Position numbers and translations under genes: made by a program
From: Streptomyces globosus
GTDB taxonomy: Bacteria; Actinomycetota; Actinomycetes; Streptomycetales; Streptomycetaceae
Reading direction: 5' to 3'
DNA: 64,000 bases
Assembly: GCF_003325375.1 (NCBI RefSeq)
Contig: NZ_CP030862.1
Span: 2,421,501 to 2,485,500 of the forward strand
Notes under the pieces: model-generated
Databases searched by the model: none
Told to the model about the DNA's origin: nothing
What the model saw: the letters and a program-made list of their open reading frames with translations, nothing else
Shown here: positions 1 to 64,000 of the stretch, piece by piece
Position numbering within the stretch: position 1 is the first letter of the stretch
How the letters are laid out: every line of letters begins with the position of its first letter

Positions 1-3000
1 CAGGGGTGCTCTGAGCGGAGCCCTTGGGACGCGCGCTCGGCGCACCCGGCCGCGTCGGAGCCGGAGCAGGAGCCGGGGCTGGCACGGCGTCGCCGCCGAA
101 GCGCTGCGGTGCAGCCTGCTGGTTGCCGTCCTGTGGGCTCTGCGCACCCTGGGAGCCCGCGCCGAACTGGGTCGGACGCGCGCTGGGCGCACCCGGCCGC
201 GTCGGAGCCGGAGCAGGAGCCGGGGCAGGCACGGCGTCGCCGCCGAAGCGCTGCGGTGCAGCCTGCTGGTTGCCGTCCTGTGGGCTCTGCGCGCCCTGGG
301 AGCCCGCGCCGAACTGCGTCGGTCCCGCCTGACCGGCGACAGCCCCACGGGCTCCGCTGGTCGGGAAAGAACCAGCGCCGTTGGCGCCGCTCTCGCCCTG
401 AGCACCACCACGAGGACTCGACGGGTCCGTCGACGAGGAAAGTACCTCACCTTGGATGACCTTGTGGCCGTCCGCGGTGTACCCGAGGTTCGACAGGCCA
501 CCCTGGGCGCTCAGACCCTGCGCCGTCTGCTTGTCCGAGCGCGAGCTGCCCGCTCCGCCACTCGTCAGCTGCAGCGGACCACCCTTGTCAGCCGGTCCGT
601 CGCGACCGGGCGTGCCCAGACCACCGGCGGGACCGGTGCCGCCCGGCAGAGCCTTGACGCCGTCACTGCCGCCGCCGGAGCCACTACCACCAGGACCACC
701 ATCCAGCACTGGACTGTCCGGTCCATCCGGACCATCGTGCCCGCCGCCCTCGAGGGCCAGCTGCTGCTTACCGGACGTCAACTCCGTGGCGCCACCGTTC
801 GTGCCGCCGGCGTTCGTCGACGCCGTCTTGCCCGTGGGCTTGCCCCCGCTCGGGGACGCCGGACCGCTGGTCTTGCTGTCGAACCCGTTGGCGAGCTTGT
901 TCCCCATGGCCATACCCGCGCCAGACCCCACACCCGCGGCCAGAGACGGCATCAGCCCACCCTTGTCCGGCTTCGGCGTGCTGTTCGTCTCGAGGAACTT
1001 GTCCACGAGCTTGGTGACCACCTCGTCCATCGCCTGCAGCACAGTCTTGCGCACCCGTAGCAGGGCGAAGGTGATGCCTATGATCACCAGCGAGGAGATC
1101 AGGGTCAGGACCACCACGATGATCCCGCCGAGCGTGGGGCTGCCCCACAGGCCACCCGGGCTCATGAAGCTCGACACGGGGCCGGCCATGATGTCCGGGA
1201 CCGAGATCAGGAATTCCGAGACGAACTGGTAGACGAACAGCGTGACGAGGACTTCCATGATCATTGCCGTGGAGTACACGATCACTTTGGCGATCGCCTG
1301 CAGGGCGCCCAGCGTCGCGAACGGTACGGCGGCCACCAGGCCGAAGGTCCGCTTGACCGCCCCGGCCAGCATGCCGATGGCGTACCAGAAGCCGAGCAGG
1401 ACGATGGAGCCCAGGACCGTGGCCGCGTTGCTCCAGTACATGAACTTCGCCGGCCCCGTGCCCACCTGGCTGACGGCCATGTGGTTCTCGCGGGTGAACC
1501 CACTGGTGGCGTTGTTCGATGAGTACATGGCCAGTGAGCCGGGGTTGAACCCGGTGTTGAGGTAGTTGTACGCCGCCAGGGGAGACAGGTTGCATGAGGA
1601 GGGTGTCCTGCCCACCGTGAAGCCACAGCCAGCCTTCGTCCCCGTCGTGGTGAAGACCGTCGAATCCTTACCGGGATGAGAGGAGGTCAAGCCCGTGCCG
1701 TCGGTCGAGATCACCGGGTGATCGACCGGCTTCGGCCCGTTTTCCTCACCGAACTCCGCCACGTCGCCGTAGCTTTTCTTGTCGACGAACCAGCGCTTCT
1801 TGGTATCCGCGCTCTCGTCCAGTTGCGTGATCGAGGTCTTGATCCCCGACTCGAAGTCCGAGGCTGCGATCTCGTTGCTCGCGATGTACTTGCCGATGAT
1901 CCCGAAGGTCGAGAACACCGCTTTGAAGTCGTCCGAGGCACGGCCTCCGACGGAGACGGTGCCGTCCTTCCAAGCCGACTCGGCGTCTTTGGCCTTCGTC
2001 CCGATGTTGATGCCGTTGAACGTCGCCCCGTGGGACTGCTTGTTGATCGCCAGCGCACTCGTGCGCACAGACATCATCGCGTCCGGGCTGGCCTGGCCAT
2101 CGTTCCAGGAAACAGTGGCCTGGTCCGGAATCCCCAGGCGGTCGTTCATCATCCACGCCTCGAAGTCGACGTAAGTGCTCAGCACGACGCGCGTCGGGCC
2201 GGCGTGTTGACCGAGAACGGAGTCGTCGAACTTTCCGAGCACGCTGGAGTACATCGACCCGACGAGTGGCAGGCCGACGCCGATGAAGACGACGCGCACG
2301 ACGAGCTTCTTGATCGCCGAGCCTCGGTCCATCTTCTTGAACATGACCAGGCCGATGAGCAGGAAGCCGATGAAGATCGGCACGAGCGCCTGCCACGAGA
2401 TGTCGACGAGCAAGCCGTACCAGCCGCTGATCCAGTGCTGCAGACCCGCGAGGGCGCCGCCTCCGGTAGCGCCTCCCGTCATGCCCTCGGCAAAAGTCGG
2501 ATTCACCGCCGCGACCGCGTTGTAGAACCACAGGAAGGGGTTGACGAGTTTCAGGAACTGGATGATGACGTAGAACAGCGTGCCGACCGCCAGCGCCAGG
2601 GCGTAGAGGACCCAGATGATCGACCCCCCGATCACGCTCACGATCTGGCCGCCGATGCCCGAGGACATCGTGTCCAGGCCGAGATCGTTGTTGGCCGCCC
2701 CGAAGTGCGCGTAGTCGAGCATGCCCGCGTACTTGGCGTTGCCCTTGTCATCCTTCGCGGCCAGGGTCTCGTAGGTGACGGTCTGCGAGGAGCCCGACAC
2801 CTCGGCGAAGAACCAGCCCACGATGTTGCCCAGGCTGAACTCCGGGTCGGCGTAGCCGAGAATGGAACCGCCCGAGGCCGGGCTGGACGTGACCGGCTTC
2901 CAGTTCTCGTGCATGCCCTTGTCGTTCTGCGGCGAGTTCTTCTCGCTGAAGTACGAGCTCGCGTTCGAGGCCAGCTGGTAGAGGCTGTAGTTGTCGCGCT

Positions 3001-3175
3001 CCTTCTTGTCGTCGGCAGACGCCGGCGAAGACGTCGCCATCATGAAGACCGGCACGAGCAGCGCCGCCAGGAGCATGAGGGCGAGCCCGCGCGCGGGCCT
3101 GCCCGGGCGGACTGCGCCCACGCTGTGGCCGGCCCGGGCACGCAGCCTCGCCACCGCCGTGATCGTCCGGTTCAT
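1..3175 (-). CDS. VirB6/TrbL-like polytopic membrane protein of a type IV secretion system (3' end beyond window)
   Basis: The open frame starts at ATG 3175 and runs off the left edge with no stop, giving at least 1058 residues. The N terminus is a long Arg-rich signal-like leader followed by a hydrophobic stretch ending in ASA near residue 53. Several strongly hydrophobic blocks follow, with large extracytoplasmic-looking loops between them. A soluble, low-complexity tail rich in Gly, Ser, Pro and Gln fills roughly the last 350 residues. Many membrane segments followed by a long hydrophilic tail is the usual shape of VirB6/TrbL-type channel proteins, and a VirB4-like and a PrgI-like gene lie directly upstream on the same strand. 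The tail contains a 147-bp tandem repeat. The assignment rests on topology and neighbours, not on a sequence signature. Confidence 0.7.
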   Translation of the reverse strand, partial: MNRTITAVARLRARAGHSVGAVRPGRPARGLALMLLAALLVPVFMMATSSPASADDKKERDNYSLYQLASNASSYFSEKNSPQNDKGMHENWKPVTSSPASGGSILGYADPEFSLGNIVGWFFAEVSGSSQTVTYETLAAKDDKGNAKYAGMLDYAHFGAANNDLGLDTMSSGIGGQIVSVIGGSIIWVLYALALAVGTLFYVIIQFLKLVNPFLWFYNAVAAVNPTFAEGMTGGATGGGALAGLQHWISGWYGLLVDISWQALVPIFIGFLLIGLVMFKKMDRGSAIKKLVVRVVFIGVGLPLVGSMYSSVLGKFDDSVLGQHAGPTRVVLSTYVDFEAWMMNDRLGIPDQATVSWNDGQASPDAMMSVRTSALAINKQSHGATFNGINIGTKAKDAESAWKDGTVSVGGRASDDFKAVFSTFGIIGKYIASNEIAASDFESGIKTSITQLDESADTKKRWFVDKKSYGDVAEFGEENGPKPVDHPVISTDGTGLTSSHPGKDSTVFTTTGTKAGCGFTVGRTPSSCNLSPLAAYNYLNTGFNPGSLAMYSSNNATSGFTRENHMAVSQVGTGPAKFMYWSNAATVLGSIVLLGFWYAIGMLAGAVKRTFGLVAAVPFATLGALQAIAKVIVYSTAMIMEVLVTLFVYQFVSEFLISVPDIMAGPVSSFMSPGGLWGSPTLGGIIVVVLTLISSLVIIGITFALLRVRKTVLQAMDEVVTKLVDKFLETNSTPKPDKGGLMPSLAAGVGSGAGMAMGNKLANGFDSKTSGPASPSGGKPTGKTASTNAGGTNGGATELTSGKQQLALEGGGHDGPDGPDSPVLDGGPGGSGSGGGSDGVKALPGGTGPAGGLGTPGRDGPADKGGPLQLTSGGAGSSRSDKQTAQGLSAQGGLSNLGYTADGHKVIQGEVLSSSTDPSSPRGGAQGESGANGAGSFPTSGARGAVAGQAGPTQFGAGSQGAQSPQDGNQQAAPQRFGGDAVPAPAPAPAPTRPGAPSARPTQFGAGSQGAQSPQDGNQQAAPQRFGGDAVPAPAPAPAPTRPGAPSARPKGSAQSTP
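28..321 (-). repeat. Two tandem copies of a 147-bp repeat inside the VirB6-like tail
   Basis: Positions 28-174 and 175-321 are nearly identical, with a handful of base changes. The period is 49 codons, so copy-number changes keep the reading frame. The repeat encodes a Pro/Ala/Gln-rich segment containing PTQFGAGSQGAQSPQDG. Confidence 0.9.
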
Positions 3176-3219
3176 GCTCTCTCCTCTGCTCCTCGTCCTC
3201 GTCTCAGTGCCGACCTCGC

Positions 3220-5520
3220 TCATGTCTTTTCCAGCTTCTTGGGCCTGGGCCTTGTTGCCGGTCGCCTTGTCTTGTCCTCGGGCCGCTGCAGGCGCTTGCC
3301 GTCGCTGCGCTTGATCGCGTCAGCCTGGCCCGCGTCGGCCCCACCGCCGTCGCCCTCGCTGTGCTTCCGGATGCTGGTGAGGTTCGCGCCCGGCGTCGGC
3401 TTGTCGTGCATGATCGAGTCCATCCGCGCCGTCTCTTCCGCCTTGGCCGCCTCCAGTCGGACCTGCCTGCGTTGGGCCTCGCGGTAGGGGTTGATCCCCA
3501 GGGCCAAATCCAGGTGGAAGACCACGTTGGAGACGCCCCGGCGCAGGTACGTGAGGTTCTCGTCCTTGGTCGTGATGAGTCGGGCGAGATCCGGCGGGAT
3601 CCGCTGGTGCAACTGCTTCTGGTACTCCGCCACCGTTTTGTCGCGCATCGGGCCGAAGAGCGTGTAGTCCGCAGCGTCGAACTTGTTGAAGTCGCTGTCG
3701 GCCAGCATCCTGTCGACGTCGTTGTAGCTGTAGACCACCCGGCCGCCGCGTTCGTGCATGTGGTCGAACTGGTCCTTGAGGTACTTCTTCACCCGGTCGT
3801 CGATGTGCTCGGTGCCGTGGATGATCACTGTGTCGCCGATTCCCAGCTTGCCGACGGCGAAGCCGACGATGTTCACCAGCTGCGCCATCGCCACGCCCTT
3901 GCCGCGGCGCATGAGCCGCGAGAAGTCGTAGACCACGCGCCGCGAATCCCGGACCCCGTCCACGGCCGAGGCCGTGTGGTTGTTGAACAGGTCGCCGTTG
4001 GTGCTCAGCATCGCGTTGGCGATGCCTCTGAGTACGTTGTAGGCGCGCAGCTGGTCCGGGTCGGTCTTGCTGGAGTTCAACAGCGCCTTGTGCGCGGTCG
4101 CCAGGTAGGAGACGAACATCTGAAGACGCGGCACCTGGGTGTGCGGGATGTTCACCACGCGCAGGCGGTTGCGCTGCTCCTTGGCGTTGTGCCGCCACAT
4201 GCCCTGCTCGATGTAGAAGTCCGTGGCCGTGTCTTCGAGGGCGCTGCGGATGATCGAGCCGACGGCACCGTCGGTGCTCTCGTAGAGCTGCTCGAACATC
4301 AGCTTGAGTTTCTCCATCTGAGCGGAGAAGACCGTCAGCTCGTCCTCCTCCTCGCCGAACATTTCGAACATGTTCACGTCACCCTGGTTCAGGTCCACGC
4401 GCGAGGTGAGCCGCTCGAACTTCGGGCCGAGCTTGTCGAGGTTCGCCCCGTCAAGGACGAGGTGGACGACCTGGCCGTTGTTCAGCAGCGTCGCTTGCGA
4501 GATCTTCGAGCACCACATGTTGGCCACCCGCTGGCGGTCGAGGTACTCGCTGAGGGTGGCGTCGGCGACGATCACGTGGTGGGCGTAGGCGTTCACGTCC
4601 ATGAGCACGGCGCTGTTGTTGACGTCGCCGACCATGTAGCCGACGTACTCGCCGCCCTTGTCGTTGAGGCCGTTGGTCACCAGTGAGTACGAGCCGGCCA
4701 GCTCGGTCGAGGTGAAGTGGAAGCCCTTGCCCTTCTTCTTCTCGTTGTTCTTCCACAGGCCCGAGAGCTCCTGGCGCTGTTCGCCGGCGTAGGGCGCAGC
4801 CTTCAGCGTGCCGAAGCGGTCGATGTACAGGCGCGTGACCCGGTCGATCGTGTCGTCCAGGGTCACCAGATCCGGTGCCTTGAGAAAGAGCCGGTTGTGC
4901 ACCGAGAGGTAGCTCGCGCCGTCTTGGAGCTCTCCGATCGTGACCCCGAGGTCACCGGAGATCTTCGCGGCCTTGCGCCTGGAGGAGGTTGTGCCCGTCT
5001 CCTCCTGCTCGTTGGCATCGAGCCGTTCCAGCTTCTCGGACTGTTTCGTATAGGAGTCGATCCACTTGTCGTCCATCCGCTTGACCTGCTCAAGCACGAC
5101 CGCGGTGACCCGCTCGTCCAGACCGTCCGGGATCCGATCGATGCCCCAGAAGGCGGCGAAGTTGTCGTGCGCGGCGTCGTCGTGGAAGTACGCCAGGATG
5201 CAGGCGACCGAGCCGTCGACCTCGAAGTAGTCGGAGCGGAAGAGGTACTTCTCCTTGGGCTTCAGCGCGAGCAGATGCGGATAGGCGTCGAATGCACCCT
5301 GGAGGTGCTTCACCTCACGGCGGCGCTGCCACCAGTTCTTCTTCGGCTCGGCGGTTTCGTCGGCCACGCCGTGAGCTGTTGCAGTGGTCTGCACGCCCTC
5401 ATCCTGAGCAGCGTCGTCCGCGGGCAGATCACCGACCGGAAGCTCCCGGCTCTCATTCGTCTCGTCAGGCTTCTTTCCCGGGACGCCGAGCTGTGCCCGG
5501 ACTTTCGTCATCAGCGCCAT
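3220..5520 (-). CDS. VirB4-like conjugation protein with degenerate ATPase motifs
   Basis: This gene encodes 766 aa, starting at ATG 5520 with AAGGA four bases upstream. The order of elements fits a VirB4/TraE-type ATPase. The line AHHVIVADATLSEYLD sits where VirB4 proteins have H-L-I-x-G-x-T-G-x-G-K-S. VHLVLDGANLDKLG follows, where the 'iDp-geY' strand belongs, and GDTVIIHGTEHIDD sits where Walker B DE is expected. No GK[ST] P-loop and no DE pair are present, so it probably does not hydrolyse ATP. It lies 44 bp downstream of the PrgI-like gene, a standard VirB3-VirB4 neighbourhood. The family call is an inference from motif order and context; the absence of the motifs is read directly. Confidence 0.6.
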   Translation of the reverse strand: MALMTKVRAQLGVPGKKPDETNESRELPVGDLPADDAAQDEGVQTTATAHGVADETAEPKKNWWQRRREVKHLQGAFDAYPHLLALKPKEKYLFRSDYFEVDGSVACILAYFHDDAAHDNFAAFWGIDRIPDGLDERVTAVVLEQVKRMDDKWIDSYTKQSEKLERLDANEQEETGTTSSRRKAAKISGDLGVTIGELQDGASYLSVHNRLFLKAPDLVTLDDTIDRVTRLYIDRFGTLKAAPYAGEQRQELSGLWKNNEKKKGKGFHFTSTELAGSYSLVTNGLNDKGGEYVGYMVGDVNNSAVLMDVNAYAHHVIVADATLSEYLDRQRVANMWCSKISQATLLNNGQVVHLVLDGANLDKLGPKFERLTSRVDLNQGDVNMFEMFGEEEDELTVFSAQMEKLKLMFEQLYESTDGAVGSIIRSALEDTATDFYIEQGMWRHNAKEQRNRLRVVNIPHTQVPRLQMFVSYLATAHKALLNSSKTDPDQLRAYNVLRGIANAMLSTNGDLFNNHTASAVDGVRDSRRVVYDFSRLMRRGKGVAMAQLVNIVGFAVGKLGIGDTVIIHGTEHIDDRVKKYLKDQFDHMHERGGRVVYSYNDVDRMLADSDFNKFDAADYTLFGPMRDKTVAEYQKQLHQRIPPDLARLITTKDENLTYLRRGVSNVVFHLDLALGINPYREAQRRQVRLEAAKAEETARMDSIMHDKPTPGANLTSIRKHSEGDGGGADAGQADAIKRSDGKRLQRPEDKTRRPATRPRPKKLEKT

Positions 5521-5565
5521 GGTGTCCTTCGTTCGTTCCTCGTCGTGTGGGTCGGCCTGGCGCTG

Positions 5566-6465
5566 TCAGTTCAGCGACGTCTTGAGATCGCGCAGTTCGT
5601 CGTCGATGCCCTGGTAGAAGACCCGCAGCATCGTCTCGACCTCCTCGCGGTCGAGCATCGTGGCTTCCTTGATCATGAGGGTGGAGCCGCCGACCTCGGC
5701 CTGGAGGACTTGGTGTCCCTTGCGCAGTGCGTCGGTGTTCTTGCCCTTGAGCAGCAGGTACTGGTGGATCGAGGGGAACTTGCCGCCCACGTGCTGCGTG
5801 AGGATGTCGTACTGCTCGTTCTGCAGCTCGATCAGATCGGGGTCACGGAGCTGAAGGGCCTGGTTGCGCCGCTCCAGGTTCGCCACCTGGTGGTAGATCC
5901 GCTGCGGCTCCTTCGTCGTGATGAAGCTGTGCTCGCACGTCGTTTCGACCTTGCGCCAGAAGGAGTCGACCCGGTCGAGGATCCCGATCCGGTCCTCGTC
6001 GAAGAGCAGATAGCTCGCTGAGCCGACGACCAGGTAGACCCGGCCTTCGCCGCCGTCGGAGAAACGGATCAGCCCGTCCTCGTCGATCCCGTCGATGCCG
6101 ACGATCGAGTAGAAGTCCGTGGGGTTCGAGCTGCGACGGGTGAAGACGTGGCGGGCGCTGCGGGGCAGGTAGGCAAGGAAGGCCGGCACCCGCATGATGC
6201 GCAGCTCCTTCGTCTTCATCAGCCCGCCGAAGTAGGCGATCGCCGCCAGTCCCCAGAGGACGAAGAACGTGATGGCGACTGGGCCCGAGCTCGCGACGAA
6301 CGTCGACGTGCTGAACCACAACAGGGCGAGGATGCCGCCACCGAAGAAGAGCAGTTGCTTGATCGGGGAGGGCTTCGCCGCCCAGCCGCCCTTGCTGAGC
6401 GTGATCTCGTGATCCAGAAAGCTCCTGTTCAGCGAGCTTGGCACCTTGTAGGACAGCTTCGCCAT
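5566..6465 (-). CDS. PrgI/VirB3-like inner-membrane protein
   Basis: 299 aa from ATG 6465, which has GGGAG six bases upstream. A longer frame to 6669 exists, but its extra 68 residues look non-coding. Two membrane segments lie near residues 28-48 and 53-73, followed by a soluble domain of about 220 residues. PrgI proteins in Gram-positive transfer systems have two N-terminal membrane spans and sit next to a VirB4 ATPase, as here. The soluble part (ERRNQALQLRDPDLIELQNEQ and surroundings) may correspond to the N-terminal domain of VirB4, which would explain why the neighbouring protein looks incomplete. It is the first gene of an apparent PrgI-VirB4-VirB6 operon. Confidence 0.6.
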   Translation of the reverse strand: MAKLSYKVPSSLNRSFLDHEITLSKGGWAAKPSPIKQLLFFGGGILALLWFSTSTFVASSGPVAITFFVLWGLAAIAYFGGLMKTKELRIMRVPAFLAYLPRSARHVFTRRSSNPTDFYSIVGIDGIDEDGLIRFSDGGEGRVYLVVGSASYLLFDEDRIGILDRVDSFWRKVETTCEHSFITTKEPQRIYHQVANLERRNQALQLRDPDLIELQNEQYDILTQHVGGKFPSIHQYLLLKGKNTDALRKGHQVLQAEVGGSTLMIKEATMLDREEVETMLRVFYQGIDDELRDLKTSLN

Positions 6466-6542
6466 GAATCTCCCATCCCCCTGCCACCGCAATGGCCATT
6501 GCTCGACCTGTCGAGAAGCCTTCATATGTGAGGCGCGCGAAT

Positions 6543-6595
6543 GGCATCCTATCTTAGGCGAGTCATTCGAAACGAGAGTGAAAGGGAGTCGGTTG
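6543..6595 (-). promoter_or_regulatory. Promoter and operator-like repeats ahead of the PrgI-VirB4-VirB6 operon
   Basis: Read on the minus strand there is a GATAGGAT block (a TANNNT -10 box TAGGAT at 6547-6552). On the plus strand two 11-bp units ending in GAAA (GTCATTCGAAA and CGAGAGTGAAA) lie directly beside it. The same TYGAAA units with 11-bp spacing precede the RNA polymerase gene, and the TATCTTA..CGAGT..CATTC layout recurs before the lipoprotein gene at 10377. A shared plasmid regulator is inferred. Confidence 0.45.
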
Positions 6596-6861
6596 GCTGT
6601 TTGGGTCGAGTCTGACTGGCGGGTCCGAGTCATCGAGTGTTGTTTGAACGGCTGACAGATCAGTCGCACCGCGGAAGCGGTGGCGCTCAGTCCATCGCTT
6701 CCGCCGCGAGGCGCGGAACGTCGTCGCCCAGGCCGAGCACGGCCAGCGCATCGGCGGAGCCGTACTGGTCGAGGCCTTCCTGACGAACCGACATCCCGTC
6801 GAGGACTGCCGGCTCAGAGTGCCGAGGGGGGGCGTGCCCGGCGCCGCACAGCGTCTCCTTG

Positions 6862-6897
6862 ACCGGACCGGACCGGACCGGACCGGACCGGACCGGA
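6862..6897. repeat. Short 5-bp tandem repeat (GACCG)
   Basis: About seven consecutive GACCG units lie in the gene-free stretch 6466-6989. Apart from this repeat, the promoter elements and the hairpin next to 6990, I see nothing coding there. Confidence 0.8.
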
Positions 6898-6934
6898 AAC
6901 GACCGGACGCCTCCTGTCGTGAAATGGCAGCAGC

Positions 6935-6968
6935 GGGAGCGGGCCCCGAGGTCCGGGCCCCGCTCCCA
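6935..6968 (-). terminator. Strong GC hairpin downstream of the topoisomerase-repeat gene
   Basis: The inverted repeat GGGAGCGGG ... CCCGCTCCC, with further internal pairing, lies 21 bp beyond the stop at 6990 on the minus strand. There is no T-run, as is usual for Streptomyces hairpin terminators. Confidence 0.6.
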
Positions 6969-6989
6969 CGCGGCACTACCCGGCCGCCA

Positions 6990-7640
6990 TCAACCGAACG
7001 ACGGGACGATCTTCTTCTTGCCGCCCTGTTTCTTCCACGAGATGCGGGCGTCGAAGGTCTTGCCCTTGGCCGAGACGAAACCCGTGCCCTGGATGGTCTT
7101 ACCGGCCGCCAGGTCCTTGCGCTGCGCATCGGTGAAGGTCACCTGGCACCAGGACCGCGGTGGCTCGTCGTCGGAGCCGAAATCAGGGATGATCTTCCTG
7201 GCCTGCGCGTCCCAGGTGACCTTGCAACCGAAGGTCTTGCGAGTCCGCGCGCTGACGAAGTCGTCGATTTCCAGCGCTTGGCCCGCCAGCAGCGCCGCGA
7301 CCTCCGCCGGCGTGAACGTCCGGCCAGACCACTTCGTCGGCTTGTCCGGCACCTCCAGCCGGAACCCGACGAACTTGCGACCCCTGAAGGTGCCCACGCC
7401 GAGCGCACCGGTGGCCGGGAAGGGCTTGTTCTCCTTCGACCTCGCCTCGAACGAGATCGTTTCGCCCGCGAGCAGCTTTGCCACCTCGTCATCGCTGAAC
7501 TCGTGGCCCGACCAGACCTTCTTGAAGACGACCCTCTTCGGGCCACCTGGAGCGGCCTGCCACACGCCCTCGGCGCGGGCGGCGCCGAGCTGGTCTTCCA
7601 GGCCCAGCTCGGCGCGCATGGTTGATGCGTTCTTCGTCAT
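6990..7640 (-). CDS. Protein built of three topoisomerase-C-terminal-type repeats
   Basis: 216 aa; ATG 7640 overlaps the stop of the upstream small gene as ATGA, so translation is coupled. Three copies of one pattern are visible: WSGHEFSDDEVAKLLAGETI, WSGRTFTPAEVAALLAGQAL and CQVTFTDAQRKDLAAGKTI. Each is followed by a hydrophobic/charged run ending near 'GRKFVGF', 'RKTFGCKVTW' or 'GKTFDARISW'. This F-T/S-x-x-E-x-x-x-L-L-x-G-K layout resembles the repeats at the C-terminal end of type IA topoisomerases and in DUF3945-like proteins, where they bind single-stranded DNA. No catalytic topoisomerase domain is present. Its place in a transfer operon suggests a DNA-handling accessory role. Confidence 0.55.
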   Translation of the reverse strand: MTKNASTMRAELGLEDQLGAARAEGVWQAAPGGPKRVVFKKVWSGHEFSDDEVAKLLAGETISFEARSKENKPFPATGALGVGTFRGRKFVGFRLEVPDKPTKWSGRTFTPAEVAALLAGQALEIDDFVSARTRKTFGCKVTWDAQARKIIPDFGSDDEPPRSWCQVTFTDAQRKDLAAGKTIQGTGFVSAKGKTFDARISWKKQGGKKKIVPSFG

Positions 7641-7924
7641 CGTGGCGAGCTCATTTCGCCGGCTTGCGCCGGCCTGAGCTTCCGGCCCTTCTCGGTCGTC
7701 AGCGGGTACTTCGCCTTGTCGCTGGGGCCCAGCCCGGCCTTGCCGTACTTGCGCTCGACTTCGTCCAGCGACGAGGGAACCCCCGGACCCGGACCCGGAC
7801 CTCGGGGCGCGAGGCCGGCGCGGCCATGCCCGCACACCCGGGTCCTGGACACAGAGACCTGACAACCCCACGCCCTGCCGCGCTGACGGACGGAAGAGGG
7901 CTTCTCCTTGCTCCTCGCGGTCAT
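7637..7924 (-). CDS. Small basic protein between coupled transfer genes
   Basis: 95 aa. The ATG at 7924 overlaps the upstream stop, and its own stop overlaps the next start, both as ATGA. This double coupling is the main evidence that it is real. The C-terminal half has a conserved-looking core (SLDEVERKYGKAGLGPSDKA) after a Gly/Pro-rich, Arg-rich first half. I do not recognise the family. Confidence 0.6.
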   Translation of the reverse strand: MTARSKEKPSSVRQRGRAWGCQVSVSRTRVCGHGRAGLAPRGPGPGPGVPSSLDEVERKYGKAGLGPSDKAKYPLTTEKGRKLRPAQAGEMSSPR

Positions 7925-9021
7925 CGGATCGGCCGCCCTTCCCGCTCGCGTTCGAGCCTCGACTGCTTCCTGGTCGCCTCACGGGCCATGTCCCGGAGAT
8001 GGATCGCCTCCTTGTGTGTGATCGGCGCGTCATGAAGGTTGTGCGAGCCCCGCAGGAAGTTCTCCGTGCGGTCGGCGATGGAGTATGCGAGCGCCTGCTC
8101 GATCACCGCGCTGGTCTGGCGCACCTCGTCCAGCTCGTCGCGCACCTTGCGCAACAGCCCGTCCCGCTCGCGTTCGACAGCCTCGATGCTCATCAACCGT
8201 GTCAACACGCTGCCCAGCAGCGGGTCGCGGGAGCGGAACAGTTCCACGGCGCGCTCGGTGGCGGGATCGGCATCAAGGCGCAGGTCGAGCTGTGCCAACA
8301 GGAACGCCATCACCAGCGTGCCCTGGCTCAGCCGCCGGCTGAACTCCCGAGCGGCGCTGTCGCTCACGCCCAGCTCACGGACCGCGGCTGCTCGCAGCTG
8401 CTCCCGGAGCGCGTTCATGACGCTCTCGGGCAGCGCCTTGATGTGAGGCTGGCTCTGCATGCCGACGAGCCGGAAGCCGGACTGGGGGAGCGTGGCGGTC
8501 TCGGCTGTGCTGCCCGAGCCCCTCTTCGAGGGCGCGCTCTGCGCGGCGCGCCGATCACCGGTGAACTGCAGCGATCCGGGCCCCACCTGCTCGGGCTCGT
8601 CCGGTGGGGCGATGTCGTCGGCCGCAGGGCCCGCCGGCACACCGCCCGGGAGCACCCCGTCAGCGGTGTTCTGCCCGCCGCCGGCGCCACCGCGCTGATG
8701 GGATCTGCCGGCGCGTTCGGAGTTGCCGACGTCGGGCTCGCGGTCCTGCTCCAGGTTCGGGCGATCCGTTCCGGCTTCCCCGTCGAGGTCAGCCCGCGGA
8801 CCTTCGACCCCGAGTTGAGAGTCGGTGGCCCCGGTCTCATCGAACCGCACCTCCGGCTCGGGTGTTGGCGCCGCAGGCCCAGGCCGTGCGGCCTGAGCCT
8901 GGACGCGCTTCAACTCCTCGCTTCCACCCCGCCGGTAGGCGTCGAGGAAGGACGTGTCCACATCCATCACCTCGTCGGTGGGCGTGGCCGCCTCCAGCAT
9001 CTCTGCGAAGTCCCGGCTCAT
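7921..9021 (-). CDS. Conjugation-operon protein of unknown function, disordered N half and helical C half
   Basis: 366 aa; ATG 9021 overlaps the stop of the MobC-like gene (ATGA). Residues about 35-170 are rich in Gly, Pro, Glu and Asp and look unstructured. From about residue 185 on the chain is strongly helical (SVMNALREQLRAAAVRELGV and EAVERERDGLLRKVRDELDE). No catalytic motif is seen. Coupling to a relaxosome gene upstream and two small genes downstream points to DNA processing or relaxosome-channel contact, but this is inference. Confidence 0.65.
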   Translation of the reverse strand: MSRDFAEMLEAATPTDEVMDVDTSFLDAYRRGGSEELKRVQAQAARPGPAAPTPEPEVRFDETGATDSQLGVEGPRADLDGEAGTDRPNLEQDREPDVGNSERAGRSHQRGGAGGGQNTADGVLPGGVPAGPAADDIAPPDEPEQVGPGSLQFTGDRRAAQSAPSKRGSGSTAETATLPQSGFRLVGMQSQPHIKALPESVMNALREQLRAAAVRELGVSDSAAREFSRRLSQGTLVMAFLLAQLDLRLDADPATERAVELFRSRDPLLGSVLTRLMSIEAVERERDGLLRKVRDELDEVRQTSAVIEQALAYSIADRTENFLRGSHNLHDAPITHKEAIHLRDMAREATRKQSRLEREREGRPIR

Positions 9022-9440
9022 ACGAGCTCACCGTCCTCCTCGTCGAGCAGGTAGTTGTCGCCGCGGGTGAGCCCGATCAGCGAGTCGAAGCCCGTGGTGA
9101 CGACGCGTTCGAGGTTCGCCGAGTTCCTCGCCAGCGCCGCGACCTGATCGACGAGCTCATTGAGCCGCGCGATCTCCAGGGTCGGCAGGTCATAGTCGAG
9201 GTTCTCGCGCCGGATCTTCTCGACCACCGCCTCGGCCACGTACTCGCTCACCGAGGAGAACCCGCGCTTGTCGGCCCAGTACTCCGCGCGCTGCTTCTCG
9301 TCCGAGCTCAGCCGGACGAACATGCCCTGGCGGCCACCGCTGCTGCCCTGTGTCCCGCCCGAGGGCTTTTTCCTCGCGCCGCGCAGAGGTTGCGTCGTCT
9401 TGTCCAACTCGTGTGCGGCAGTCATCTGCGGCTTCTCCAT
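9018..9440 (-). CDS. MobC-like relaxosome accessory protein
   Basis: 140 aa from ATG 9440; an in-frame ATG at 9494 would add 18 residues. The core MFVRLSSDEKQRAEYWADK followed by GFSSVSEYVAEAVVE fits the ribbon-helix-helix DNA-binding start of MobC-type proteins. The later LNELVDQVAALARNSANLER with GFDSLIGL fits the typical MobC C-terminal helix that meets the relaxase. Such proteins bind oriT and help the relaxase nick. It heads the coupled run 9018-7921-7637-6990. The relaxase itself lies 50 kb away in this window, at 60602-62878. Confidence 0.75.
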   Translation of the reverse strand: MEKPQMTAAHELDKTTQPLRGARKKPSGGTQGSSGGRQGMFVRLSSDEKQRAEYWADKRGFSSVSEYVAEAVVEKIRRENLDYDLPTLEIARLNELVDQVAALARNSANLERVVTTGFDSLIGLTRGDNYLLDEEDGELV

Positions 9441-9520
9441 GCCTTGCCTCGCCAATCCGTGAAGTCGCCCTATCGGCGCTGGTGGATAAGACATCTGCCA
9501 CTCTTTTGGTTTCAGGTGGG

Positions 9521-9533
9521 CCAGTCTGATTGG
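9521..9533. promoter_or_regulatory. Operator-like 13-bp element upstream of the MobC-like gene
   Basis: CCAGTCTGATTGG, an imperfect palindrome (CCAGTC-T-GATTGG), occurs here. It recurs exactly at 10408-10420 upstream of the lipoprotein gene, and a related GAGTCTGACTGG lies at 6608-6619. Confidence 0.4.
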
Positions 9534-9540
9534 TACCCGC

Positions 9541-10377
9541 TCAGGGTTCGGACTGGGGAGTCGGCGTCGCGTTCGCCGTGCAGTCGACAAGCTCCTGGGT
9601 GAACCTCGGGGATTGCCAGATCGCCTTGTCTTTGTCGTTCGGCACGTGGTCGACGATCGACCCGGTGCCGAGCGGCGCACCACCGGCGAGGAAGTGCAGC
9701 GTCTCCTGGCTGAAGCCTGCCTTGTACACCGAGGTCGCCAGGCACTGGCCGGCCGCCGCGTAGGTCTTCTTCTGGCTCTCGTCACGGGCGTAGGAGGAGA
9801 ACATCGAGACCAGGCCCTTGGTGAGCTCGATGGAAGAGCTGACCGGCTGATTCGCGCGGACTGGGTAGGCGGGCGTCGGGTTCGGCGTGCCCACCACTGG
9901 CTTCGCGGCTGCCTCCGGCGGCGTGTAGCTCTGGGCCTTGGGGCTACCGCTGTTCGGAAGCACGGCCTCGCTGACGCATCCGTCGAAGGCCTCGCGCAGC
10001 GACCGCGAGGCCAGCAGAGCGGCGTCGTCCTCGCTCACCTTGCTCAGTCCGCCGATGACCGTGCCCATGTCGTCGCTGTCGGCCTTGATGATGTAGGCCA
10101 GCGCCTTCTCCGACACTCCCGCCTTCCGCACCGCGCTACCCAGGCAAGCTCCGCTGTTCTTTCCGGAGCTTCCGGCGCCCTGGAAGGCGAGCTTGTCCAG
10201 CGCCTTGCCGAGAGCCGTGTCGGCGACCTGGGCGGTGCTCGCGGTCGGGCTTGGTACAAGCGACGGCTGCGCCTCCTTGGCCGTTCCGCCGTTGCCGCTG
10301 GAGCACCCGGCGAGCACAGCGCCCGCAGCCAGCACCGCAGTGGAGAGTCCAACCTTCCTCGTCCTCCAGGTCCTCAT
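9541..10377 (-). CDS. Lipoprotein with two related Cys-paired domains
   Basis: 278 aa with a lipoprotein signal peptide: basic start, hydrophobic stretch, lipobox LAGC with Cys near residue 25. The mature part seems to contain two copies of one unit: GACLGSAVRKAGVSEKALAYI ending at DGCVSE, and GQCLATSVYKAGFSQETLHFL ending at LVDCTA. Each has two cysteines about 60 residues apart that could form a disulphide. It is exported and membrane-anchored, next to the conjugation genes, so a surface role in mating (for example entry exclusion or channel assembly) is possible but not shown. The family is not recognised. Confidence 0.75.
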   Translation of the reverse strand: MRTWRTRKVGLSTAVLAAGAVLAGCSSGNGGTAKEAQPSLVPSPTASTAQVADTALGKALDKLAFQGAGSSGKNSGACLGSAVRKAGVSEKALAYIIKADSDDMGTVIGGLSKVSEDDAALLASRSLREAFDGCVSEAVLPNSGSPKAQSYTPPEAAAKPVVGTPNPTPAYPVRANQPVSSSIELTKGLVSMFSSYARDESQKKTYAAAGQCLATSVYKAGFSQETLHFLAGGAPLGTGSIVDHVPNDKDKAIWQSPRFTQELVDCTANATPTPQSEP

Positions 10378-10407
10378 CTCTTCTCGCCTCGCATCCCCTG
10401 TTGCCGA

Positions 10408-10465
10408 CCAGTCTGATTGGATCCACTGGTCTCTGAGGGTATCTTATTCGAGTGACCATTCAATC
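10408..10465 (-). promoter_or_regulatory. Promoter/operator region of the lipoprotein gene
   Basis: It contains the second CCAGTCTGATTGG copy (10408-10420) and, on the minus strand, TAAGAT as -10. On the plus strand it reads TATCTTATTCGAGT..CCATTC, closely matching the element at 6550-6569 ahead of the PrgI-like gene. Confidence 0.4.
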
Positions 10466-10935
10466 GTGGTCTGTGGTGAGTCGGAATGTCGCGCGATAGG
10501 GGTTGTAGAGGCTGCACAGAGCGGGACTCGGTTGCGCAGAGTGGCTGCGGGCCCGTCTGGCGCTTGGGGATCAACAGAGTTGATCCGGAGGGCTCTGCGA
10601 AAGCAAGGCGCAGCCTGGTGCAAGGAACGGCCGTGCCTCGCAGTCCAGATCGCCTCGACCTGCTGCGGTCGGCTCCCTGGGAGAGCGCCGGGCAATGCAC
10701 GGCGCGCACCACCCAGACCTTGGCGTTGCCTGGGGTGCGACCCGCCAGGGCGCAGCAAGCGCCGGCCCCAACCGGTCAGCACCGAGGCTGTGAACCCATC
10801 CCGGTGGTGAGTTGCCACCACCGCGAACCGCAAGGTCCACGAGGCACCCGAGGACCTCACATTCGACACGAGCGCAGATGCCGCCGCCGGCGTCTTCCGC
10901 ACCGCCAACACCACCACGACGGACGGAGACACGAC
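10466..10935. other. Region without a convincing gene
   Basis: It holds one palindrome (GATCAACAGAGTTGATCC, 10569-10586) and a short hairpin near 10802. From 10811 one frame has strongly coding third positions (VATTANRKVHEAPEDLTF) but no start codon, and a stop lies directly before it. It is probably the remnant of a gene once fused or coupled to the next one. Confidence 0.4.
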
Positions 10936-11220
10936 ATGGTGCTCGCGATCGGCGCGCTGCTCGGCTGCGTGGCCACTCTGCTCGCCCTCGCCATCCGGCG
11001 CAGCCTGATCCGGACGCCGCACTGCGGGTGGTGCGCGACCGCCTCGAACTGGCCCACCTCCCAGCACGACGCCCTGCTCTGCCGCGGCTACGTCCAGGAC
11101 CGCCGCCGCGAACGGCTGCGCGACATCAGGCACGGCCGTCCCGTCGAGGAGCCGAACCCGTGGGGCGAGGCGTACCTACTCGACGAAGAGATCGCCCAGC
11201 GAACGAAAGCCGACGCATGA
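10936..11220 (+). CDS. Small membrane-anchored Cys-containing protein
   Basis: 94 aa from ATG 10936, with GGAG eight bases upstream. An N-terminal membrane segment (VLAIGALLGCVATLLALAI) is followed by a soluble part with CGWC and a later single Cys, then WGEAYLLDEEI. Codon third positions are strongly GC. The CxxC plus a third Cys may bind a metal or form a disulphide. The family is not recognised. Its stop overlaps a possible 32-codon frame (11217-11315). Confidence 0.6.
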   Translation: MVLAIGALLGCVATLLALAIRRSLIRTPHCGWCATASNWPTSQHDALLCRGYVQDRRRERLRDIRHGRPVEEPNPWGEAYLLDEEIAQRTKADA

Positions 11221-11315
11221 GTGCCGCGACCACCTCGGCCGCCGCCGGTTTCGCCCAGGCGCTCCCGGGCCGGCCGCCGCATACCCGACCGACCCGGAAG
11301 GCACAGCACCCGTGA

Positions 11316-11594
11316 TCGCCAACGTCACCGCCCCGGCGACAGGCGAGCAGCACCGGTCCCGATCGACCCCGGCCGGCCCGGCTGGGTGAACGCCCTGGTT
11401 CGGGGCGGGCGGGACACCTGCCGCGCCGCCCGGTGCCGCGGCGCTCTTTCACCCTGATCCGCCGGCCCGGTGTCATGCCGTCTGTCATTCCTCGTCTTCG
11501 CAATGGCCCTGGTGTTCCGGTTCATCACCGCAACGCTCCGCGGGGTCGAGATCACGGATCTCGGACACGTACAAGTCTTCAAGCCGTGAACGTC
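11316..11594. other. Gene-free stretch
   Basis: No frame here has a ribosome site, coding-like third positions over a useful length, or a recognisable motif. Confidence 0.4.
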
Positions 11595-12062
11595 TGCGGG
11601 ATGGTGACGGCTGCCGGGAGCTGTGGCTCTTGTCCGCCGGCCCGGCGGACCTTGACGGTGTCCATGACCTTCTCGAAGAGGGTTCAGTCGGCGTTGCCGC
11701 CGGTGAAGACGAAGCCGAGAGGCCGGCCGCGGCCGTCGCAGGGCAGGTGGACTTTCGTGGTCAGTGCGCCTGGGGAGCGTCCAAGGGCGTGATCACGCAT
11801 TTCGTCGCGCCGCCCTGCCCCTCTTCACGGGCGCCCACGGCATGCTGGTGGGCCCGCGGGACCGTGGAGTCGACCGACACCAGCCAGCCGTCACCGATCG
11901 CGTCCCTCATGGCCTGGGCGGGCGGCATTCGCGTGAACGTCCGGTCCAGCACCCACCTGCGGAAACGGGTGTAGATGGTCCTCCAGGGCGCGTACCGTGC
12001 CGACACGTCGCGCCGACCCCCTCCGCGGCTTCCACACGATTTCGTTCAGCACCCGCCGGCCG
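11595..12062 (-). pseudogene. IS5-family transposase remnant
   Basis: Minus-strand reading gives YAPWRTIYTRFRRWVLD, DGWLVSVDSTVPRAHQHAVG and then, in another frame, TTKVHLPCDGRGRPLGFVFT. These are familiar blocks of IS5-group DDE transposases, with the first catalytic Asp in VDST. The N terminus is missing, at least one frameshift separates the blocks, and a stop follows GGNAD. The element is not functional, and I find no clear terminal repeats. Confidence 0.8.
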
Positions 12063-12095
12063 TCCAACCCCGTTGCCGGGCTGGGGGGCGTCGCG

Positions 12096-12460
12096 CCGTG
12101 GTCTGGTCGGGAGCGGTCGGTTGCTCGCGAGGAGCGTGATTTTGATCGGCGAAGCCGATCCGGAGTTCGGAGTGACGAGGTATTCGGTCAGCGTAGCTGT
12201 CCCGGAACTCGTCGGGTCTTGATGACGTGCCGTTCCGACATGATCCCGCATCAGCACCCTTAGACGGTAGGCCTTGGCGCAGGAGCCAGAGGACATCACG
12301 CCGTGGTCTGGCCGGGAGCGGCCGGATTGCTCGGCGAAGAACGCGAGGTCGATCGGCGAAGCCGATCCGGGGCTCGGAATGACGGCGCATTCGATCAGCG
12401 CAGCTGATTCGGGTGAAGCACTGGAAGAGAAGATCATCTGATCGGCGAAGCCGATCCGGA
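12096..12460. repeat. Imperfect direct repeats carrying GATCGGC-type palindromes
   Basis: Unit A (about 12096-12203) and unit B (about 12301-12411) share CCGTGGTCTGG, GGGAGCGG, the palindrome GATCGGCGAAGCCGATCC, and then a second, looser palindrome. They lie about 205 bp apart. A partial third unit at 12421-12460 keeps only the main palindrome. No gene is seen between 12062 and 12860. Confidence 0.7.
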
Positions 12461-12860
12461 TGGGGACATGGCGGACAACTCAATCTCAGCCCGATCAGCC
12501 AACTGCGCTCGGACGACGTCGTCGATCCGGGCGCTTTGCTGTATCCGATGAGAAAAACTCAGGCCGAACGCTCCGAACAACGGACAGCGGGGCCAATCGT
12601 CGGCGCGGCCCAGACAGTTCTCGGCCAGAACCTGGCAGCAGTCGGTTCGGTGAAGTTCGAGGCCCTGTACGGCCGCGGGTGCGCATTTCGAAGCCGTCGG
12701 ATTCGGTAGCGGGCGCATGGCAAAACGGCCCGTCTGGCTTTGTGTTGCACCCATCGGGGTTGGCCGCGACCAGGCCGGATCCCGCACTTGAACCCCTTTC
12801 CCTGAACACCCATGTAACGGCAGCGCTTTGTGCTGCCCGCGCAGTAGGAGGAGAAACCTG

Positions 12861-15806
12861 ATGAATCACGAGTCCACGAAGTTGTCGGTCGCGTTCAGCG
12901 GGGCCGACAACACGAGTAAGACCACGCAGATCGGCCCGCCGGCCCGCCGGACCGGTCCGGCTGCGGCGCCCGCCGGCGCCCTGCACGACCACGACTCTTC
13001 TGCGAAGGACGCCACTACCGGCTTCCCGCCGGCCAAGCAGGTGGCCGTGATACTTCCCCGACCGGCGAGGACGGCGGGACCGTGGTCCGACAACGACCGT
13101 CTCGCCTCGGTCCTGACCGAACTTGTGGGCACCCGTGTCACGGTCGTCGAACTCCAGGACACGGACACGGACACCGATCTCCGGTCGCTGCCGGACCGTA
13201 CCGCCTTCGCCTCCGTGCTGTGGTGCCAGCTGAGGGCACTGCCCACCGCCGAGTGCAGCCGTGCCCTCCTTGACGACCAGGGAATCAGGGTGTGGACGGG
13301 CAAGGAGGCCGACGAGGGAGCCGCCTACAGCTTCGGACATCTTGCTCTGCGCGCCCACGCCGCCTGCATCGTCAACTGCCCGCCGCGCGCCAAGGCAACC
13401 GTGATCGAGACTGTCCGGCACCTCATCGAGGAGCATCACGTTCCGTTCCACGGACGTGAGCACGGACTGGTGCCCCTGACCGACGGCGACCAGCGGGCAC
13501 GGCTCCTGCTCGGAGGGAAGGACGTGTCGCTGCGCAGACTTGCTCCCGTCTTGCCGGAAGTGCATGTCGACCGTGGCCACACGCTCACCTGGACGGCGTG
13601 GCAAGACAACCGGGCAGCCGCACTCCGCGACATCCGCCGCGTCTACGGCACCTCGCCCGTGATCGTCCGCAGCTGCGCCGTTGCCGAAGACTCCTGGGAG
13701 CGCTCGGCCGCCGGCGAATACGACAGTGTGCCTGTGACCGGTGGCGGTGACACGCTTCTGGCCCAGGCGATCACCAAGGTGTTCGCCTCCTACCCGGCCC
13801 CCGACGCCGCCAACAAGGTGCTCGTCCAGCGCTTTCTGCAGCCGGTGCTCGCCGCCGCAGTGGTGACCACCCGCACAGTGTCCGGAGCGCCCTACTACGT
13901 GGCGGCGCTCGACAGCACCTCAGGGCGCACGGACACGGTCACCAGCGGCACCGGAGACCACGTCGACACCTGGTACGTCCACCGGGACAGCCTGGGGCGT
14001 GTTCTGGAGAACCCGTCCGCTCACGGCCTGCCGGACTTCGCCGCCCGCGTTTTGGGGGCAGCGGCCCAGACGGAGGATGCGGCAGGGACGAACCGCCTCG
14101 ACACCGAACTGGCGATCACCGAAGACGGCGTGCACCTGCTGCAGGTCAGGCCGCTTGCCGCGGGGCGGGGCCGGACGACCGACGACGCCCAGATTACCGC
14201 CATCCTGTCGGCAGCCCGGCGGAGAGTCGAGGACATGAGCATCTCGGACAACCGTCTGCTCGGAGACCGGCCCGCCCTGTCCTGTATGGCGGACTGGAAC
14301 CCTGCCGAGATGCTGGGCCGGCGACCTCGCCCGCTCTCCATCTCGCTCTACCGCCACTTCATCACCGATTTGTCATGGGCACGGCAGCGAAAGGAGTACG
14401 GGTACCGCGATCTGCGTGGTGTCCCGCTCATGCACACCCTGGCCGGACACCCCTACATCGACGTGCGCGCGTCGTTGGCCTCCTTCCTGCCGGCCGACCT
14501 CAGTGAGAAGCAGGCGCGCGAGGTGCTCCAGGCACAGATCGCGCGACTGAGCCAGGACCCGGACTCGCACGACAAGATCGAATTCGAGATCGCGGCCACC
14601 TGCTGGACGCCCGATCTGAGCCAGCGCACCTCCTACCTCACACAGTCGGGAGTCGGCCAGACGACCCTCGACAACCTGCACGACCATCTCCTGCGCATCA
14701 CGCGGACCGGCATCGCCCGGCTGACGGGCGACATGAACGATCTCGCCCAGCTGGGTCTGCCGACGGAGAAGGACACCCACCCCAGTCGCCTCGAGGCCAC
14801 CCTCGAACGGACGCGCCGCGCGGGCCAGGTCTTCGCTCATCTCGCCCGCGCCGGCTTCGTAGCCGTCGACCTGCTGCGCTCGCTGCGCGAGGCGGGGCAG
14901 GCCGACCGCTACGACGACTGGATGCGTGGTCTCGGGACCGTCACCACGCACATGCAGCGCGACGCCGCCGAGGTTGCCGCAGGTCGCCTGAGCTGGGAGA
15001 CGTTCGTCGACCGGAACCGATGGATCCGACCCGGTACCTACGACCTCACGGTCCCCAGTTATGGGCAGGACCCGGAAGGCTACCTCCGCCCTCTGCTGGA
15101 CCAGGTCTACCACGTCGAACCTCTTTGCGGCGCTCCGTGGTCCCCAGAGCTCAGCCACCAGGTCTCCGGCGTACTGGAGCCCCTGGGGATCGATGCGGAC
15201 GGTGCGGAGGACTTCTTCCGCAAAGCCATAACCGCCCGCGAACACGGCAAGGCCGTCTACGCGGCATGGGTCAGCGCCTCACTGGAAACCATCGCGACGC
15301 TGGGTGGAACCGCTGGCCTGAGCCGCGACGACATCACCCACCTCACCATCGCCGACCTCCTGACCACACCCTCGGACACCTGGCCTGCGACCGTACTTCG
15401 CCGTCGGGCCATTGGGGCCGCGGAGGCGCAGGTGGAACTGCCCGAGGTCATCACCGACACCGGCGACCTGCACTGCTTCCGCCGGGGATCGGGGCGCACG
15501 AACTTCATCGGCACCGGACGCGTGGACGGACGTGTGCACGCTGCTCCCGCACCGGCCAGCCCGCCGGAGTCCGGCAGCATCATCGTCATCGAATCCGCCG
15601 ACCCCGGCTACGACTGGATCTTCGCTCACCGGCCGGGAGCACTGGTGACCGCATACGGCGGGGCCAACAGCCACATGGCCATCCGGTGCGCAGAACTCGG
15701 CATCCCGGCAGCCATCGGAGCCGGCCCCCAGTCCCATGCCGCCTGCGCCGTCGCCGACCGCCTGGTCGTCGACTGCGACGCACGCCGACTGGAGGTGATC
15801 CGGTGA
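12861..15806 (+). CDS. PEP-synthase-like glutamine kinase (phosphoramidate pathway)
   Basis: 981 aa from ATG 12861, with a strong AGGAGGAG site at 12845-12852. The N-terminal nucleotide-binding half has VIVRSCAVAEDSWERSAAGE, matching the PEP-synthase/PPDK ATP-grasp line 'RSS..ED...S.AG'. The C-terminal swivelling domain has AYGGANSHMAIRCAELGIP, where the His of the SH pair would carry the phosphate. In Campylobacter jejuni, Cj1418 has this architecture and converts ATP and L-glutamine to L-glutamine phosphate. The next two genes match Cj1417 and Cj1416, which makes glutamine kinase much more likely than PEP synthase. Its stop overlaps the next start. The substrate is inferred from gene context. 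Confidence 0.7.
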   Translation: MNHESTKLSVAFSGADNTSKTTQIGPPARRTGPAAAPAGALHDHDSSAKDATTGFPPAKQVAVILPRPARTAGPWSDNDRLASVLTELVGTRVTVVELQDTDTDTDLRSLPDRTAFASVLWCQLRALPTAECSRALLDDQGIRVWTGKEADEGAAYSFGHLALRAHAACIVNCPPRAKATVIETVRHLIEEHHVPFHGREHGLVPLTDGDQRARLLLGGKDVSLRRLAPVLPEVHVDRGHTLTWTAWQDNRAAALRDIRRVYGTSPVIVRSCAVAEDSWERSAAGEYDSVPVTGGGDTLLAQAITKVFASYPAPDAANKVLVQRFLQPVLAAAVVTTRTVSGAPYYVAALDSTSGRTDTVTSGTGDHVDTWYVHRDSLGRVLENPSAHGLPDFAARVLGAAAQTEDAAGTNRLDTELAITEDGVHLLQVRPLAAGRGRTTDDAQITAILSAARRRVEDMSISDNRLLGDRPALSCMADWNPAEMLGRRPRPLSISLYRHFITDLSWARQRKEYGYRDLRGVPLMHTLAGHPYIDVRASLASFLPADLSEKQAREVLQAQIARLSQDPDSHDKIEFEIAATCWTPDLSQRTSYLTQSGVGQTTLDNLHDHLLRITRTGIARLTGDMNDLAQLGLPTEKDTHPSRLEATLERTRRAGQVFAHLARAGFVAVDLLRSLREAGQADRYDDWMRGLGTVTTHMQRDAAEVAAGRLSWETFVDRNRWIRPGTYDLTVPSYGQDPEGYLRPLLDQVYHVEPLCGAPWSPELSHQVSGVLEPLGIDADGAEDFFRKAITAREHGKAVYAAWVSASLETIATLGGTAGLSRDDITHLTIADLLTTPSDTWPATVLRRRAIGAAEAQVELPEVITDTGDLHCFRRGSGRTNFIGTGRVDGRVHAAPAPASPPESGSIIVIESADPGYDWIFAHRPGALVTAYGGANSHMAIRCAELGIPAAIGAGPQSHAACAVADRLVVDCDARRLEVIR

Positions 15807-16465
15807 AGGAACCTGGATGGATCGCGATCACACAGCGCCACGTCCCCTACCCGCACCGATCCGAAGAAGGCGACTACCTGGACCGCCAGTGGTACGCCCT
15901 GGAAGCGGTCAGCAACCGACGCCTCCTGGCCGTACCGAACAATCTCCCCCTCGCTCAGCGCACACTGCGGGGCCTGCCCCTGGCGGCTGTGATCCTCACC
16001 GGCGGCAACGATCTGCCGTCCGTCCCGGACCCGAACGACGTGGCTCCTGAACGAGACCGCGTCGAAACGTGGCTCCTTGAGCAGGCGGAGGAACTGCGGA
16101 CACCAGTCATCGGCATCTGCCGTGGTGCTCAATCCATCGCCCACCGCTTCGGTGCCCGGCTCGTGGACGGACAGCACGGCCACTCCGGTACCCGCCACCA
16201 CGTCCGAAGCACAGGTGACGCCCCCTGGCCGTGGCCCGAGCAGTTCACTGTCGCCTCCCACCACCGCTGGGCCATCCCAGCCGATGGTCTGCCCGAACAA
16301 CTGCGCCCCCTCGCCCTGGCGGAGGACGACACCGTCGAGGCGTTCGCCCACCGTGACCTGCCCTGGTGGGGACTGATGTGGCACCCCGAGCGAGAGTTTC
16401 CCGCAGGTCCCGCCGCTGATGCCCTCACCTTCATCCTCAACCACTCCACGAATCCGTCCCACTGA
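15803..16465 (+). CDS. Class I glutamine amidotransferase-like hydrolase (gamma-glutamyl-CDP-amidate hydrolase type)
   Basis: 220 aa; the GTG start at 15803 overlaps the upstream stop as GTGA. The nucleophile elbow is VIGICRGAQSIAHRFGA with the catalytic Cys, and the His-Glu pair is in MWHPERE near the C terminus, so the class I amidotransferase triad is complete. TGGNDLPS near residue 65 forms the oxyanion side. The closest functional model by neighbourhood is Cj1417, which removes glutamate from CDP-L-glutamine to release cytidine diphosphoramidate. A PuuD-type gamma-glutamyl hydrolase is the alternative if the substrate differs. Confidence 0.75.
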   Translation: MKEPGWIAITQRHVPYPHRSEEGDYLDRQWYALEAVSNRRLLAVPNNLPLAQRTLRGLPLAAVILTGGNDLPSVPDPNDVAPERDRVETWLLEQAEELRTPVIGICRGAQSIAHRFGARLVDGQHGHSGTRHHVRSTGDAPWPWPEQFTVASHHRWAIPADGLPEQLRPLALAEDDTVEAFAHRDLPWWGLMWHPEREFPAGPAADALTFILNHSTNPSH

Positions 16466-16489
16466 TCCCAGACAAAGGAGCACCCGCAC

Positions 16490-17290
16490 ATGCGCACCAT
16501 CATCCTCGCGGCCGGCCGCGGTTCACGTCTCGGTCCGCTCACCGACCAGCGCCCCAAATCCCTCGTGCCGCTGGCCGGAATCCCCCTGCTGACCCGGCTT
16601 CTCAACGCCCTCCGTACCGCGGGGCTGAGTGACATCACCATCGTCACCGGCTACCAGTCGGACCTCATCAACAAGGCTGCTCCCGGCTGCCGGACCCTGC
16701 ACAGCCCCCGGTGGGCCCACACCAACATGGCCGCCAGCCTCCTGGTGGCCGCAGACGCGGGCCTGCTGGAGGACGGCGCTGTCATCTCCTACAGCGACAT
16801 CGTTGTTGAGCCTCGCGTCGTGACCACTCTGCTGAGCGCCCCGCGCGCTCCGCTGACCCTGCCAGTCAACACCGCCTGGCTCGATGTGTGGAGCGAGCGC
16901 ATGGCGGATCCCCTTGCCGACGCGGAACGCCTCATCCTCGACGCCAACGGAAGGTTGCTGGACATCGGCGGCGCCCCTCGTGGCCTGCACGAGGTGCATG
17001 CGCAGTTCATGGGACTCCTGCGTCTGGACCCGGACGGCGCCCGACAGCTCATCTCCTTCTACCGCGACGCCCTCGACGCCGACAGTGCAGCCGAGCACTG
17101 GGACACCACCACTCTCCTCAGCGCCTGGCTGAACGCCGGCGGAACAGCTCACACCGTGCCTGTCCGCGGCGGCTGGCTGGAGGTCGACACCCCCGAGGAC
17201 AAGGACCGCTACGAGGAACTGCACCGCCTTGGGCGCCTGGCCGCCATCTGCGCACTCGACACCACCGAAAAGGACGGCGACAACCGATGA
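16490..17290 (+). CDS. Nucleotidyltransferase, CTP:phosphoglutamine cytidylyltransferase type
   Basis: 266 aa from ATG 16490, with AAAGGAG upstream. The N terminus IILAAGRGSRLGPLTDQRPK is the nucleotide-binding signature of sugar-nucleotide/CTP transferases. DIVVEPRVV and GGWLEVDTPEDKDRY hold the metal-binding aspartates. Cj1416 of Campylobacter belongs to this superfamily and couples CTP to L-glutamine phosphate. Position after a kinase-like and a glutamine-hydrolase-like gene supports the same step here. The stop overlaps the following Mur-ligase start. Confidence 0.75.
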   Translation: MRTIILAAGRGSRLGPLTDQRPKSLVPLAGIPLLTRLLNALRTAGLSDITIVTGYQSDLINKAAPGCRTLHSPRWAHTNMAASLLVAADAGLLEDGAVISYSDIVVEPRVVTTLLSAPRAPLTLPVNTAWLDVWSERMADPLADAERLILDANGRLLDIGGAPRGLHEVHAQFMGLLRLDPDGARQLISFYRDALDADSAAEHWDTTTLLSAWLNAGGTAHTVPVRGGWLEVDTPEDKDRYEELHRLGRLAAICALDTTEKDGDNR

Positions 17291-18687
17291 CGAACACCCT
17301 CCCCAGCACCACACTCCCGACGGCTGTGCACTTCAGCGGTCTCGGTGGCAAGGGAATCGCCCCTGCCGCCTCCCTGGCCTTGGCCGCCGGCATGCGAGTG
17401 ACCGGCGACGACCTGGTGCCCAACCACCGCACTGACATCTTCACCGCCCACGGCGTACCGGTGGCTCTCGGCGTCAATCACATGCCCCGTGACGTCGACC
17501 TGCTCGTCTCCAGTGCGGCTGTGCCCGTGAACACGGCTGCCCCCATCCACCAGATGGGGCGGCTGGAATTCGTCCAGCACCTGTTCTCCGAGCACCGCAA
17601 GCGCATCCTGGCCGTCGCCGGATCGCTGGGCAAGTCCACTGCCGCAGCCATGGTTCACCGCATCCTGTCCCGTGTCGCTCCCTCCGCCTACATCGGAGCC
17701 GACGTGCCGGGGCTGCTGTGCGGCGGAGAACTCACGACCGGGGAATGGGCCGTGGTCGAAGCCTGCGAGTACCGCAGTGCCTACAGCGCACTGACCCCTG
17801 AGATCGTGATCGCCCTGAACATGGTGCAGAACCACGAGGACGATCTCGGCGCCGGAACGGCCGGGTTCGAGCGGAGCATGACCAGGTTTCTCACCGAAGG
17901 ACCCACTCCTCCCGGCCTGATCGTCATGCCCTCCGAGGTGGCAGGCCTGATGTCCCCCCACCTCGCCGCTGCCGGAACTGCCGGGCAGATCGAGGTGATC
18001 GGGGCCGGCGGTCCGTGGCAGGTTCACGTTCTGCGGCAGGACACCAAGGGCTCCACCTTCCGGCTCACCCATGGCGGGCGCGATGCCGGAACGTGGACCG
18101 TCCCCGCTCCCGGACCACATCTGATTCCCGGCGCAGCCTGCGGCATCGTCTCCGCGCTGCACCTCGGGCTCCAGACGAGCGACATTGCCGCCGGACTGGC
18201 TGACTTCCGTCTGCCGGGACGGCGCATGAGCGTCGTGCACTCGGACGAGCGACTGGTCGTCGTGGACGACAACGCACGTCAGCCGGATCAGGTCCGTGCC
18301 CTCATCCAGGCACTCCGCCAGGCCCACCCCGACCGGACCCTCGTCGTCGCGGTGGCCCCTTGGGGACGCCGCAACAAGCGGGACCTGACCGCCTGGCCGG
18401 AAGCGCTGTCCGGGGCAGACGCGGTATGGGTCCTGCCTGTCGGCGACAACGCGGCCCCGGGAGGGGAGGACCCGGACGCTGATGTCCGGCTTACCGCGTT
18501 GCTTCGCCGCTCGGGAACCGTCGCACACGCCATCGAGAATGACATGGACCTGCCAATTCCGGGAGGTGGTGCGAAGGGCCTCGTCATCGCCACCGCCGGC
18601 TACGACGCCAATGCAGCCGAATTCGCCACGCTGCACCGGCAGGCCGTCAACGCCCTCGGCAGTCCCGCACAGGAAGCCGGAGAGTAG
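17287..18687 (+). CDS. Mur-ligase family protein (MurC-like)
   Basis: 466 aa; ATG 17287 overlaps the upstream stop as ATGA. It starts with a MurC-like Rossmann part (HFSGLGGKGIAPAASLAL), then a P-loop ILAVAGSLGKSTAAAMVHR. Usual MurC/Mpl enzymes have GTHGKTT, so the loop is altered but keeps GK[ST]. VVEACEYR matches the metal-binding 'EacEY' line, ALNMVQNHEDDLG the 'iT-NI--DHlD' line, and VVDDNARQPDQV the 'v-DDYAHHP' line of MurC. The family joins an amino acid or peptide to a carboxylate using ATP. In this operon it may attach an amino group to a phosphoramidate-bearing intermediate; the substrate is unknown. Confidence 0.8.
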   Translation: MTNTLPSTTLPTAVHFSGLGGKGIAPAASLALAAGMRVTGDDLVPNHRTDIFTAHGVPVALGVNHMPRDVDLLVSSAAVPVNTAAPIHQMGRLEFVQHLFSEHRKRILAVAGSLGKSTAAAMVHRILSRVAPSAYIGADVPGLLCGGELTTGEWAVVEACEYRSAYSALTPEIVIALNMVQNHEDDLGAGTAGFERSMTRFLTEGPTPPGLIVMPSEVAGLMSPHLAAAGTAGQIEVIGAGGPWQVHVLRQDTKGSTFRLTHGGRDAGTWTVPAPGPHLIPGAACGIVSALHLGLQTSDIAAGLADFRLPGRRMSVVHSDERLVVVDDNARQPDQVRALIQALRQAHPDRTLVVAVAPWGRRNKRDLTAWPEALSGADAVWVLPVGDNAAPGGEDPDADVRLTALLRRSGTVAHAIENDMDLPIPGGGAKGLVIATAGYDANAAEFATLHRQAVNALGSPAQEAGE

Positions 18688-19659
18688 ATGTCCACCCGCC
18701 ACCGACCGGCACGCTTCACCGCCCTGCTGGTCACTACGCGCGAAGGGGCCGTCCTGCTCACGCAGGGCGGCCCCCGCCCCGGGGACCTACCCCACAGCAG
18801 AATTCGGACCCACGAGAACCCCTACAGCGCAGCACGACGTCTGGCAGCCGGCCTGAACCTCTCCCTCGCAGAGACAACGCTCCTGGCCGTCGACGAAGCC
18901 GAGGGTTGCAACGGACCGCAGACCGTCCATGTCATGTCCGCACGCCTGTCTCCCGGCAGTGCTCCACCCTCAGCCGGACACTGCCTGACCCCAGTGGGTC
19001 AGGCAACCGCTGCCATGACACCCTCTGCCGCGTCACGGCTGAAAGCCGTATGCCGGGCAACGATCCTCAACACCATGTCGCCGACCCGCCAGGAGCCCCT
19101 GAGGCTTGTCGAGGGCCGCAACCTTCTCCAACACGCAACCAAAGCAGAGCGAACCCGATCCCGCTTCACCTGGCATCCCGGCCTCACACCGCCCGAAGAG
19201 ATACCAGTGCAACAGACCTGGGGATGGCTCGTCGATCCACATGGCCGTGTTCTGGTGATGCTCGACCGGCACGGCGTTCCGAGCCTGCCGGGAGGGCGCC
19301 CCGAAGCCGGGGAGAGCCCCTGCGAAACCCTGGCCCGCGAGGCAGAGGAAGAAGTGCAAGCAAGGCTGAGCACCCCCTACCCGCTGGGCTATCAGCAAGT
19401 GCGGGAGCACGGCCGTCCGCCTTACGCTCAGTTGCGCATGGCAGCACTCCTGCGGGGCCTCGATTCCGCAGCCCCAGACCGCGACACCGGGGAGAAGTAC
19501 CAACGGGTACTCATTCCTGCTCGACAGGCGAACCTGCTGCTCGGCTGGGGGCCGGAGGGAGACGCACAAGCACACGCAGTCTCACGGATCTGGCCTCCCC
19601 GCACGACACGTCCCGCCCAGTACGTGCCTGAAACCGGCCTGGAGTTCACCGAGGAATGA
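18688..19659 (+). CDS. Tandem NUDIX-type hydrolase, N-terminal copy degenerate
   Basis: 323 aa; ATG 18688 follows the Mur-ligase stop directly. The C-terminal half has a full NUDIX box, GRPEAGESPCETLAREAEEE. The N-terminal half (residues about 8-130) has the general fold pattern (FTALLVTTREGAVLLTQGG) without the REXXEE residues, so it looks like an inactive copy. NUDIX enzymes cut nucleoside diphosphate linkages. As the last gene of the operon it could release a phosphoramidate group from a CDP carrier. That role is a guess. Confidence 0.75.
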   Translation: MSTRHRPARFTALLVTTREGAVLLTQGGPRPGDLPHSRIRTHENPYSAARRLAAGLNLSLAETTLLAVDEAEGCNGPQTVHVMSARLSPGSAPPSAGHCLTPVGQATAAMTPSAASRLKAVCRATILNTMSPTRQEPLRLVEGRNLLQHATKAERTRSRFTWHPGLTPPEEIPVQQTWGWLVDPHGRVLVMLDRHGVPSLPGGRPEAGESPCETLAREAEEEVQARLSTPYPLGYQQVREHGRPPYAQLRMAALLRGLDSAAPDRDTGEKYQRVLIPARQANLLLGWGPEGDAQAHAVSRIWPPRTTRPAQYVPETGLEFTEE

Positions 19660-19665
19660 CTGCAA

Positions 19666-19695
19666 GTGCTGCCTGGCCATCGGACCAGGCAGCAC
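19666..19695 (+). terminator. Hairpin terminator at the end of the phosphoramidate operon
   Basis: The 11-bp stem GTGCTGCCTGG / CCAGGCAGCAC with an 8-base loop starts seven bases after the last stop codon and lies before the convergent NUDIX gene. Confidence 0.85.
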
Positions 19696-19772
19696 ACGCC
19701 GCACCATGCACAGAGAGAAAACCGGCGGGCCTCCCCTGGGAGGGCGAACCCAGCCCAGACCCTCGACAGGGA

Positions 19773-20525
19773 CTAAGCGGAACCAGAAGAACCAGAAAAC
19801 GCAAAATTCCGGCGGACGATCGGCTGCAGGTAGTCCACTTGTTCCCCGGCAAGACGGGACAACTCGGCCTCGGAGTCGATCAGTGCGATCCTGTCGAGTT
19901 CAGAAGCCCGACCCTGTTCTCGCTCCGAGGACACCAAAGCCGCAAATCGTTGATGCAGGAATTCGGCGGGCAGAGCAGGGGCGCGAAACACAAAACCGAC
20001 ACTACCCCGCGCGCCACGCGTGACAACCCACAGAGACAGGGATTCGGGCAATGTGTCGATGCCGAGCTCCTCCATAAGCTCTCGTGCCGCATGTCGGCGC
20101 AGCGGAGCCACATCGAGAGACTCACCCCTAAGAGGGGGCTCCATGGAGCCCCCCGGCAGTTGCCATCGTCCGGGGGTGGACGTTGAAGAAGACATACGGG
20201 CCACCAAAAGACGTCCGTCCTCCGTCGGCTGGGCAACGCACACGAAAACGGATGAAACGGAGGGAGCGTCGGGAATCTGACGCAGCATACGGTATCTGTA
20301 TGCCGCCCTTGCCCAGGAGAGAATCAAACTCCCTGGTTCCTTCCACTCTACATCCATGCAAGCTACTGTGGGCCCATCGAAAAGGTTCGGATTTTCCTGA
20401 ACCGCTTCAGACCAAGCACGTTCCATCGTCAGGCGGTCTGGCTCAGAAATTGGGTGCCACGCCTTTTCGACAAAGCGGATGCGACGGACATCGAAAATCT
20501 CTACACCAGAGGATGCGTTAGTCAC
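19773..20525 (-). CDS. NUDIX hydrolase, convergent to the operon
   Basis: 250 aa from GTG 20525. The NUDIX box is PGGSMEPP followed by a short insertion and then RRHAARELMEELG, so the motif is spread by about eight residues compared with the standard box. The N-terminal 90 residues (ISEPDRLTMERAWSEAVQEN) are not part of the NUDIX fold and are unrecognised. It may act in the same metabolism as the operon it faces, but it has its own promoter side. Confidence 0.75.
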   Translation of the reverse strand: MTNASSGVEIFDVRRIRFVEKAWHPISEPDRLTMERAWSEAVQENPNLFDGPTVACMDVEWKEPGSLILSWARAAYRYRMLRQIPDAPSVSSVFVCVAQPTEDGRLLVARMSSSTSTPGRWQLPGGSMEPPLRGESLDVAPLRRHAARELMEELGIDTLPESLSLWVVTRGARGSVGFVFRAPALPAEFLHQRFAALVSSEREQGRASELDRIALIDSEAELSRLAGEQVDYLQPIVRRNFAFSGSSGSA

Positions 20526-20581
20526 TGACCTATGCTCTCACATCGCGTGCGACGTGCGAGCAGATTGGTCCGGATCGAAGG

Positions 20582-20707
20582 ATGGCGGTCTCTTTCCAGA
20601 ACGTCCATGCCGGCCACAGCTACACCTTCAGGAGTCAGGTGCGCCGGCTGATCCTCGGCGTACGCCAGTGGGGCACACCGTGCAGACCGACCACGGAAGA
20701 GGTTTGA
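20582..20707 (+). CDS. Possible 41-aa small protein
   Basis: ATG 20582 to TGA 20707 gives MAVSFQNVHAGHSYTFRS... with VRRLILGVRQWGTPC. Codon choice is coding-like, and a rho-independent-looking terminator follows at 20772-20830 on the same strand. The ribosome site is weak (GAAGG touches the ATG). The function is unknown; a non-coding RNA is the alternative. Confidence 0.35.
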   Translation: MAVSFQNVHAGHSYTFRSQVRRLILGVRQWGTPCRPTTEEV

Positions 20708-20771
20708 TTTCTGAGCGCTGCAGATGATCCCTGGGGCGTGTCCCTGGAGATCTCTGCAGCTCCGACTTCCC

Positions 20772-20830
20772 CAGCACCCCGGTGCGCGCTCTGCCTTCGG
20801 GCAGGCGCGGCGCCGGGGTGCTGTGTTTTT
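20772..20830 (+). terminator. Rho-independent-type terminator
   Basis: The 11-bp stem CAGCACCCCGG / CCGGGGTGCTG encloses a second hairpin (CTGCC-TTCG-GGCAG) and is followed by TGTTTTTTC. This is an unusually clear T-run for a Streptomyces sequence. It marks the end of a plus-strand transcript starting after 20525. Confidence 0.85.
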
Positions 20831-20937
20831 TCGTGGCCCGCCCTACTCGCCCCGTGAAGGCAGTGAGCACAAGGGATCAGCAGAGCTGATCCGGATCCGA
20901 CGTTGAAGAACATCCCTGTTCCGCCAGGAGCCGAACC

Positions 20938-21048
20938 ATGAACTGCCCGAACTGCGCCAGCGATATGGAGTCGATCGCCTACGGCATCCGCGCTGGCAAG
21001 AAGGTCACGCACACGTGCTCCGAGTGCGGTTACAACGAAACACGCTGA
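20938..21048 (+). CDS. 36-aa zinc-ribbon microprotein
   Basis: ATG 20938 has AGGAG seven bases upstream. The protein begins MNCPNCASDME and ends CSECGYNETR, so two Cys-x-x-Cys pairs 24 residues apart form a zinc ribbon with almost nothing else. Such minimal ribbons can be single-domain nucleic-acid or protein binders. It follows one of the dispersed palindromes (20875-20892). Confidence 0.7.
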   Translation: MNCPNCASDMESIAYGIRAGKKVTHTCSECGYNETR

Positions 21049-21089
21049 GCGGCTGCTTCTCCCTTTCAACTGCGATCTAGAAGGAAACC

Positions 21090-21697
21090 GTGATCTTCGC
21101 CGAGGTGGTTGCCAAAACGCAGCCCCCCGGCCTTTGGCAGGGAGGGCGTGCGCCCGCTGGGCGCCGGCGACCCGGTCGCCGTGCGCGACCTGTATCCCGA
21201 TCGAGCCAGGCAGATCGCTCCTTTCGTAGCCGTCGCCGTCGGCTCACCCATCGCCTGGTGCCTGCTGCGGCATCCGACAAGACCGGTATTGCGACAGCGG
21301 CCGACACGGCCGCTTTGGTTGTGGCGCCACTTCTGCGTCAACATCGGAGCCGCGCTCGCCGGATCACACGGGAGGTGCCTCGCTTCCACAGCGGGACTAC
21401 CGACGCTGTTCTGGTCAACGCCTGCGCCCGCGCACTGTCCGGGAGCGCCGCGGTGCTTCTGCTCCCGCCCCGAAGAACCGGACCGGGCCTGGAGTACAGC
21501 CGGTCCCAGCTACTCGCACGCCCTGCCTGGCAGCCGCCTGTGGTTGCTCTCCCTGGCCAGCCTCTGTGCTCTCACCTACGCCGGCAGCGTCTTCACCGCA
21601 CTGGCCGAAGCTCATGAACTCCGATGGTCTCGACGCGACCGCATACGGATGGACGCAGGTGGCCAGTGCAGCCGCCGTGCTCCTCCTTTCCCGCTGA
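21090..21697 (+). pseudogene. Decayed membrane-protein-like gene
   Basis: Coding-like composition moves between all three frames: VLVNACARALSGSAAVLLL in the first, LWLLSLASLCALTYAGSVF in the second, LDATAYGWTQVASAAAVLLL in the third ending at TGA 21697. The simplest reading is one membrane protein broken by two frameshifts. The family is not recognised. Confidence 0.4.
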
Positions 21698-21997
21698 CCA
21701 TCGACGAGTGGCCCAGGAACCTGCTCGTCGAACTGCACTGGCCGCAGCCGCGCACTCACCAGGCCTTACACGACCGTGGAAGACCACGACGTCGTCGTAC
21801 CCAAGAGCGTGTCGGTGAATGAACAACGCGAGCAGCCGCAGCTCCGGCCGTTTCTGCATGATCAGCGGAGCTGATCCGGTCTGGCCTTCGGAAGATCACG
21901 TCCACGCCAGGAGTGCAGCCGTGAGCCAGGCGCTCCGCTGCAGAGCAGCGCCGGGGGTCTCACTGCCGAATCCATCACATCTTCCGGGGAGATCGCC

Positions 21998-22270
21998 ATG
22001 CCCGGGCGCACCGAGCACACCCTCCTCTACTACATGTCGACGACGCCCTCGCCGAGCAGGGCGTCGCCGCAGTCGAAGGCGCGATCTCTGGCATCAGCCG
22101 TCGGCCGCTGGCCCGCGAGGTGGAGCGTCTGGACACCAGCACCCCGGGCTGGTTCGCCATGTTCCGCAGGCTGGTGCCCGTGGACTGGCTCATCGACGCA
22201 ATGCGTGCCTCCGCCGCATGGGCACCGTCCCCGCCCTGCTCGGCGTGCTCTGGCTGCCACGCTGTCCAGT
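21998..22270 (+). pseudogene. Frameshifted small gene
   Basis: It starts at ATG 21998 with GGGGAG seven bases upstream (MPGRTEHTLLY). After a run of TAC the coding signal jumps frame to HVDDALAEQGVAAVEGAISG and RRLVPVDWLIDAMRAS. It decays before the cloverleaf structure. Function unknown. Confidence 0.4.
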
Positions 22271-22297
22271 GTTCGTGGATGCGGCCCTTCTTGGCTC

Positions 22298-22546
22298 GGT
22301 GGGGGGTGGCGGCCGGGGGTCACAGGTCGGGCGGGGACGCCCCGGAGGGCCTGGCGGCCCTCCGGGGTGGTCTGGCGGGCGCCTTCGGCGCGTTCACCGC
22401 CAGACCATCCCGCGCGAGCGCGGGACGCCAGGCCGGGCGCCTTCGGCGCGTTCACCGGCCTGGTGGCTGGCCCTGCGCAGCAAGCTGCGCGCACCGGGCC
22501 AGCCATCACCGCCCTTTGCTGTGACCCCCGGCCGGCACTCCCCACC
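22298..22546. repeat. Cloverleaf-like inverted-repeat structure
   Basis: Two 28-bp arms, 22298-22325 and 22519-22546, are complementary at 26 of 28 positions. Between them lie five consecutive hairpins: 22340-22367 (12-bp stem), 22369-22406 (10), 22408-22425 (7), 22428-22463 (9) and 22464-22505 (10). Hairpins two and four share an identical loop-side sequence beginning GGGCGCCTTCGGCGCG. Such nested folding is typical of single-strand origins (like sti of pIJ101) or of telomere-type single strands. The exact role is unknown. Confidence 0.8.
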
Positions 22547-22583
22547 GGGCCCGCCAATAAACCGGCTTTGACCTGCGGTTTTC

Positions 22584-22620
22584 GCTGACTCGTGGTGCGA
22601 AATGCTGTAAAGTTTGTCTT
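22584..22620 (+). promoter_or_regulatory. Promoter-like element ahead of the 393-aa gene
   Basis: AAATGCTGTAAAGTTTGTC lies at about 22600-22618. The matching AAATGCTGTAAGGTTT precedes the P-loop kinase at 24197. TAAAGT/TAAGGT could be the -10 box in both. Confidence 0.4.
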
Positions 22621-22675
22621 GTCGGAAGGGGCGGCACACCCCGACCGGCGACCAGTGTCTAGGGAAGGAAATCGA

Positions 22676-23857
22676 ATGACCCGTCAGCTACTCCCCGCCT
22701 CTCTGGAGAACCGACGCAGGGACATCCCGGTCGTGGACTCGCTCCCGGCGAAGGGGTTCCCGGGGTACGTGAACGGCCTCCGCCGCATGGGCACCGTCCA
22801 CGACGTCTACGGCTGGACCAACGTGCTCGCGCACATCAACATGTCGGCCGACGAGGCATACGCCCTCACCGACAAGCGCAGCCCGCACGCCCTGTACGAG
22901 CTGATGCTCATGTCGGCCGGAACCGAGCCCCGTCCGGGGCTGCACGACCACTCGCCGGAGTTCGGCCGGGCGCTGGGGGTCATTGCGGCCCGGTTCGCGG
23001 AGCACTGCCGCGCCTACCAGCTGAGCCCGGTGGTCTCCTGGAGCTACGACCCCCACACCGTCGACCGCGAGTCCATCCAGGGCGAAAAGCGGTTCCACGC
23101 CCACCTTGTGGGCCGTACGCAGGCCGAGCGCGCGGCCGTCGCGGCGCGGGCGGTGCGGGCGGGGCGGCTCTCCCCCGTCCGGTCGCGCCGCATCGTCGAG
23201 GAGGCGTCCGTTCTGGGGGCGCTGATCAGCACGGACATCGTGGACGGGGACGCCCTGCGGGTGCTGGAGCCGGTACCGGCGCTCTCCACCCACACGGCCA
23301 CCGCGACGGCGCAGTACCGCCTGCCGGACGGCTGGGAGAGCCTGGCCAGCCCGGATCTGCACGCCGACCTGACCTACATCCACCGCAAGCTGCGGCGGAT
23401 GTACGACGAGATCACGCGCGTGTGCACCACCGGCACGGCCGGAATGTGGCGGCGGCCCGTGGTCCGGGAGTTCGACCCGCAGGACATCGACGTACCGCTG
23501 CGGACGGCGACCCGGGCGACGCTCGCGCACTACCTCCGGGGGCTGCGCCCCGAGCTTCTGTCCGAGCCCGTGGAGCGGTCGCGGAAGGCGTACGTCTACC
23601 CGCTCGCCGATCTCGCCTACGCGGTGACGATCGCCGAGCAGGACGCGGGGGTGTTCCTGCACCTGCGCACCAACGTGTTCAGCGACCTGGGGGGCGCAGG
23701 AATCAGCATCATGGACGGGGTGATCGTCAAGACGAAGAAGGGAGTGGGCGACATGAGCCCCGCAGAGACCGCCGGGCGAGCCGCGTTCCAGGGCGACTTC
23801 CTGCGGATGCTCCACCGCCACCCCCAGGCCGCACGAGCCCTGTTCCCCCGCCTGTAG
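22676..23857 (+). CDS. Unrecognised 393-aa protein with a His-x-His motif
   Basis: ATG 22676 has AAGGAA upstream. The central stretch VVSWSYDPHTVDRESIQGEK followed by RFHAHLVGRT has a His-Ala-His motif in a hydrophobic strand. This could fit a GalT/HIT-type nucleotidyl transferase or an HUH replication or relaxase fold. A Tyr-rich helix (YIHRKLRRMYDE) lies further on. The C-terminal part (VFLHLRTNVFSDLGGAGISI) looks enzymatic rather than DNA-binding. It sits between the cloverleaf and another hairpin-rich stretch, which would suit a rolling-circle replicon, but I cannot place the family. Confidence 0.7.
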   Translation: MTRQLLPASLENRRRDIPVVDSLPAKGFPGYVNGLRRMGTVHDVYGWTNVLAHINMSADEAYALTDKRSPHALYELMLMSAGTEPRPGLHDHSPEFGRALGVIAARFAEHCRAYQLSPVVSWSYDPHTVDRESIQGEKRFHAHLVGRTQAERAAVAARAVRAGRLSPVRSRRIVEEASVLGALISTDIVDGDALRVLEPVPALSTHTATATAQYRLPDGWESLASPDLHADLTYIHRKLRRMYDEITRVCTTGTAGMWRRPVVREFDPQDIDVPLRTATRATLAHYLRGLRPELLSEPVERSRKAYVYPLADLAYAVTIAEQDAGVFLHLRTNVFSDLGGAGISIMDGVIVKTKKGVGDMSPAETAGRAAFQGDFLRMLHRHPQAARALFPRL

Positions 23858-23864
23858 AACCGCA

Positions 23865-23893
23865 GGGCCGGACCCGGTCACCGGGTCCGGCCC
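23865..23893 (+). terminator. Hairpin terminator after the 393-aa gene
   Basis: The 13-bp stem GGGCCGGACCCGG / CCGGGTCCGGCCC with a 3-base loop begins eight bases after the stop. Confidence 0.8.
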
Positions 23894-24190
23894 CCGGTCG
23901 GACCACCCGCCCCGCCCCCTTCGTGATGATCATGAAGGGGGCGGGCGCGCGGGAAAAGGACAGCCGCAAGCGGCTGGCGTCCGCCCCTTCAAGCTCCCTT
24001 CGGTCGCGGGGCGGACCCAGGGGAAACGCCGCCCCCTGAGTGGCCTGCGGCCACGGGCGGCTCTCTTCTGCCCTCCGGGCAGGCGCTGCGCGCCGGGCCC
24101 CTTGAAGCTCCCTTCGGTCGCGGGCCCGCCCCTGCGGGGCCAAGGAGCCGCCTCCGGCGGCACCCGAAGCGGCCTGCAGACCGACATGGA
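23894..24190. other. Hairpin-rich non-coding stretch
   Basis: It contains the hairpin CCCCTTC...GAAGGGG (about 23918-23941), CAGCCGCAAGCGGCTG, and two copies of AAGCTCCCTTCGGTCGCGGG about 115 bp apart. No gene is seen. Together with the cloverleaf it flanks the 393-aa gene with structured DNA. Confidence 0.6.
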
Positions 24191-24245
24191 CGGCTCAAAA
24201 TGCTGTAAGGTTTTTTGTGTCAAACCTTGCAGAGATGAGGCGCAC

Positions 24246-24818
24246 ATGCGACGGGTCGCACTGTTCGGGCCCCCGGCCACCGGGAAATCGACGCTCGCCC
24301 GCTGGCTCTCGACGGAACTGAACGAACCCCACACCGACCTCGACGACATCCTGTTCACCCCCGAGGGGCCGCTGCCGCTGGAGGAGTTCCGCCGGCAGGC
24401 CGCAGCGATCACCGCGACCGACGGATGGATTGTCGAAGGGAACTTCTCCAAGCTCGCGGACGTCGTCTGGCACCGGGCCGACACCCTGATCTGGCTCGAC
24501 TTCCCGCTGCCGCTGATCCTGTACCGGATCGTCCGCCGGAGCCTGCGCCAGCTTGCCGGCCGCGAGGACAGCGCCCAGGCCCGGCGCCTCACCTGGTCCG
24601 CGGCGTTCTTCGCCCGCCGGTCCCTGCTGCGCACCGCGATCCGCAAGTACCGGACCAACCGGCCCCGGTACGCCCGGCAGATAGCCGAGACCGCCGGCCT
24701 GGGGGTCGAGGTCGTACGGCTCCGCAGCCCGCGCCAAGTCCGGCGCTGGAGGCAGCAGACAGCGAAAGGGCCGGCGGAGAGCCGCTCACGAGCGGCCCGG
24801 CACACCACCGGCCCTTAA
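24246..24818 (+). CDS. P-loop kinase (topology-modulation/adenylate-kinase-like)
   Basis: 190 aa from ATG 24246, with GAGATGAGG upstream. VALFGPPATGKSTLARWLS is the Walker A loop, HTDLDDILFTP an early acidic substrate/metal line, and DGWIVEGNFSKLADVV plus ADTLIWLDFPL fit the small nucleoside/AAA-type kinases annotated as DNA topology modulation protein. The Arg-rich lid (RIVRRSLRQLAGRED) is present. The substrate is unknown. Just upstream, AAGGTTT and AAACCTT flank TTTGTGTC as an inverted repeat that may be an operator. Confidence 0.75.
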   Translation: MRRVALFGPPATGKSTLARWLSTELNEPHTDLDDILFTPEGPLPLEEFRRQAAAITATDGWIVEGNFSKLADVVWHRADTLIWLDFPLPLILYRIVRRSLRQLAGREDSAQARRLTWSAAFFARRSLLRTAIRKYRTNRPRYARQIAETAGLGVEVVRLRSPRQVRRWRQQTAKGPAESRSRAARHTTGP

Positions 24819-24906
24819 CCAGCATCTCCACGACCAGCTGACGCCGGCGCGGGGAAGCACCCCCAGCATACAAGGCGCGCCGCCCCCGACAGCCCGAAGG
24901 AACCCT

Positions 24907-25503
24907 GTGATCCCCCGCAACCGCCCCGTGATCAACGAACGGGACATCGCCGAGAGAGCCGGCGTCCCCCTCACCACCTGGAGACGCCGGGACGCACCAG
25001 CTTTCCGGCAACGGGTACCCGCCCTCTTCGACGGCCGCGTACTCGTCTACGACCAGGCCCAGGTCCACGCCTACCTCAACGGACAGCCCATCCCCCCGCT
25101 GCCCGCCTCACCGCACCCCGACGACCTGCTCAACGACCAGGAAGCCGCAGCCCTCCTCGGAGTGACACCCGGCACCATCCGCGCGTACGCCAGCCAGAAC
25201 TACCTCCCCAGAGGCACCACCGTTTACGGCCTCCGCCTCTGGACCCGCCAGGACATCGAAGCCCGCCGCGACACCCCGCCCCGCCAAGGGCAGGGCGGCG
25301 GACGCCCCCCGGGCAAGAGCGGCCCCACTAAGGCGCACGCCTACGCAGACGACCCCCGCCTCCGCCTCGCCGCACAAGCCCTCACTGCCTCACCGGACAC
25401 CCCCCGCACGCGCCTCGCTGCCGCCCTGGCCGAGCAGCACGGCAGCTCCACCCGCACCTGGGAACGCCTCCTCGCCCAGGCCGCCCGCACCCCCGCCCAG
25501 TGA
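24907..25503 (+). CDS. Two-HTH DNA-binding protein (MerR/excisionase-like)
   Basis: 198 aa from GTG 24907. Two winged-helix-like units are visible: INERDIAERAGVPLTTWRRR and LLNDQEAAALLGVTPGTIRA, the second with the 'W-x-R-x-D-I' end (LWTRQDIEARR). A basic Pro/Gly linker and a helical tail follow. It is probably a regulator or an excisionase/AlpA-type protein. Its stop overlaps the next tiny gene. Confidence 0.75.
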   Translation: MIPRNRPVINERDIAERAGVPLTTWRRRDAPAFRQRVPALFDGRVLVYDQAQVHAYLNGQPIPPLPASPHPDDLLNDQEAAALLGVTPGTIRAYASQNYLPRGTTVYGLRLWTRQDIEARRDTPPRQGQGGGRPPGKSGPTKAHAYADDPRLRLAAQALTASPDTPRTRLAAALAEQHGSSTRTWERLLAQAARTPAQ

Positions 25504-25625
25504 CAGAAGTCCATCCATCACAAATCCGGCTGGGCCACCTTGCCGCCGCCAAGCACGCCGGCCGTGGCTGGGGCTGCACCTGCGGCGCGGACAACCCCAG
25601 CGACCACGACAACATCAGCGCTTGA
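25500..25625 (+). CDS. 41-aa Cys-containing small protein, coupled to the HTH gene
   Basis: GTG 25500 overlaps the HTH stop as GTGA and the frame ends at TGA 25625. The protein has GRGWGCTCGADNPSDHDN, with a Cys-x-Cys pair. The coupling is the main support. It overlaps the 3' end of the opposing pentapeptide gene by 11 bp. Confidence 0.55.
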   Translation: MTEVHPSQIRLGHLAAAKHAGRGWGCTCGADNPSDHDNISA

Positions 25626-26955
25626 TGCGGCCACGGATGGCAAGGACGGCGAGGGCGAGGAGGGCGGGTTCGAGGACGCGGGAGGTCATCTCGATGTAGG
25701 TCCCGATGGTGGTCAGGTCCTGGCCGCTGGAGCGGAAGACCACGGAGTTGAGCGTGACGTTCAGGGCCTTGTCGAAGCGTTTGCCGGTGAACCTGTCCCC
25801 GGTGGGGTTCTTCACGTCCTGCTTGTCGATGACGAAGGTGACGGTGCCGCCGCCCGCCGGGACGGTGCCGGTGGCTTTCTGCTTCGGGGACGACATCGGC
25901 AGGCCGAAGGCCATCAGCAGCACGACGGTGGCGACCATGGCCGCGGCGAGCCAGCCCAGGGCGCGGCCGGCGCGCAGACCGTAGCCGGAGAGCAGCCAGT
26001 ACGCCCACAGCAGGCGGCGTTCAGCTTTCGGAGTGCCGCTGCGGTCGTGCCGGCGCATCTCGCACTCGCCGTAGCAGAAGCCGGCGGCCCCGGGTTCGTT
26101 CTTGCCGTCCTCGAACGCCTTGCGGAGCTGCCGGTACAGGGGGGCGATGTCGTCGGGGTCCGGGGTAAGGACGGGGTCGGGGTGGTGCAGGCCGGTACGC
26201 CACCGGCCGAGCTCGGGCGGAGCGCCGACGGGGACAGAGAGCTGTCCGGCGGTCTGCGCCCGCCAGTGCTGCTCCTCGGCCAGCGTGCGCCGACGGGTCC
26301 AGCGGACCGGGGATATGCCCTTGCGGTGCCAGCCGGTGGGGGTGGAAGCGAGGGTGGTGCGGCCCTCCAGCCGGAGCTGGTCGAGGTGGAAGGCCCCGGA
26401 GAACAGGCAGTCGGACAGGTCGGTGTCGGTCAGCACCAGATGCGCGGCGTCCACCCCCTGCACCGACACCACTCGCACCGCCCCGCTCCCCGACAACGTG
26501 CTCTCGTCCACGATCGCGGTGAGGGCGAGAGGGGCCTCGAACACCGCATGCCCAAGATCCACAGAAGCATGGCGAACCCGGACGGTCGCGGTCGACTGCC
26601 AACGGGTCCGCGTACACATCACCTGTCTCGCCGCGACCTCCAGCATTACCGGTGCCCCGAACACCGCTCCCGACAAATCCACCGTCCCCCCGCACACCAC
26701 CGGGCCCCACCACGAAGTCACCAAGAACTGCACCTCGCCGAACCAGGCGTTGCTGGAGAACCGCGCCCTGTCAAACCAGGCAGTGCCGGAGAACTGCGCC
26801 AGGTCGAACCCGGCCTCTCTGGAGAACCGCGCCCGGTCGAACCTGGCGGTGCCGGAGAACTGCGCCCGGCTGAACCCGGCCATGCCGGAGAACTGCGCTT
26901 CGCTGAACCAGGCGTCGCCGGTCCAGTCATCGGCCCCCTTTGACCGCCCGGACAC
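25615..26955 (-). CDS. Pentapeptide-repeat membrane protein, 5' end replaced by an IS fragment
   Basis: The frame from GTG 26955 encodes 446 aa. Residues about 12-75 are pentapeptide repeats (AQFSG, ARFDR, ARFSR). A soluble middle follows, then two membrane segments (ALGWLAAAMVATVVLLMAFG and LEPALLALAVLAI). The first residues come from an IS5-type transposase reading DSVSVRAVKGG in another frame, so the original N terminus was lost at about 26943. Whether the remaining protein is made is uncertain. Pentapeptide proteins often resist toxins or scaffold membranes. Confidence 0.65.
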   Translation of the reverse strand: MSGRSKGADDWTGDAWFSEAQFSGMAGFSRAQFSGTARFDRARFSREAGFDLAQFSGTAWFDRARFSSNAWFGEVQFLVTSWWGPVVCGGTVDLSGAVFGAPVMLEVAARQVMCTRTRWQSTATVRVRHASVDLGHAVFEAPLALTAIVDESTLSGSGAVRVVSVQGVDAAHLVLTDTDLSDCLFSGAFHLDQLRLEGRTTLASTPTGWHRKGISPVRWTRRRTLAEEQHWRAQTAGQLSVPVGAPPELGRWRTGLHHPDPVLTPDPDDIAPLYRQLRKAFEDGKNEPGAAGFCYGECEMRRHDRSGTPKAERRLLWAYWLLSGYGLRAGRALGWLAAAMVATVVLLMAFGLPMSSPKQKATGTVPAGGGTVTFVIDKQDVKNPTGDRFTGKRFDKALNVTLNSVVFRSSGQDLTTIGTYIEMTSRVLEPALLALAVLAIRGRIKR

Positions 26956-27290
26956 TGACCGAGTCGATCGCGCAGCGCGACCAGTCCAGCTCGCCGTTCA
27001 CACCAAGTCGATCGAGGACCACACGGTGCAGCTTGGCCCAGACCCGCGCCGTTGACCAGTCTGCGAAACGCCGGTGCACCGTCTGCCAGGAGGCACCGAA
27101 GACCGGCGGCAACTGCCGCCAAGTACAGCCCGAGGGGCGACGAAGATGATCGCGGCCAGGACCGCACGGTCGTCGCACCGCCGCCGACCTCCGCCTTGAG
27201 CACGTATCGGCGGCTCCGGCGCCACGTCCTGGAAGATCTCCCACAGCCCGTCCGGCACCAGTCGTTCAACCATGTCCATGCCCGGAGCAA
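26930..27290 (-). pseudogene. IS5-family transposase fragment (N-terminal part, frameshifted)
   Basis: LVPDGLWEIFQDVAPEPP in one frame, then LPPVFGASWQTVHRRFADW and GELDWSRCAIDSVSVRAVKGG in another, are the N-terminal domain and first catalytic Asp region of IS5-type transposases. The rest is missing and joins directly to the pentapeptide gene. Confidence 0.85.
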
Positions 27291-27304
27291 CGATCTATCG
27301 CCAA

Positions 27305-28603
27305 TCAAGACACCGCCCTACTGTGCTTGCCCGCGGGCTTCGCGGCGAGGGCCTGCTGCTCGACGTGCCGTGCCGCGATGTACAGGCCCTCGCGGTTCAG
27401 GTGCCGCGAGTAGCTCGAGTCGAGGTAGAGCACGGGCACATCGCCGGCGGCCTTCAGAAGCGCAGGGTGCAGCAGGTGCTTGATGGGGCCCGAGCCGCCG
27501 CCGTAGACGTAGACGACCTCGGTCGTCGCACCGGCCTGGGAGAGGACGTCGCCGAAGGAAGAGACGATCTCGTCGACCAGGTAGCCGGCCTCGTCCTCGA
27601 CGAAGCCGACGGCGCGCTGGTGACGATTCCTCACCAGCACAGACGGCTTCGCGTGGAGGAAGTCCGCCAGCTGCTTGCGCGAGGAGAACTGCAGCGTGGC
27701 GTCCGACTCACTCATGCGCTCCATGGCGTTCATCAGCGCGGTGCCGTAGCCCTCGTCGAGCGTGGCTGCCGCCTCGGGGTTGAAACGCCCATCGGTGAAG
27801 ACCGGGAAGTTCACGGTGCCCTCACCGACATCGACACCGATGGTGTTCTGCACCGCCACCAGATCGGAGGCCGAGACCCCTTCCACCACGGATGCGTCGC
27901 GAGTGCGCAGATCATCGAGAAGAGCCTGGGCCAGCGGTTCGCCCTTGTCGGTGATGGCGAACTGCGCGGAGGCACCCTCGGCCATCACCTGAACGTCGAC
28001 GAACTGCAGGCGCACCGAGACCGGGGTGCTGAAGTTCTTGATCGTCACCAGGTGCACCGCGGGGTCGGAGCTGCCCAGCAGGCCGATGAACTCTGCGGCG
28101 TAGGCGTGGCGGCGCGCGACGAACTCGGAGATCGGTAGCGCCAGGCCGGCGCGTACCTGCACGCGCAGCTCGTGAGCGGGCAGCGCGCCGTTCTCGCGGA
28201 CGTAGTCGCGCAGGGCCTTCGCGGCGAAGACACCCAGGACCAGGACCTTGCTCAGCTCCTGATCAGCCTTGGAGTGCTTGCCCAGTACCTCGAACTCGGT
28301 GAACTTCGAGCCGCGCACGCTCAGCGCTGCCCGGCCGAAGATCCGGCGGTCCGACGCCGCCACCAGGGTTGTGGTGAGGGAGCAGTCGATCTGGTTGTAG
28401 AAGTCTCCGGCCATCACGGAGGCCGCATCCGCGTCGGGGAGCGGCACCTTCGGCGAGGTGCGGGACGTCGAGACGACTGCGCTGGGCAGATCGATCTCGT
28501 CGAAGATCTCCCGCTTCGTATTCTGGATGACGCCCTTGACGTAGCCGTTGCCGACGTCGATGCCGCCGGTGAGGGTGATGATGTCGTTGCTGTTGGCGCT
28601 CAT
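27305..28603 (-). CDS. ParM/StbA-like actin-type plasmid segregation ATPase
   Basis: 432 aa from ATG 28603. All three actin-fold nucleotide signatures are present: phosphate-1 GGIDVGNGYVKGVI (residues 13-26), phosphate-2 IGVDVGEGTVNFPVF (about 252) and the adenosine line YVYGGGSGPIKHLL (about 355). Such proteins polymerise with ATP and push plasmid copies apart when capped by a ParR-DNA complex. The gene upstream encodes a ParR-like protein. The C-terminal basic tail ends AGKHSRAVS. Confidence 0.85.
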   Translation of the reverse strand: MSANSNDIITLTGGIDVGNGYVKGVIQNTKREIFDEIDLPSAVVSTSRTSPKVPLPDADAASVMAGDFYNQIDCSLTTTLVAASDRRIFGRAALSVRGSKFTEFEVLGKHSKADQELSKVLVLGVFAAKALRDYVRENGALPAHELRVQVRAGLALPISEFVARRHAYAAEFIGLLGSSDPAVHLVTIKNFSTPVSVRLQFVDVQVMAEGASAQFAITDKGEPLAQALLDDLRTRDASVVEGVSASDLVAVQNTIGVDVGEGTVNFPVFTDGRFNPEAAATLDEGYGTALMNAMERMSESDATLQFSSRKQLADFLHAKPSVLVRNRHQRAVGFVEDEAGYLVDEIVSSFGDVLSQAGATTEVVYVYGGGSGPIKHLLHPALLKAAGDVPVLYLDSSYSRHLNREGLYIAARHVEQQALAAKPAGKHSRAVS

Positions 28604-28661
28604 GAATTCGGTCCCTCGGTGTCTGTGTCGTCTGCCTGGAAAATGAGATTCACCGCGTCAC

Positions 28662-29129
28662 TCAGCGCCGAGTACTCGCCATGATTTCGTCAATGGAGGC
28701 CTGCTTCGGAGGCTCCGGGTTCGGGCCGGTGGCACTTACCGCAGGGTCCTCGACCGTCTCAACAGGTGTTGCAACCGGCTCGGGTCGGGCCACCGGCGCT
28801 GGTGCCGTCTTCTCGACGACGGCGTCGGCCTGGTCGGAGACCACGGGCTGTGGCCGCCGAACGGGCATGGCGGCCGGACGGCGCTCGGTGACCGCCTCGT
28901 CGTCCTCGCGCTGCTCGGTGCTCTCCAGGGGCGGCCGGCCGCGACGCGGCAGCTGCTCGACGGGCTTGTAGTAGACGTCGACGTATCCGTCGCGCTGAAT
29001 GGACTCCCGAATGAGCAGTCGCAGCGACTGCGAGATGTTCTCCTGCTGATCGAGCCACTCGATCACCGAGGTGTCGGCAGCGGGCACGGTCCAGCGGACC
29101 TTGCGAGGTTCACTCGGCCGATTCGCCAT
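28662..29129 (-). CDS. ParR-like centromere-binding protein
   Basis: 155 aa from ATG 29129, with AGGTGG upstream. The N-terminal 55 residues (VRWTVPAADTSVIEWLDQQE and then SQSLRLLIRESIQRDG) fit the ribbon-helix-helix domain of ParR. The remainder is a long Pro/Glu/Ala-rich tail ending in a short helix (SIDEIMASTRR) that would meet ParM, as ParR C-terminal tails do. It precedes the ParM-like gene by 58 bp, the normal parR-parM pairing except that parR comes first. Confidence 0.75.
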   Translation of the reverse strand: MANRPSEPRKVRWTVPAADTSVIEWLDQQENISQSLRLLIRESIQRDGYVDVYYKPVEQLPRRGRPPLESTEQREDDEAVTERRPAAMPVRRPQPVVSDQADAVVEKTAPAPVARPEPVATPVETVEDPAVSATGPNPEPPKQASIDEIMASTRR

Positions 29130-29439
29130 CGCACCCACCTCGCCCTGCCACTCGCTCCTGCACTCCATCCGGTCGTTCGCGGGATGTCTCTCGCTTTGTC
29201 ACATGGACTCACCACCCTTCATGTTCTCTTTTGAATGTGAATCGCTATGAGTCGACTCTAGTGTCCCTGTCGAAGCCCATGCAAGTCCCACTCGATACAC
29301 GAGTCAGGCTCCATTGGTGTCGTAAGTCGTCTCTGGTGGTGGCGCCCGTGAGACGCCGCAGTGCCCCTGCCGGAGACGGCTGGGCGCAAGCCGGGGGCGC
29401 CATGCGCCCATGAGCCCCCCGTGCAACGCAGCAAGGGCT

Positions 29440-29700
29440 CGCACGGGACACCTGCGAGACACCTGGCGTCAGGGCGTGGTCTCGGGTGAGCCGCACGGGG
29501 GCACACGCAGGCTTCCACTCGTGTCCCGACTGTGTCTCGTGAGAGACACCACCCGGCTTCCCGATGCAGATGTGTCCTCCGAGGGCACTGTGTGCGACAC
29601 GGGGGCGGCACCGTTGGGGCGCGCGCGAGATGCCGTGCGGACACGCGTGGGACTTCGAGGGACCCAGGAGCAGCAGTCGGTGTTTCGTACGTGTCCCGGT
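29440..29700. repeat. Array of GACAC/GTGTC boxes, candidate centromere (parC-like)
   Basis: Nine GACAC or GTGTC boxes start at 29447, 29458, 29521, 29532, 29545, 29572, 29596, 29640 and 29691. The first two and the next two pairs are spaced exactly 11 bp and lie in longer matches (CGGGACACCTG, CGAGACACCTG). Roughly 0.5 would be expected by chance. They lie upstream of the ParR-like gene. Confidence 0.5.
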
Positions 29701-29749
29701 CACGGCCCCTGCACGTTCCGATGGGTCACCGCAGAGACGCGAGGTGAGC

Positions 29750-31240
29750 GCTGATCCACGGGGCCGCGAGGCCTGACCGCACCCCTTGCTGCAGCCCTCC
29801 GGCGGGTACGTTGCGACGGTCACGGACGCCGGCGGAGCGTGGCCGGCACAGCTCTGAGCGGGACACCGACGCAGTGCCGGTGCGGCGGTCGGCACAGGGG
29901 CGTCATCGACCCGACGAGGTCACGCAGAGAGAGAAGGGTCGAAGGGGGGAGTAGGCCCCCACGCCCAGCGAGCGTGGGAGGAACGACGTGCTTGCGCAGC
30001 ATGGGCCGCGGGGGTGGAAGAGGCTCGGAGGCATCACTGTGGAGGCCACCGCCTGGAGGAAGGCGACAACGCTCCGATACCCCTCGAGCTGCTCGCTGTG
30101 CCCGATGGGCAGATGGTCGCAGCAGCCGGGGCTCTCTTCTTCCGATGCGTCCACGAGAGACCGCCCCGGGCTTGCCGTGCAAGCGCGAACGAAACACGGC
30201 CGGGGCCGGATCGTGTCGACAAGGCAGTGCCGAACGCCCGCCTCGGCCGAGGTGCGTGACGTGCGCCGGCACGCTGCCGCAGCAGCACCGGAGCAACGAC
30301 TGCGGCACAGCAAAGCCAGGTTGGTGCAGTCGGCGCAGCACGATGGTGCGAGGCCGGCTGCGCCGTCAGCGGCGAGCGATGAAGTCGAGCGTCATCCACG
30401 GCCGGAGCGACGGCGCGAGAGGACGGATCCGCTGCTGGGCGAGGGCTGTGCCGCCCGCGGCGGCAAGGGGATTCACCGGAGCTGTGCCCCGTCGCGAGCA
30501 GACCCGTACCCCGCCTCGTTCGTGCCTCACGAGGTTGGCTCGGCACGGGGGTACGGCCTTATCCCGAACGGCAAAACAGCAGTACCGCCCGAAGACGTGA
30601 TGACCAGGGGAGACAGCCTGCCCCGTACCCCCGCTGAACGAAACGGGGGAGGGGTACGAGTCGAGAGGGTACGGCCCGTTTCCCCTGATGTTCCAGGCTT
30701 TCGCCACTGCTCCAGCCGGGGAACGGTGGGATGGCGACAGAGAAGTGAAAGGGCATAAGGGAATCTGATAACACGTGTCCTGAGGACCCTCGCTCCGCTC
30801 GGCCTCTTCACTCCGCTCCGATGACGTGTCAGACATGGCCGAGGGGTCCCAGAGGTCGATTGGCTCGCCGGTCCGTCGGTCGCCGGAGCCTCCTCTGGCC
30901 ATGCCGGCCCTGCGCTTGAGAGACGACCCCCGACACCGCCCCGCCGCAGTCGTCCACAGACGTGTGGGCAGGGGCGAACGGTGCGGTGGTGGATGGGCGG
31001 GCACGCAGGGCCTGGCGCAGCCGAGAAGTGACGCATCGCGCGGTGGCCGGCAGTGCGATCCGGCCCGGGGTAGATCACCCCAGCGGAACCTTCCGGGTCG
31101 TCAGCCGACAGGGCCGCCACGGGAGCTGGGCTGAACATCGAGATCGCGCGGACCCGCCGGGGTCCGCACTCGATGGTCGCTACTCCACTCGAGTCCACGA
31201 AGAGGCACACCACGACATGGCCCCGGCCTGAACTCGTCCT
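29750..31240. other. Long stretch without a convincing gene
   Basis: Many open frames exist but none has coding-like third positions, a ribosome site or a recognisable motif. It holds the GGGGTACG array (30503-30676). A replication or transfer origin could lie here, but nothing proves it. Confidence 0.5.
30503..30676. repeat. Five GGGGTACG-type boxes
   Basis: GGGGTACG or GGGTACGG and their complements occur at 30503-30513, 30547-30558, 30621-30632, 30651-30658 and 30667-30676 in mixed orientation, in a gene-free region. They are iteron- or operator-like. Confidence 0.5.
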
Positions 31241-31303
31241 GCGATGGAGGAGCCCGCTGCGTGCCGAAGTTGTAGAAGTCAAACAGCGAAGCCGTTGCCG
31301 AGG

Positions 31304-31456
31304 ATGCGCTCCGGCGAAGTCGGGGACGTCGACGACGTCGACTCGACTGACGACGAGAACAGCACGGTCGTCACCGTGAACATCCCCCGCAGCGGTGACG
31401 CAATGTACATCGTCCACCTCATGCCGATGTGTGGTGACGATCGGATTCGCGTCTAG
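31304..31456 (+). CDS. Possible 50-aa acidic small protein
   Basis: ATG 31304 to TAG 31456. It has an acidic start (DVDDVDSTDDENS) followed by VVTVNIPRSGDAMYIVHLMP, with coding-like third positions in the second half. The ribosome site is poor. An in-frame ATG at 31244 would extend it. Confidence 0.35.
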   Translation: MRSGEVGDVDDVDSTDDENSTVVTVNIPRSGDAMYIVHLMPMCGDDRIRV

Positions 31457-31610
31457 CTCCAACGGGAGAAGGACTGGCCGTGATCGGGTCCAGTACCGGG
31501 CGGCCGGAATGGGGCAGCGGCACGCAGGCCGCCGCGCCGGCACAGAGGCCAGGACCGCGGCTCTCGACTCCAGCTGTGGAGACCGCCGAGTCACCAGGAG
31601 AGGAGAATCG

Positions 31611-32056
31611 AATGATTGCTGAAATGATTCGAGAATCGTTCTCGCACGTCGTCCTGGTCGCCGGTTCCCGCAGCTGGAACGAGGCGAAGAGCATGCGTAA
31701 GGCGTTCGACGACGCCTGGCGCGGCCGTGGGCCCAGGAACGTCACCCGGCCGGTGCCTCTTTCGGAGCACTGTCCAAGGGGCTGACGCGAGGGTGGAACC
31801 GATGTGCGGGACGCAGGCTCGGAGCTCATCATCTTTCCCGCCGACTGGTCGGCCCGGAAGCAGCCGGATTCCAGCAGAACCAGCAGGTGGTCGACGCCGC
31901 CCGGGCCTTCCGCGAGGCCGGGGCTCAGGTACTGTGCACGGCCTTCCGCGACCTCTGCCGGAAGCCCGGATGCCCGAAGCGAAGCCAGGAGCAGCTCATG
32001 CCGGATGTGCCGGGCACTTCTCGCACGGCACCATCCGCTGCACGGCTCGAGTGTGA
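31611..32056 (+). pseudogene. SLOG/DUF2493 family gene broken by frameshifts
   Basis: ATG 31611 has a good AGGAG site. HVVLVAGSRSWNEAKSM and HCPRGADA match the nucleotide-binding start of SLOG/DUF2493 proteins. The same protein continues in other frames as GSELIIFPADWSARK, then FQQNQQVVDAARAFREAG, then GHFSHGTIRC. At least three frame changes are needed. The family binds nucleotide-derived ligands and is common on phages and plasmids. Confidence 0.7.
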
Positions 32057-32108
32057 GCAGTGTGAGCTGTGGGGACCACATGTGATCCATCCGGTCTGAA
32101 GACGCGCG

Positions 32109-32138
32109 AGGGGCCCTGCAGTGTGCTGCAGGGCCCCT
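32109..32138. terminator. Bidirectional-type hairpin between convergent genes
   Basis: The 13-bp perfect stem AGGGGCCCTGCAG / CTGCAGGGCCCCT with a 4-base loop lies between the SLOG remnant and the convergent Lsr2 gene. Confidence 0.85.
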
Positions 32139-32187
32139 TGGGGGTGAATGAGAGAAATCGGCCCGGAGGCGAGCATCAGGCTCGGCG

Positions 32188-32523
32188 CTAGTTGCTCCGA
32201 TCGATGCCGTGAGCCTCGTCGTAGGCCTTCATGACCTTCTTCGGGATGCGCCCCCGATCCGCGAACTCGTAGCCCTCTTCCTTGGCCCACGCGCGGATCT
32301 TGTCTCGCTCCTCGGCAGTCGTCTCAGGTACGACTCGCTTCTTGGGCGCAGGCTTCCCGGCTTTCCGGCTGACCTCCAGGTACGACTTCAGCGCAGCCTC
32401 AAGGGCCTTCTTCTCCTCAGCTGTGAGGTCGACTTCGTACCAGGTGTCTCCCAGGCCGAAGGTCACGGTAGCCGCATCCGGCTTACCGCTGAGATCTGAC
32501 TCGACAATGCTTCGAATAGCCAT
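32188..32523 (-). CDS. lsr2: Lsr2-family nucleoid protein
   Basis: 111 aa from ATG 32523. The N-terminal dimerisation part has TVTFGLGDTWYEVDLTAEEK and the C-terminal DNA-binding part has KIRAWAKEEGYEFADRGRIP followed by KKVMKAYDEAHG. The AT-hook-like RGR sits exactly where Lsr2 has it. Lsr2 binds AT-rich foreign DNA and silences it. A plasmid copy may lower the fitness cost of the element or silence its own genes. The -10-like TACCCT lies seven bases before the ATG, with TTCCAA 17 bp further up, so the mRNA may be leaderless. Confidence 0.9.
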   Translation of the reverse strand: MAIRSIVESDLSGKPDAATVTFGLGDTWYEVDLTAEEKKALEAALKSYLEVSRKAGKPAPKKRVVPETTAEERDKIRAWAKEEGYEFADRGRIPKKVMKAYDEAHGIDRSN

Positions 32524-32733
32524 ACCAGTGAGGGTAGCCGATGCGCAAGGACTTTGGAAAGCCTGTCGAACTCATTCGATATAAGTGCGCCATTTGGAAC
32601 ACGAATGAGGCTCAAAGATGCTGGTGAATCGGCAGAAGGAGTGACTGTTACTGCTAAAATCGCAGCAACGTTGCAAGGGTGTCTCGTACCTCGTTCTCCA
32701 CCGACCAGCGACCTCATCGAGAGGGCCTCCACC

Positions 32734-33290
32734 ATGTCCACGCTTCATGCCGCCGACGACCACTCGCTCACCGACGAGGACATCGACCTCTTCACGCCGC
32801 TGTGTCAGCGCACAGGATGGTCGGATCAGTACCTGACGGAGAACGAGCCGATATCAACGGCCACCGCAGTGTCGCCGCCGCGCGTGTCCCGGGCTGGACG
32901 ACGTTGGTGACCGACCACCACGAGGAGTTCGCGCCGGGCTCGACCGCGGACATCACTGTCGACCCGCGCCGGATCGACGAGGCCTACGCCCACACCGGGG
33001 TCTGCGGTGCCCACGTCCTCTGCGAGGCGATCGAGGCATACACCTGCGTGCACCGGCCCGAGAAGCGCTGGGAGACCCGCCTGCTGCGTCTGCTCGCCGG
33101 GCTCGGCACTGTCTCCGACGTCATGCCCGTGCTGTACGCGAACCGCCGGCCGGTGCGCGATGCGATCTCGATTGCCCGCCCGCTGCGCGTCGCCGCGCCG
33201 AAGACCATCCCCCATCCCTGGAGCGGGTTCGACGCCGACCCCGATGCCATCGACATCGAGCAGTCGATACAGATCACCACGGGTGCTTGA
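32734..33290 (+). pseudogene. Frameshifted gene of unknown function
   Basis: ATG 32734 begins MSTLHAADDHSLTDEDIDLF with AGAGGG upstream. Near 32850 the coding signal passes to another frame, which continues as DINGHRSVAAARVPGWTTLV to TGA 33290. The combined protein would be about 185 aa. No motif is recognised. If the shift is a sequencing error the gene is intact. Confidence 0.5.
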
Positions 33291-33309
33291 GCCCGTACAG
33301 GAGGAGACC

Positions 33310-34113
33310 ATGACGACGCCACCGACCACTTCGCGTCTGCTCGGCATCGGGTGGTGCGCCCTCGTGCCGTTCGCCGTCGTCGCGGTCTACCTCGGTCTGG
33401 GCACCGTCGCAGTCAGCCTCATCGGAGAGCCCATCGTCGCGACCTGCGTCCTGGGCATGCTTGTGGTCATCCTGGTCGGCTCAGTGAGGATCCAGCGGCC
33501 CCAGTGGCTCGCGCATGCGCCGGCCCCGCGGCCGCGCGTGGAAGTTCCGCGCTTCGGGCGGACCGCCGTCGGCTGCGCCGTTCTGGCATTCCTCGCCGGG
33601 CAGTCGACGGCCTTGTGGATCTACGCCACGACCGGGTCCGCGGGCTTCGACGCGTCGAACCAGACGAGGCACGCGGCCGGAGTGCTGACGACCCTGCTGC
33701 TCGCCATGGTCGCGGCTCCTGCGGGGGAGGAGGCCCTGTTCCGGGGGCTGGTCTACCCCTTGCTGCGCAAGCGGGTGAGCATCCTCGCTTCCACGCTGGT
33801 CACCGCCGTGGTGTTCGGCCTGCTGCACGGCAACGCCGTGCAGTTCGCCTCGACCCTGCCATTGGCGGTGCTCCTGGCCCTGATCTACGAACACACGCGC
33901 GTGCTGTGGCCCTGTGTGCTCCTGCACCTGGGCTTCAACCTCGCTGCCGCCCTTGTCCCGGCACAGGTGCTCTTCCCTCTGGCGAACCCCGTCTCCGCGG
34001 CGCTCCTGTACCTGGCTTTCGCCGGCTGTGCCTTTGGGCTCTACCGGCGGGTCGCCGGCTTGACTGCGCCAGGCGCGGTCAAGGCCTCGGGAGGCGAGTC
34101 CGCGATGCAGTGA
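33310..34113 (+). CDS. CPBP-family intramembrane glutamic protease
   Basis: 267 aa from ATG 33310, with GGAGGAG upstream. At least six membrane segments are visible. The three family motifs are complete: AGEEALFRGLVYP (EExxxR), FGLLHGN (FxxxH) and LLHLGFN (HxxxN). Members include CAAX-processing enzymes and bacteriocin self-immunity proteins. It follows the frameshifted gene by 19 bp and may have been in its operon. Confidence 0.85.
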   Translation: MTTPPTTSRLLGIGWCALVPFAVVAVYLGLGTVAVSLIGEPIVATCVLGMLVVILVGSVRIQRPQWLAHAPAPRPRVEVPRFGRTAVGCAVLAFLAGQSTALWIYATTGSAGFDASNQTRHAAGVLTTLLLAMVAAPAGEEALFRGLVYPLLRKRVSILASTLVTAVVFGLLHGNAVQFASTLPLAVLLALIYEHTRVLWPCVLLHLGFNLAAALVPAQVLFPLANPVSAALLYLAFAGCAFGLYRRVAGLTAPGAVKASGGESAMQ

Positions 34114-34139
34114 GCGAGGTACTCAGCCTTTTCTGAAAA

Positions 34140-34440
34140 CGATGTTGCCAAGGTCCTGACGTCCATGCCGGGGATCGGCATCAGGACCGAGGGCGCATCC
34201 TCATCGACGTCGGCGACGGATCCGGCGCCCAAACGAGCCTTCCTCTCTCTGCGTTCGCTGCCCCGGCCAACCGACCTCCCGCAGCTGATGCGACAAGAAG
34301 ATCAGTCAAGGGGGCCGGCACGCCCAAGCCCTCCTCTGCCTCGCCAGACGCCGAGCCGACATCCTCTTCGCGATGCTCCGAGACGGCACCTTCTACGAAC
34401 CCACCCCGCCCCATCAGCTGGAACCACCTCTTCGGGGTAC
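34140..34440 (+). pseudogene. IS110-family transposase, C-terminal remnant
   Basis: VAKVLTSMPGIGIRTEGRIL and ALLCLARRRADILFAMLRDG followed by TFYEP are the hallmark C-terminal blocks of IS110/IS117 transposases. The frame is interrupted and the N-terminal part is absent. Confidence 0.85.
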
Positions 34441-34505
34441 CCGTTGATGCGCGAGCACGGTGCCACCGCCGAGGCCGACACAGTCAACGCCTGCGGAGGC
34501 ATGCG

Positions 34506-35110
34506 ATGTCGGGCACCGAAGGCACAGGCGTCTTCCTCGGAATGGACGTCGGCAGGACCGCCCCCACGGCCACGGGCTCACCCCGGCCGGGAAGAAGGTC
34601 TTCGACAAGCCGATGCCCAACAGCGAACCGAAGCTGCGCGCCGTCTTCGAAGAGCTCAAGGCCAAGTTCGCCACCGCCCTGGCCATCGTGGTAGCCCGCC
34701 TCGATCGGCGCCCTGCCCCTGACCGTCGCCCGCGACGCCGGCTGCGTGGGCGCCTACCTGCCCGGGCTCGCCATGCGACGGATCGCCTACCTCTACCGGG
34801 CGAGGCGAAAGCCGGTGCGAAGGACGCGGCAGTGATCGCGGATGCGGTCCGGACAACGCCGCACAGCCTGCGCCCGCTCGAGCTGACCGACGAAATCACC
34901 GCCGAACTCACCGCCCTGAAAGGCTTCGGCCAGGACCTCGCCGCAGAAGCCACCCGCACCAGCGACCGGATACGCGGCCTGCTCATCCGGTTCCACGCAT
35001 GACTGGAAGCTGGTCCTGGGTCTACGGCCGGACCACCCTGCCGTCAGCCGGCCCGTCGAGCGCCACGGATCCCCGGCCGCACTGCGCAAGGCCGCCCCCA
35101 GTCGGACGTC
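34506..35110 (+). pseudogene. IS110-family transposase, N-terminal remnant
   Basis: VFLGMDVGRTA is the RuvC-like start, then after a frameshift GLTPAGKKVFDKPMPNSEPK, then YLPGLAMRRIA, then EAKAGAKDAAVIADAVRTTP and LTDEITAELTALKGFGQDLA. This is the N-terminal half of another IS110-type transposase, out of frame at several points and cut after about 35110. Confidence 0.85.
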
Positions 35111-35217
35111 ACCACGCCGAGTACCCCTCGACGATGGTGCCCGCGGCGCTCGCCGTCGGCAGCCCCATACGGCGAGCGCAGATCCCGCCTACACCCGAAC
35201 GCACTGTAAATGCAATC

Positions 35218-35250
35218 GACTTGACAGGATCGTTGTGCGTAGGGATATCG
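35218..35250 (+). promoter_or_regulatory. Promoter-like -35/-10 pair
   Basis: A perfect TTGACA at 35220 is followed after 17 bp by GATATC. It lies just after the IS110 remnant and upstream of the membrane-protein gene at 35338. Confidence 0.45.
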
Positions 35251-35337
35251 TACGAACTCTCAAGTGGACTGGATGCTCAACACCTTTGGTTGACCCGGTC
35301 ATGCTGTTCTGTTCCGCAACGGGGGTAAGGCCAGTAC

Positions 35338-35829
35338 ATGCGGTGGAAAGCTCGCCGCGTCGGCAAGGGGCCTACGGTCAGCCACCGTGCCGTACGCAGG
35401 GCGGCCGGGAACATCGTTGAGGAAGCCAAGCGCCGGGCGCAGCCGTTCGACGACATCCTCCGCCTGCGCGGTGTCCGTGGACCACGACCAGTCCACCGCA
35501 CTGTTACCCGGGCGTTCACGGGCGCCGTCATCGCGTTGGCCTTCGCGTTCACCATTGCGTTCGAACTTGCCGCTGAAATCCCGTACTTCATGGAACCGCA
35601 CGCCGGTGTCTCGGGTCTACCGATAGGCATGGGCCTGTTCTGTCTCTGCACCGCTGCCGTCGCGGTCTGCGCGGCGCAGCGGGGCGGCGCGGTCAAGCAG
35701 ACACCCGGGCGGGCGGTGGATGCCGTGGCAATGGTGCTGGACGTCGTCTACGACGTGCTGCACATGGTCACCACACGTCGTCACGCTGGGCAGCGAAGCG
35801 AGGGTTCACTGCACACGCGAAAAGTCTGA
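35338..35829 (+). CDS. Small membrane protein, two predicted spans
   Basis: 163 aa from ATG 35338. A basic N-terminal region of about 60 residues is followed by two membrane segments (FTGAVIALAFAFTIAFELA and GMGLFCLCTAAVAVCAA) and a soluble C terminus. Third codon positions are coding-like. Family not recognised. Confidence 0.6.
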   Translation: MRWKARRVGKGPTVSHRAVRRAAGNIVEEAKRRAQPFDDILRLRGVRGPRPVHRTVTRAFTGAVIALAFAFTIAFELAAEIPYFMEPHAGVSGLPIGMGLFCLCTAAVAVCAAQRGGAVKQTPGRAVDAVAMVLDVVYDVLHMVTTRRHAGQRSEGSLHTRKV

Positions 35830-36003
35830 CGACTACTTGGCTCAGCCTGCCGACGCATGACTGAGCGCGGGGCGGGTTGGAGCTCCGAAGGCAAACGGGG
35901 CAGGGGCGAGGGGGACGGGGCGATGAGGTGGGCTGCTCTACGGGGGACCGCCCGGAGCGGGGAGAGTGGCGGGTTGCGTGCAGAACCAGGCGGTAGAACG
36001 CCG

Positions 36004-36588
36004 ATGCACCTCGCGAGAGCAGTCATGCAGTGGCGCAGGGACCCTTCGCGACGCGCGCTCTTGAAGGAATGCGAGAAGCTGCTTGCCGATCTGCCGGTGC
36101 CCACTCCCTTCAGCGTCGAGGCGCTGGTCCGAAACATGGAGCATGCGCTGAAGCGTCAGATTCGGCTGGTGCCTTTTGACGACCCGGACGGAGGGCTGGG
36201 CACAGCCTGCGGCCTTCGAGTCAGGACGCCGGAGTTCACGGTCGTGCTCTACCGGCGCCGGTCCAGCCGGAACCAGACCGAGCACATCATCCTCCATGAG
36301 CTGGCGCACGAGTGGCTGGACCATGGGAGCACCCTGACCGATGAAGAGGTCGAGCGATACGTCCCTGAGCACATCCGGGAGGAAGTCCTCCGTCGATTCC
36401 CCGTGGCTCTGGTCCAAGGCCGCGTGAACTACGACAGCCCGGAGGAGCAGCAGGCCGAGCTGTCGGCGTCCCTGATCAAGCGGTCGGCCCGCCGTCAGCC
36501 GTTGGCCGGCGACGACATGGTCAGCCTCCTGGAGTCCTCGCTCTCCCACCCCGTTGCTCCGCCGCGGCGTGGCCCCAAGAACGCATGA
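36004..36588 (+). CDS. ImmA/IrrE-type metalloprotease
   Basis: 194 aa if started at ATG 36004; earlier in-frame ATGs at 35857 and 35923 are possible, but the extra residues look non-conserved. HIILHELAHEWLDHG carries the HExxH zinc site with a third ligand downstream. ImmA/IrrE proteases cut XRE-type repressors to switch on mobile elements or stress genes. Its stop overlaps the start of the MAB_1171c-like membrane protein, a pairing seen repeatedly in actinomycetes. The XRE regulator at 39010 is a possible target. Confidence 0.8.
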   Translation: MHLARAVMQWRRDPSRRALLKECEKLLADLPVPTPFSVEALVRNMEHALKRQIRLVPFDDPDGGLGTACGLRVRTPEFTVVLYRRRSSRNQTEHIILHELAHEWLDHGSTLTDEEVERYVPEHIREEVLRRFPVALVQGRVNYDSPEEQQAELSASLIKRSARRQPLAGDDMVSLLESSLSHPVAPPRRGPKNA

Positions 36589-37832
36589 CGGACGGCATGC
36601 TCGACTTCTTCAGGTACCTGACCGCGGCCGTGATGACCCTCATAGCCGTCTGGCGATTCCCCGCCGTCCGGTACGGTGACGCGCACCGCCGAGCCCTCTG
36701 GGGCGGCTACGCCGGATTCTCCGTGGCCTTGTGGCTCTACACACCAGCAGCCATGCAGGCCGTGGACCGCATCCCCGTGAATGATCTGAACGCTCTCCTG
36801 AGACACTTCGCCAGCACCGCCGCCCTCATCGCGTCCTTGACGTACGTTGCGACCAGCTACGGCAAGAGCTCCGAAGCCGTGGTGCCACGGCACGTCACGG
36901 TGTCGCGCTGGATCGCCCGTGCCTCCTACCCGGTGGGCGCGATCGGCGTGACCCTGCTCACCATTCTCTTTTTCACCGTTGTGGACCGTCGGCGGCAAAG
37001 TGAGGACTTCCTCAGCGATCACGCAGGGGAATTGGGCGCCGCTGTGTATATGAGCGTCTTCTACTTCTTCCCGCTCGTCACAGCCGCAGTCTGCGGCTAC
37101 CAGTGGTCGCGGGGGGCGCGAGAAGCCGAGACGACCAGTATGCGAGTCGGTCTCAGGCTCATGGGAATCTCGATGTGGATGGGGCTCCTCCACACGACGG
37201 CCCGAATCATCATTGTGTGGACGGCGGTATTTTTCCCGCTGAGTCATTCCACAATGGAGATGCTCATCGATCTCACGGCGATGTGGATGAACCTGCTCTT
37301 CCTGATCGTGGCCGTAGGCGCGAGCATCCCCACCACCAGCGTCGTTGCTGCTCGCTGGAAGACATGGAAGACCCTCTACCGGCTTCACCCGCTCTGGTTC
37401 GACCTGGTAAAGGCTTTCCCCGGAACGAGTCTCTACCCGCCCGGGTCGCGTCTGGCCGAGCTGATCCACATGCGCGTCCCCAGCGATGTCCGCCTGGACC
37501 GGTGGACCCAGGACATCGCTGATGCCTGCGAGAAGCTCCGGTACTACGCCCCGGAGACGCTCCTGTGGGCTGCTGAGGAGGCAGCCGCGTCGCACCCCGA
37601 CCCCGAGCCGGGCGCCGAGGCGTACTGGATCGCCGCGGCGCTCCGTGCCGCTGCCACCACGAAGCCCAGCCAGTACGCGACGGGCCCGCTCCAGGAGAAA
37701 CCTTTCGTCGACACGAACAGCGAGGCCGCTTGGCTCGTGCGAGTGAGCAAGGCCTACGCGGTCATCACCCCGGGCGACGCTCAAGAGCTTCTGGAGCAGT
37801 CTGCGGAGCTGAGTCTTGAACCGGATGCGTAA
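36585..37832 (+). CDS. MAB_1171c-like membrane protein
   Basis: 415 aa; ATG 36585 overlaps the upstream stop (ATGA). The N-terminal two thirds contain about seven membrane segments (FFRYLTAAVMTLIAVWRF to LTAMWMNLLFLIVAVGASIP). A soluble C-terminal domain of about 150 residues follows (LYRLHPLWFDLVKAFPGT). Proteins of this shape next to ImmA/IrrE genes are annotated as MAB_1171c putative transporters; the function is unknown. A sensor for the protease is an attractive idea but unsupported. Confidence 0.7.
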   Translation: MTDGMLDFFRYLTAAVMTLIAVWRFPAVRYGDAHRRALWGGYAGFSVALWLYTPAAMQAVDRIPVNDLNALLRHFASTAALIASLTYVATSYGKSSEAVVPRHVTVSRWIARASYPVGAIGVTLLTILFFTVVDRRRQSEDFLSDHAGELGAAVYMSVFYFFPLVTAAVCGYQWSRGAREAETTSMRVGLRLMGISMWMGLLHTTARIIIVWTAVFFPLSHSTMEMLIDLTAMWMNLLFLIVAVGASIPTTSVVAARWKTWKTLYRLHPLWFDLVKAFPGTSLYPPGSRLAELIHMRVPSDVRLDRWTQDIADACEKLRYYAPETLLWAAEEAAASHPDPEPGAEAYWIAAALRAAATTKPSQYATGPLQEKPFVDTNSEAAWLVRVSKAYAVITPGDAQELLEQSAELSLEPDA

Positions 37833-38111
37833 AACGCTGAAGAAGTCGACTCAATTGGGAGGTCGCGTGAAATAGAAAACAGGGCCCAGGTGCTATTGCC
37901 GCCCTTCGGATTCGGGCAGGGCCGCCAGACCAGTCCCGCAAAGAGGTGGCGGGTACCGTGGGCCATACAGTGGGTGGCATCGCCTTCCGCCCTGTAAATA
38001 CCGCCGACCCTGGAAAGCGAAGCGCAGGCGCTGTCGCCGCCACGCGTATGCCGGGGCCGGAACGCTGTCCCGTACGGGCGGCGCCCAGATTCTCAGCACT
38101 GGAGTTCCTGC

Positions 38112-38741
38112 ATGTCTCAGCACACCGGCCTCGTCCTCGACTTCGGAGGCGTGCTCACCACACCGCTCCTGCCCGTGGTGCTCGCCTTCGAGCAGCGTGA
38201 AGGGCTTCCCCAGGGTGCATGCATCTCGGCCCTGTACCAGGACGAAGAGGGCGTCCGGATCACCAGCGACCTCGAGCGCGGAGCGGTCAGCCAGACCGAG
38301 TGGAACGAGTTCGCCGGCAAGAAGCTGGGCGTCTCTCCCGACAACCTGATGGGCAGGATCTTCGGAGGCCTGCGTCCGGAGCCGCTGCTGATCAACGCGG
38401 CCGCCGCGGCGCGGCGAGCGGGGATCAAGGTGGGCATCCTGTCCAACTCGGTGGGCCTCGCGCCCTGGGACCTCTACGACGGCTACGACCTCGAGAAGCT
38501 GTACGACGTCGTGGTGATCTCCGAGCACCACCAGCTGCGCAAGCCCGACCCCGAGCTCTTCGAGATCACGCTCAAGCTCATGGAGATGCCTGCCGAGCAG
38601 TGCGTCTTCGTGGACGACACCGAGGCGTACGTCCAGGCGGCGGAGCAGCTCGGTTTCGCGGGGGTGCACAACAAGGATCCCAGGCAGACGGTGGTCGACC
38701 TGTCGAACCTGCTGGGCGTGGACCTCACCGCCGTGCCGTAG
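38112..38741 (+). CDS. HAD-superfamily phosphatase-like hydrolase
   Basis: 209 aa from ATG 38112, with GGAG seven bases upstream. Motif I is LVLDFGGVLT (nucleophile Asp; the second Asp is Gly, as in many epoxide-hydrolase-N-type HADs). Motif II is GILSNS, motif III LRKPDPELFE and motif IV CVFVDDTEAYV. It is a complete haloacid-dehalogenase-like hydrolase of subfamily IA. The substrate is unknown. Confidence 0.85.
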   Translation: MSQHTGLVLDFGGVLTTPLLPVVLAFEQREGLPQGACISALYQDEEGVRITSDLERGAVSQTEWNEFAGKKLGVSPDNLMGRIFGGLRPEPLLINAAAAARRAGIKVGILSNSVGLAPWDLYDGYDLEKLYDVVVISEHHQLRKPDPELFEITLKLMEMPAEQCVFVDDTEAYVQAAEQLGFAGVHNKDPRQTVVDLSNLLGVDLTAVP

Positions 38742-38772
38742 CCGTCCCCCGAGCAGGCGCCTGGTCCCGCCG

Positions 38773-38819
38773 TCCCCGGCTGTTGACCACCTCACTGCAA
38801 GGTGGTCGACAGCCGGGGA
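38773..38819 (+). terminator. Long hairpin terminator after the HAD gene
   Basis: The roughly 20-bp stem CCCCGGCTGTTGACCACCT / AGGTGGTCGACAGCCGGGG has one mismatch and a 7-base loop, 32 bp after the stop. Confidence 0.85.
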
Positions 38820-38962
38820 TCTGCGTTGTGCCGGTGCGGCTCGGCATCCTGGTCGTGGGCGTCAGGACAGCGGGACCGCATCCGGCACGCGGAAGGTGGT
38901 GTTCCGCCACCGGGCGAAGCCCGGCCGTCGTCTACCTCGACACGCCGCATGGGGCGTGCCCC

Positions 38963-39004
38963 GAGCTCCAGCCCAGCCGCGAAGAGCTCCAGCCCAGCCG
39001 CGAA
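38963..39004. repeat. 21-bp tandem duplication beside the XRE gene
   Basis: Two identical adjacent 21-bp units starting GAGCTCCAGCCC lie just past the 3' end of the XRE gene. Confidence 0.85.
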
Positions 39005-39009
39005 GGGCG

Positions 39010-39885
39010 TCACTGCTCGCTCTGCTCGCCCGGCAGCTTGTTCTTCAGCTCTCCGACGACCTCGTTGATCTTGGCCATCATCTCGGCCGACAGCCCCGCC
39101 TGGTTGCCCCGGGCGGCGAGGCCGAGGATCTGGCCCTGGCGGATCGACCCCAGGAAGCGGATGGCTTCGAGGAATTCACCGGCCGCGGGGCTCAACTCGG
39201 CGTCGTCCTGGAAGAGGGCGGTGTCGACCTGGAGAGCGTGGGCCAGGCCGGCACGTACTGCGCCCGAGACAGTCGTCGGGGCGCCCGAACGCAGCGTGGC
39301 GATGTCATCGGCAGTCATGTGCGTCGTGCCGCTGTGCTCGTTGACGGCCTGCGCGATCTGCTCGTTGGACGGAGGCGTCCGGCCCGCGTACCCGTGCTCC
39401 AGCAGATAGTTGATCTTCTCGCCGACGGTGCGAGGTGCAGACGGACGGGCTTCCCTCGGGGGCCGCGCCCTGCGGAGCCCGAACGAGACGTCCTGCGCGG
39501 CCAGCAGCTCTTCCGTCGTCACCCCGTAGGCGTGCGACAGGGGTCCCACGTAGGCGTCCTGGAGCCGACGCCTGCCGGACTCCGCGTTGCTCAACGGCAC
39601 GCGACTGGCATTGATGGCCTCGGAGGCCTGCGCCACGCTGAGGCCGGCGTCGCAGCGGAGCAACTGCAGGTCCACGGCGCCGTCGTAGGGGAAGAGGGCG
39701 TCGAGGTCCTGACCAAGTGCCGACGCGATCCCCGGGAGTTTCTCCCCCTTGGGGAACTCTTCGCCGCTTTCCCATCGCGCCACGGTGGGGCCGCTGACGC
39801 CCACTCTCGCGCCCAGCTCCTTCTGGCTGAGCTCCCTGCCCCGTCTGACAGCTCGCACTCGGCTGCCGTCGAATTGACGTGGCAC
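39010..39885 (-). CDS. XRE-family regulator with several helix-turn-helix units
   Basis: 291 aa from GTG 39885, with AGGAG five bases upstream. The first HTH is QKELGARVGVSGPTVARWES. A second HTH-like unit, LSVAQASEAINASRVPLSNA, follows. The region TVGEKINYLLEHGYAGRTPP with MTADDIATLRSG resembles the EspR/Lsr-type actinobacterial XRE arrangement. It probably represses genes on either side; the divergent 40127 gene shares its upstream region. Confidence 0.75.
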   Translation of the reverse strand: MPRQFDGSRVRAVRRGRELSQKELGARVGVSGPTVARWESGEEFPKGEKLPGIASALGQDLDALFPYDGAVDLQLLRCDAGLSVAQASEAINASRVPLSNAESGRRRLQDAYVGPLSHAYGVTTEELLAAQDVSFGLRRARPPREARPSAPRTVGEKINYLLEHGYAGRTPPSNEQIAQAVNEHSGTTHMTADDIATLRSGAPTTVSGAVRAGLAHALQVDTALFQDDAELSPAAGEFLEAIRFLGSIRQGQILGLAARGNQAGLSAEMMAKINEVVGELKNKLPGEQSEQ

Positions 39886-40126
39886 ATGAACTCCTGCGAC
39901 TTGGCGGTCTAGACCTCGGGTGCTGATGAGAGAACCCTAACGGAAACTGGCTTGATCGATCCATGCATCTAACGTACGTTTCTGTATCGCACCTGATGGT
40001 GGGGCTCTGCTCGCGCGTCGATCGTATGCCCTGTGGTTAGTCCATCGCTGAACTACCCGCCCTGTACAAGGCGGGTCCACCGGACCCGGTCATGCAACGG
40101 CCCAGGAACCTGGAAGGATCCCACCG

Positions 40127-40645
40127 ATGATCCAGTCTCACCCAGAGGTGTCCGACTCTGGCGAGTTCAAGGGTTTCAACGAAGCCCGGCGCATCATGTG
40201 GTGCTACGAGGCTCGCGCCCGCGTGTCCGAGCGGTTCGAGGAGACGAGCTTCCTCGCTGATGCCAACGTCGCAGCGGTCCACGTCGACAACACCACTCGG
40301 GCAGACCGCGTGTTCCTCGTGGCGTTCGACGAGGCCGGCCGGCAGGTCGGCGTCGACACGCTCTACGTCGACGGGCCGAACCAACACCTGGACGTCGCTT
40401 CCGAGTTCGACCACGACTTCACAGGGATGGACGTCGTGCTGGACTCGCAGCTTGACCAGGCCATCTCTCGGGAGAACGGCTGGGTCGTCAATCTGAAGGT
40501 GCTGCGCGAGTACGAGCCCTTGGCCGATCGTCGGGCCACGCAGCGTGCGGTGTTCTTGGTGCATCTGCAGGACATGATGAAGAACGGCGAGGTCCGCGGA
40601 TTCCTGTTTGGCCGAGGTGAGTCCGATGAGGCTGATGCGGCGTGA
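40127..40645 (+). CDS. Unrecognised 172-aa protein divergent from the XRE regulator
   Basis: ATG 40127 has GGAAGG upstream. It is acidic, without membrane segments or known motif. RIMWCYEARARVSERFEETS and HLDVASEFDHDFTGMDVVLD are the most distinctive parts. The shared 240-bp region with the regulator suggests co-regulation. Confidence 0.6.
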   Translation: MIQSHPEVSDSGEFKGFNEARRIMWCYEARARVSERFEETSFLADANVAAVHVDNTTRADRVFLVAFDEAGRQVGVDTLYVDGPNQHLDVASEFDHDFTGMDVVLDSQLDQAISRENGWVVNLKVLREYEPLADRRATQRAVFLVHLQDMMKNGEVRGFLFGRGESDEADAA

Positions 40646-40666
40646 GGGACCACGATCCTGTCCATC

Positions 40667-40705
40667 AGGCGACCCCGCCGGTCAGGCTGCCGGCGGGGTC
40701 GCCTG
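40667..40705 (+). terminator. Hairpin terminator
   Basis: The 15-bp stem AGGCGACCCCGCCGG / CCGGCGGGGTCGCCT with an 8-base loop, after the 40127 gene. Confidence 0.9.
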
Positions 40706-40908
40706 ATCTCTGTCACTTTTAGGGCGCTGCAATCTCGCGACGAGGGGGATCGGCACAGCTGATCCGGGCGTCGAACTCAGGCCGAGTGCAGGCGTGCCGT
40801 GGACCGGCTCACGCGGGTCCGTGAGGAGATGACGACGCCCTGATGGCCCCGCGGCGTCAGGGCGTCGATTCAGGCGCGGGTACGTGAGGGTGTTGCCCTG
40901 TCGCGTCG

Positions 40909-41460
40909 TCACGCCGGTGGGAGGAGCCGCGAGGCCCACGCGTGGATGAAGTCCGGATTCAAGATCTTCTTCGCCTCGATCAGAATGTCGATCGGAACCC
41001 CCGTCGCCCCCGAGATCGCAGCGAGCGTATCGCTTGGCGTGACGGTGGGCGGCTTCGCCTTCGGCGCGGGCTGGGTCCGTGCGTCCGATCCGTTGGGCTC
41101 GTCCTCCCCGCCGCGACCGGGCCCCGGAGTCGGACTCGACCCGCTCTCGTCCTGCTTCCCCGCGGCGCCCTCGCTCGGCTGCTGGGCGCTGCTGCCTCCG
41201 GCGTGCTTCTCGTCAGGGTTCCCCGGTGCCTCGGCCGGGGCGTGATTGCCCGGCAGTGCCCGGGTGAAGCCGCCGTCGGAAGTCGCGAGCTGCGTCAGGC
41301 CCCAGCCGACGAAGAGCGCCGCTCCGCCCGCCATGACGCCGGCCGCGATCAGCGGCCCGTTGCCGAAGCCCATCGGGCCGGTGCGATGCCCGGCAGTTGT
41401 TCTCGTCTGTGCCGTCGGCTTCGACGCCGGCCCCTCTGGCCTCTGAACCGTAGCCGCCAT
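40909..41460 (-). CDS. Membrane-anchored protein with LysM-like C-terminal domain
   Basis: 183 aa from ATG 41460. A short basic cytoplasmic start is followed by one membrane span (GPLIAAGVMAGGAALFVGWG), a Gly/Pro/Ser-rich wall-spanning linker, and a C-terminal unit TPSDTLAAISGATGVPIDIL followed by NPDFI, which fits a LysM-like peptidoglycan-binding fold. It may anchor to the cell wall during mating. Confidence 0.6.
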   Translation of the reverse strand: MAATVQRPEGPASKPTAQTRTTAGHRTGPMGFGNGPLIAAGVMAGGAALFVGWGLTQLATSDGGFTRALPGNHAPAEAPGNPDEKHAGGSSAQQPSEGAAGKQDESGSSPTPGPGRGGEDEPNGSDARTQPAPKAKPPTVTPSDTLAAISGATGVPIDILIEAKKILNPDFIHAWASRLLPPA

Positions 41461-41475
41461 CCCTGCCCCAACTCC

Positions 41476-42062
41476 TCTATGAACAGCATGCAGAGTCATC
41501 CGCGTCTGACATTGGCATTCTACTCATAGCCTCATCCAAGTCGATGCAATAAGGGATTGAATGGTAGTGCGAACCCTGCCCGAGAGATCGCCAATGGCTC
41601 CCCGAACCATCGACCGCCAGGTCGAACGAAGGGATCGCCCCGCCATGGCCAACTGCTTCGGTCTCTCCTCTGCTCTGGCCGATCCGAGCAGGGCGACCGC
41701 GGGTTCGGCGTCCGAACTGCGACCTGGGTCCGGCTGGGTGAACTGCGGGGGAGTGGGCTGTCGATGCTCTGCCCCTGATGGGCAGACGGGGAGGCATACG
41801 CCCTCGACCGCGCCGTCAAGTGCGAGCTGTTCGATGCCCACATGCGTGATGCCTTACGACGTCCTCTCGGCCCTGGACGGCCGTCGTGACTGTGCAGGAA
41901 TCAGAGCCCGTGCTCCATCCGCGCCGTGCGGAACTGGAGCACCGGCTCCTCCTTCTCCTGCCTGGCGCGCCTCTCAGGGATGGAGTGAGCCGTCATTCGA
42001 CATCCATGTCGACTTGGCGATGACCCTCGTATACGAGTCGACAACAAGTCAATCCAGGCTGA
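41476..42062. other. Gene-free stretch before the toxin-antitoxin pair
   Basis: No supported gene. A short coding-like fragment (YALDRAVKCELFDAHMRDAL, about 41790-41850) may be a remnant. Confidence 0.4.
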
Positions 42063-42063
42063 C

Positions 42064-42076
42064 TACAATGAAGGTA
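42064..42076 (+). promoter_or_regulatory. -10 box of a probable leaderless transcript
   Basis: TACAAT at 42064-42069 lies six bases before the antitoxin ATG (42076), so transcription should start at or next to the initiation codon. Confidence 0.55.
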
Positions 42077-42483
42077 TGACTCGCAACGACAACGCCCACG
42101 GCGGCAGCAGTCCCGGCGCCGAGCTCCCGAAGTTCTCTGTCAATGTCGTCCCGACGGACCAGCTCAGGCACGAGGAACTCGCCACGGTCCTGAACCTCTA
42201 TCGCCGCGGCCAGATCACGCCGCTGATCTTCGGAGACGGCAACAAGCCCGAGGCCGCGATCATCCCCTTCGCAGCGTTCGTGCGCCTCATGAAGTACGAC
42301 CACGCGGCCCACGTCCACGCTGAGGCTGATTTCCAGGCCGAGCTCTCCCATCGCATCCAGGAGTCCGACGCCTCCGGCGAGGCGGGCATGACCGTCGAGG
42401 AACTGGCCGAGAGCCTCGGCCCGCTCGGTCAGCAGTGGGCGGATGACCATCGTGCTGCCCAGCAGAAGAAGCGTCATGAGTGA
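42076..42483 (+). CDS. Antitoxin-like protein
   Basis: 135 aa from ATG 42076. The middle part (LNLYRRGQITPLIFGDGNKP followed by AAIIPFAAFVRLMKYD) resembles Phd/YefM-type antitoxins ('pvvvt.hg.p.aVl.p...y..l'). The C-terminal half is helical and charged, as expected for a toxin-wrapping tail. It overlaps the next gene by 8 bp. Confidence 0.7.
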   Translation: MTRNDNAHGGSSPGAELPKFSVNVVPTDQLRHEELATVLNLYRRGQITPLIFGDGNKPEAAIIPFAAFVRLMKYDHAAHVHAEADFQAELSHRIQESDASGEAGMTVEELAESLGPLGQQWADDHRAAQQKKRHE

Positions 42484-42988
42484 GCGGCGGCCTGTCATCC
42501 GCATCCTGCCGACCGCCGGTCTCAAGCAGGACCTCCAGACTCTCCACGACGCTGCGCTGAAGAAACCTCAAGGACCAGAGGGCCGGCTCCTGCGCGTGGC
42601 TCTCAACCAGCTGAGCCGGATCCAGCAAGGCGCGCCGGGCACGCACCCGCTGGGGTACATGCCCAGTTATCCCGATCTCTCCGATTGTGAGACCACGTAC
42701 GTCGGCGCAGATCCGAATGCAAAGCCCTCGCACCGGATCGTCTGGCGGGAGCGCTCGCCCCAGCGCCCGGGCGAGCCCGTCATCCGCGAGATCATCGCCC
42801 TGGGCGAACGCGCGAACGGGCAGGCCTACTACATGGCCGGCCAGCGTCTGGGCCGCCCTGTGGGCTTCACTCTCGCCGAGCTGGCCGCGCAGCGCGAGCC
42901 GATTGCGAGTCCCTCGCGACCCAGGCAGCGCTTGACCGGCAGTTTCGACACGCCATCCATGAATGAGCCTGACCACCAGTTCGGGTGA
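42476..42988 (+). CDS. RelE/BrnT-like toxin
   Basis: 170 aa; ATG 42476 lies inside the antitoxin end. The core HRIVWRERSPQRPGE followed by VIREIIALGERANGQAYYMA fits a RelE-superfamily strand-strand-helix ('yRi.w......iieilaig.R....vy..a..Rl'). It is probably an mRNA interferase or a relative neutralised by the preceding protein. Confidence 0.65.
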   Translation: MSERRPVIRILPTAGLKQDLQTLHDAALKKPQGPEGRLLRVALNQLSRIQQGAPGTHPLGYMPSYPDLSDCETTYVGADPNAKPSHRIVWRERSPQRPGEPVIREIIALGERANGQAYYMAGQRLGRPVGFTLAELAAQREPIASPSRPRQRLTGSFDTPSMNEPDHQFG

Positions 42989-43067
42989 CCTGTACCTGGC
43001 CGTGGCCGGCGTGCTCATCGTCCCGGTCGGCGCGCTCGTGCTGATCTTCGTCATCGCCGACGGCTGA
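42963..43067 (+). CDS. 34-aa single-span membrane peptide
   Basis: ATG 42963 overlaps the toxin end. The peptide is almost entirely one hydrophobic span (LAVAGVLIVPVGALVLIFVI). It may be the third gene of the toxin-antitoxin transcript or a separate membrane-active peptide. Confidence 0.55.
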   Translation: MSLTTSSGDLYLAVAGVLIVPVGALVLIFVIADG

Positions 43068-43098
43068 GCCTCGCGGCCGAACTCATCTCATCCACAAA

Positions 43099-43138
43099 GA
43101 AAATACCCGTGATACCTGCAGGCATCACGGGTATTTTC
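43099..43138. terminator. Bidirectional terminator, near-perfect palindrome
   Basis: 15-bp arms GAAAATACCCGTGAT / ATCACGGGTATTTTC around CCTGCAGG. A/T runs on both sides suit termination in both directions between convergent genes. Confidence 0.9.
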
Positions 43139-43229
43139 CTTTCTGCCGGCTCCTCGCTTTCTGCGACGCGGGCCGCAGCTCACGACCCTCAATGACGTTT
43201 TCGAACTTGCCCGGCATCCCCGATCGTCT

Positions 43230-43544
43230 CTAGGTCCGTGGTGAGGCGTCGTCCTCATGGCCCCCGAGTCGGCGGTTGAAGCTGCTCGATGCGGAGAACT
43301 TGAGAACCACGTAGTCGTCGACGTTGCTCTTGCCGAAGCGCACCTTGTGACCCTTGTGGTCCTGTCGGTAGAAGCGGCCGAAGCTCGTGAGTACGACCGC
43401 CTCACCGCCGCTGACCGCTCCGGTGAGTTCACCAACCAACGACTCGTATACCTTGTTCACCACCCGGATGGGCAGCTTGCTGCGAGTCGCGACCCGCGAG
43501 ATGAACTCGCGCTTATTGACGCGCGGTGTCTTCGTCGTTTCCAT
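43230..43544 (-). CDS. HU-family DNA-binding protein
   Basis: 104 aa from ATG 43544. NKREFISRVATRSKLPIRVV, VLTSFGRFYRQDHKG and KVRFGKSNVDDYVVLKFSAS give the helical body, the beta arm and the C-terminal strands of HU/IHF. The usual arm RNP is replaced by a charged stretch. It may bend DNA at oriT or the origin. Its promoter side carries TTTCTA-17-TAGACT on the minus strand (about 43597-43625). Confidence 0.85.
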   Translation of the reverse strand: METTKTPRVNKREFISRVATRSKLPIRVVNKVYESLVGELTGAVSGGEAVVLTSFGRFYRQDHKGHKVRFGKSNVDDYVVLKFSASSSFNRRLGGHEDDASPRT

Positions 43545-43676
43545 GTTTACACCATGCCCTGTCGCCGATCATTAAACGGTCCTGCTCGGGAACCAGTCTA
43601 TCTGAGATGGTCATGAGTAGAAAAGGGGAGCGGGGCCTTTCAAATGCAGTCACCATGCTTATCGTTGCTCATTCGG

Positions 43677-44042
43677 CTAGATTTCCAGATCCGGCTCTGT
43701 GCCCTCCCGGTCGCCCCGGGGCTCATAGACGACCGACTCGATGATGCTCCGCGTGTTCGGATCGCGGCGCTGGTTCAGGACCTTGTCGTGAGACTCCTCG
43801 AACCGCTGCTGCGCCGCCACGCGGTGGGCCGCATCGAGCTTCGCGCCGATGTTGCGCTCTCCGAACTCCATCATCGAACTCAGTGCCGACGTCGCGCCCT
43901 GCCGGAGCGCGCTGACGTGCGGCTTGTTCTGCGCCCGCTGCTGCTCCCATCGGCTCCGATCCTCCGGTGTGACGTAGCCGAACATCCGCGCGAAGCGCGA
44001 TCCGAACCTGATCTGCTGTCCCTCGTTCTGTTCCTGGTTCAA
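43677..44042 (-). CDS. 121-aa protein downstream of the RNA polymerase operon
   Basis: TTG start at 44042 with a strong GAGGAGG upstream; no ATG fits. Charged and helical (SRFARMFGYVTPEDRSRW), with no known motif. It ends the minus-strand run 51377-43677 and so probably shares a transcript with the RNA polymerase. Confidence 0.6.
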   Translation of the reverse strand: MNQEQNEGQQIRFGSRFARMFGYVTPEDRSRWEQQRAQNKPHVSALRQGATSALSSMMEFGERNIGAKLDAAHRVAAQQRFEESHDKVLNQRRDPNTRSIIESVVYEPRGDREGTEPDLEI

Positions 44043-44083
44043 GCCCCCTCCTCCTGCTCCTCGTTCGTGTTCTCGGATCGCGC

Positions 44084-45823
44084 TCAGGTTCGCTGGAAGT
44101 CCTCGGAGTCGGCCTCGGCGTTCGGGCCGTCGTTCTGCGCGCCGGCCTCCCGCTCGGCCGACGGACCCGTAGGGCCCGACCGCGGCTTGAGCCGCTGCTC
44201 CTCGAAGAAGGCCCCGGGGTCGTCGACCGCCGTCTGCAGTGTTCGCTGCCAGTTCTCTCCGAGGCTCCGCTTCAGCTGCGCCTCGAGATCCGGGTACTTC
44301 TCGTGCACTGCCTCCATCGCGTCGACGTAGGCGTTGGAGTAGACCCGCTGCTGCTCCTCGGGAGGCAGACCGTCGATGTCCATGCTCGCGATCATCACCT
44401 CGGACTGGTCCAGGCGGTGCTGGAGCATGTCGGGCAGCCCGCTGGTGTCCAGACCCTGTTTCTGCGCCGCGAAGCCGACCAGGTAGCCGAGCATGTTGCC
44501 TCCGTAGGCCTCTTTGTCGCCGCGGCCCAGCGCGTTGAGAAGCGAGGTCTTCATCGTCTCGGCGAGCTGAACCTGGTGGGCGTCCGCGTCCATGGGTCGG
44601 CGGAGTGTGAACATCCCGTCCTCCGGCAGACGCCGGCCCAACTGGTCCTCGAACTCCCCGCTCCAAACGGTGCGGACCCGGTCGGAGCCCGCGATCCGCT
44701 CCTCGTGTGCGGGGGCCTTGACGATCCGTCCGTGGGCCACGCCGTTGAACATGGTGCGCAGCTCGGGCTCGTACTCCATCCGCTCGCCGATGATCTTTCG
44801 GGCGCGCTGGACGACCTCCCGGCGCTCCAGGCCGTCTTCGCTGATCTGCTCGTACAGGCGCTTGCGCAGCGCCCGGTGGCTCTCGCGGATCAGGCCGACG
44901 TCCGCGCCCGGCTCCCGCATCTTCCAGAAGGCGTTCTCCATGAGAGCGACCTCGGTCATGGCTGCCGAGTCCGCAGTGAACATCTCCCGGTGGCCGCGCT
45001 CACGATGCTGCATGGCGTCCAAGCGCGTGCGCCACTTCTTCGACAGGTGGTCACGCGGATCCGTGCTGCCGATCAGGCGCTCGCGCCGGGCCCCGCTCGG
45101 CAGGTCCTTGAAGATCCTCTGCCGGTGCGTGATGCCGCTCTCGGCAAAGGCCACCATGCCACGGGTCCGGGTGTCGATGCGCTCCTGGATCTTGTCCTTG
45201 AGGGGTTGGAGGTAGCTGTCCATCTCCTTCTTGAAATCCGGGGCGAGCATCCGCATCGTCATCACCATGCCGACCGCCTGGATGATCGAGTTGGCATTCA
45301 CTCCGCGCGAGAGCGGCTTGAGACAGGACTGCATCATCATCTGCATGTAGACGTGGTGCATGACGCCGAGATCCTGCGTGCGCTCCTCGTCGGTGAAGCC
45401 GGGCACCAACAGCTTCGAGTCCCGCAGCGAGTCCATGTACTTCTCGCAGGCCAGCCGCGTCTCCGCCCTGAGTTTGAGCAGCTGCTCGCGCTGATCCAGG
45501 CCCTCGCTCTCGTCCTCGGCCCGGTCGACGTCGATCCCGTGCACGCGGTCACGGTCGGCCATCCGCTTACGGGTCTTCTCACCGAAGAATTCGCGGGCAC
45601 GGTCCCGGAGCCGCTCACGCCAGGCGCGCACACCGTCCACGTCCTGCGGCCCCGGATCGTCGATCACCTCGGCGTCGATCGGCTCGTCCGAGCGCGAGGC
45701 CCAGTGGGCGTAGGTGTTGCCTCGCGGCTCACCGGTCCGAAGCCGATCGTCGCCAACCGGAAGCACCTTGGTCGCGCGCCGGCGCACCGTGGGTCCTGTT
45801 CCCAGTTCCTTGGGCTGTGCCAT
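44084..45823 (-). CDS. 579-aa helical protein directly following the RNA polymerase gene
   Basis: ATG 45823 starts one base after the RNA polymerase stop. The chain is almost all helical and charged, with Arg/Asp/Glu-rich stretches (RERLRDRAREFFGEKTRKRM, HRALRKRLYEQISEDGLER) and no membrane segment or Cys motif. I do not recognise a family. The one-base spacing suggests the two proteins are made together, so it may be a partner such as a specificity or assembly factor. Confidence 0.7.
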   Translation of the reverse strand: MAQPKELGTGPTVRRRATKVLPVGDDRLRTGEPRGNTYAHWASRSDEPIDAEVIDDPGPQDVDGVRAWRERLRDRAREFFGEKTRKRMADRDRVHGIDVDRAEDESEGLDQREQLLKLRAETRLACEKYMDSLRDSKLLVPGFTDEERTQDLGVMHHVYMQMMMQSCLKPLSRGVNANSIIQAVGMVMTMRMLAPDFKKEMDSYLQPLKDKIQERIDTRTRGMVAFAESGITHRQRIFKDLPSGARRERLIGSTDPRDHLSKKWRTRLDAMQHRERGHREMFTADSAAMTEVALMENAFWKMREPGADVGLIRESHRALRKRLYEQISEDGLERREVVQRARKIIGERMEYEPELRTMFNGVAHGRIVKAPAHEERIAGSDRVRTVWSGEFEDQLGRRLPEDGMFTLRRPMDADAHQVQLAETMKTSLLNALGRGDKEAYGGNMLGYLVGFAAQKQGLDTSGLPDMLQHRLDQSEVMIASMDIDGLPPEEQQRVYSNAYVDAMEAVHEKYPDLEAQLKRSLGENWQRTLQTAVDDPGAFFEEQRLKPRSGPTGPSAEREAGAQNDGPNAEADSEDFQRT

Positions 45824-45824
45824 C

Positions 45825-48800
45825 TCAGTACCCCATCCCGTAGTCGTCGTCGACTTCGGGCTGATCGATCTCGATGCTCGGCGTGTAGACCGGGCGCCTC
45901 GCGCCCGCGGCCACGGCATGCGCGGAGCGGCGCTGCGAGCCTCGGGTGCGGGACGCCGCCGCGTCTTGAGAGATCACGTCGCGCTTGACCACCGAGTCAT
46001 CGACGGCGATCACGGCGTGGTCCAGGCTGTGCCTTCCGGTGGAGCCCAGCTGATCCAGCTGCCACGACATCTGCACCCGAGCCTTCAGAGCCGCCGAGGA
46101 CGCGAACTGCTCGTTCTTCTCGCCGTCGTAGACGCTCTCACGGTTCTTGGCCGCCTCGACCAGATCGGCGAACGCGCCGGCGTAGGCCATCCGGTCCATC
46201 AGGGTACCCCGCAGCGACACGTCTTCTTCCAAGTTGCGGATGAGCCCGGTCGCCGGGTCCTCCAGCGCACTGGCCACGCGGGCCACGTACTCCGGGTTGA
46301 CCCTGACCCCGAAGCCGTCCTTCGATTCGTAGAACTCGATGAACTGCTTTTCCCACTCCTCGGCCGCAGCCTGGACGGGCTCACCGTCCAGGAATGCCGT
46401 GCGCCACTGGCCCGGGCCGACACGTTCGATGCTGCGGCCCCTCCAGAGATCACGGCCGGGGCCCTGGAGCATCGCGTATTTGTGCCGGGCCTCGGCAGCG
46501 TCGTGCTTCGCCTGCAGGATCGACTGGGTCACCGGGTAGGTGACCTCCAGGACGGCCTTGAGATCCTCGCCGCGCAGCGCGCGCACGGCGCGCTGGCTGA
46601 ACGCGCCACCCAAGCCGGTGCCGTGGGACTTGATCGCCGTGGCGAACATCGAGGCTTCCTGGTCGGATTGGGTGATGCCGGGCGTGCCCTGTGCATCGCC
46701 CAGGTTCCGGGCGTAGTCCTCGAGCTTCCTCTCGCTCCCCTTCGCGCCGGTCCTGACACAGACCTCGCGCACGCTCTGCAGGTGTGCCTCGCGATCCGCG
46801 AACGTCAGAGCCGCACCGAACTCACCACGCTGCGCCCGGCGGTACAGCCCGCTCAGCTCTTCCGTCACGAACTGCTGGGCGAGCCTGACGTCCTCCGGCG
46901 AATCCGAACCCGTGAGGGCCCGCAGCCGGAGCCGGTTGGCCTCGCTCCGCGAACTCTCCAACTCATGGGCCATTCTGGCGTTCTTGGAGAGCGCGACCTG
47001 GGTGTCCAGCGACACCTGCATGGCCAGCGGGTGTGAACCATCGCCCCTGACCACTCCGGTGTCCAACAGGTTGGCCGGCACCGAGAGCTTTGCCAGGGCC
47101 TCGGCCTTGGCTGCCTCGCTGTGCAGCTTCACCACGGCGACGGCATCACCGTCGAAATCGCCGTCGAAGCAGGCGTCCATGACCGGGTTGATCGCCGCGC
47201 CGGTGAGCCGGTCGTCGATCGCCACCCGCATGTAGCGCACACCGGCGTCACGGAGCACCGGGTCACGCCACACCAGCGCGTGGTCGCCCTCGGCGAGCCC
47301 CAACTTCGCAGCCTTGACCGAGCTGAGGGCGACTTGGTCGACGTCCAGCCGTGGGTCTGCGGTCCACACCATCGTCGCCGAGTCGGTGAGCCGTGAGGAC
47401 ATCAGCCCGGTCTTGAAGATGTTGCTCGTGCCCGTCAGCACTCGGTTCTGGACGTCGGTCGTGATTGCTTCGAAGGCGCGCTGAGCGCGCGAGACCGATT
47501 CGCTCATGCCGCGACGCACCTCGGCGCGCTTCTCGGCAGGCAGACCCTGGCTGTCCAGCTGCTCGGCCATGTAGCGGTAGCGGCAGGCCTCCACGAAGAC
47601 GTCCTGGTAGCTGCGGGTGTAGTCGTGCGTGACGGAGGACCCGTCCTCGAACTCCTGACCACTACGCAGATGCGAGGACATCACCGGCAGCTTCCACGAG
47701 CTCGCGCTCACCGTCTCGGTCTGCTCACCGGTCGGATACGTGAGCGGAAACGGGATCTCCATGTCGCCACCGCGGTCGCCGATGAGGTCGCCGAAGGACT
47801 CGCGCATCGCCATGATGTTCAGTCCCGGGAGCTGGCCCGCCCTGCGCGGCTGCGTGCGCAGCAAGTCGGGCATCGGGATGAACCGGCGCTCGGTACGCTC
47901 GTCGAGGCCCTCGGCCTGGCCGATCACGCGCAGCGTGCCGTCAGCGTCCATGTCCATGCCGGATACCAGCAGGTACTCACGCAGGCTCGACTCGGCCCCG
48001 CTGTTGTGGCCGTAGAACTCGCGCATGATCGCCGGACAGTCCTGAGACTGCAGCGCCCAGGCCAGTTGAGCGGAGGCCTTACGGCCCTTGCCGGCACGCA
48101 CCTGCTCGTCGTCGTAGATCTTCGTCTTCTCGTCGACGGCCATATGGGTGACCACGAAGCGCATCTCGCCCAGGGCACTCGGCCGCAGTTCTCCGTTGGG
48201 CGAGCGCAGATCGGAGACGTTCCCGCTCATCAGCTCGCGCGCCGAGCCCGCGTTGCGCCGGGAGATGAGGCTGAACGGACTCATCACCACGTCCAGACCC
48301 GGGTTGGCGCGGAACCAGTTCACCTCTTCGACAACGGCCTGCCGCTGCGCGTCGTGCAGAGGCATGTCCCGGTCGACGATCAGCGAGATCACGCCCTTGT
48401 TGCCGTGCAGATCCGAGATCTTGTCGCCCACGACGAGATCGCGCTCCCGACCGCCGGTCCCGCGGATGCGGTGGCGCCCGGCGAATTCCTTCGACACGAC
48501 GATCGGGTCATCAGCCGTCCAGCCGCCGAAGGTCATCAGCGCCGTCTTCGCCGGTGCGGTGACCTCGGAGGACTGCATGATCGTCGAGGCCGTCATCTGC
48601 TGACGGTCGAACGGGTCGTACCGCAGCGTCTCGAGCTCGGGGAGAGCCATGAGCGGCGCACGCTGTCCGGCCACGCTCTCGTCGCCCGGCACGATCCGAC
48701 CATCGCTGCCGACCTGGGCCTGAGTGGTCAGGTACCGCACGATGCCCTGGTTGGTCGCGCCCCCGGTCATCACCGGGTCGAAGTAGCCGCCGGGCGCTGC

Positions 48801-51377
48801 CACGTTGTTCCGGTCCTTGCCGGTGAGCACCGCCATGTTCCGCCCGCCGGTGAGCCGCCAGGCGTCGAAGTGGTTGTCATCAGCCGGGTCGGTTCGGTCG
48901 CGCTGGGCCCTGTACTCGGCGTAGACGGTTGAGCCGGCCTTGATCTCGTTGGAGTAGCGCACACGGCGCGCCTCGGTCTGCAGGATCGCTGCCGTCCACT
49001 CGTCCAGGTGTGCCTTGAACTCGCCGGTGGACTCGTCCCGCCGGTACGTGGTGGCGCGCTCGATGTAGTCGACGGGGTGCCTGGTGCCGTAAAGCTGTGA
49101 GTAGACCGTGTTGAGTGAGGAGGGCTCGCCGGTCTCGCTCCGCCCGGTGATGACGTCACCGGCGATCTGGTACTGGATGCGCTCGTGCATGAGCTGCTCG
49201 TAGCCGCGCAGGCGCGTGCGCTCCTCGACCGAGGTCGGAGCCTCGCCTGGGGTCTGGGCCGTGATCGTGGCCTGGTAGCCGGGCACGATCAGGGCGTTCT
49301 GCCCGCCGGCGAAGGCGGTGGTGATCTCGCCGTACTCGCCGACATCGAACACCTGGCCGATCTCGCCCGAGATCGGAGTTCCCTTGCCGTCACGGCGAAG
49401 CTTCTCGCCACTCCAGCGAATGACGCCGTGATCGTCGACCAGGATCTCGGCGACCGTCGCCGCGTTGCGCTCGATGCTCTCGCGCACGGTGACCCCGATA
49501 CGCCGCATGAACGCGGATTCGTGATCGGCGATCGGCACGGAACGCTCGGCGTTGAAGCGGACGAGCCGGTCCTTGAACCGGGTCGTCTGGAAGGTCGAGC
49601 CCATGATCTCGTCAGGGGAGATCTCGCAACGACGAAGCGCTGAGGCGAGGTTGTCGAGGTTCGACCACTGCCCGGTGGGGCTGGTCATGTATCGCGCCAC
49701 CCGCTCCGGGTTGAAGCGCTGATCGACCCACTCGCCGTCGACGTCGTGGGGCTCCGCCTCCCAGGTCCCGATGAGTTCGAAGGGAACGTCCTCAGCGTGC
49801 TGTCGGACCTTCTCGACGGCGGTGCCGCCGTAGACGAGGTTGCCCATCTCGGGCGTCTCCTCGGCCTGCAGCTCGCCGATCTCCTCCAGCCGTTGCCGGT
49901 ACAACTCTTCGGTCGCACCCGGGCGCAGCAGTTCGCTGTGGGCGCCTGTGAGCACGTCCCAGTACGAGCGCTGGATCGCAGCGACCTCGGAGTCAGCCGA
50001 GTACTCCGGCGGTTCGATCGCATCCAGCTGTCCGCCGGTTCGCTCCAGCTCCGTCTCGGCACGGGCAATGAGGTCCTCGACGCCGAGGGCTGCCCGCAGG
50101 TTCTCCCGAGCGCTCTCGACGGCGGTCTTCGCATAGGCCGCGGCCGACTCGGTGTCGATGAAAAAGGCCGGCAGTGAGCGGTTCTTCGCGTCCCGGCGCA
50201 GCATCACCTTCGAGCCGGGCCTAGGGCCGGACTCACCGGGGGCCACGTAGTCGCCGACCACGAACATCGAATCACGGTCACCGTGGTAGCTGTCGGGCAC
50301 ATCCACCACCATGCGGCCACGGCCGCGCTCCTGGTGCGTCGCGCCGGTCTCGCCGGCGGCGCGCCCCGGAACATCCGTACGCTCGACGCGATGTCCCTGG
50401 GCGAAGCGCAGTAGTTGGACGGCCTCCGCCGGCGAGGGGGAGTAGACCGCCGTGCCGCCGGGAACCCGGTGGTTCGTCGAGTAGCGCAGCACGGTGCCCT
50501 TGTCGTATATCCGAGCTCCGGCGTACTCCTCCTGGCGTGTGTCGATGAGGCGGATCTCCATGCCGGTCCCGGCGATCTTCGCCTTGATCTGACCTGGCTC
50601 GCGGTCGCGCATCACCGCGTAGGACACGCCCTGGGCCTTCAGCTCTTCGAGCAGTGCTGCCGAGCGCGCCACGGCGCGCCGGGACATGAAGCGGTTGCCG
50701 TCGACGCGGTTCGTCTGCGGGTTCCGGCTGCCGTCGATGACCCACTCGCGCACCTGGTCGTACTCCTGCCGGCTCATCTTGTCCATGAGCGCGGTGAGTC
50801 CCGCGGCGTCGTCGATCGTCATCGCGCGGCCTGCCTGGAACGGCCGGCCGTTGTCGTCGATGCCCCAGAGCACCATGTTCCCGCGCCGCGGGTCGGCCAG
50901 GGTCTCCACCTCGCCGCCGGCCACGCGTCCGATCGTCTCGTCCGGCAGGTACAGCAGCGCGGTTCCGGCGCGCTTCACGGTCGCGCGTTCGGACCAGGCG
51001 GGGTCATAGGGGCTGATCGGCAGCCGGGCCGACTGCGAGTCGACCTGGGCACCGACACCGGTGACGCGGGTGAACTCCCGCTGCAACTGCTGATAGCGCT
51101 CGTTCCGGGGGGAATGATCACCGAACTGCGGCTCGTAGTCGGACACCTTCTCCGCGAACGCCTGGTCGATGGCGGAGAGGCAGTCCGCGATGCCCAGCCG
51201 GGGGTCGGCCAGTGCGGTGGCCCGCCGGCCGAGGATCTCGTCGACTCGGGCGCGGATCGCCTTGGCCTGGGAGATCGGAATGACCTGTCCGGCCTGCATC
51301 CTGGCCTGCTCGACTGCCTTGTAGTAGACGTACTCGTAGAAGTACTTCCGCAGTCCGCGCGCCTTCTTCATAGTCAA
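45825..51377 (-). CDS. Single-chain, two-barrel DNA-dependent RNA polymerase (beta and beta-prime catalytic parts fused)
   Basis: 1850 aa from TTG 51377 (GGAAG five bases upstream); ATG two codons later at 51371 is the alternative start. Near residue 980 GDKISDLHGNKGVIS matches the beta-subunit line 'GDK.aGRHGNKGVIS' with both catalytic lysines. It is followed by LDVVMSPFSLISRRNAGSAR, which matches 'vDivlNPlGvpsRMNiGQ'. Near residue 1400 MDACFDGDFDGDAVAVV matches the beta-prime 'NADFDGDqMAVH' Mg-binding loop. After it come bridge-helix-like GAKGSERKLEDYARNLG and trigger-loop-like IKSHGTGLGGAFSQRAVRAL. Order beta then beta-prime in one chain recalls the YonO type of phage SPbeta. No alpha, omega or sigma gene is seen nearby. 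Confidence 0.9.
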   Translation of the reverse strand: MTMKKARGLRKYFYEYVYYKAVEQARMQAGQVIPISQAKAIRARVDEILGRRATALADPRLGIADCLSAIDQAFAEKVSDYEPQFGDHSPRNERYQQLQREFTRVTGVGAQVDSQSARLPISPYDPAWSERATVKRAGTALLYLPDETIGRVAGGEVETLADPRRGNMVLWGIDDNGRPFQAGRAMTIDDAAGLTALMDKMSRQEYDQVREWVIDGSRNPQTNRVDGNRFMSRRAVARSAALLEELKAQGVSYAVMRDREPGQIKAKIAGTGMEIRLIDTRQEEYAGARIYDKGTVLRYSTNHRVPGGTAVYSPSPAEAVQLLRFAQGHRVERTDVPGRAAGETGATHQERGRGRMVVDVPDSYHGDRDSMFVVGDYVAPGESGPRPGSKVMLRRDAKNRSLPAFFIDTESAAAYAKTAVESARENLRAALGVEDLIARAETELERTGGQLDAIEPPEYSADSEVAAIQRSYWDVLTGAHSELLRPGATEELYRQRLEEIGELQAEETPEMGNLVYGGTAVEKVRQHAEDVPFELIGTWEAEPHDVDGEWVDQRFNPERVARYMTSPTGQWSNLDNLASALRRCEISPDEIMGSTFQTTRFKDRLVRFNAERSVPIADHESAFMRRIGVTVRESIERNAATVAEILVDDHGVIRWSGEKLRRDGKGTPISGEIGQVFDVGEYGEITTAFAGGQNALIVPGYQATITAQTPGEAPTSVEERTRLRGYEQLMHERIQYQIAGDVITGRSETGEPSSLNTVYSQLYGTRHPVDYIERATTYRRDESTGEFKAHLDEWTAAILQTEARRVRYSNEIKAGSTVYAEYRAQRDRTDPADDNHFDAWRLTGGRNMAVLTGKDRNNVAAPGGYFDPVMTGGATNQGIVRYLTTQAQVGSDGRIVPGDESVAGQRAPLMALPELETLRYDPFDRQQMTASTIMQSSEVTAPAKTALMTFGGWTADDPIVVSKEFAGRHRIRGTGGRERDLVVGDKISDLHGNKGVISLIVDRDMPLHDAQRQAVVEEVNWFRANPGLDVVMSPFSLISRRNAGSARELMSGNVSDLRSPNGELRPSALGEMRFVVTHMAVDEKTKIYDDEQVRAGKGRKASAQLAWALQSQDCPAIMREFYGHNSGAESSLREYLLVSGMDMDADGTLRVIGQAEGLDERTERRFIPMPDLLRTQPRRAGQLPGLNIMAMRESFGDLIGDRGGDMEIPFPLTYPTGEQTETVSASSWKLPVMSSHLRSGQEFEDGSSVTHDYTRSYQDVFVEACRYRYMAEQLDSQGLPAEKRAEVRRGMSESVSRAQRAFEAITTDVQNRVLTGTSNIFKTGLMSSRLTDSATMVWTADPRLDVDQVALSSVKAAKLGLAEGDHALVWRDPVLRDAGVRYMRVAIDDRLTGAAINPVMDACFDGDFDGDAVAVVKLHSEAAKAEALAKLSVPANLLDTGVVRGDGSHPLAMQVSLDTQVALSKNARMAHELESSRSEANRLRLRALTGSDSPEDVRLAQQFVTEELSGLYRRAQRGEFGAALTFADREAHLQSVREVCVRTGAKGSERKLEDYARNLGDAQGTPGITQSDQEASMFATAIKSHGTGLGGAFSQRAVRALRGEDLKAVLEVTYPVTQSILQAKHDAAEARHKYAMLQGPGRDLWRGRSIERVGPGQWRTAFLDGEPVQAAAEEWEKQFIEFYESKDGFGVRVNPEYVARVASALEDPATGLIRNLEEDVSLRGTLMDRMAYAGAFADLVEAAKNRESVYDGEKNEQFASSAALKARVQMSWQLDQLGSTGRHSLDHAVIAVDDSVVKRDVISQDAAASRTRGSQRRSAHAVAAGARRPVYTPSIEIDQPEVDDDYGMGY

Positions 51378-51419
51378 TCAGCTTCCTGTGGATGCTCCGG
51401 TATGCAGAGAGCTTACATT

Positions 51420-51452
51420 GCCTATCGAAAGAGAGTTGAAAGCTATTTGAAA
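51420..51452 (-). promoter_or_regulatory. Three 11-bp operator-like repeats ahead of the RNA polymerase gene
   Basis: On the plus strand GCCTATCGAAA, GAGAGTTGAAA and GCTATTTGAAA follow one another without gap (consensus ending TYGAAA). On the minus strand this overlaps GATAGGCA, a -10-like box. The same 11-bp spacing is found at 6562-6583. Confidence 0.55.
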
Positions 51453-51536
51453 GGCCAGTGCGGAGGCTGTCTGTCTCGGGTGAGAGATCGCCTCGGCACT
51501 GGTGGTGATCCTTGTCCGACCCCAAGCGGCCGTCGG

Positions 51537-54500
51537 CTACTTCGAGTTCATCTCGATGGCCATCGCCCTGTCGAACCGGCCGTCGGCCAGCACCTCCCAG
51601 CTCGGCAGCGAGGCCAGGTACTGGTAGAAGGCCGAGTGGACCTTCACCGTCGCCAGCGACTTCAGGTCCTCCTCGGTGACGTCCTCCTCCGCGAACACCC
51701 GCGAGCCCTCGTCCTTCACGTGGCCGTTGATCAGGCGGGCGGCCTTGGCGTACGCGTCCGAGCGGATCTGGCTGACGTAGGTCTGAGACCCATCGGCGCT
51801 GCGCAGTTCGCCGTCGCCGCCGACCGAGAAGTGCTCGCGATCCTGTTCCAACTCGGTCTGCGCGGACTTGTAAGCCTCAGCGATCTCGATGTCCAGGCTT
51901 CTGACCTTTGCCGAGCCGTCGGGATTGACCAGCATCTCCTTGCTGATCGTCCCCTCCGCGTAGAGCAGACGCCGCCGCTCGACGCTGACCGCCTGACTCT
52001 CGGCGACTGCGACACCGACCTCGACGTTCTCGATGAACTGGTCCTCGTCGAACATGCTCATCCCCTCGTACTCGTCGGGGTCGACGACCACCGGAGCGTT
52101 GGGGTCATGCCCCTCGTCCACCGTGGTCATCGTCGTGATGACCTCCATGACCTCGTCGGCGTAGACGTCCGGGTCCAGGCGCTCGATGTCGACCTCCCGG
52201 TAGCCGTAGATCTCCTTGTACTGCGCCTTCGCGTCCGCGGCCTTGACCGCCTGCCGCATGCGCTTCTCCAGCATCTTCACGAAGTCCGGCTGATTCATCC
52301 GCACGTCGAAGTCCATGGCACTGGACAGCGTCGGGATCGTCTGCAGTGAGTACGTGTGCCCCGGGTGCTTGATCGTGTCCCTCAGCAGCCGGACCGACAT
52401 CGGCAGGATCGTCTGGTTGCGGTTCCAGATCGGCGCATCGCCGGCCCGGAAGACGATCGAGTTGCGCGGCGAGAGGAAGGCCATGTCGTTGTAGCTGATC
52501 AGCGGCTCTTCCTTGGTGCTCATCGTGTAGGAGACCCGGCCCTCGGTCTTGCCGCCGATGACCTTGTCGAGATCCTGGCTGATCTGCTTGCTGTCCCTGT
52601 ACGAGCGGTGAGTCCTGCCGCTCATCTTCTCCAGCGTCTCGATCATCGAGTCGTCCGTGGATTTCAAGAACACGATGTTCGAGGTGTTGCCCTGCACGAT
52701 CTTGTCGACGCTCTCGCCGTAGACGTCGCGCAGTTGCTGCAGGGTCTGCAGGATGAGCGTGAACTGCTGCTCCTGGCCCAGGCCGATGGAGAGCATCGTC
52801 GCGAAGCCGTCGATGCCCTTGCCCTCCGACTGCAGGTTGCCGAGTTCGTCGAGCATGAACCGCGTGCGGTAGAGCGGCTTCTGGTTCGACTTCGTCATGT
52901 ACGACTGGTCGGCGCTCACATCGAACAGCTGCTTGACCAGAATCAGGATCAGTTTCGCGTACTTCATCAGGTGAGGCGGAGTCACCAGGAACAGCGCCTT
53001 CGGGGCCTCCGAGTAGCGAGACAGTTTCTGCGTGATCGCCCGTGCCTGATACGAGACCTTCTCCGGGTTGCCGCCGCCGGAGAAGTCGAGCCGCGTGTCC
53101 GGGTAGAGCGTGTCCCCGGCCTGGAAGGACAGGATCTTCCCGTCCCGAGTGCCACCCTCACGCACCGGCTTCAGCTCGCGCATCACGCCGTTCTTCACGA
53201 TCTTCTTGCCCGTCACCGGCTCGACCACGTAGTGCCGGCCATTGAGCGAGACCTGGTGGGTCTTCGTGAAGCTGAAGTAGAAGGTGCGCAGCAGCATCTT
53301 CGTCTGGGGGTTGACCAGCTCCAGCTTGATCCAGGTTTCGGCGCCGGGGAACTTGCCCTTGAAGTTGTACCGGGCCCAACCTTCGCGGCCGACGATCTCC
53401 TCGTGCTCGAAGTCCTCGCCGAGGTTCTCGGTGAACATCGGGTCCGCGTAGGCGGACCACACGGCCTGCTGACCGACGAGGTGGTCGCGCTTGACGTAGT
53501 TCGGCGCGAAGCGCACGCCGAGGCGACGCGGGAAGCTCAGGCCGGCCAGGTCGGTGTTCTGCGACGGCTTGCCCGAGGTCAGCGTCGAGATCGTGGGGTC
53601 GGTGAAGAACGACATGGCGGTGATCGCGATGCCGTACACAGAGGCGAGCATCTTCTCTGCGCCGGCCATCGAGCGCAGCGCGTTGTGGGCGTTGCCCACC
53701 ATCGTGCGCATGTTGTTGCGGGGCAGCGCTTCGCTCGCGTTGAAGTACAGGCTGAGCATGTCCTGATCGGCCTTGCCTTCCCACATGAAGGCCCGGGCCG
53801 CAGCCTTCGCCTGCTCCTCGGCCAGGGCGGCCGCGTCGTTGTCGAACTCGCCTGCCTTGACCCGCTTTTCCAGTTCGGCCTCAGGGTTCTTGACCTTCTT
53901 CGAGCTCATCTGCACGAAGAGCTGGTAGCAGTTGTAGAGCGTGACCTTGCCCCAGAGGTCATCGAGCTTCTGCTCGAGCAGCACCGGGTCCATGTCCAGC
54001 ACGGCTGCGGCGCTGCGCAGCTCCCGTTCCTCTTCCAGGTAGAAGTCGATGAGTCCGTAGGCCGCGCGCTTGAAGGCGTTGTTGGCGGCATTGGGCCAGA
54101 CCGGGTCCTCGCCGCCGTCGAGCGGAAAGAAGATCCCGGCGATGTTCTCCACATACAGTGCGCACTTGGTGAAGTTGCCTTCACGCGCTGCGTCGGCCGC
54201 CAGCCCCAGGGGGTTGTAGATGTCGGTCTTCATGGAGTTGATCAGGTTGAACTGCACCGGCTCGAACCCCCTGGTGACCAGGGGCACGTAGTTCTTCACC
54301 AGCAGCTCGCCCTTGGGGTCGTTGATGACCATGTTCGAGGGCTTCTTCTCTCGCGACCACATGTCGATGACCGGCTCGATGTACGTCTGGCCCTTACCGG
54401 CTCGGGTGATGGCCAGCACCATGGTGTTCACCGGCGCGGTATCGACTATGTACGCCCCGGCAGGGCGCTGGACCTCGTACTCCGGGAACGTCCAGTCCTC

Positions 54501-55583
54501 CTTGATCAGGGCAGCGACGGTCTTGTATGCGTTCGATCCGAAGCCGAGTTTGTCCCGGTTCTTGCCGTCAGGGTTGTACGGGATGCGTGTGGCGTCGTAC
54601 TTCTGTCGCAGGGTCTTGTCAGCGGGGAGGCCGGAGGCTTCGAACAGCTCGTCGCCGAAGACTTCGTCGATGATCGGCAGGGTCTGCGTCAGCGGACTGC
54701 CTTCGTCGTCGTCCATGGCCTCGCCGGCGTAATAGACGAGGTTCCCCTCCTCATCGGTGACGTCCTCCTTGGCGCGCTGGGCGACCTCGACAGTGCCCAG
54801 ACCCTTCTGCCTGAGCATCATGTGGCTGAGCATCGAGCTGACCTGCACGCTCGAGTGGGCACCGGCGTCAGGGAACCAGTCGTAGTTCTGCTGGATCTCT
54901 TCCGGCAGGGCGATGTGCTGGTCGTTCTGGTACTGGTTGATGTCGCTCGTGGTGTTCATCAGGTTCGCCGCGGCGACCCTCCGCGAGAACCACGTGCCGA
55001 TGACGAGGGCGACCATCAGACCCGAGCCGAGCGTGATGAAGAGCTTGAACCCCGAAACGTCGGCCAGCTGCTCTCCGACCGTCGTCGCGCTCTTCTCGGG
55101 CTCAGCCGGCCTGCCGGCGCCGAGGTTGCCGTCCTTCGCAGCGGTGTACCAGACGGGGACCGGAACAGCCCCAGCGCTGGGGTGACACTTAGCCTTCACG
55201 TCCGGGTTGCCGTCTTCGGTCAGGGGTCGGTAACACTTCACGACCGAGCCGCCCGCACCCGTCATGGTGTCCTGAACGTAGTACGCACTCGGCTTGCCGC
55301 TGCCGCTGCCGGACACACCCGAGCCCACGAACACGCCCGCCGAGAGCACCGCCGCGGCGATGAGCGAGTAGAAGACCCAGGCAACGACCGTCACCAGCAC
55401 TCCGGCAATGACCGCGACGACGATGCCCGGTCTGGTCGACCTCAGGGTCAGGAACTTGCTGCGGTCCAGCTGCTGGTTGTCGTGGACGTCTCGGTTCGTC
55501 AGCGTCTCGCCGGGCTTCCGCGCCGAGATCTTCTCCCAGCTGCTCGCCTTCGGCCGCGCCGCCTTCCGCCTGTTCGTGGCCAT
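51537..55583 (-). CDS. VirD4/TraG-family coupling protein
   Basis: 1348 aa from ATG 55583. Two N-terminal membrane regions (residues about 53-87 and 180-198) flank an extracytoplasmic loop. Walker A is AITRAGKGQT (391-400), with NDPKGELLVK next (421) and Walker B FMLDELGNLQSE (about 908). ILQTLQQLRDVYGESVDKIV is the typical coupling-protein helix after Walker B. The protein is roughly twice the usual length, with a large insertion between the Walker motifs and a C-terminal extension of about 300 residues. It brings the relaxase-DNA complex to the secretion channel. Confidence 0.9.
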   Translation of the reverse strand: MATNRRKAARPKASSWEKISARKPGETLTNRDVHDNQQLDRSKFLTLRSTRPGIVVAVIAGVLVTVVAWVFYSLIAAAVLSAGVFVGSGVSGSGSGKPSAYYVQDTMTGAGGSVVKCYRPLTEDGNPDVKAKCHPSAGAVPVPVWYTAAKDGNLGAGRPAEPEKSATTVGEQLADVSGFKLFITLGSGLMVALVIGTWFSRRVAAANLMNTTSDINQYQNDQHIALPEEIQQNYDWFPDAGAHSSVQVSSMLSHMMLRQKGLGTVEVAQRAKEDVTDEEGNLVYYAGEAMDDDEGSPLTQTLPIIDEVFGDELFEASGLPADKTLRQKYDATRIPYNPDGKNRDKLGFGSNAYKTVAALIKEDWTFPEYEVQRPAGAYIVDTAPVNTMVLAITRAGKGQTYIEPVIDMWSREKKPSNMVINDPKGELLVKNYVPLVTRGFEPVQFNLINSMKTDIYNPLGLAADAAREGNFTKCALYVENIAGIFFPLDGGEDPVWPNAANNAFKRAAYGLIDFYLEEERELRSAAAVLDMDPVLLEQKLDDLWGKVTLYNCYQLFVQMSSKKVKNPEAELEKRVKAGEFDNDAAALAEEQAKAAARAFMWEGKADQDMLSLYFNASEALPRNNMRTMVGNAHNALRSMAGAEKMLASVYGIAITAMSFFTDPTISTLTSGKPSQNTDLAGLSFPRRLGVRFAPNYVKRDHLVGQQAVWSAYADPMFTENLGEDFEHEEIVGREGWARYNFKGKFPGAETWIKLELVNPQTKMLLRTFYFSFTKTHQVSLNGRHYVVEPVTGKKIVKNGVMRELKPVREGGTRDGKILSFQAGDTLYPDTRLDFSGGGNPEKVSYQARAITQKLSRYSEAPKALFLVTPPHLMKYAKLILILVKQLFDVSADQSYMTKSNQKPLYRTRFMLDELGNLQSEGKGIDGFATMLSIGLGQEQQFTLILQTLQQLRDVYGESVDKIVQGNTSNIVFLKSTDDSMIETLEKMSGRTHRSYRDSKQISQDLDKVIGGKTEGRVSYTMSTKEEPLISYNDMAFLSPRNSIVFRAGDAPIWNRNQTILPMSVRLLRDTIKHPGHTYSLQTIPTLSSAMDFDVRMNQPDFVKMLEKRMRQAVKAADAKAQYKEIYGYREVDIERLDPDVYADEVMEVITTMTTVDEGHDPNAPVVVDPDEYEGMSMFDEDQFIENVEVGVAVAESQAVSVERRRLLYAEGTISKEMLVNPDGSAKVRSLDIEIAEAYKSAQTELEQDREHFSVGGDGELRSADGSQTYVSQIRSDAYAKAARLINGHVKDEGSRVFAEEDVTEEDLKSLATVKVHSAFYQYLASLPSWEVLADGRFDRAMAIEMNSK

Positions 55584-55655
55584 CGTGATTCCTTACTTTC
55601 GAGCCTTGCCCAGTTCGCTGTCCCGCTGTCCGTTGCGCCCGGCTCGGCAGACGAC

Positions 55656-55689
55656 GACGGCGCATGGGGAACGCGCCCCGTGCGCCGTC
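55656..55689 (-). terminator. Hairpin between the coiled-coil gene and virD4-like gene
   Basis: The stem GACGGCGCA-T-GGGG pairs with CCCC-G-TGCGCCGTC. It may reduce read-through into the coupling protein gene. Confidence 0.65.
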
Positions 55690-55719
55690 AGATCACCCCG
55701 TCGGTCATGACCGGATCAC

Positions 55720-57777
55720 TCAACGGATGAAGACCACCCCGACGATGAAGCCGGCCACAGCCATCAGGAGCGAGAGCGTGACGATCATGACGACGAGGAT
55801 CTTGTTCGAGCGGCTCTGCATCTCGGAAGCCCGTGCCAGCTCGTTGGCGTAGGCCTCCTTGTCGGCCTGCATCTCCGTCAGGCGGGCTTCGTACCGCCTG
55901 GCCGTTGAATCCTCGACCGCCGTCAGCTGCTCGAGCAGGTCGGTGGCCCGCGTCACCTGGAAGTTGGTCTTCTCCTTCTCCAGGTTGAGGTTGTGCTGCC
56001 ACTCGGCGTCCCGAGTCGCCATCTGCGTGATGGCGTCCTTGCGGTTGCGCTCGAGCTCGTCCTCCATTCGGCGGATCCGGTCGGCGTGCTCAGAGCGCAT
56101 CGATTCCAGGAGGTCCCGCTGTTCCCGGCGCAGGATGCCGATCTCGTCCGTGGTCCGCTGGTGCTCGGCCAGCGCCTCGGACTGGGCGATGTCCGCCTTG
56201 CGGTTGTCGTCGACGATTCGCTGGATCTCGGACTTCCACCGGTTCAGGCGCTCTTCCTCGGCCGCCAGGTACTCCGACTGCCGCTCGGCCAGCACCTCGA
56301 ATATCCGCGTCTGCCCGGTCTGCATCTTCAGCGTTGCGTCCGACCGCCGGACCCGCAGGATTTCCTGCTGGTTGTGCGCGTGGGTATCCTCGATGTCCCG
56401 CTCGATCTGGGCGACGGAGTCAATCTGCTCGCGCTCCATCCGCGAGCGGTTGCGCTCCTTGTACTGCAGCTCCGCCGAAAGCGCCGCCTGCTGGGCCACC
56501 TTGGCGGCCTGCGCCTCATACTCCTTGGCGATCTCCGCCCGGCGGGCTCGGGCCTTTTCCTCCTTCTCTGTCTGCCGCTGCTGGTGCTCAGCCTCGGCCG
56601 CGTCCTTCAACAGCTTGTACCGGGAGCCCTCGCGGTCGGTGGCCACCGCACGGATGACCTGCTCGGTGTGCGCCGACATGAGGTTGACGTAGAGCGCACG
56701 CAGCTCAACCTCGTGCGCGGAACGGAGCTGCATCAAGTCCGCGTTGGCTTGCCGGTTGAGCTGGGCGACCTGGTCCCCGAGCCACTCGGTCGCTCCCTCG
56801 GGCACGGCGATCTGTACGACCGGTGCGCCGATGGTGAAGGTCGCGTTGAACTCGTCAAGCCGGACGTCCAAGTCCAGCTCCTCGGAGAGGAACCGGCGGG
56901 CGATGACGTCGCGTACCTGGGCCTGATCCGCCAGCAGCACGGCGTCGCCGGCTTCCTGGTGGTCGCCTTCGATGTCGTAGCCGGCGCCGGTCTCGTCGAA
57001 GCCCTCGTAGCCGGTCACGTCGTCGCCGTCGTAGTCCGGCTCCGACTCGACCGAAACGGTGTCCATGTCGTCCCCGTCGAACACGGGTGCGTCCACCCGT
57101 TCATCGTCGTCGACGACGTCGCCGAAACGCGGCTCGTCGTCCAGGCCCTCGTCAGCCCCCTCGTCACCGGGGATCTCATCGAAGATCGCATCCCCCTCGT
57201 CCTCATCGAGGAGCGCCGGGGAGGGGTCGGCGGTCCCAGCCTCGGCGACCAGGCCGCTGTGTTCTTCCCACGCCTTCTTGCCCACGGCTTCTTCGAGGGT
57301 CGTGACACCTGCGGCGACGAAGCGCGCCTGTGCGAAGGTCGCATCGTTCACCAGATCGACGAGCAGATCGCCGCCGGGCTTCTGCCACACGACGGCCCAG
57401 GCGTAGGTGGCACCGGTGAGCAGCGAGTACTCCTCCATGCGCGCGAGAGTCTCGTCGGTGGGGATGATGCCGAAGACTTCCTCCTCGAGCATCTCTGCCG
57501 TGGCCACCGTGCGGATCTGGTCGGAGCTGATGAGCTCGATGATCGAGCCCTTCGCCTCGTCCCGGCCGTGCCGCGTACTCAAGCCGCCGATCTCCTCGGC
57601 AGCAAGCACGAGCATCACCCAGGCCGTGCCGCTGGGAAAGACGAACGGAGTGTTCGACCGCAGCAACTCGACCGCTGCCGGGATCGCCGTCTCTCTCACC
57701 ACGGAGGCCAGAAGCTCATTGGGCTTCTTCTTCCGTTCCTTCTTCTGGCGGACCGCCGCCGCTCCCAGAATGCCCAT
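55720..57777 (-). CDS. Long coiled-coil protein with a C-terminal membrane anchor
   Basis: 685 aa from ATG 57777, with GAGGAG upstream; the frame extends to 57870 but the extra residues look non-coding. Residues 1-190 are globular, residues 190-310 very acidic (EGDAIFDEIPGDEGADEGLD). A coiled coil of roughly 250 residues follows (ERDIEDTHAHNQQEILRVRR), then one membrane span at the end (ILVVMIVTLSLLMAVAGFIV). Such tail-anchored rods can act as scaffolds between cytoplasmic complexes and the membrane. The family is unrecognised. Confidence 0.75.
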   Translation of the reverse strand: MGILGAAAVRQKKERKKKPNELLASVVRETAIPAAVELLRSNTPFVFPSGTAWVMLVLAAEEIGGLSTRHGRDEAKGSIIELISSDQIRTVATAEMLEEEVFGIIPTDETLARMEEYSLLTGATYAWAVVWQKPGGDLLVDLVNDATFAQARFVAAGVTTLEEAVGKKAWEEHSGLVAEAGTADPSPALLDEDEGDAIFDEIPGDEGADEGLDDEPRFGDVVDDDERVDAPVFDGDDMDTVSVESEPDYDGDDVTGYEGFDETGAGYDIEGDHQEAGDAVLLADQAQVRDVIARRFLSEELDLDVRLDEFNATFTIGAPVVQIAVPEGATEWLGDQVAQLNRQANADLMQLRSAHEVELRALYVNLMSAHTEQVIRAVATDREGSRYKLLKDAAEAEHQQRQTEKEEKARARRAEIAKEYEAQAAKVAQQAALSAELQYKERNRSRMEREQIDSVAQIERDIEDTHAHNQQEILRVRRSDATLKMQTGQTRIFEVLAERQSEYLAAEEERLNRWKSEIQRIVDDNRKADIAQSEALAEHQRTTDEIGILRREQRDLLESMRSEHADRIRRMEDELERNRKDAITQMATRDAEWQHNLNLEKEKTNFQVTRATDLLEQLTAVEDSTARRYEARLTEMQADKEAYANELARASEMQSRSNKILVVMIVTLSLLMAVAGFIVGVVFIR

Positions 57778-57918
57778 CGATGCCGATCTCCTCGCCAAAG
57801 GAACACAGTCCGCCTGGTTTACGAGCATCCTATCGTCGCCTTGTCTGAATAAGCAACCATAGGGCGTCAAAGGACTATCGGCCCGCTAGTCGACTAGGTT
57901 CCGTCGGCCTTTACCGAC

Positions 57919-59685
57919 TCATCGCACCGCACTGACCTCGATGTAGGCATCGGAACTCAGCAGGTTCTTGTCGTCGCTGACCAAGTCGCCGACGACGTCG
58001 ATGCGGATCCGTCGCTCTGAGGGGTGCTCGTTGAGGAAGGTCGCCACCGCGGTGGTGACCTCGTCGGTCAGCCTCGCCACGGCCGCACGCGCGCCGCCGG
58101 CATCGGAGTCGGTGTCACCCTTGTCCTCGATGAGGTACTGCAGCACCCTCGCATCGACGTCGACCCGCACGTTGTGCTTGACGAACACCTCCTGCACCAT
58201 CTGCCGAAGCTTCTTCCGCACGATCTTCTGCTGCGTCGGCAGCGACAGCGGCTGGAAGGGTACGATCGCGTCGATGCGGCCCAGCAGCTCGGGCGGGAAC
58301 CGGTTGTCGCCTGTCGTCGAGGAGATGGAGCGGCGGATCAGCTTCTCGTACTCCATCAGCTGTTTGCCCGAGCCGGTGTCGTCGGCGGCGTACTGCGAGA
58401 TGCTCTTGTAGATTTCCGTGCCGGCGTTCGTCGTCAGGACGATGTACGTGTTGAGGAAGCTCACTTCGCGGTTGTTGTCGTCGTTGAGCCGGCCGTCGTC
58501 GAGCACCTGTAGCAGCACGCGCGTGACCATGGCCGAGGCCTTCTCGACCTCGTCGAACAGCAGCACGGCGTGGGAGAGGTCCCACACCCGCTTGGTGAGT
58601 TCGGAGCGGAAGGCCGCGAATGACGAGTCCTCGGCGTACTCCGTCATGTCGAAGCGGATCAGGTGCCGCTGGTCATCGCCGAACAGCAGCTTCGCCAGCT
58701 GCTTGGTGAGTTCGGTCTTGCCGACGCCGGTGGAGCCCGTGAACAGCAGGCTCGCCATTGGCTTTCCCTTGTCGTTGAGGTCGGCCACCGCCAGCTGTAG
58801 GCGACGCGCCACCGCGCTGGTCGCCCATTCCTGGCTGAACACCTTCTCGTCCAGCTGCTTCTTGATCTTCGCGCCGTCGACCTTGAAGGCCACGTTCACG
58901 TTCAGGGTCTCCATGAGCACGTCCGAGAGCAGGTCCCGGTCCATCGGCCGGTGCGTCAGGCGGGACCAGCCGACCATGGAGTCGAGCACGAGGATCGACT
59001 TGCGCGGTTGAGCGCTGGCCGGCATGTAGCGCTGGGTGTACTCGTAGATCTGCCGGAAGATGTGGTCGTCGTAGAACTCGTCGGCCACCCCATATCGTTC
59101 GGCCATGCCCTGCAGAATCTTGATGGTCGTCGACTGGTCGGGCGGGTTCAGGTTGATGCGTTGCAGTCGCTCGACGAGCGGCTGGTTCGGCGAGATGTGC
59201 TTGTGGAACTCCTCGTAGGTTGTCGCTGCGATGATCCTGATGCCGCGGGTTCCCGATGCGGCGAGGACCGGCTTGATCGCCTCGACGGCGGCGTCGGAGA
59301 GCTGCGCGACCTGATGGAACTCGTCGATGAAGAGGACCAGTTCGTGCCTCTCGTTTCTGACGAAGTCCTCGGCCTCGTCGAACAAGCCCTTGAGGATCGC
59401 GGCCATGTTCTCGGCGGTGCCCGCCTCGGAGATCATGCGCGCTGGGTCCACTTCCAGGTAGAGGCGGTCCTTGTCCACCAGCATCGTGGCCTGGACCAGG
59501 GCCGTCTTGCCTGTGCCGGCCTCGGCCAACAGGAGCGCGTTGCACAGCTCGGGACGGCTCAGCGAGGCCAGCAGCTGTGTCGTCTCGTGCTCGCGGCCGA
59601 CGATGTCGCGCTCGGCCTTCTTCAGCGGCTCGGAGAGTTTGGACAGGAGCCGGTAGCGCTCGTTGAGCTGCACCTGTTGAAACAT
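57919..59685 (-). CDS. Clp-type protein with two AAA+ domains
   Basis: 588 aa from ATG 59685; the frame continues to 59754 but without a better start. The first AAA+ has AEAGTGKTAL (about residue 55) and VLFIDEFHQ (about 115). The second has FTGSTGVGKTELTKQLA (about 318), VLLFDEVEKAS (about 375) and the sensor/arginine region FPPELLGRIDAIVPF. Compared with ClpA/ClpC it lacks the N-terminal repeat domain, and I see no ClpP-binding IGF/LGF loop. It is probably an unfoldase or remodeller for the transfer machine rather than a protease partner. Confidence 0.85.
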   Translation of the reverse strand: MFQQVQLNERYRLLSKLSEPLKKAERDIVGREHETTQLLASLSRPELCNALLLAEAGTGKTALVQATMLVDKDRLYLEVDPARMISEAGTAENMAAILKGLFDEAEDFVRNERHELVLFIDEFHQVAQLSDAAVEAIKPVLAASGTRGIRIIAATTYEEFHKHISPNQPLVERLQRINLNPPDQSTTIKILQGMAERYGVADEFYDDHIFRQIYEYTQRYMPASAQPRKSILVLDSMVGWSRLTHRPMDRDLLSDVLMETLNVNVAFKVDGAKIKKQLDEKVFSQEWATSAVARRLQLAVADLNDKGKPMASLLFTGSTGVGKTELTKQLAKLLFGDDQRHLIRFDMTEYAEDSSFAAFRSELTKRVWDLSHAVLLFDEVEKASAMVTRVLLQVLDDGRLNDDNNREVSFLNTYIVLTTNAGTEIYKSISQYAADDTGSGKQLMEYEKLIRRSISSTTGDNRFPPELLGRIDAIVPFQPLSLPTQQKIVRKKLRQMVQEVFVKHNVRVDVDARVLQYLIEDKGDTDSDAGGARAAVARLTDEVTTAVATFLNEHPSERRIRIDVVGDLVSDDKNLLSSDAYIEVSAVR

Positions 59686-59719
59686 GCCACACAAGACCTC
59701 TCGACAGGACTGGCGATCC

Positions 59720-59750
59720 GACTGTGAAATCAGTCGAAATCTATCATGCG
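59720..59750 (-). promoter_or_regulatory. Promoter/operator-like element ahead of the Clp gene
   Basis: On the minus strand GATAGATT (-10-like TAGATT). On the plus strand GTGAAATCAGTCGAAATC has two GAAA units, here spaced 10 bp. Confidence 0.4.
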
Positions 59751-59903
59751 CCACACTCGATAGGGCGTGCAGTGATAGGCAAAAGGGCTCGTGAGGGCAT
59801 TCGTGGATGGGTCTTGGAAGGCGGCCGCGTGATCAGTGCTCGACTTCTCGTACGCGTAGGTCGTGCACTCCAGTGGATCAAGACGATTCCGTGTAGCCGA
59901 AAT

Positions 59904-59927
59904 GCCCCTGGATGTCATTCCAGGGGC
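59904..59927 (-). terminator. Hairpin terminator after the 59963 gene
   Basis: The 8-bp stem GCCCCTGG / CCAGGGGC with an 8-base loop, followed on the minus strand by ATTT. Confidence 0.65.
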
Positions 59928-59962
59928 CCTTTCGAGGGCTTGACTCGGCCTCGCCCTTGGTG

Positions 59963-60511
59963 TCAGCCGACCGTCGGCTGGTCGACCTCGACCTCGGCTG
60001 CCTGTTCCCGCTCGGTCTCGGGAGCCGAAGACTGAGCCTGTGACTCCTTGGCCGCGGCCTGGGCCTCGCGGGCTGCACGCATGGAGGCCAATTGGCGGTC
60101 CAGCGTTCTGCTGTCGACCACGAACTCGGAGGCCTTGACGGACTTGGTGTTGACCACCAGGCCGGTGCCGTGCGTCGCGGGCATCACATTGCCCTTGAAG
60201 CCGTAGATGGTGCCGATCTCGTTGCCGTCCTTGTCCAGGATCGGCTCGGTGTTCGGCCCCGCGGCCTCGGCGATCTCCTCCATCTGACTGGTGGAGTACG
60301 GGGCGCCGTTGTTGTGGCGGACCTTGCCGTCCTCGCCCTGAACCCGATCGGACTTCAGATGCAGGTTCGTTTGCTTCGGGCCGCGCAGGTCTCGAGCGTC
60401 AAGCTGGATGTCGGCGTACCGGGACTTGCCGTCCTTGGTGAAGCCCTTCTTGTAGGCTATCGCGATGAGGTTGACTCCGGTCATCGCGCCCCGGCCCCTG
60501 AGAAGTGCCAT
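59963..60511 (-). CDS. 182-aa protein of the relaxase region, function unknown
   Basis: ATG 60511 has GGGGAGAGAG upstream. The first half (MTGVNLIAIAYKKGFTKDGK with RYADIQLDARDLRG) looks like a beta-rich small domain. The second half ends in an Ala/Gln/Glu-rich helical tail. An acidic C-terminal tail after a beta-rich domain is reminiscent of single-strand-binding-type proteins, but no motif proves it. Confidence 0.65.
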   Translation of the reverse strand: MALLRGRGAMTGVNLIAIAYKKGFTKDGKSRYADIQLDARDLRGPKQTNLHLKSDRVQGEDGKVRHNNGAPYSTSQMEEIAEAAGPNTEPILDKDGNEIGTIYGFKGNVMPATHGTGLVVNTKSVKASEFVVDSRTLDRQLASMRAAREAQAAAKESQAQSSAPETEREQAAEVEVDQPTVG

Positions 60512-60601
60512 GCTCTCTCCCCTCCACTTGTTCCGACTGTCATCCGACAGTCGACCGCGATCAGTCACATCGCCCGAACAAGACGTAATCGGCTTGTCTG
60601 G

Positions 60602-62878
60602 TTAGGGCTCAAAAGCGGTTGAGATGGACGGCTGATGCGAGTCGAATGCCATCTCGGCCTCTGCTGTGGTCACAGCCTGATCGACTCGGGCCTGGACCCG
60701 CACGACCAGGCCGGCGTCCAGCGAGGAAGCCTTGGACCGCCGCATCCCCGCGGCTTGCTCGCGCCCGGCGCGCAGCTCCGCGATTCGGGAACGCAACATG
60801 AGCGAGCCGGATCGCCGGCCCGTCTGCTGGGACGTCAGCTCCCGGGACACCCGTGTCATCGCCGCGACGTCGTTCACCGGCAGATCGGCAATTGCCTCTG
60901 CCTGACCGGACTGGTCCAGGTAGTCCATCGCCGCCAGCAGCAGCCGTCGGCGATCCCTGGCCGTCTCGACGAAGGCCTGGTGTGCGCGCGCGCCGATGAC
61001 GACGTCGGTGACGAAGTCGTAGCCCAGGTGATGCAGATCCAAGCCTTTGACCTCGTCGAAGTCATACGCGGTACCGACGCCGACCTTGAAGTCCGTGCTG
61101 ACCGCGTCCGCCTCCGTACTCGCCCGGTCCTCGGCGCCCGACCCCACGCGCAGCACCAGGCCGGAGGAAGCGAGATCGGCCCGGAGGCCGTGCAACTTCC
61201 GGTCATAGGACTGCTTCATCGTCCGAATGCGCGCGTCCAGCACCGCCCGGCCGCGCATGCCCTCGGTCAGGAGCCTGCCGCCGGGCTGACCGTAGATCGT
61301 CCGGCCCAGATTCTCGGCCTCCTCGGAGTCTTTCATCCGCTGCAGAGAGGCATCCGCGCGCAGGGCCATGAGCGAGAGCAGCCGCCGGCCGTAAGCCGCC
61401 ACGTCCTGCTGCTGCTCGTGCCATGCGCCCGCACCGCCGACAAAGGGCAGGAAGTGCCGGTACTTGCTCATCAGCCTCCAGTGGTAGGCCTCCTCGAAGC
61501 GGTAGAAGTCGTAGAGCGGGCGCGAATCCTCGGCCGCCACACCGGCCTTCTCGGCCCGTTCCCACTGGTGGGTGAGATCGCGGTAGACCCCGGCCTTCTC
61601 CCGGTGATGCCGTAGACGTGAGGCGTAGCTGCGCAGCCGGAAGCCGAAGGAGACCAGATCGGCTTCCGTGTTCTCGTGGCCCACGCGACGATCTGCAGCC
61701 AGCGCCGCCATCTGCTGGTAGTCCATCCCCATGACTTCGAGCATCGGCGTGCGCACCCGCAGTTCCGACTCCGGCATGGCCCGAAGCATCTGGTAGATGC
61801 CGTTGACGGCGCGCTCCGTGATCTGCGTACGTCCCTGCTCGACGAGCTTCTGCCACTCCTCCGTGCTCAGAGACTCCTTTGCGCGGCGCTCGTTGGCGTA
61901 GTCGACGATGCGCTCCATGGCCGCGGGCATCGGGGACCCAGCACGTTCGAGCTGCTCCTCCACGAGCTCGGTCACCAACTGGTTCGCCTTGCGCATGCGA
62001 GCGTCGTCCGAGCCGGCGCGCCAAAGCGTTCGGTCCCCAGGCAGGCAGGCGACCAGAAACTGCGGCAGGGACTCGGCACGGATCCGCTCGTGCGCCCACC
62101 GCTTGATGAAGGTGGTGACGTTGCGCCGCTCGTAGCCGACGGCGCTGGAGAGGTGGGCGACCGCCTGCTTCTCGTGGAGCCAGGCATCGACGCCGCGGCG
62201 GAGCCGGGACTTGTGCCGGTCCAGTAGCTTGCCGCGCTGCGTGCCGTTCTTCGTCACCTGGCCCCGGCCGCCGTCGACCATGGCCAGGTGGCAGTGCACG
62301 TGCTCGGTGTCGACCTGGATGACCCCCACGTACCGCAGGTCGTCGAAGCCGCTGGTCCCAGAGCCCATCCGCTCCAGGCCGTACATGACCGCCATGCGCA
62401 GCTTCATCTGATCGATGTGGCCGCGGTAGTCACCGCGGGCTTCGCAGCGGAAGTCAACGTCGATGATCTTTTGCTTCCGCAGGTACTCCTCGTCGAAAGA
62501 CAGCACGGTCTTCAACACGGTGTGCCCCGCGTCGAAGTAGTGCTGGATGTCCCTGCCGGCCGCCTTGAGCTGTTCGTCCGAGAGCGAGACCGAGCCGTAG
62601 CCGAAGGCCACGCCGCCGTGGCCTTGCGCCTGGCGCATCTCGTGCTTCGCCGCACCCCGCGAAATGCCGACGCGCTCGACGGCGGACTCCCTCGCCGTGT
62701 AGCGCAGGATGAAGTCGTCGGTGCGCAGACGCTGGATCGGAGCCAGGGACTCCGTCGCCTGCGCGCGGGCCATGTACCGGGTGATGTAGTCGCCCGGCGT
62801 CGCGCCGCGCGATCCCTTGCCGCCGGGCAGCTGCACGGTGAACTCATTCACGATCACGATGTCCTGCTTCAGGCCCAT
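60602..62878 (-). CDS. MobL/MobP2-type conjugative relaxase
   Basis: 758 aa from ATG 62878. KTVLSFDEEYLRKQKIID followed by a helical stretch and VGVIQVDTEHVHCHLAMVDG (about residues 185-205) gives the HxHxH metal site of HUH relaxases in the layout seen for MobL/MobP2 proteins of Gram-positive elements. Candidate nicking tyrosines lie in the first 60 residues (DYITRYMARA). The long C-terminal half is helical. It nicks oriT and leads the strand through the coupling protein encoded 5 kb downstream. Confidence 0.8.
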   Translation of the reverse strand: MGLKQDIVIVNEFTVQLPGGKGSRGATPGDYITRYMARAQATESLAPIQRLRTDDFILRYTARESAVERVGISRGAAKHEMRQAQGHGGVAFGYGSVSLSDEQLKAAGRDIQHYFDAGHTVLKTVLSFDEEYLRKQKIIDVDFRCEARGDYRGHIDQMKLRMAVMYGLERMGSGTSGFDDLRYVGVIQVDTEHVHCHLAMVDGGRGQVTKNGTQRGKLLDRHKSRLRRGVDAWLHEKQAVAHLSSAVGYERRNVTTFIKRWAHERIRAESLPQFLVACLPGDRTLWRAGSDDARMRKANQLVTELVEEQLERAGSPMPAAMERIVDYANERRAKESLSTEEWQKLVEQGRTQITERAVNGIYQMLRAMPESELRVRTPMLEVMGMDYQQMAALAADRRVGHENTEADLVSFGFRLRSYASRLRHHREKAGVYRDLTHQWERAEKAGVAAEDSRPLYDFYRFEEAYHWRLMSKYRHFLPFVGGAGAWHEQQQDVAAYGRRLLSLMALRADASLQRMKDSEEAENLGRTIYGQPGGRLLTEGMRGRAVLDARIRTMKQSYDRKLHGLRADLASSGLVLRVGSGAEDRASTEADAVSTDFKVGVGTAYDFDEVKGLDLHHLGYDFVTDVVIGARAHQAFVETARDRRRLLLAAMDYLDQSGQAEAIADLPVNDVAAMTRVSRELTSQQTGRRSGSLMLRSRIAELRAGREQAAGMRRSKASSLDAGLVVRVQARVDQAVTTAEAEMAFDSHQPSISTAFEP

Positions 62879-62973
62879 CGTCGCTCTCCTTCCTGTCTCG
62901 CCACCGATGCACCACGGGCCCCGGCTGCTGTCAGCCGGCTCCCCGGGCCGCGCACGTCATGCCTGATCCGTCC

Positions 62974-63987
62974 TCAGGAGCCCAAGCTCTGCTCGTCGTC
63001 AACGCCGAAGTCCAGATCGGCCGCACGCCGGGCCACCTGGAGCTTGCGCTCGTCCAGGCTCGGGACGGGCTTGGCCTCATGTCGGCGTGCCTCCTCCTCC
63101 CGGTCGGGAGCGAGGTTCAGGTCGCGTTGCGCCTCACGGGTCGGGACCGAGGAAGCGGACGGCACCTCCTGCTCCACAGCCTTGTGCAGTGGTGCAGCCA
63201 CGCGCTCCCGGTAGAGGTTCTCCATGGTGCCCTCGGTGCTCGCACGCTCGGTCTTGTACTGCTCCCGTTCGGCGGCGATCTCCGCCTCGATCTGCCGCAA
63301 GCGTGCGTTCATGCCGTCAGCCACCGGCGCTGCCTCGGGCGCGGGCGCTCCGACGACCTGCTTGGTCTCGGTGTCCAGGCCCAGCTCGTCCTCGGTGAAC
63401 AGCGGGTTGATCGCGTCCGAGCGCGACTTCAGCCCGCGTGCGTCGACCACGGCCTCGGCCCGCGGGGCGCCGTTCTTGGATTGGTCGGCGAAGTAGCCGG
63501 CGAGGTCGTAGCCGCTGGACTCGAGATCGATCTCCAAGCCCCCGATGCCGTGGATCTGGGTGAAGACCACGGGCACATCGCCTTCGGTCTGCACCTCCGA
63601 CGGAGCGAGGACGAGCACGTCCGCCGTGGCCGGCAGCTCCCACTCGATCCCGGTGACCTGCTCGGGCACGGTGAAGCCACTCGTGAAGTATCCCTTGCCG
63701 GCCAGCACCACCAGCTGCTGGTCGTCGAACTCGTAGAAGGCGTCCACCCTCTCGCCCTGGCCGGGGGAGTAGGTCACCTGGGATATACCGAACGGCAGGG
63801 CCTCCGCAGGGGTGACCGAGCGCAGCTCGCCCGTCATGTGCAGATACGGACGGTAGTTCTCCTCCCGGCCCCGATGTTTGAGGTCGAGCGATTCGACCAT
63901 GACGCCGAGCTCGACGACCACGCCCTCCAGCCGGTACGTCTCCACTCCTCGTTCACGCAGGACACGGTGGGCCCATACGTCGTTCAT
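62974..63987 (-). CDS. 337-aa protein upstream of the relaxase, function unknown
   Basis: ATG 63987. The N-terminal 180 residues are beta-rich (YRLEGVVVELGVMVESLDLK, VFTQIHGIGGLEIDLESSGY). The C-terminal 150 are charged and helical (LRQIEAEIAAEREQYKTERA). No catalytic motif is seen. Its position directly before the relaxase suggests a relaxosome role. Confidence 0.65.
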   Translation of the reverse strand: MNDVWAHRVLRERGVETYRLEGVVVELGVMVESLDLKHRGREENYRPYLHMTGELRSVTPAEALPFGISQVTYSPGQGERVDAFYEFDDQQLVVLAGKGYFTSGFTVPEQVTGIEWELPATADVLVLAPSEVQTEGDVPVVFTQIHGIGGLEIDLESSGYDLAGYFADQSKNGAPRAEAVVDARGLKSRSDAINPLFTEDELGLDTETKQVVGAPAPEAAPVADGMNARLRQIEAEIAAEREQYKTERASTEGTMENLYRERVAAPLHKAVEQEVPSASSVPTREAQRDLNLAPDREEEARRHEAKPVPSLDERKLQVARRAADLDFGVDDEQSLGS

Positions 63988-64000
63988 CGTCAGTCCTGCG

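What the first reader, a model, noticed from the sequence alone, without database searches (positions are those of the whole stretch)
12861..19659. Cytidine diphosphoramidate-type pathway with two extra enzymes
The order PEP-synthase-like kinase, class I glutamine hydrolase, CTP transferase matches the Campylobacter Cj1418-Cj1417-Cj1416 route to cytidine diphosphoramidate, with overlapping stops and starts. A Mur-ligase and a tandem NUDIX protein follow in the same operon, which the capsule pathway does not have. This suggests a phosphorus-nitrogen-bearing natural product or surface modification carried by an actinomycete plasmid.
Basis: partly seen in the sequence, partly recalled or inferred. 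Interest (0 to 1): 0.85.

Follow-up and report, generated by a model that had tools for sequence, protein, structure and literature searches.

The report
Phosphoramidate operon with a Mur-type ligase
A rare set of five neighbouring bacterial genes looks like a known three-enzyme route for making a phosphorus-nitrogen bond on a cytidine carrier, joined to two enzymes not seen beside that route in the loci surveyed, which suggests an undescribed phosphorus-nitrogen small molecule.

Summary
The five genes are real and at the stated place. Kinase, glutamine-hydrolase and nucleotidyltransferase belong to the family trio that makes cytidine diphosphoramidate in Campylobacter: the kinase passes the family's curated cut-off, the hydrolase's best model is gamma-glutamyl-CDP-amidate hydrolase (below cut-off), and 65 of 78 other loci keep this order. 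A divergent MurC-like ligase and a NUDIX hydrolase follow. The same five genes recur in Streptomyces toxytricini (95-98% protein identity) and, with different flanks, in Nocardiopsis metallicus (44-61%): a conserved, transferable unit. Elsewhere, including two other Streptomyces, the trio sits with a CDP-amidate-kinase-like gene and a methyltransferase; this operon and its flanks have neither. All three cassette kinases replace a family histidine by tryptophan, and the ligase lacks motifs of true MurC, so substrates may differ. Best reading: a CDP-amidate-type core diverted from glycan decoration to a phosphoramidate metabolite. The chemistry is inferred, the product unknown. The plasmid claim is not supported: the window lies in a chromosome-sized contig, near conjugation-type genes. 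A new variant of a known kind.

The parts
12861..15806 (+). Gene A: phosphohistidine-type kinase of the L-glutamine kinase (Cj1418-like) family, with an extra N-terminal region (about residues 57-212) seen only in the cassette versions
   Evidence: NF004508 626.9 bits over cut-off 501; PPDK_N and PEP-utilizers; mobile-domain His938 conserved in 99% of 90 rows; His to Trp at 721 in all three cassettes
15803..16465 (+). Gene B: class I glutamine-hydrolase, gamma-glutamyl-CDP-amidate hydrolase type
   Evidence: NF045546 best model, 116.2 bits, cut-off 250 not met (all four control GATs also miss it); Cys106, His194, Glu196 conserved in 99-100% of 84 rows
16490..17290 (+). Gene C: MobA-like nucleotidyltransferase, the phosphoglutamine cytidylyltransferase position of the trio
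   Evidence: PF12804 65.4 bits; AAGRGSRLGPLTDQRPK motif; D103 invariant in 82 rows
17287..18687 (+). Gene D: divergent MurC-like ligase
   Evidence: TIGR01082 146.8 bits, cut-off 335.1 not met; P-loop GSLGKS, EACE, QNHE, DDN; 61% identical to the Nocardiopsis copy
18688..19659 (+). Gene E: NUDIX hydrolase with degenerate N-terminal NUDIX-like half
   Evidence: PF00293 46 bits at 180-237; full Nudix box GRPEAGESPCETLAREAEEE; N-terminal half 14.9 bits, below cut-off
12846..12851 (+). AGGAGG ribosome binding site of gene A
   Evidence: sequence read

Best explanation
The operon makes a phosphorus-nitrogen metabolite on a cytidine carrier. A phosphorylates the nitrogen of a carboxamide (probably L-glutamine) from ATP through a phosphohistidine; C couples the product to CTP (CDP-glutamine); B removes glutamate to leave cytidine diphosphoramidate. 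Instead of the next steps of capsule decoration (3'-phosphorylation, O-methylation, transfer to a sugar), D, a MurC-like ligase that keeps the nucleotide-binding and acyl-activating motifs but has a remodelled amine site, makes an acyl-N bond on the nucleotide-borne substrate, and E, a NUDIX hydrolase, cleaves the diphosphate to release CMP and a phosphoramidate product. Shown here: gene content, family membership, catalytic motifs, five-gene co-inheritance. Inferred: every substrate and the order of steps D and E.
For: A passes the curated cut-off of the family (626.9 against 501); so does the Nocardiopsis copy (572.3). B's best model is gamma-glutamyl-CDP-amidate hydrolase by a wide margin. 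65 of 78 other trio-type loci keep the order kinase-hydrolase-nucleotidyltransferase on one strand. D and E travel with the trio: exactly five genes are syntenic with L010, flanks are not, and against L010 all five look to be under purifying selection. Each of A, B and C places the three cassettes as one clade with full support and a long stem. Of 118 trio-neighbour proteins from other loci, 20 hit APS_kinase and 33 Methyltransf_11; none of 119 queries (these plus the L103 kinase-like protein) matches the window, L009 or L010 except at gene C, while Streptomyces L100 and L103 have such matches, which serves as positive control.
Against: No chemistry was tested. In A the near-invariant His of the YGHLRPGTYDI motif (84 of 90 rows) is Trp in all three cassettes, so the acceptor may not be glutamine. 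B misses its curated cut-off (116 against 250), although a Helicobacter trio member misses it too (234.5) and three others score 99-141. Nothing shows that D binds a cytidine rather than a uridine nucleotide. No transporter or resistance gene was identified in the operon, and only three occurrences are known, two of them nearly identical.
Confidence: 0.45

Rival explanations
1. The kinase has changed acceptor: the cassette N-phosphorylates something other than glutamine (another amide or amine), so B and C act on an analogue of CDP-glutamine and the product is a different P-N compound.
For: H721W, C272, A798 and L729 differ from near-invariant family residues in all three cassettes; stem of the cassette kinase clade is long, 1.57 changes per column; a unique N-terminal region.
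Against: B keeps Cys, His, Glu and most of the other most conserved residues of the gamma-glutamyl hydrolases, which argues that a gamma-glutamyl group is still removed. The role of His721 is unknown.
Confidence: 0.22
2. D and E act on UDP-MurNAc or another cell-wall nucleotide, so the P-N group is put on a peptidoglycan-type precursor (modification, or an antimetabolite of wall synthesis).
For: D is nearer MurC than any other Mur ligase model and keeps the GxGGKG nucleotide loop; a second Mur ligase gene lies next to the cassette in Nocardiopsis; MurA- and MurB-like genes lie near a related NUDIX gene on a Streptomyces plasmid.
Against: The host has its own MurC over the cut-off at G000:C1:1971789 (458 bits). 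D lacks the DDYGHHP and PHRYxRTRD motifs of true MurC, which I recall as the alanine-binding region. The second Mur ligase is not in the window.
Confidence: 0.13
3. Ordinary surface decoration: the operon supplies CDP-amidate for a phosphoramidate on a glycan, as in Campylobacter, with transferases elsewhere in the genome; D and E are accessory.
For: The trio is the same; canonical-looking versions exist in Streptomyces (L100, L103).
Against: No CDP-amidate-kinase-like gene or MeOPN-type methyltransferase was found in or near the cassette; the cassette trio is not sister to the other Streptomyces copies.
Confidence: 0.12
4. A is a phosphoenolpyruvate synthase or rifampicin-phosphotransferase-like enzyme and the neighbours are unrelated.
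For: PPDK_N and PEP-utilizers domains; PEP synthases are the only solved relatives found.
Against: PEP synthase models score at most 39 bits and the rifamycin phosphotransferase model 23.8, against 626.9 for NF004508; no pyruvate-barrel domain hit; trio order conserved.
Confidence: 0.02

Closest known systems
Campylobacter jejuni O-methyl phosphoramidate (MeOPN) capsule pathway, Cj1418-Cj1415 (locus numbers recalled; L-glutamine kinase and 3'-phospho-CDP-amidate intermediate seen in passages of PMC6429109)
   Same: Kinase, hydrolase and nucleotidyltransferase families; their order is the common one among relatives.
   Different: No CDP-amidate kinase or methyltransferase found; instead MurC-like ligase and NUDIX; extra N-terminal region and Trp721 in the kinase.
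   Same: Same families, same genus.
   Different: They carry APS-kinase-like and methyltransferase genes of the MeOPN type and lie in another clade of the kinase tree.
MurC, UDP-N-acetylmuramate--L-alanine ligase
   Same: Overall family, P-loop, activating Glu and His.
   Different: Less than half the curated cut-off; GTHGKTTT is GSLGKSTA, DDYGHHP is DDNARQP, PHRYxRTRD is PWGRRNKRD; the host has a separate MurC.
Phaseolotoxin cluster, PhtL (PPDK/PEP-synthase-like protein postulated to form its N-P bond; passages of PMC11278893)
   Same: A PEP-synthase-like protein postulated for P-N bond formation in a small molecule.
   Different: No sequence comparison was made here; the two share only the superfamily as described in the paper.
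Nucleotide phosphoramidate natural products of Streptomyces: phosmidosine, EM2487, 1100-50, K-563 (PMC6429109 and PMC6434342, passages only)
   Same: Nucleotide (cytidine in 1100-50 and K-563) and phosphorus-nitrogen chemistry in Streptomyces.
   Different: K-563 is described with alkylamine and oxygenated cyclopentane units, for which the five genes offer no enzyme; no link to this operon was found.

Membership tests
L-glutamine kinase (Cj1418 family, NF004508) | Curated family score | tested here: met
   626.9 bits, cut-off 501
L-glutamine kinase (Cj1418 family, NF004508) | ATP-grasp and mobile phosphohistidine domain, no pyruvate-barrel hit | tested here: met
   PF01326 and PF00391 only at E<=0.001; His938 in 99% of 90 rows
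L-glutamine kinase (Cj1418 family, NF004508) | YGHLRPGTYDI motif in the central region | tested here: not met
   N/Y-R-W-I/V-RPGTYDL in the three cassettes; His in 84 of 90 rows, Trp in 3, Phe in 1, gap in 2
L-glutamine kinase (Cj1418 family, NF004508) | Uses L-glutamine as acceptor | not testable with these tools
   needs enzyme assay
gamma-glutamyl-CDP-amidate hydrolase (NF045546) | Curated family score | tested here: not met
   116.2 bits, cut-off 250; all four control GATs tested from other trio loci also miss it: 234.5, 140.7, 99.5, 102.6
gamma-glutamyl-CDP-amidate hydrolase (NF045546) | Class I Cys-His-Glu | tested here: met
   C106, H194, E196
phosphoglutamine cytidylyltransferase | NTP-transferase motif and metal-binding Asp | tested here: met
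   D103 and R137 in 100% of 82 rows
phosphoglutamine cytidylyltransferase | CTP and phosphoglutamine as substrates | not testable with these tools
   needs assay
complete MeOPN pathway | CDP-amidate kinase (APS-kinase-like) and O-methyltransferase near the trio | tested here: not met
   no match of 119 neighbour queries in window, L009 or L010 other than at gene C; matches present in L100 and L103
MurC (TIGR01082) | Curated family score | tested here: not met
   146.8 bits, cut-off 335.1
MurC (TIGR01082) | P-loop, Glu, His of the Mur ligase core | tested here: met
   GSLGKS, EACE, QNHE
MurC (TIGR01082) | DDYGHHP and PHRYxRTRD motifs (alanine-site role recalled) | tested here: not met
   DDNARQP and PWGRRNKRD
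NUDIX hydrolase | Nudix box | tested here: met
   GRPEAGESPCETLAREAEEE; PF00293 over cut-off
Tandem NUDIX (two full domains) | Two domains over cut-off | tested here: not met
   only one passes; N-terminal half 14.9 bits in the window copy and no hit in the Nocardiopsis copy
Anti-phage defence | PADLOC model hit beyond a shared NUDIX core | tested here: not met
   only PDC-S07, 19.6 bits on the Nudix box of E

The most novel reading that the evidence does not exclude
Cytidine diphosphate serves as an assembly handle for a phosphorus-nitrogen peptide: the MurC-like ligase builds amide bonds on a CDP-linked glutamyl or acyl amidate much as MurC builds peptides on UDP-MurNAc, and the NUDIX enzyme then releases a finished N-acyl phosphoramidate. 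This would be a new logic for making P-N natural products.
Probability: 0.2. Interest if true: 0.85.

Novelty: new variant of a known kind. Interest (0 to 1): 0.62.

Why it matters
Enzymatic P-N bond formation is known in few pathways. A 2022 review (PMC9561416, passage) calls the glutamine kinase 'C. jejuni-specific', but relatives of it lie in Acidobacteria, Planctomycetes, Bacillota, archaea and Streptomyces. This cassette separates the P-N core from glycan decoration and pairs it with a ligase and a NUDIX enzyme, giving a compact, expressible five-gene system for asking how actinomycetes could make phosphoramidate small molecules. If right, the trio becomes a genome-mining hook, with its neighbours telling the fate of CDP-amidate.

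Tried and rejected
Structure prediction of the kinase's extra N-terminal region (mean pLDDT 37) and of gene E (44.5), each on an alignment of three sequences, was too poor to use; no fold search was run. Pfam finds nothing for the N-terminal region at E<=1. Two AlphaFold jobs were the cap, so the kinase core and the ligase were not modelled.

Anti-phage defence was considered and dropped. The EM2487/K-563 family was considered as product and not adopted, for lack of matching enzymes. Looking for further copies: P0004 (gene D) at E<=1e-30 in 2 of 392 genomes of the genus, 1 of 200 of the Nocardiopsis family (only G777 itself), 1 of 394 of the class (own only); gene A at E<=1e-20 in 7 of 295 of the genus and 1 of 396 of the phylum (own only); viral contigs none; plasmids only distant kinases (14 records); phages one distant kinase. 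No sigma-70-type promoter was found at 12300-20600 (0, against 0.4 expected) and no terminator on the + strand.

Rows dropped: the search for related loci kept 80 of 355 relatives. Of the 135 neighbour ORFs picked, I gave 118; the 17 left out were 12 minus-strand ORFs, 3 of L041 (near-copy of L035) and 2 others. Trees left out L045, L059, L068 and duplicate loci, and also L016, L028 and L073 for gene B. The gene B part was cut from view, so gene B is cited. In the residue counts five Streptomyces genes are counted twice (L091-L095 are the same genes as L099-L103), and two rows (L045, L059) appear mis-framed.

Papers: no paper holds phosphoramidate + Mur ligase + biosynthetic gene cluster, nor phosphoramidate + Streptomyces + gene cluster + nudix; 'CDP-glutamine' gives none. 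This library lacks most subscription journals, so absence there is weak. The original Raushel paper asked for was not held; that work is known here from reference lists and recall.
Full report
What is there. Five genes lie on the + strand at 12861-19659: A 12861-15806, B 15803-16465, C 16490-17290, D 17287-18687, E 18688-19659. A/B and C/D overlap by 4 nt, D/E abut, B/C are 24 nt apart. A strong AGGAGG precedes A. No promoter of the sigma-70 type was found, nor a + strand terminator, so the operon is inferred from spacing.

The trio. A matches NCBIfam NF004508 at 626.9 bits, cut-off 501; PEP synthase models score 39 at most. B's best model is gamma-glutamyl-CDP-amidate hydrolase (116.2 bits, cut-off 250; next model 50.7). 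The cut-off is strict: all four GATs tested from other trio loci miss it too (99.5 to 234.5). C is a MobA-like nucleotidyltransferase. A scan of one genome per species found 355 relatives of A, of which the best 80 were kept. In the 78 of them outside the cassette, 65 have kinase, hydrolase, nucleotidyltransferase in that order on one strand (54 within 5 kb), 5 another arrangement, 8 are incomplete. Catalytic residues of all three are kept.

Two extra genes belong with it. In Nocardiopsis metallicus (L010) the same five genes follow in order at 44-61% identity, and no other window gene finds a syntenic partner (the one further gene-level hit is a NUDIX gene at another place and orientation). 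dN/dS against L010 is 0.24-0.38 (dS 1.2-1.7, near saturation, so these are rough). In S. toxytricini (L009) the block and its flanks are about 98% identical to the window, so the window and L009 count as nearly one observation; there dN/dS is 0.30-0.41 for A, C and D, 0.93 for E and 1.38 for B, the last on very few changes. A, B and C each place the three cassettes as one fully supported clade with a long stem (1.57, 1.23, 1.29 changes per column), apart from the other Streptomyces copies where shown.

A different fate for the P-N unit. Neighbours of the trio elsewhere are rich in methyltransferases (33 of 118 hit Methyltransf_11) and APS kinases (20 of 118), as expected for a route to O-methyl phosphoramidate. 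When these 118 and one APS-kinase-like protein of L103 were used as queries, Streptomyces loci L100 and L103 gave 53 and 54 matches, while window, L009 and L010 gave one each, at gene C. Thus the genus holds canonical-looking versions, and this cassette is not one of them. Gene D was found in 2 of 392 genomes of the genus, and A in 7 of 295.

Clues to substrates. In A the family's YGHLRPGTYDI reads RWIRPGTYDL; His is present in 84 of 90 rows, Trp only in the three cassettes. A also has about 150 extra residues (57-212) at the N-terminus, 41% identical between window and Nocardiopsis, matching no Pfam family. D keeps the P-loop, Glu and His of Mur ligases but replaces DDYGHHP and PHRYxRTRD, seen in the true MurCs shown, by DDNARQP and PWGRRNKRD, the same or nearly so in Nocardiopsis. 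That these motifs bind alanine is recalled, not tested. The host has a proper MurC elsewhere (458 bits). E has one full Nudix box; the N-terminal half is degenerate.

How it most likely works. ATP + glutamine gives N-phosphoglutamine (A); CTP gives CDP-glutamine (C); hydrolysis gives cytidine diphosphoramidate (B). D then makes an acyl-nitrogen bond on a nucleotide-linked substrate and E cuts the diphosphate. The first three steps rest on family membership, the last two on fold family, motifs and co-inheritance only. I give about 0.75 that the trio does CDP-amidate-type chemistry and 0.45 to the whole scheme.

Setting. The window is chromosomal: G000:C1:2421501-2485500, and C1 exceeds 6.5 Mb of a 7.54-Mb genome. 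It holds a VirD4-like coupling protein, so the cassette may be cargo of an integrated conjugative element; its ends were not mapped. Related NUDIX genes lie on Streptomyces plasmids, two of the three looked at beside FxLD-type RiPP genes, and lanthipeptide-type genes flank the Nocardiopsis cassette; whether this is meaningful is open.

Verdict. It is a new variant of a known kind: a CDP-amidate-type core with a ligase/NUDIX branch not found in the held literature.

Noticed in passing
window 45825-51377 (-): A single 1850-aa ORF carries both RNA polymerase halves: an Rpb2 domain 6 hit with GDKISDLHGNKG and an Rpb1 domain 2 hit (just under cut-off) with DFDGD, in order beta then beta'. It looks like a one-chain RNA polymerase in an actinomycete conjugative-type region.
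   Followed up: partly
window 51537-55583 and 57919-59754 (-): VirD4-like conjugal coupling protein (CD1115 family, 153.6 bits, below cut-off 250) and a ClpA/ClpB-like AAA protein beside the RNA-polymerase-like ORF.
   Followed up: no
window 27305-28603 (-): Weak actin-like (MreB-like C-terminal) hit, 21.8 bits, below cut-off: possible plasmid-segregation actin.
   Followed up: no
window 19773-20525 (-): A second NUDIX protein, convergent with the operon, not syntenic in Nocardiopsis.
   Followed up: partly
window 12086-12531: Several direct repeats of about 22 nt (TGATCGGCGAAGCCGATCCGGA) within a duplicated stretch of roughly 205-207 nt spacing just upstream of the operon; the S. toxytricini copy differs there.
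   Followed up: no
L096 and L098 (Streptomyces plasmids): Distant relatives of gene E sit in plasmid clusters with FxLD RiPP methyltransferase, PIG-L deacetylase, phosphotransferases and, in L096, MurA- and MurB-like genes.
   Followed up: no
L100 and L103 (unnamed Streptomyces genomes): Canonical-looking phosphoramidate loci with APS-kinase-like and methyltransferase genes inside Streptomyces.
   Followed up: partly

Follow-up and report, generated by a model that had tools for sequence, protein, structure and literature searches.

A mobile five-hairpin DNA element of Streptomyces, kept in shape by compensatory change and possibly acting as a folded single strand

The window, the whole 64-kb stretch of Streptomyces globosus DNA analysed here, resembles a conjugative or mobilisable region that has integrated into a 6.86-Mb contig; genes for a MobL relaxase (60605-62878, E 2.6e-107), a conjugative coupling protein (51540-55583) and an AAA protein (57922-59754) all lie on its minus strand. 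Besides the genes for the MobL relaxase, the T4 coupling protein and the AAA protein, this mobile region also encodes on the minus strand an 1850-aa protein (45828-51377) matching PF00562 (RNA polymerase beta) above cut-off and PF00623 (beta-prime features) just below, with the motifs HGNKG and DFDGD. From its sequence this protein is a candidate single-chain two-barrel RNA polymerase, and relatives occur in 13 plasmid records of Streptomyces, Gordonia, Rhodococcus, Staphylococcus and Lactococcus. Repeats are found at 27-322 (two copies of a 147-bp direct repeat) and at 26724-26921 (33/66-bp tandem repeats within a pentapeptide-repeat gene).

Our subject is a 249-nt element (22298-22546) in which five hairpins stand inside an outer clamp. 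The window resembles plasmids L039 and L042-L046 from 22281-22298 as far as 25478-25529, and its similarity to 10 other loci sets in at 22281-22302, i.e., at the left arm of the element; these limits therefore define a 3.2-kb cassette with the element as its left edge, followed in order by a gene for a 393-aa protein, a hairpin-rich spacer, a P-loop kinase-like gene and a helix-turn-helix gene. Between the element and the first gene lies a conserved leader segment (22560-22675, plus strand), presumably with a promoter role, which carries TGCTGTAAAGTT at about 22603-22614 and then GTCGGAAGGGGCGGCACACCCCGAC, and which is present upstream of close relatives of the gene and in G546, also where the element is missing (L048, L049). 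The part at 22603-22645 is promoter-like, with a leader containing the hairpin GTCGGAAGGGGCGGCACACCCCGAC, and this too is kept in element-less relatives.

The 393-aa protein (22676-23857, plus strand) is an orphan of no known family: searches gave no Pfam, NCBIfam, PHROG or PADLOC family above cut-off and no PDB match, and AlphaFold modelling with six sequences gave a mean pLDDT of 35.5 and no usable fold. Its gene was found in 12 of 394 genomes of the family, in 1 of 396 genomes of the phylum (its own) and in 12 of 72,556 plasmid records. The protein may be an enzyme, and it plays no part in the explanation proposed below. A role as replication initiator was our early favourite, because an initiator annotation was absent from the parts read of two plasmids (51 of 51 and 51 of 59 features); it was dropped as unsupported, since distant relatives adjoin FAD oxidoreductase, methyltransferase or ATP-grasp genes (names that are our own reading where the ORFs are unannotated). 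Kinship with HIT/GalT was rejected at an hhalign probability of 0.5% (for an alignment of HxHxQ-motif loci only), and kinship with RC Rep at 1.1%. Also rejected was the fold as an obligatory partner of this gene, since relatives exist without a comparable fold upstream (z of +2.3 for L048, -1.9 for L049 and -2.8 for L038). Other, weaker folds were seen at L037 (z -7.7), the look-alike L054 (-8.3) and G546 (-4.1). L037 and L054 have in common a long inverted-repeat structure, unlike the element, with two compensatory changes in its arms. In L037 it stands ahead of the 393-aa gene; L054 is outside the list of gene relatives, so that this structure precedes a different gene too.

The second hairpin-rich segment, the spacer at 23858-24245, corresponds in part to a 60-bp tandem repeat that lies between the 393-aa and kinase genes of the G353 plasmid and is related to window positions 23942-24010; in L071 the 60-bp unit (7625-8193, and repeats) runs through 9.5 perfect copies with palindromes in each. 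The cassette is completed by a 190-aa P-loop kinase-like protein (24246-24818, plus strand), whose relatives are annotated as adenylate kinase, and, at its right end, by a 198-aa helix-turn-helix protein (24907-25503, plus strand) with PF12728 above cut-off.

Folding recovered the outer stem of the original prediction, with the left arm (22298-22325, the left edge of the conserved cassette) and the right arm (22519-22546) forming 26 Watson-Crick pairs of 28; of the other two positions one is G-T and one is mismatched. Further inward the stem continues with 22329-22334 paired to 22509-22514, and as placed in alignment A4 all 6 pairs of this helix showed two-sided changes in the covariation test described below. 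Five adjacent hairpins follow one another as had been predicted, but the stems have 7 to 17 pairs and bulges, rather than the 7-12 bp first proposed. Hairpin 1 (22339-22368) has 13 pairs and a TGGC loop, and hairpin 3 (22408-22425) has 7 pairs, both supported by fold and alignment. Hairpin 2 (22369-22406) has 10+5 pairs, a TTC loop and a 5-nt bulge, GTTCA, at 22392-22396. Hairpin 4 (22427-22464), again with 10+5 pairs, has an identical tip, in agreement with the claim that two hairpins share their loop-side sequence: GGGCGCCTTCGGCGCGTTCACC occurs at 22377-22398 and at 22435-22456, and with at most one mismatch the shared motif has only two sites in its own genome, both inside the element. Hairpin 5 (22465-22504) has 17 pairs, and its tip context GCGCGCACCGGGCC is kept across groups. 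Read on the minus strand the hairpin 2 tip is C-GAA-G, and tips of this kind are very stable in DNA.

We folded both strands with RNA and with DNA parameters, comparing the element with dinucleotide shuffles. The z values were -13.2 (RNA, plus), -13.7 (RNA, minus), -14.7 (DNA, plus) and -14.2 (DNA, minus), and none of 200 shuffles was as stable as the element in any of the four combinations; 57 other 250-nt segments of the 64 kb averaged a z of -0.64, the lowest being -4.1 (25 shuffles each). The regularity is thus beyond that of random GC-rich DNA, as originally claimed. Fold strength was equal on both strands, and the fold alone singles out no active strand. The other ground on which the original prediction could have been refuted, a conserved gene through the region, fails too: the plasmid records listed show no annotated gene across the element, except for a 'hypothetical protein' label over the part of the element at the record start of pSHJG2, and the arms of close relatives differ by single-base indels. 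This circular record (L040/L047 junction) begins inside the element, where sequencing perhaps stopped.

BLAST with a 421-base query found related DNA in 18 plasmid records, 7 of them covering at least 80% of the query; the smallest record was 51 kb, with no small rolling-circle plasmid among the matches listed. Across the genus, 125 of 295 genomes matched at E<=0.001 and only 4 of 295 held nearly the whole element, the remaining matches being short or partial pieces that we left out of the copy count. A covariance model, built from 17 cores and with most of the clamp outside it, was positive in 3 of 121 genomes. Plasmids and genomes also revealed class B, which has the same plan and a different clamp (10 of 392 genomes at E<=1e-8, including class A cross-matches). 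A prophage-like IMG/VR contig, two of whose ORFs, on our own reading, may encode a terminase and a portal protein, carries a third version; a linear S. dengpaensis plasmid carries a fourth. Among 50,697 phage records there was no match for the three versions tried. A search of the open-licence literature, in which most papers from subscription journals are missing, turned up no account of the element. Beside several class A and class B copies, at about 22270-22297 in the left flank, we observed a loose GCGCAGC-like motif.

From 26 loci given to the search, 24 copies were aligned, from plasmids, chromosomes and the one prophage-like contig. Left out were pSHJG2 (which needed joining), identical or second-strain plasmids, and the partial copies L008, L041 and L089 (L008 and L089 were searched and fell below the limit; L041 was not submitted). 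L094 and L101 are degenerate and were left out of part of the counts. In the 22 distinct rows 97.3% of base-pair cells were paired and 35 of 66 pairs had changed on both sides, figures that lean towards the structure because the 24-copy alignment was fitted to it; two-sided changes in 26 of 66 pairs had been evident before, in an alignment made from sequence alone and given its structure by RNAalifold. The covariation score was 0.394 against 0.126 in shuffles, none of 500 shuffles reached any of the five covariation measures, and structures slid along the alignment as controls were at most 50% paired.

The arms form 35 to 44 pairs in 21 of 24 loci (30 in L051, 17 in L094 and none in L101), and between groups they have been swapped wholesale. 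When one representative of each of five arm types was cross-paired, its own partner was always best by at least 22 kcal/mol (-65 to -104 kcal/mol, against -24 to -50 for foreign partners). The G353 clamp, a 41-pair stem, differs in sequence from the window's clamp along much of the stem and encloses hairpins that are almost identical. Bulged tips are conserved as well: GTTCACC on hairpin 2, and GCACC on hairpins 4/5 of several groups. The fold is thus conserved through compensatory change, and the shape itself seems to serve a function, most likely at a stage when the DNA is single-stranded.

The main rival, which we consider rather unlikely, is a structured non-coding RNA of mobile elements, whose plus or minus transcript folds and serves as regulator, decoy or scaffold; compensatory changes that match those of RNA families in strength would also be expected of such an RNA. 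The 22 well-formed copies have 1336 Watson-Crick, 80 G-T, 10 A-C and 13 other cells, with most of the G-T cells stemming from a few helix-end pairs; the changes keep almost entirely to Watson-Crick pairing. Variants at Watson-Crick pairs in these copies comprise 3 G-T against 10 A-C, a set of only 13. SRP RNA from 24 of 25 Streptomyces genomes, treated in the same way, gave 489 Watson-Crick, 142 G-T (22%) and 3 A-C of 648 cells; because its G-T variants are few relative to SRP RNA, the element appears to lack the signature of a plus-strand RNA. A minus-strand RNA would be compatible with these wobble counts, and three helix-end G-T pairs, common or nearly constant on the plus strand, would suit a plus-strand RNA. 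Also in keeping with a transcript, a co-directional gene lies within about 150 bp downstream among the copies inspected (class A, class B, L102 and L105), with L051 as the exception. Against it, Rfam gave no match in the window at the gathering threshold (a permissive scan gave weak matches far below cut-off), no promoter-like site was found at 21850-22700 in a scan for the sigma-70 consensus alone, and conservation ends at the left arm, which leaves no conserved promoter upstream. The folded RNA offered in the original prediction is a possible but less favoured reading, with no Rfam family, no sigma-70-like promoter and no G-U excess to support it.

The cassette is common to otherwise dissimilar replicons, namely circular plasmids of 54-88 kb, one 210-kb linear plasmid and chromosomal contigs, and several carriers are typed MOBF or have an annotated MobF. 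The element itself is mobile: L051 shares only 22289-22517 with the window and lacks the genes, so that the element also travels without them, and among the 13 class A copies aligned 12 stand ahead of the 393-aa gene, the other groups preceding different genes. None of the 13 plasmid records with the polymerase-like gene is a class A carrier, and a link between element and polymerase through hairpin promoters was rejected. The sharp left edge that the element gives the cassette, and L051, would fit a site for recombination or mobility that is recognised in its folded DNA form, on a principle like that of integron attC or HUH-transposase hairpins, and that mobilises the cassette or the element itself. 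We find this decidedly unlikely, since the neighbouring recombinases differ or are absent and none is conserved, no matching structure was seen at the right edge and no cassette arrays were seen; an HUH-like HxH in the 393-aa protein is our own reading, set against the 1.1% for RC Rep. The intergenic position and very stable hairpins would suit a transcription insulator or bidirectional terminator of GC-rich hairpins, as would an upstream gene reading toward the element in L052, L055, L102 and L105; yet the left neighbour is transcribed away from it in five class A loci, no terminator-like site (including a GC hairpin with T-tract) was found at 21850-22700, and conserved bulges and outer arms exceed what a terminator needs, which makes this reading very unlikely. 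If the element were derived from the end of a linear replicon, or a relic of one, it would fold like the Streptomyces telomere 3' overhang, in which, in the part of PMC4513846 available, a terminal palindrome pairs with an inner one around hairpins whose loops close by sheared G-A pairs. The minus-strand C-GAA-G tips and some copies 0.6-2.6 kb from a linear end recall this, but copies also occur within circular plasmids, and within linear plasmids at distances of up to 96 kb from an end, and two class B replicon ends (L052, L055) show other sequences. An active telomere is largely refuted, and the relic seems highly improbable. Of the integration or telomere-type structure first suggested, the left edge of a mobile cassette survives as a loose fit and the telomere does not, the element being internal in the replicons seen.

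Our preferred reading, put forward tentatively, is that the element acts in cis as a folded single strand of DNA and most likely serves to start or process strand synthesis. We base it on the compensatory conservation, the pairing of arms with their own partners and the few G-T variants, on the lack of promoter- or terminator-like sites with a divergent left neighbour in five class A loci, and on the carriers, MOBF/MobF plasmids and one copy on a 6.4-kb unit with a rolling-circle-type Rep. This last copy is in G353, on a 33.8-kb contig that also bears the genes and is built of 6.3-6.4-kb direct repeats, whose Rep is related to the 'protein rep' of small plasmids (23 records) and which we read as a small rolling-circle plasmid probably assembled as a multimer. 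The replicon would pass through a single-stranded stage (the displaced strand of rolling-circle replication, the strand transferred by conjugation, or an extended gap), in which the outer arms would clamp and the five hairpins form; the bulged tips GTTCACC and GCACC would then be recognised by a protein encoded by the host or by the element, most likely to start complementary-strand synthesis in an sso/ssi-like manner or otherwise to process the strand. The single strand as active form, the reader protein and the priming role are what we infer. That rolling-circle Streptomyces plasmids need an sso, according to the accessible text of PMC3583192, fits this reading. Against the single-stranded site stand the linear plasmids and the prophage-like contig, where a rolling-circle stage is not known and which it explains only with an added assumption, the small number (13) of wobble variants, the plus-strand helix-end G-T pairs that would suit RNA, and template switching, which can keep inverted repeats complementary without selection. 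The single-strand origin of the original prediction is compatible with the rolling-circle carrier and the DNA-like base changes and is our best guess, a tentative one in which sso activity is putative.

Among the closest known systems are the single-strand origins (sso), such as Streptomyces sti of pIJ101, likewise non-coding, highly folded and dependent on structure over sequence; the element too is a non-coding, strongly folded region on a rolling-circle-type plasmid, a likeness of fold and carrier, whereas it also occurs on linear and large circular plasmids and has a fixed five-hairpin plan. The attC sites of integrons are single hairpins with an integrase and cassette arrays. Like them the element keeps its structure as the arm sequence changes, marks the edge of a mobile cassette and has extrahelical bases, which by analogy are likely read; unlike them it has five hairpins, no integrase or other constant recombinase beside it, and no arrays. 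GOLLD and ROOL are large RNAs that occur in mobile DNA. The large multi-branched fold of these ornate RNAs, as given in the part of PMC12286853 available, is shared by the element, which has no Rfam match, no known transcript and few G-U pairs. Streptomyces telomere 3' overhangs and parvovirus hairpin ends, in the accessible text of PMC4513846, share the outer pairing around GNA-type loop hairpins, whereas the element is internal, with five hairpins and a 35-44 bp clamp.

With more hesitation than for the single-stranded site itself, we suggest a possible, still doubtful, new class of mobile, shape-coded DNA sites with a six-armed fold, in which the clamp is swapped wholesale while complementarity and tips are kept, and which would be read single-stranded by a protein as an entry or start site shared by plasmids, phage-like elements and linear replicons. 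Structure-conserved DNA sites are few, and the comparative evidence here equals that used to accept RNA families. Each known kind, whether sso, attC, telomere overhangs or hairpin promoters, has opened a mechanism; here the evidence points to a DNA-like mobile five-hairpin site in a well-studied genus, and its natural arm swaps would allow direct tests of which strand is active and which protein reads it.

Follow-up and report, generated by a model that had tools for sequence, protein, structure and literature searches.

A conjugation gene block of Streptomyces globosus encodes a protein that carries, as the matches to each of its halves support, both catalytic barrels of a two-barrel RNA polymerase in a single chain. 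In cellular RNA polymerases, the two barrels reside on two subunits. Homology to both halves, conservation of the catalytic residues, purifying selection and linkage of the gene to a transfer module are all supported by observation, and the protein is, judging from its sequence, very probably an active RNA polymerase. It appears to be a polymerase of a known kind in a setting for which the papers searched hold no description, and with a hint of export.

Zygotic expression of conjugative elements is usually attributed to the RNA polymerase of the host. A single-chain polymerase that is kept by selection in transfer modules of both Actinomycetota and Bacillota would imply that some elements supply an enzyme of their own. 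If true, this bears on host range, on escape from host regulation and on the evolution of two-barrel enzymes. The likeness between relaxase and polymerase tails described below makes the question of export directly testable.

The Polymerase Gene

The DNA analysed, here called the window, is 64,000 nucleotides long and lies within a 6.86-Mb contig of a 7.5-Mb genome. On the minus strand, the reading frame at 45825..51377 runs for 1850 codons without a stop, and the earlier note had it start at the TTG at 51377, giving 1850 aa. That start is not likely. In the annotated orthologue of a Streptomyces plasmid (L002), the first codon is an ATG two codons after the position equivalent to the TTG, and a plausible ribosome site precedes the ATG at 51371; this ATG is thus probably the start, giving 1848 aa. 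The polymerase and its parts are laid out as follows.

45825..51371, minus strand: predicted single-chain two-barrel RNA polymerase, 1848 aa, from profile matches and conserved catalytic residues
47988..48800, minus strand: beta-type half, residues 860–1130, with the motifs GGWTADDPIVVS, GDKxSDxHGNK and SPFxxxSRxN and lacking the RpoB flap insert, from profile A6 against RpoB
46398..47510, minus strand: beta-prime-type half, residues 1290–1660, with a switch-2-like segment, the DFDGD loop, the GAKGS bridge-helix motif and a vTQxxLxxKH element, from profile A7 against RPB1
45828..45851, minus strand: C-terminal tail DDDYGMGY after a variable linker, present across actinobacterial homologues; candidate export or docking signal

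The closest homologues of the polymerase come from Streptomyces. Against eight homologues, dN/dS of the gene is 0.22 to 0.44; that is, the gene is under purifying selection. The leader CCGATCACTCC-GGAGGCGAT upstream of the polymerase (window about 51371-51400) is conserved around the ribosome site among diverse elements. A hairpin in the leader ahead of the start is no more stable than those of shuffled sequences.

Two Predicted Barrels in One Chain

The Pfam model RNA_pol_Rpb2_6 matches residues 977–1057 (1.4e-7; 31.5 bits, above the curated cut-off of 23.4), and RNA_pol_Rpb1_2 matches residues 1361–1429 (3.2e-5; 24.7 bits, just under the curated cut-off of 25.3). Profiles of each half, built from homologues of the polymerase, were searched against PDB sequences. 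Profile A6, for the beta half, matches RpoB with an E value of 4.6e-12 in two collinear pieces, and profile A7, for the beta-prime half, matches RPB1 with an E value of 7.6e-15 over the switch-2-like segment and the catalytic loop. Since Rpb2_6 scores above its cut-off and both half-profiles match solved RpoB and RPB1, the likeness to RNA polymerase is not due to chance. Within the A7 match, the GAKGS bridge-helix motif and the vTQ..L..KH segment are each weak when taken alone. A further profile, A1, matches the chromosomal RpoC beta-prime region in most Actinomycetes genomes searched.

The residues expected at the catalytic site are in place. The beta lysine motif, located near residue 980 in the earlier note, is VGDKISDLHGNKG, and it contains the catalytic lysines K986 and K994. 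The catalytic loop DFDGD supplies D1407, D1409 and D1411. All five residues are invariant in a 14-sequence alignment that reaches Staphylococcus and Lactococcus homologues. The earlier note had read an FDGDFDGD loop near residue 1400; its second half is the catalytic DFDGD loop, whereas the first FDGD is not conserved, being replaced in FGMDFDGD of Staphylococcus and FSGDFDGD of Lactococcus. Together with the RpoB and RPB1 matches, the invariance of these residues upholds the single-chain, two-barrel polymerase that had been proposed.

Between the two pieces matched by A6, about 230 RpoB residues are missing from the polymerase, at the location of the RpoB flap. The distance from the GGWTADDPIVVS motif to GDK is about 27 residues in the polymerase, and RpoB has ~230 more. 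AlphaFold gave the core, residues 572–1760, a mean pLDDT of 48 from an input alignment short of diverse sequences, and residues 1–600 a pLDDT of 70. The case for the two-barrel fold is therefore made from sequence, with the core model left out of it. A search of residues 1–600 against the PDB gave no match with an E value below 0.001.

The Transfer Module

The block contains a relaxase and a VirD4-type coupling protein together with the polymerase. Its further genes are as follows.

44084..45823, minus strand: 611-aa ORF from its first ATG, or 579 aa from the ATG at 45823; kept immediately downstream of the polymerase in actinobacterial loci
51537..55583, minus strand: VirD4-like coupling protein, 1348 aa, from Pfam and NCBIfam; directly upstream of the polymerase in actinobacterial loci
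55720..57870, minus strand: 716-aa protein whose C-terminal segment is hydrophobic; precedes VirD4 in 24 loci in addition to the window
57919..59754, minus strand: ClpA-like double AAA+ ATPase, kept in actinobacteria and Staphylococcus
59963..60568, minus strand: conserved protein, 201 aa
60602..62878, minus strand: relaxase of MobP2/MobL type, 758 aa (NCBIfam MobP2 5.9e-14, below the model cut-off; the L002 orthologue is annotated as relaxase MobL)

The VirD4-like neighbour directly upstream of the polymerase, as first noticed from the sequence, matches Pfam T4SS-DNA_transf at 1.9e-19, above the cut-off, and the NCBIfam CD1115 family at 7.6e-45, below the model cut-off. On the other side, the polymerase and the downstream gene are coupled through TGAGATG, in which the ATG at 45823 follows the stop by one base. 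The ClpA-like ATPase is without the ClpP-binding IGF/IGL loop and is a probable unfoldase. As for a VirB4 ATPase, PF19044 (P-loop_TraG) gave no match in eight related plasmid records.

Several side observations concern proteins of the module and its relatives. The window regions 3220-5520 and 5566-6669 (minus strand) hold relatives of two staphylococcal genes that sit between VirD4 and the polymerase, and the smaller of these two staphylococcal genes encodes a membrane protein resembling the N-terminal region of VirB4. The AAA+ gene is enlarged in L002:9135-13430 (1431 aa vs 611), as is the VirD4 gene in L010:4710-9830 (1706 aa vs 1348); both give LAGLIDADG/homing-endonuclease domain matches and probably hold inteins. 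The longer VirD4 of L019 has no such match. A Phage_lysozyme2-domain protein at L050:5041-7467 (minus strand), with counterparts on the staphylococcal and Lactococcus plasmids carrying this polymerase, is likely a peptidoglycan hydrolase for transfer.

Conservation and Co-Occurrence

The gene order AAA–716–VirD4–polymerase–downstream protein is found in 21 of 21 genome contigs retrieved, from Streptomyces, Promicromonospora, Arthrobacter, Kribbella, Granulicoccus, Nocardiopsis and Actinomadura; reading frames are broken in one of them (L027), and in some the flank that was retrieved ends short of the relaxase. The same order is found on three plasmids, of Streptomyces, Gordonia and Rhodococcus. 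The placement in a conjugation block downstream of VirD4, made from the window alone, thus holds in all of these neighbourhoods. In Staphylococcus, the genes for relaxase, AAA+ ATPase, VirD4 and polymerase share a strand of plasmid SAP020A; two other genes separate the VirD4 gene from the polymerase gene.

Among 72,556 plasmid records, tblastn finds the polymerase in 13, and a Staphylococcus query recovers the same 13. A VirD4 search at 1e-20 yields 14 records; two are weak lactobacillal matches, and the other 12 all carry the polymerase. The one polymerase plasmid without a VirD4 match at 1e-20 is pJM4A of Lactococcus; on Lactococcus plasmids, the polymerase and VirD4 genes lie far apart. With the Gordonia MobL relaxase as query (E 1e-10), eight of the 72,556 plasmids are found, all eight of which also carry VirD4 and the polymerase, and five of which are from Staphylococcus. 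Pairwise distances correlate between polymerase and VirD4 (r = 0.97); because they also do so between AAA and VirD4 (0.99), the correlation speaks for a common history of the module's genes and not for a special tie between these two. The analyses support a place of the polymerase in the conjugation block that is conserved in two phyla, Actinomycetota and Bacillota. One of the eight plasmids, pGKT2, carries the module with the polymerase, and experimental transfer of pGKT2 is reported into three other strains, of Gordonia polyisoprenivorans, Rhodococcus jostii and Nocardia (PMC5640721).

Relation to Known Polymerases

The polymerase shares with cellular RpoB/RpoC the homologous barrels, the catalytic lysines and aspartates and a switch-2-like segment. 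Unlike these two subunits, it is a single chain without the flap and the beta-prime insert. The best single-sequence match in the PDB, at 2.7e-5, is the virion RNA polymerase gp96 of phage P23-45 (PDB 8h2n), likewise a single chain with DFDGD. gp96 enters the host with the phage DNA and transcribes the pre-early genes (PMC10770324). It has no clamp and is part of a fusion with a phage tail tape-measure protein, whereas the polymerase here belongs to a conjugation module, and its long N-terminal region finds no PDB match. With the family profile, gp96 is matched at 3.8e-10, a weaker match than that to cellular RPB1.

YonO of SPbeta-like phages also has both barrels in one polypeptide, with DxDxD and no flap insert (PMC5467207, PMC7824862); it is a phage gene product of about 830 aa, against 1848 aa here. 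Pieces of phi3T YonO gave no significant match to the polymerase family by hmmsearch --max or hhalign, a weak test as single sequences were used. A text match that seemed to place YonO on Clostridium perfringens conjugative plasmids was a false lead, the matched word being the author name Yonogi. Single-subunit enzymes of phages and plasmids have been placed in one clade (PMC10770324).

A homologue is present in one of 151 genomes of the genus taken as Corynebacterium. Over 1728 residues it is 44.7% identical to the Gordonia protein (blastp), and it is 38% identical to the polymerase here. In this genome (G596, L059-L061), the transfer module with the polymerase adjoins genes for a C5 methylase, an NgoFVII-like nuclease and a Z1/DEAD protein, the make-up of the CglI restriction system. 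The CglI genes are NCgl1703-1705 (PMC4267653). Because the homologue adjoins CglI-type genes, NCgl1702 of Corynebacterium glutamicum is a probable orthologue of the polymerase. NCgl1702, which has been listed before among the RNAPs of mobile elements, is likewise a single-chain, two-barrel enzyme without the flap insert in a mobile element. Thus, the polymerase family itself is not new. What is new is the conserved conjugation module and the tail common to relaxase and polymerase on three staphylococcal plasmids, for neither of which was a description found in the papers searched.

CglI is located in the CGP3 prophage of C. glutamicum, and this 'prophage', as holder of the CglI genes, may contain such a conjugation module. 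Homologues of alpAC have been reported on pGKT2 (PMC4446434). In L060, at about G596:C1:2018108, the Corynebacterium-type homologue changes reading frame close to the C-terminus. The gene is thus split there, and a sequencing error and a real frameshift cannot be told apart.

C-Terminal Tails

Actinobacterial polymerases end, after a variable linker, in a tail of the type D/E-Y-E/G-M-G, which the actinobacterial relaxases do not share. On three staphylococcal plasmids, an acidic-hydrophobic tail is common to relaxase and polymerase, respectively KDIELEL and KGFELEM on SAP020A, KDIELDI and KDVEMEMS on pHD75-1_1, and KEYEIEL and SGFDLEM on pAYP1020. The pattern [ED][LMI][ED][LMIV].?$ is found in six of 196 ORFs on four staphylococcal plasmids, and these six are the relaxase and the polymerase of the three; it was drawn up after the tails had been inspected and is no independent test of them. 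The tails of the fourth plasmid, from S. aureus, do not fit it. Because of this misfit and of the post hoc pattern, the staphylococcal tails are a lead and not a test. On two Lactococcus plasmids, the polymerase is the sole ORF with the pattern, and in phi3T one unrelated ORF has it.

On pGKT2, two other proteins of the module region (L003:5169-6140 and 26234-28570) end in GPQLG and GPELGA, and the polymerase in EGLGA, which is close to both. The three proteins possibly form a group with a common tail.

Proposed Role of the Polymerase

A function linked to transfer is quite probable for this polymerase. As the likeliest reading, though with somewhat less than even confidence, we propose a dedicated polymerase of conjugative elements that would transcribe element DNA around transfer and possibly be exported with the relaxase into the recipient; that it acts in the recipient is possible, if somewhat doubtful. 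The RpoB flap binds sigma. Since this flap is missing, we infer that a single chain supplying both barrels would probably start transcription independently of host sigma factors.

As part of a transfer module with the MobL relaxase, the ClpA-like unfoldase and VirD4, the polymerase would transcribe element DNA around transfer in the following way. Its C-terminal tail would be the signal read by VirD4, and the AAA+ protein may assist in its unfolding. The polymerase would then enter the recipient along with the relaxase-bound strand and make the first transcripts of the element there, in the way of injected phage virion polymerases. Unfolding is reported to be required for passage through such channels (PMC5826034), so an AAA+ protein without the ClpP loop could prepare large substrates. 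Delivery of a two-barrel polymerase together with phage DNA has a precedent (PMC10770324). That the polymerase is itself a substrate of conjugation, recognized by its tail along with the relaxase, passing the channel and transcribing the element in the recipient ahead of the host polymerase, is a rather tentative proposal; export and the time and place of action we infer. Such a protein would be the conjugative counterpart of the injected virion polymerases. Weighing against the proposed role are the misfit of the S. aureus plasmid, the different tails of actinobacterial relaxases, the distance between polymerase and VirD4 genes on Lactococcus plasmids, and the outcome of the promoter-motif search given below.

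It is also conceivable, if on the unlikely side, that the polymerase stays in the donor and transcribes transfer or late element genes from promoters of its own, independently of host sigma, in the manner of YonO or the P23-45 non-virion polymerase. The characterized non-virion relatives of phages act so (PMC5467207, PMC10770324), the polymerase gene is part of the transfer operon and is kept together with it, and the translationally coupled downstream gene could encode a specificity factor. Against this, a polymerase that transcribes its own operon first needs the host polymerase, and the likeness of relaxase and polymerase tails on staphylococcal plasmids is left unexplained. Nor did a one-or-none motif search in the regions preceding element genes, in three elements and with six shuffles per width, find a promoter-like motif common to the three or clearly above shuffles. 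At width 24 the real score falls inside the shuffle range; at width 16 the scores narrowly exceed the null maximum, from only six shuffles, at 56.1/53.7 (L002), 54.5/53.8 (L003) and 54.2/51.0 (L004), and the consensus sequences differ among the elements.

Improbable to our minds is a primase role, in which the protein would lay RNA primers on the strand entering the recipient in place of the DnaG-like primases of other conjugative plasmids. Primases are known to transfer with conjugating DNA (PMC5512222), and no primase domain was found among the element genes scanned with Pfam; the scan covered part of the element, and the rest may encode a primase. The bridge-helix motif with other elements of processive polymerases suggests long RNA rather than short primers. 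Very improbable, finally, is that the gene is a phage passenger of the element that plays no part in transfer. The best-known single-chain, two-barrel enzymes are encoded by phages, and a phage virion polymerase gives the best single-sequence PDB match. However, the IMG/VR contigs yield no relative of the polymerase and INPHARED only short matches, to beta-like regions; the profile scores cellular RPB1 above the phage enzyme; and the gene keeps one place within the transfer module across many genera and occurs in staphylococci with the same relaxase and VirD4.

Flanks of the Element

No exact 16-base repeat of the tRNA-Pro gene that lies left of the window was found on the right side. This tRNA-Pro (GGG) gene, 2.1 kb from the window, adjoins a partial phage-integrase match, and together the two (L056:17898-17972 and G000:C1:2419625-2419765) may mark an end at which the element integrated. 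Window 12828-18687 (plus strand), left of the transfer block, has genes with PEP-utilizer/PPDK and Mur-ligase domains that look like cargo or chromosomal genes. The gene at 27305-28603 (minus strand) has a weak actin-like match (MreB-like_C, 3e-4, below the cut-off) and might be a segregation gene of plasmid type.
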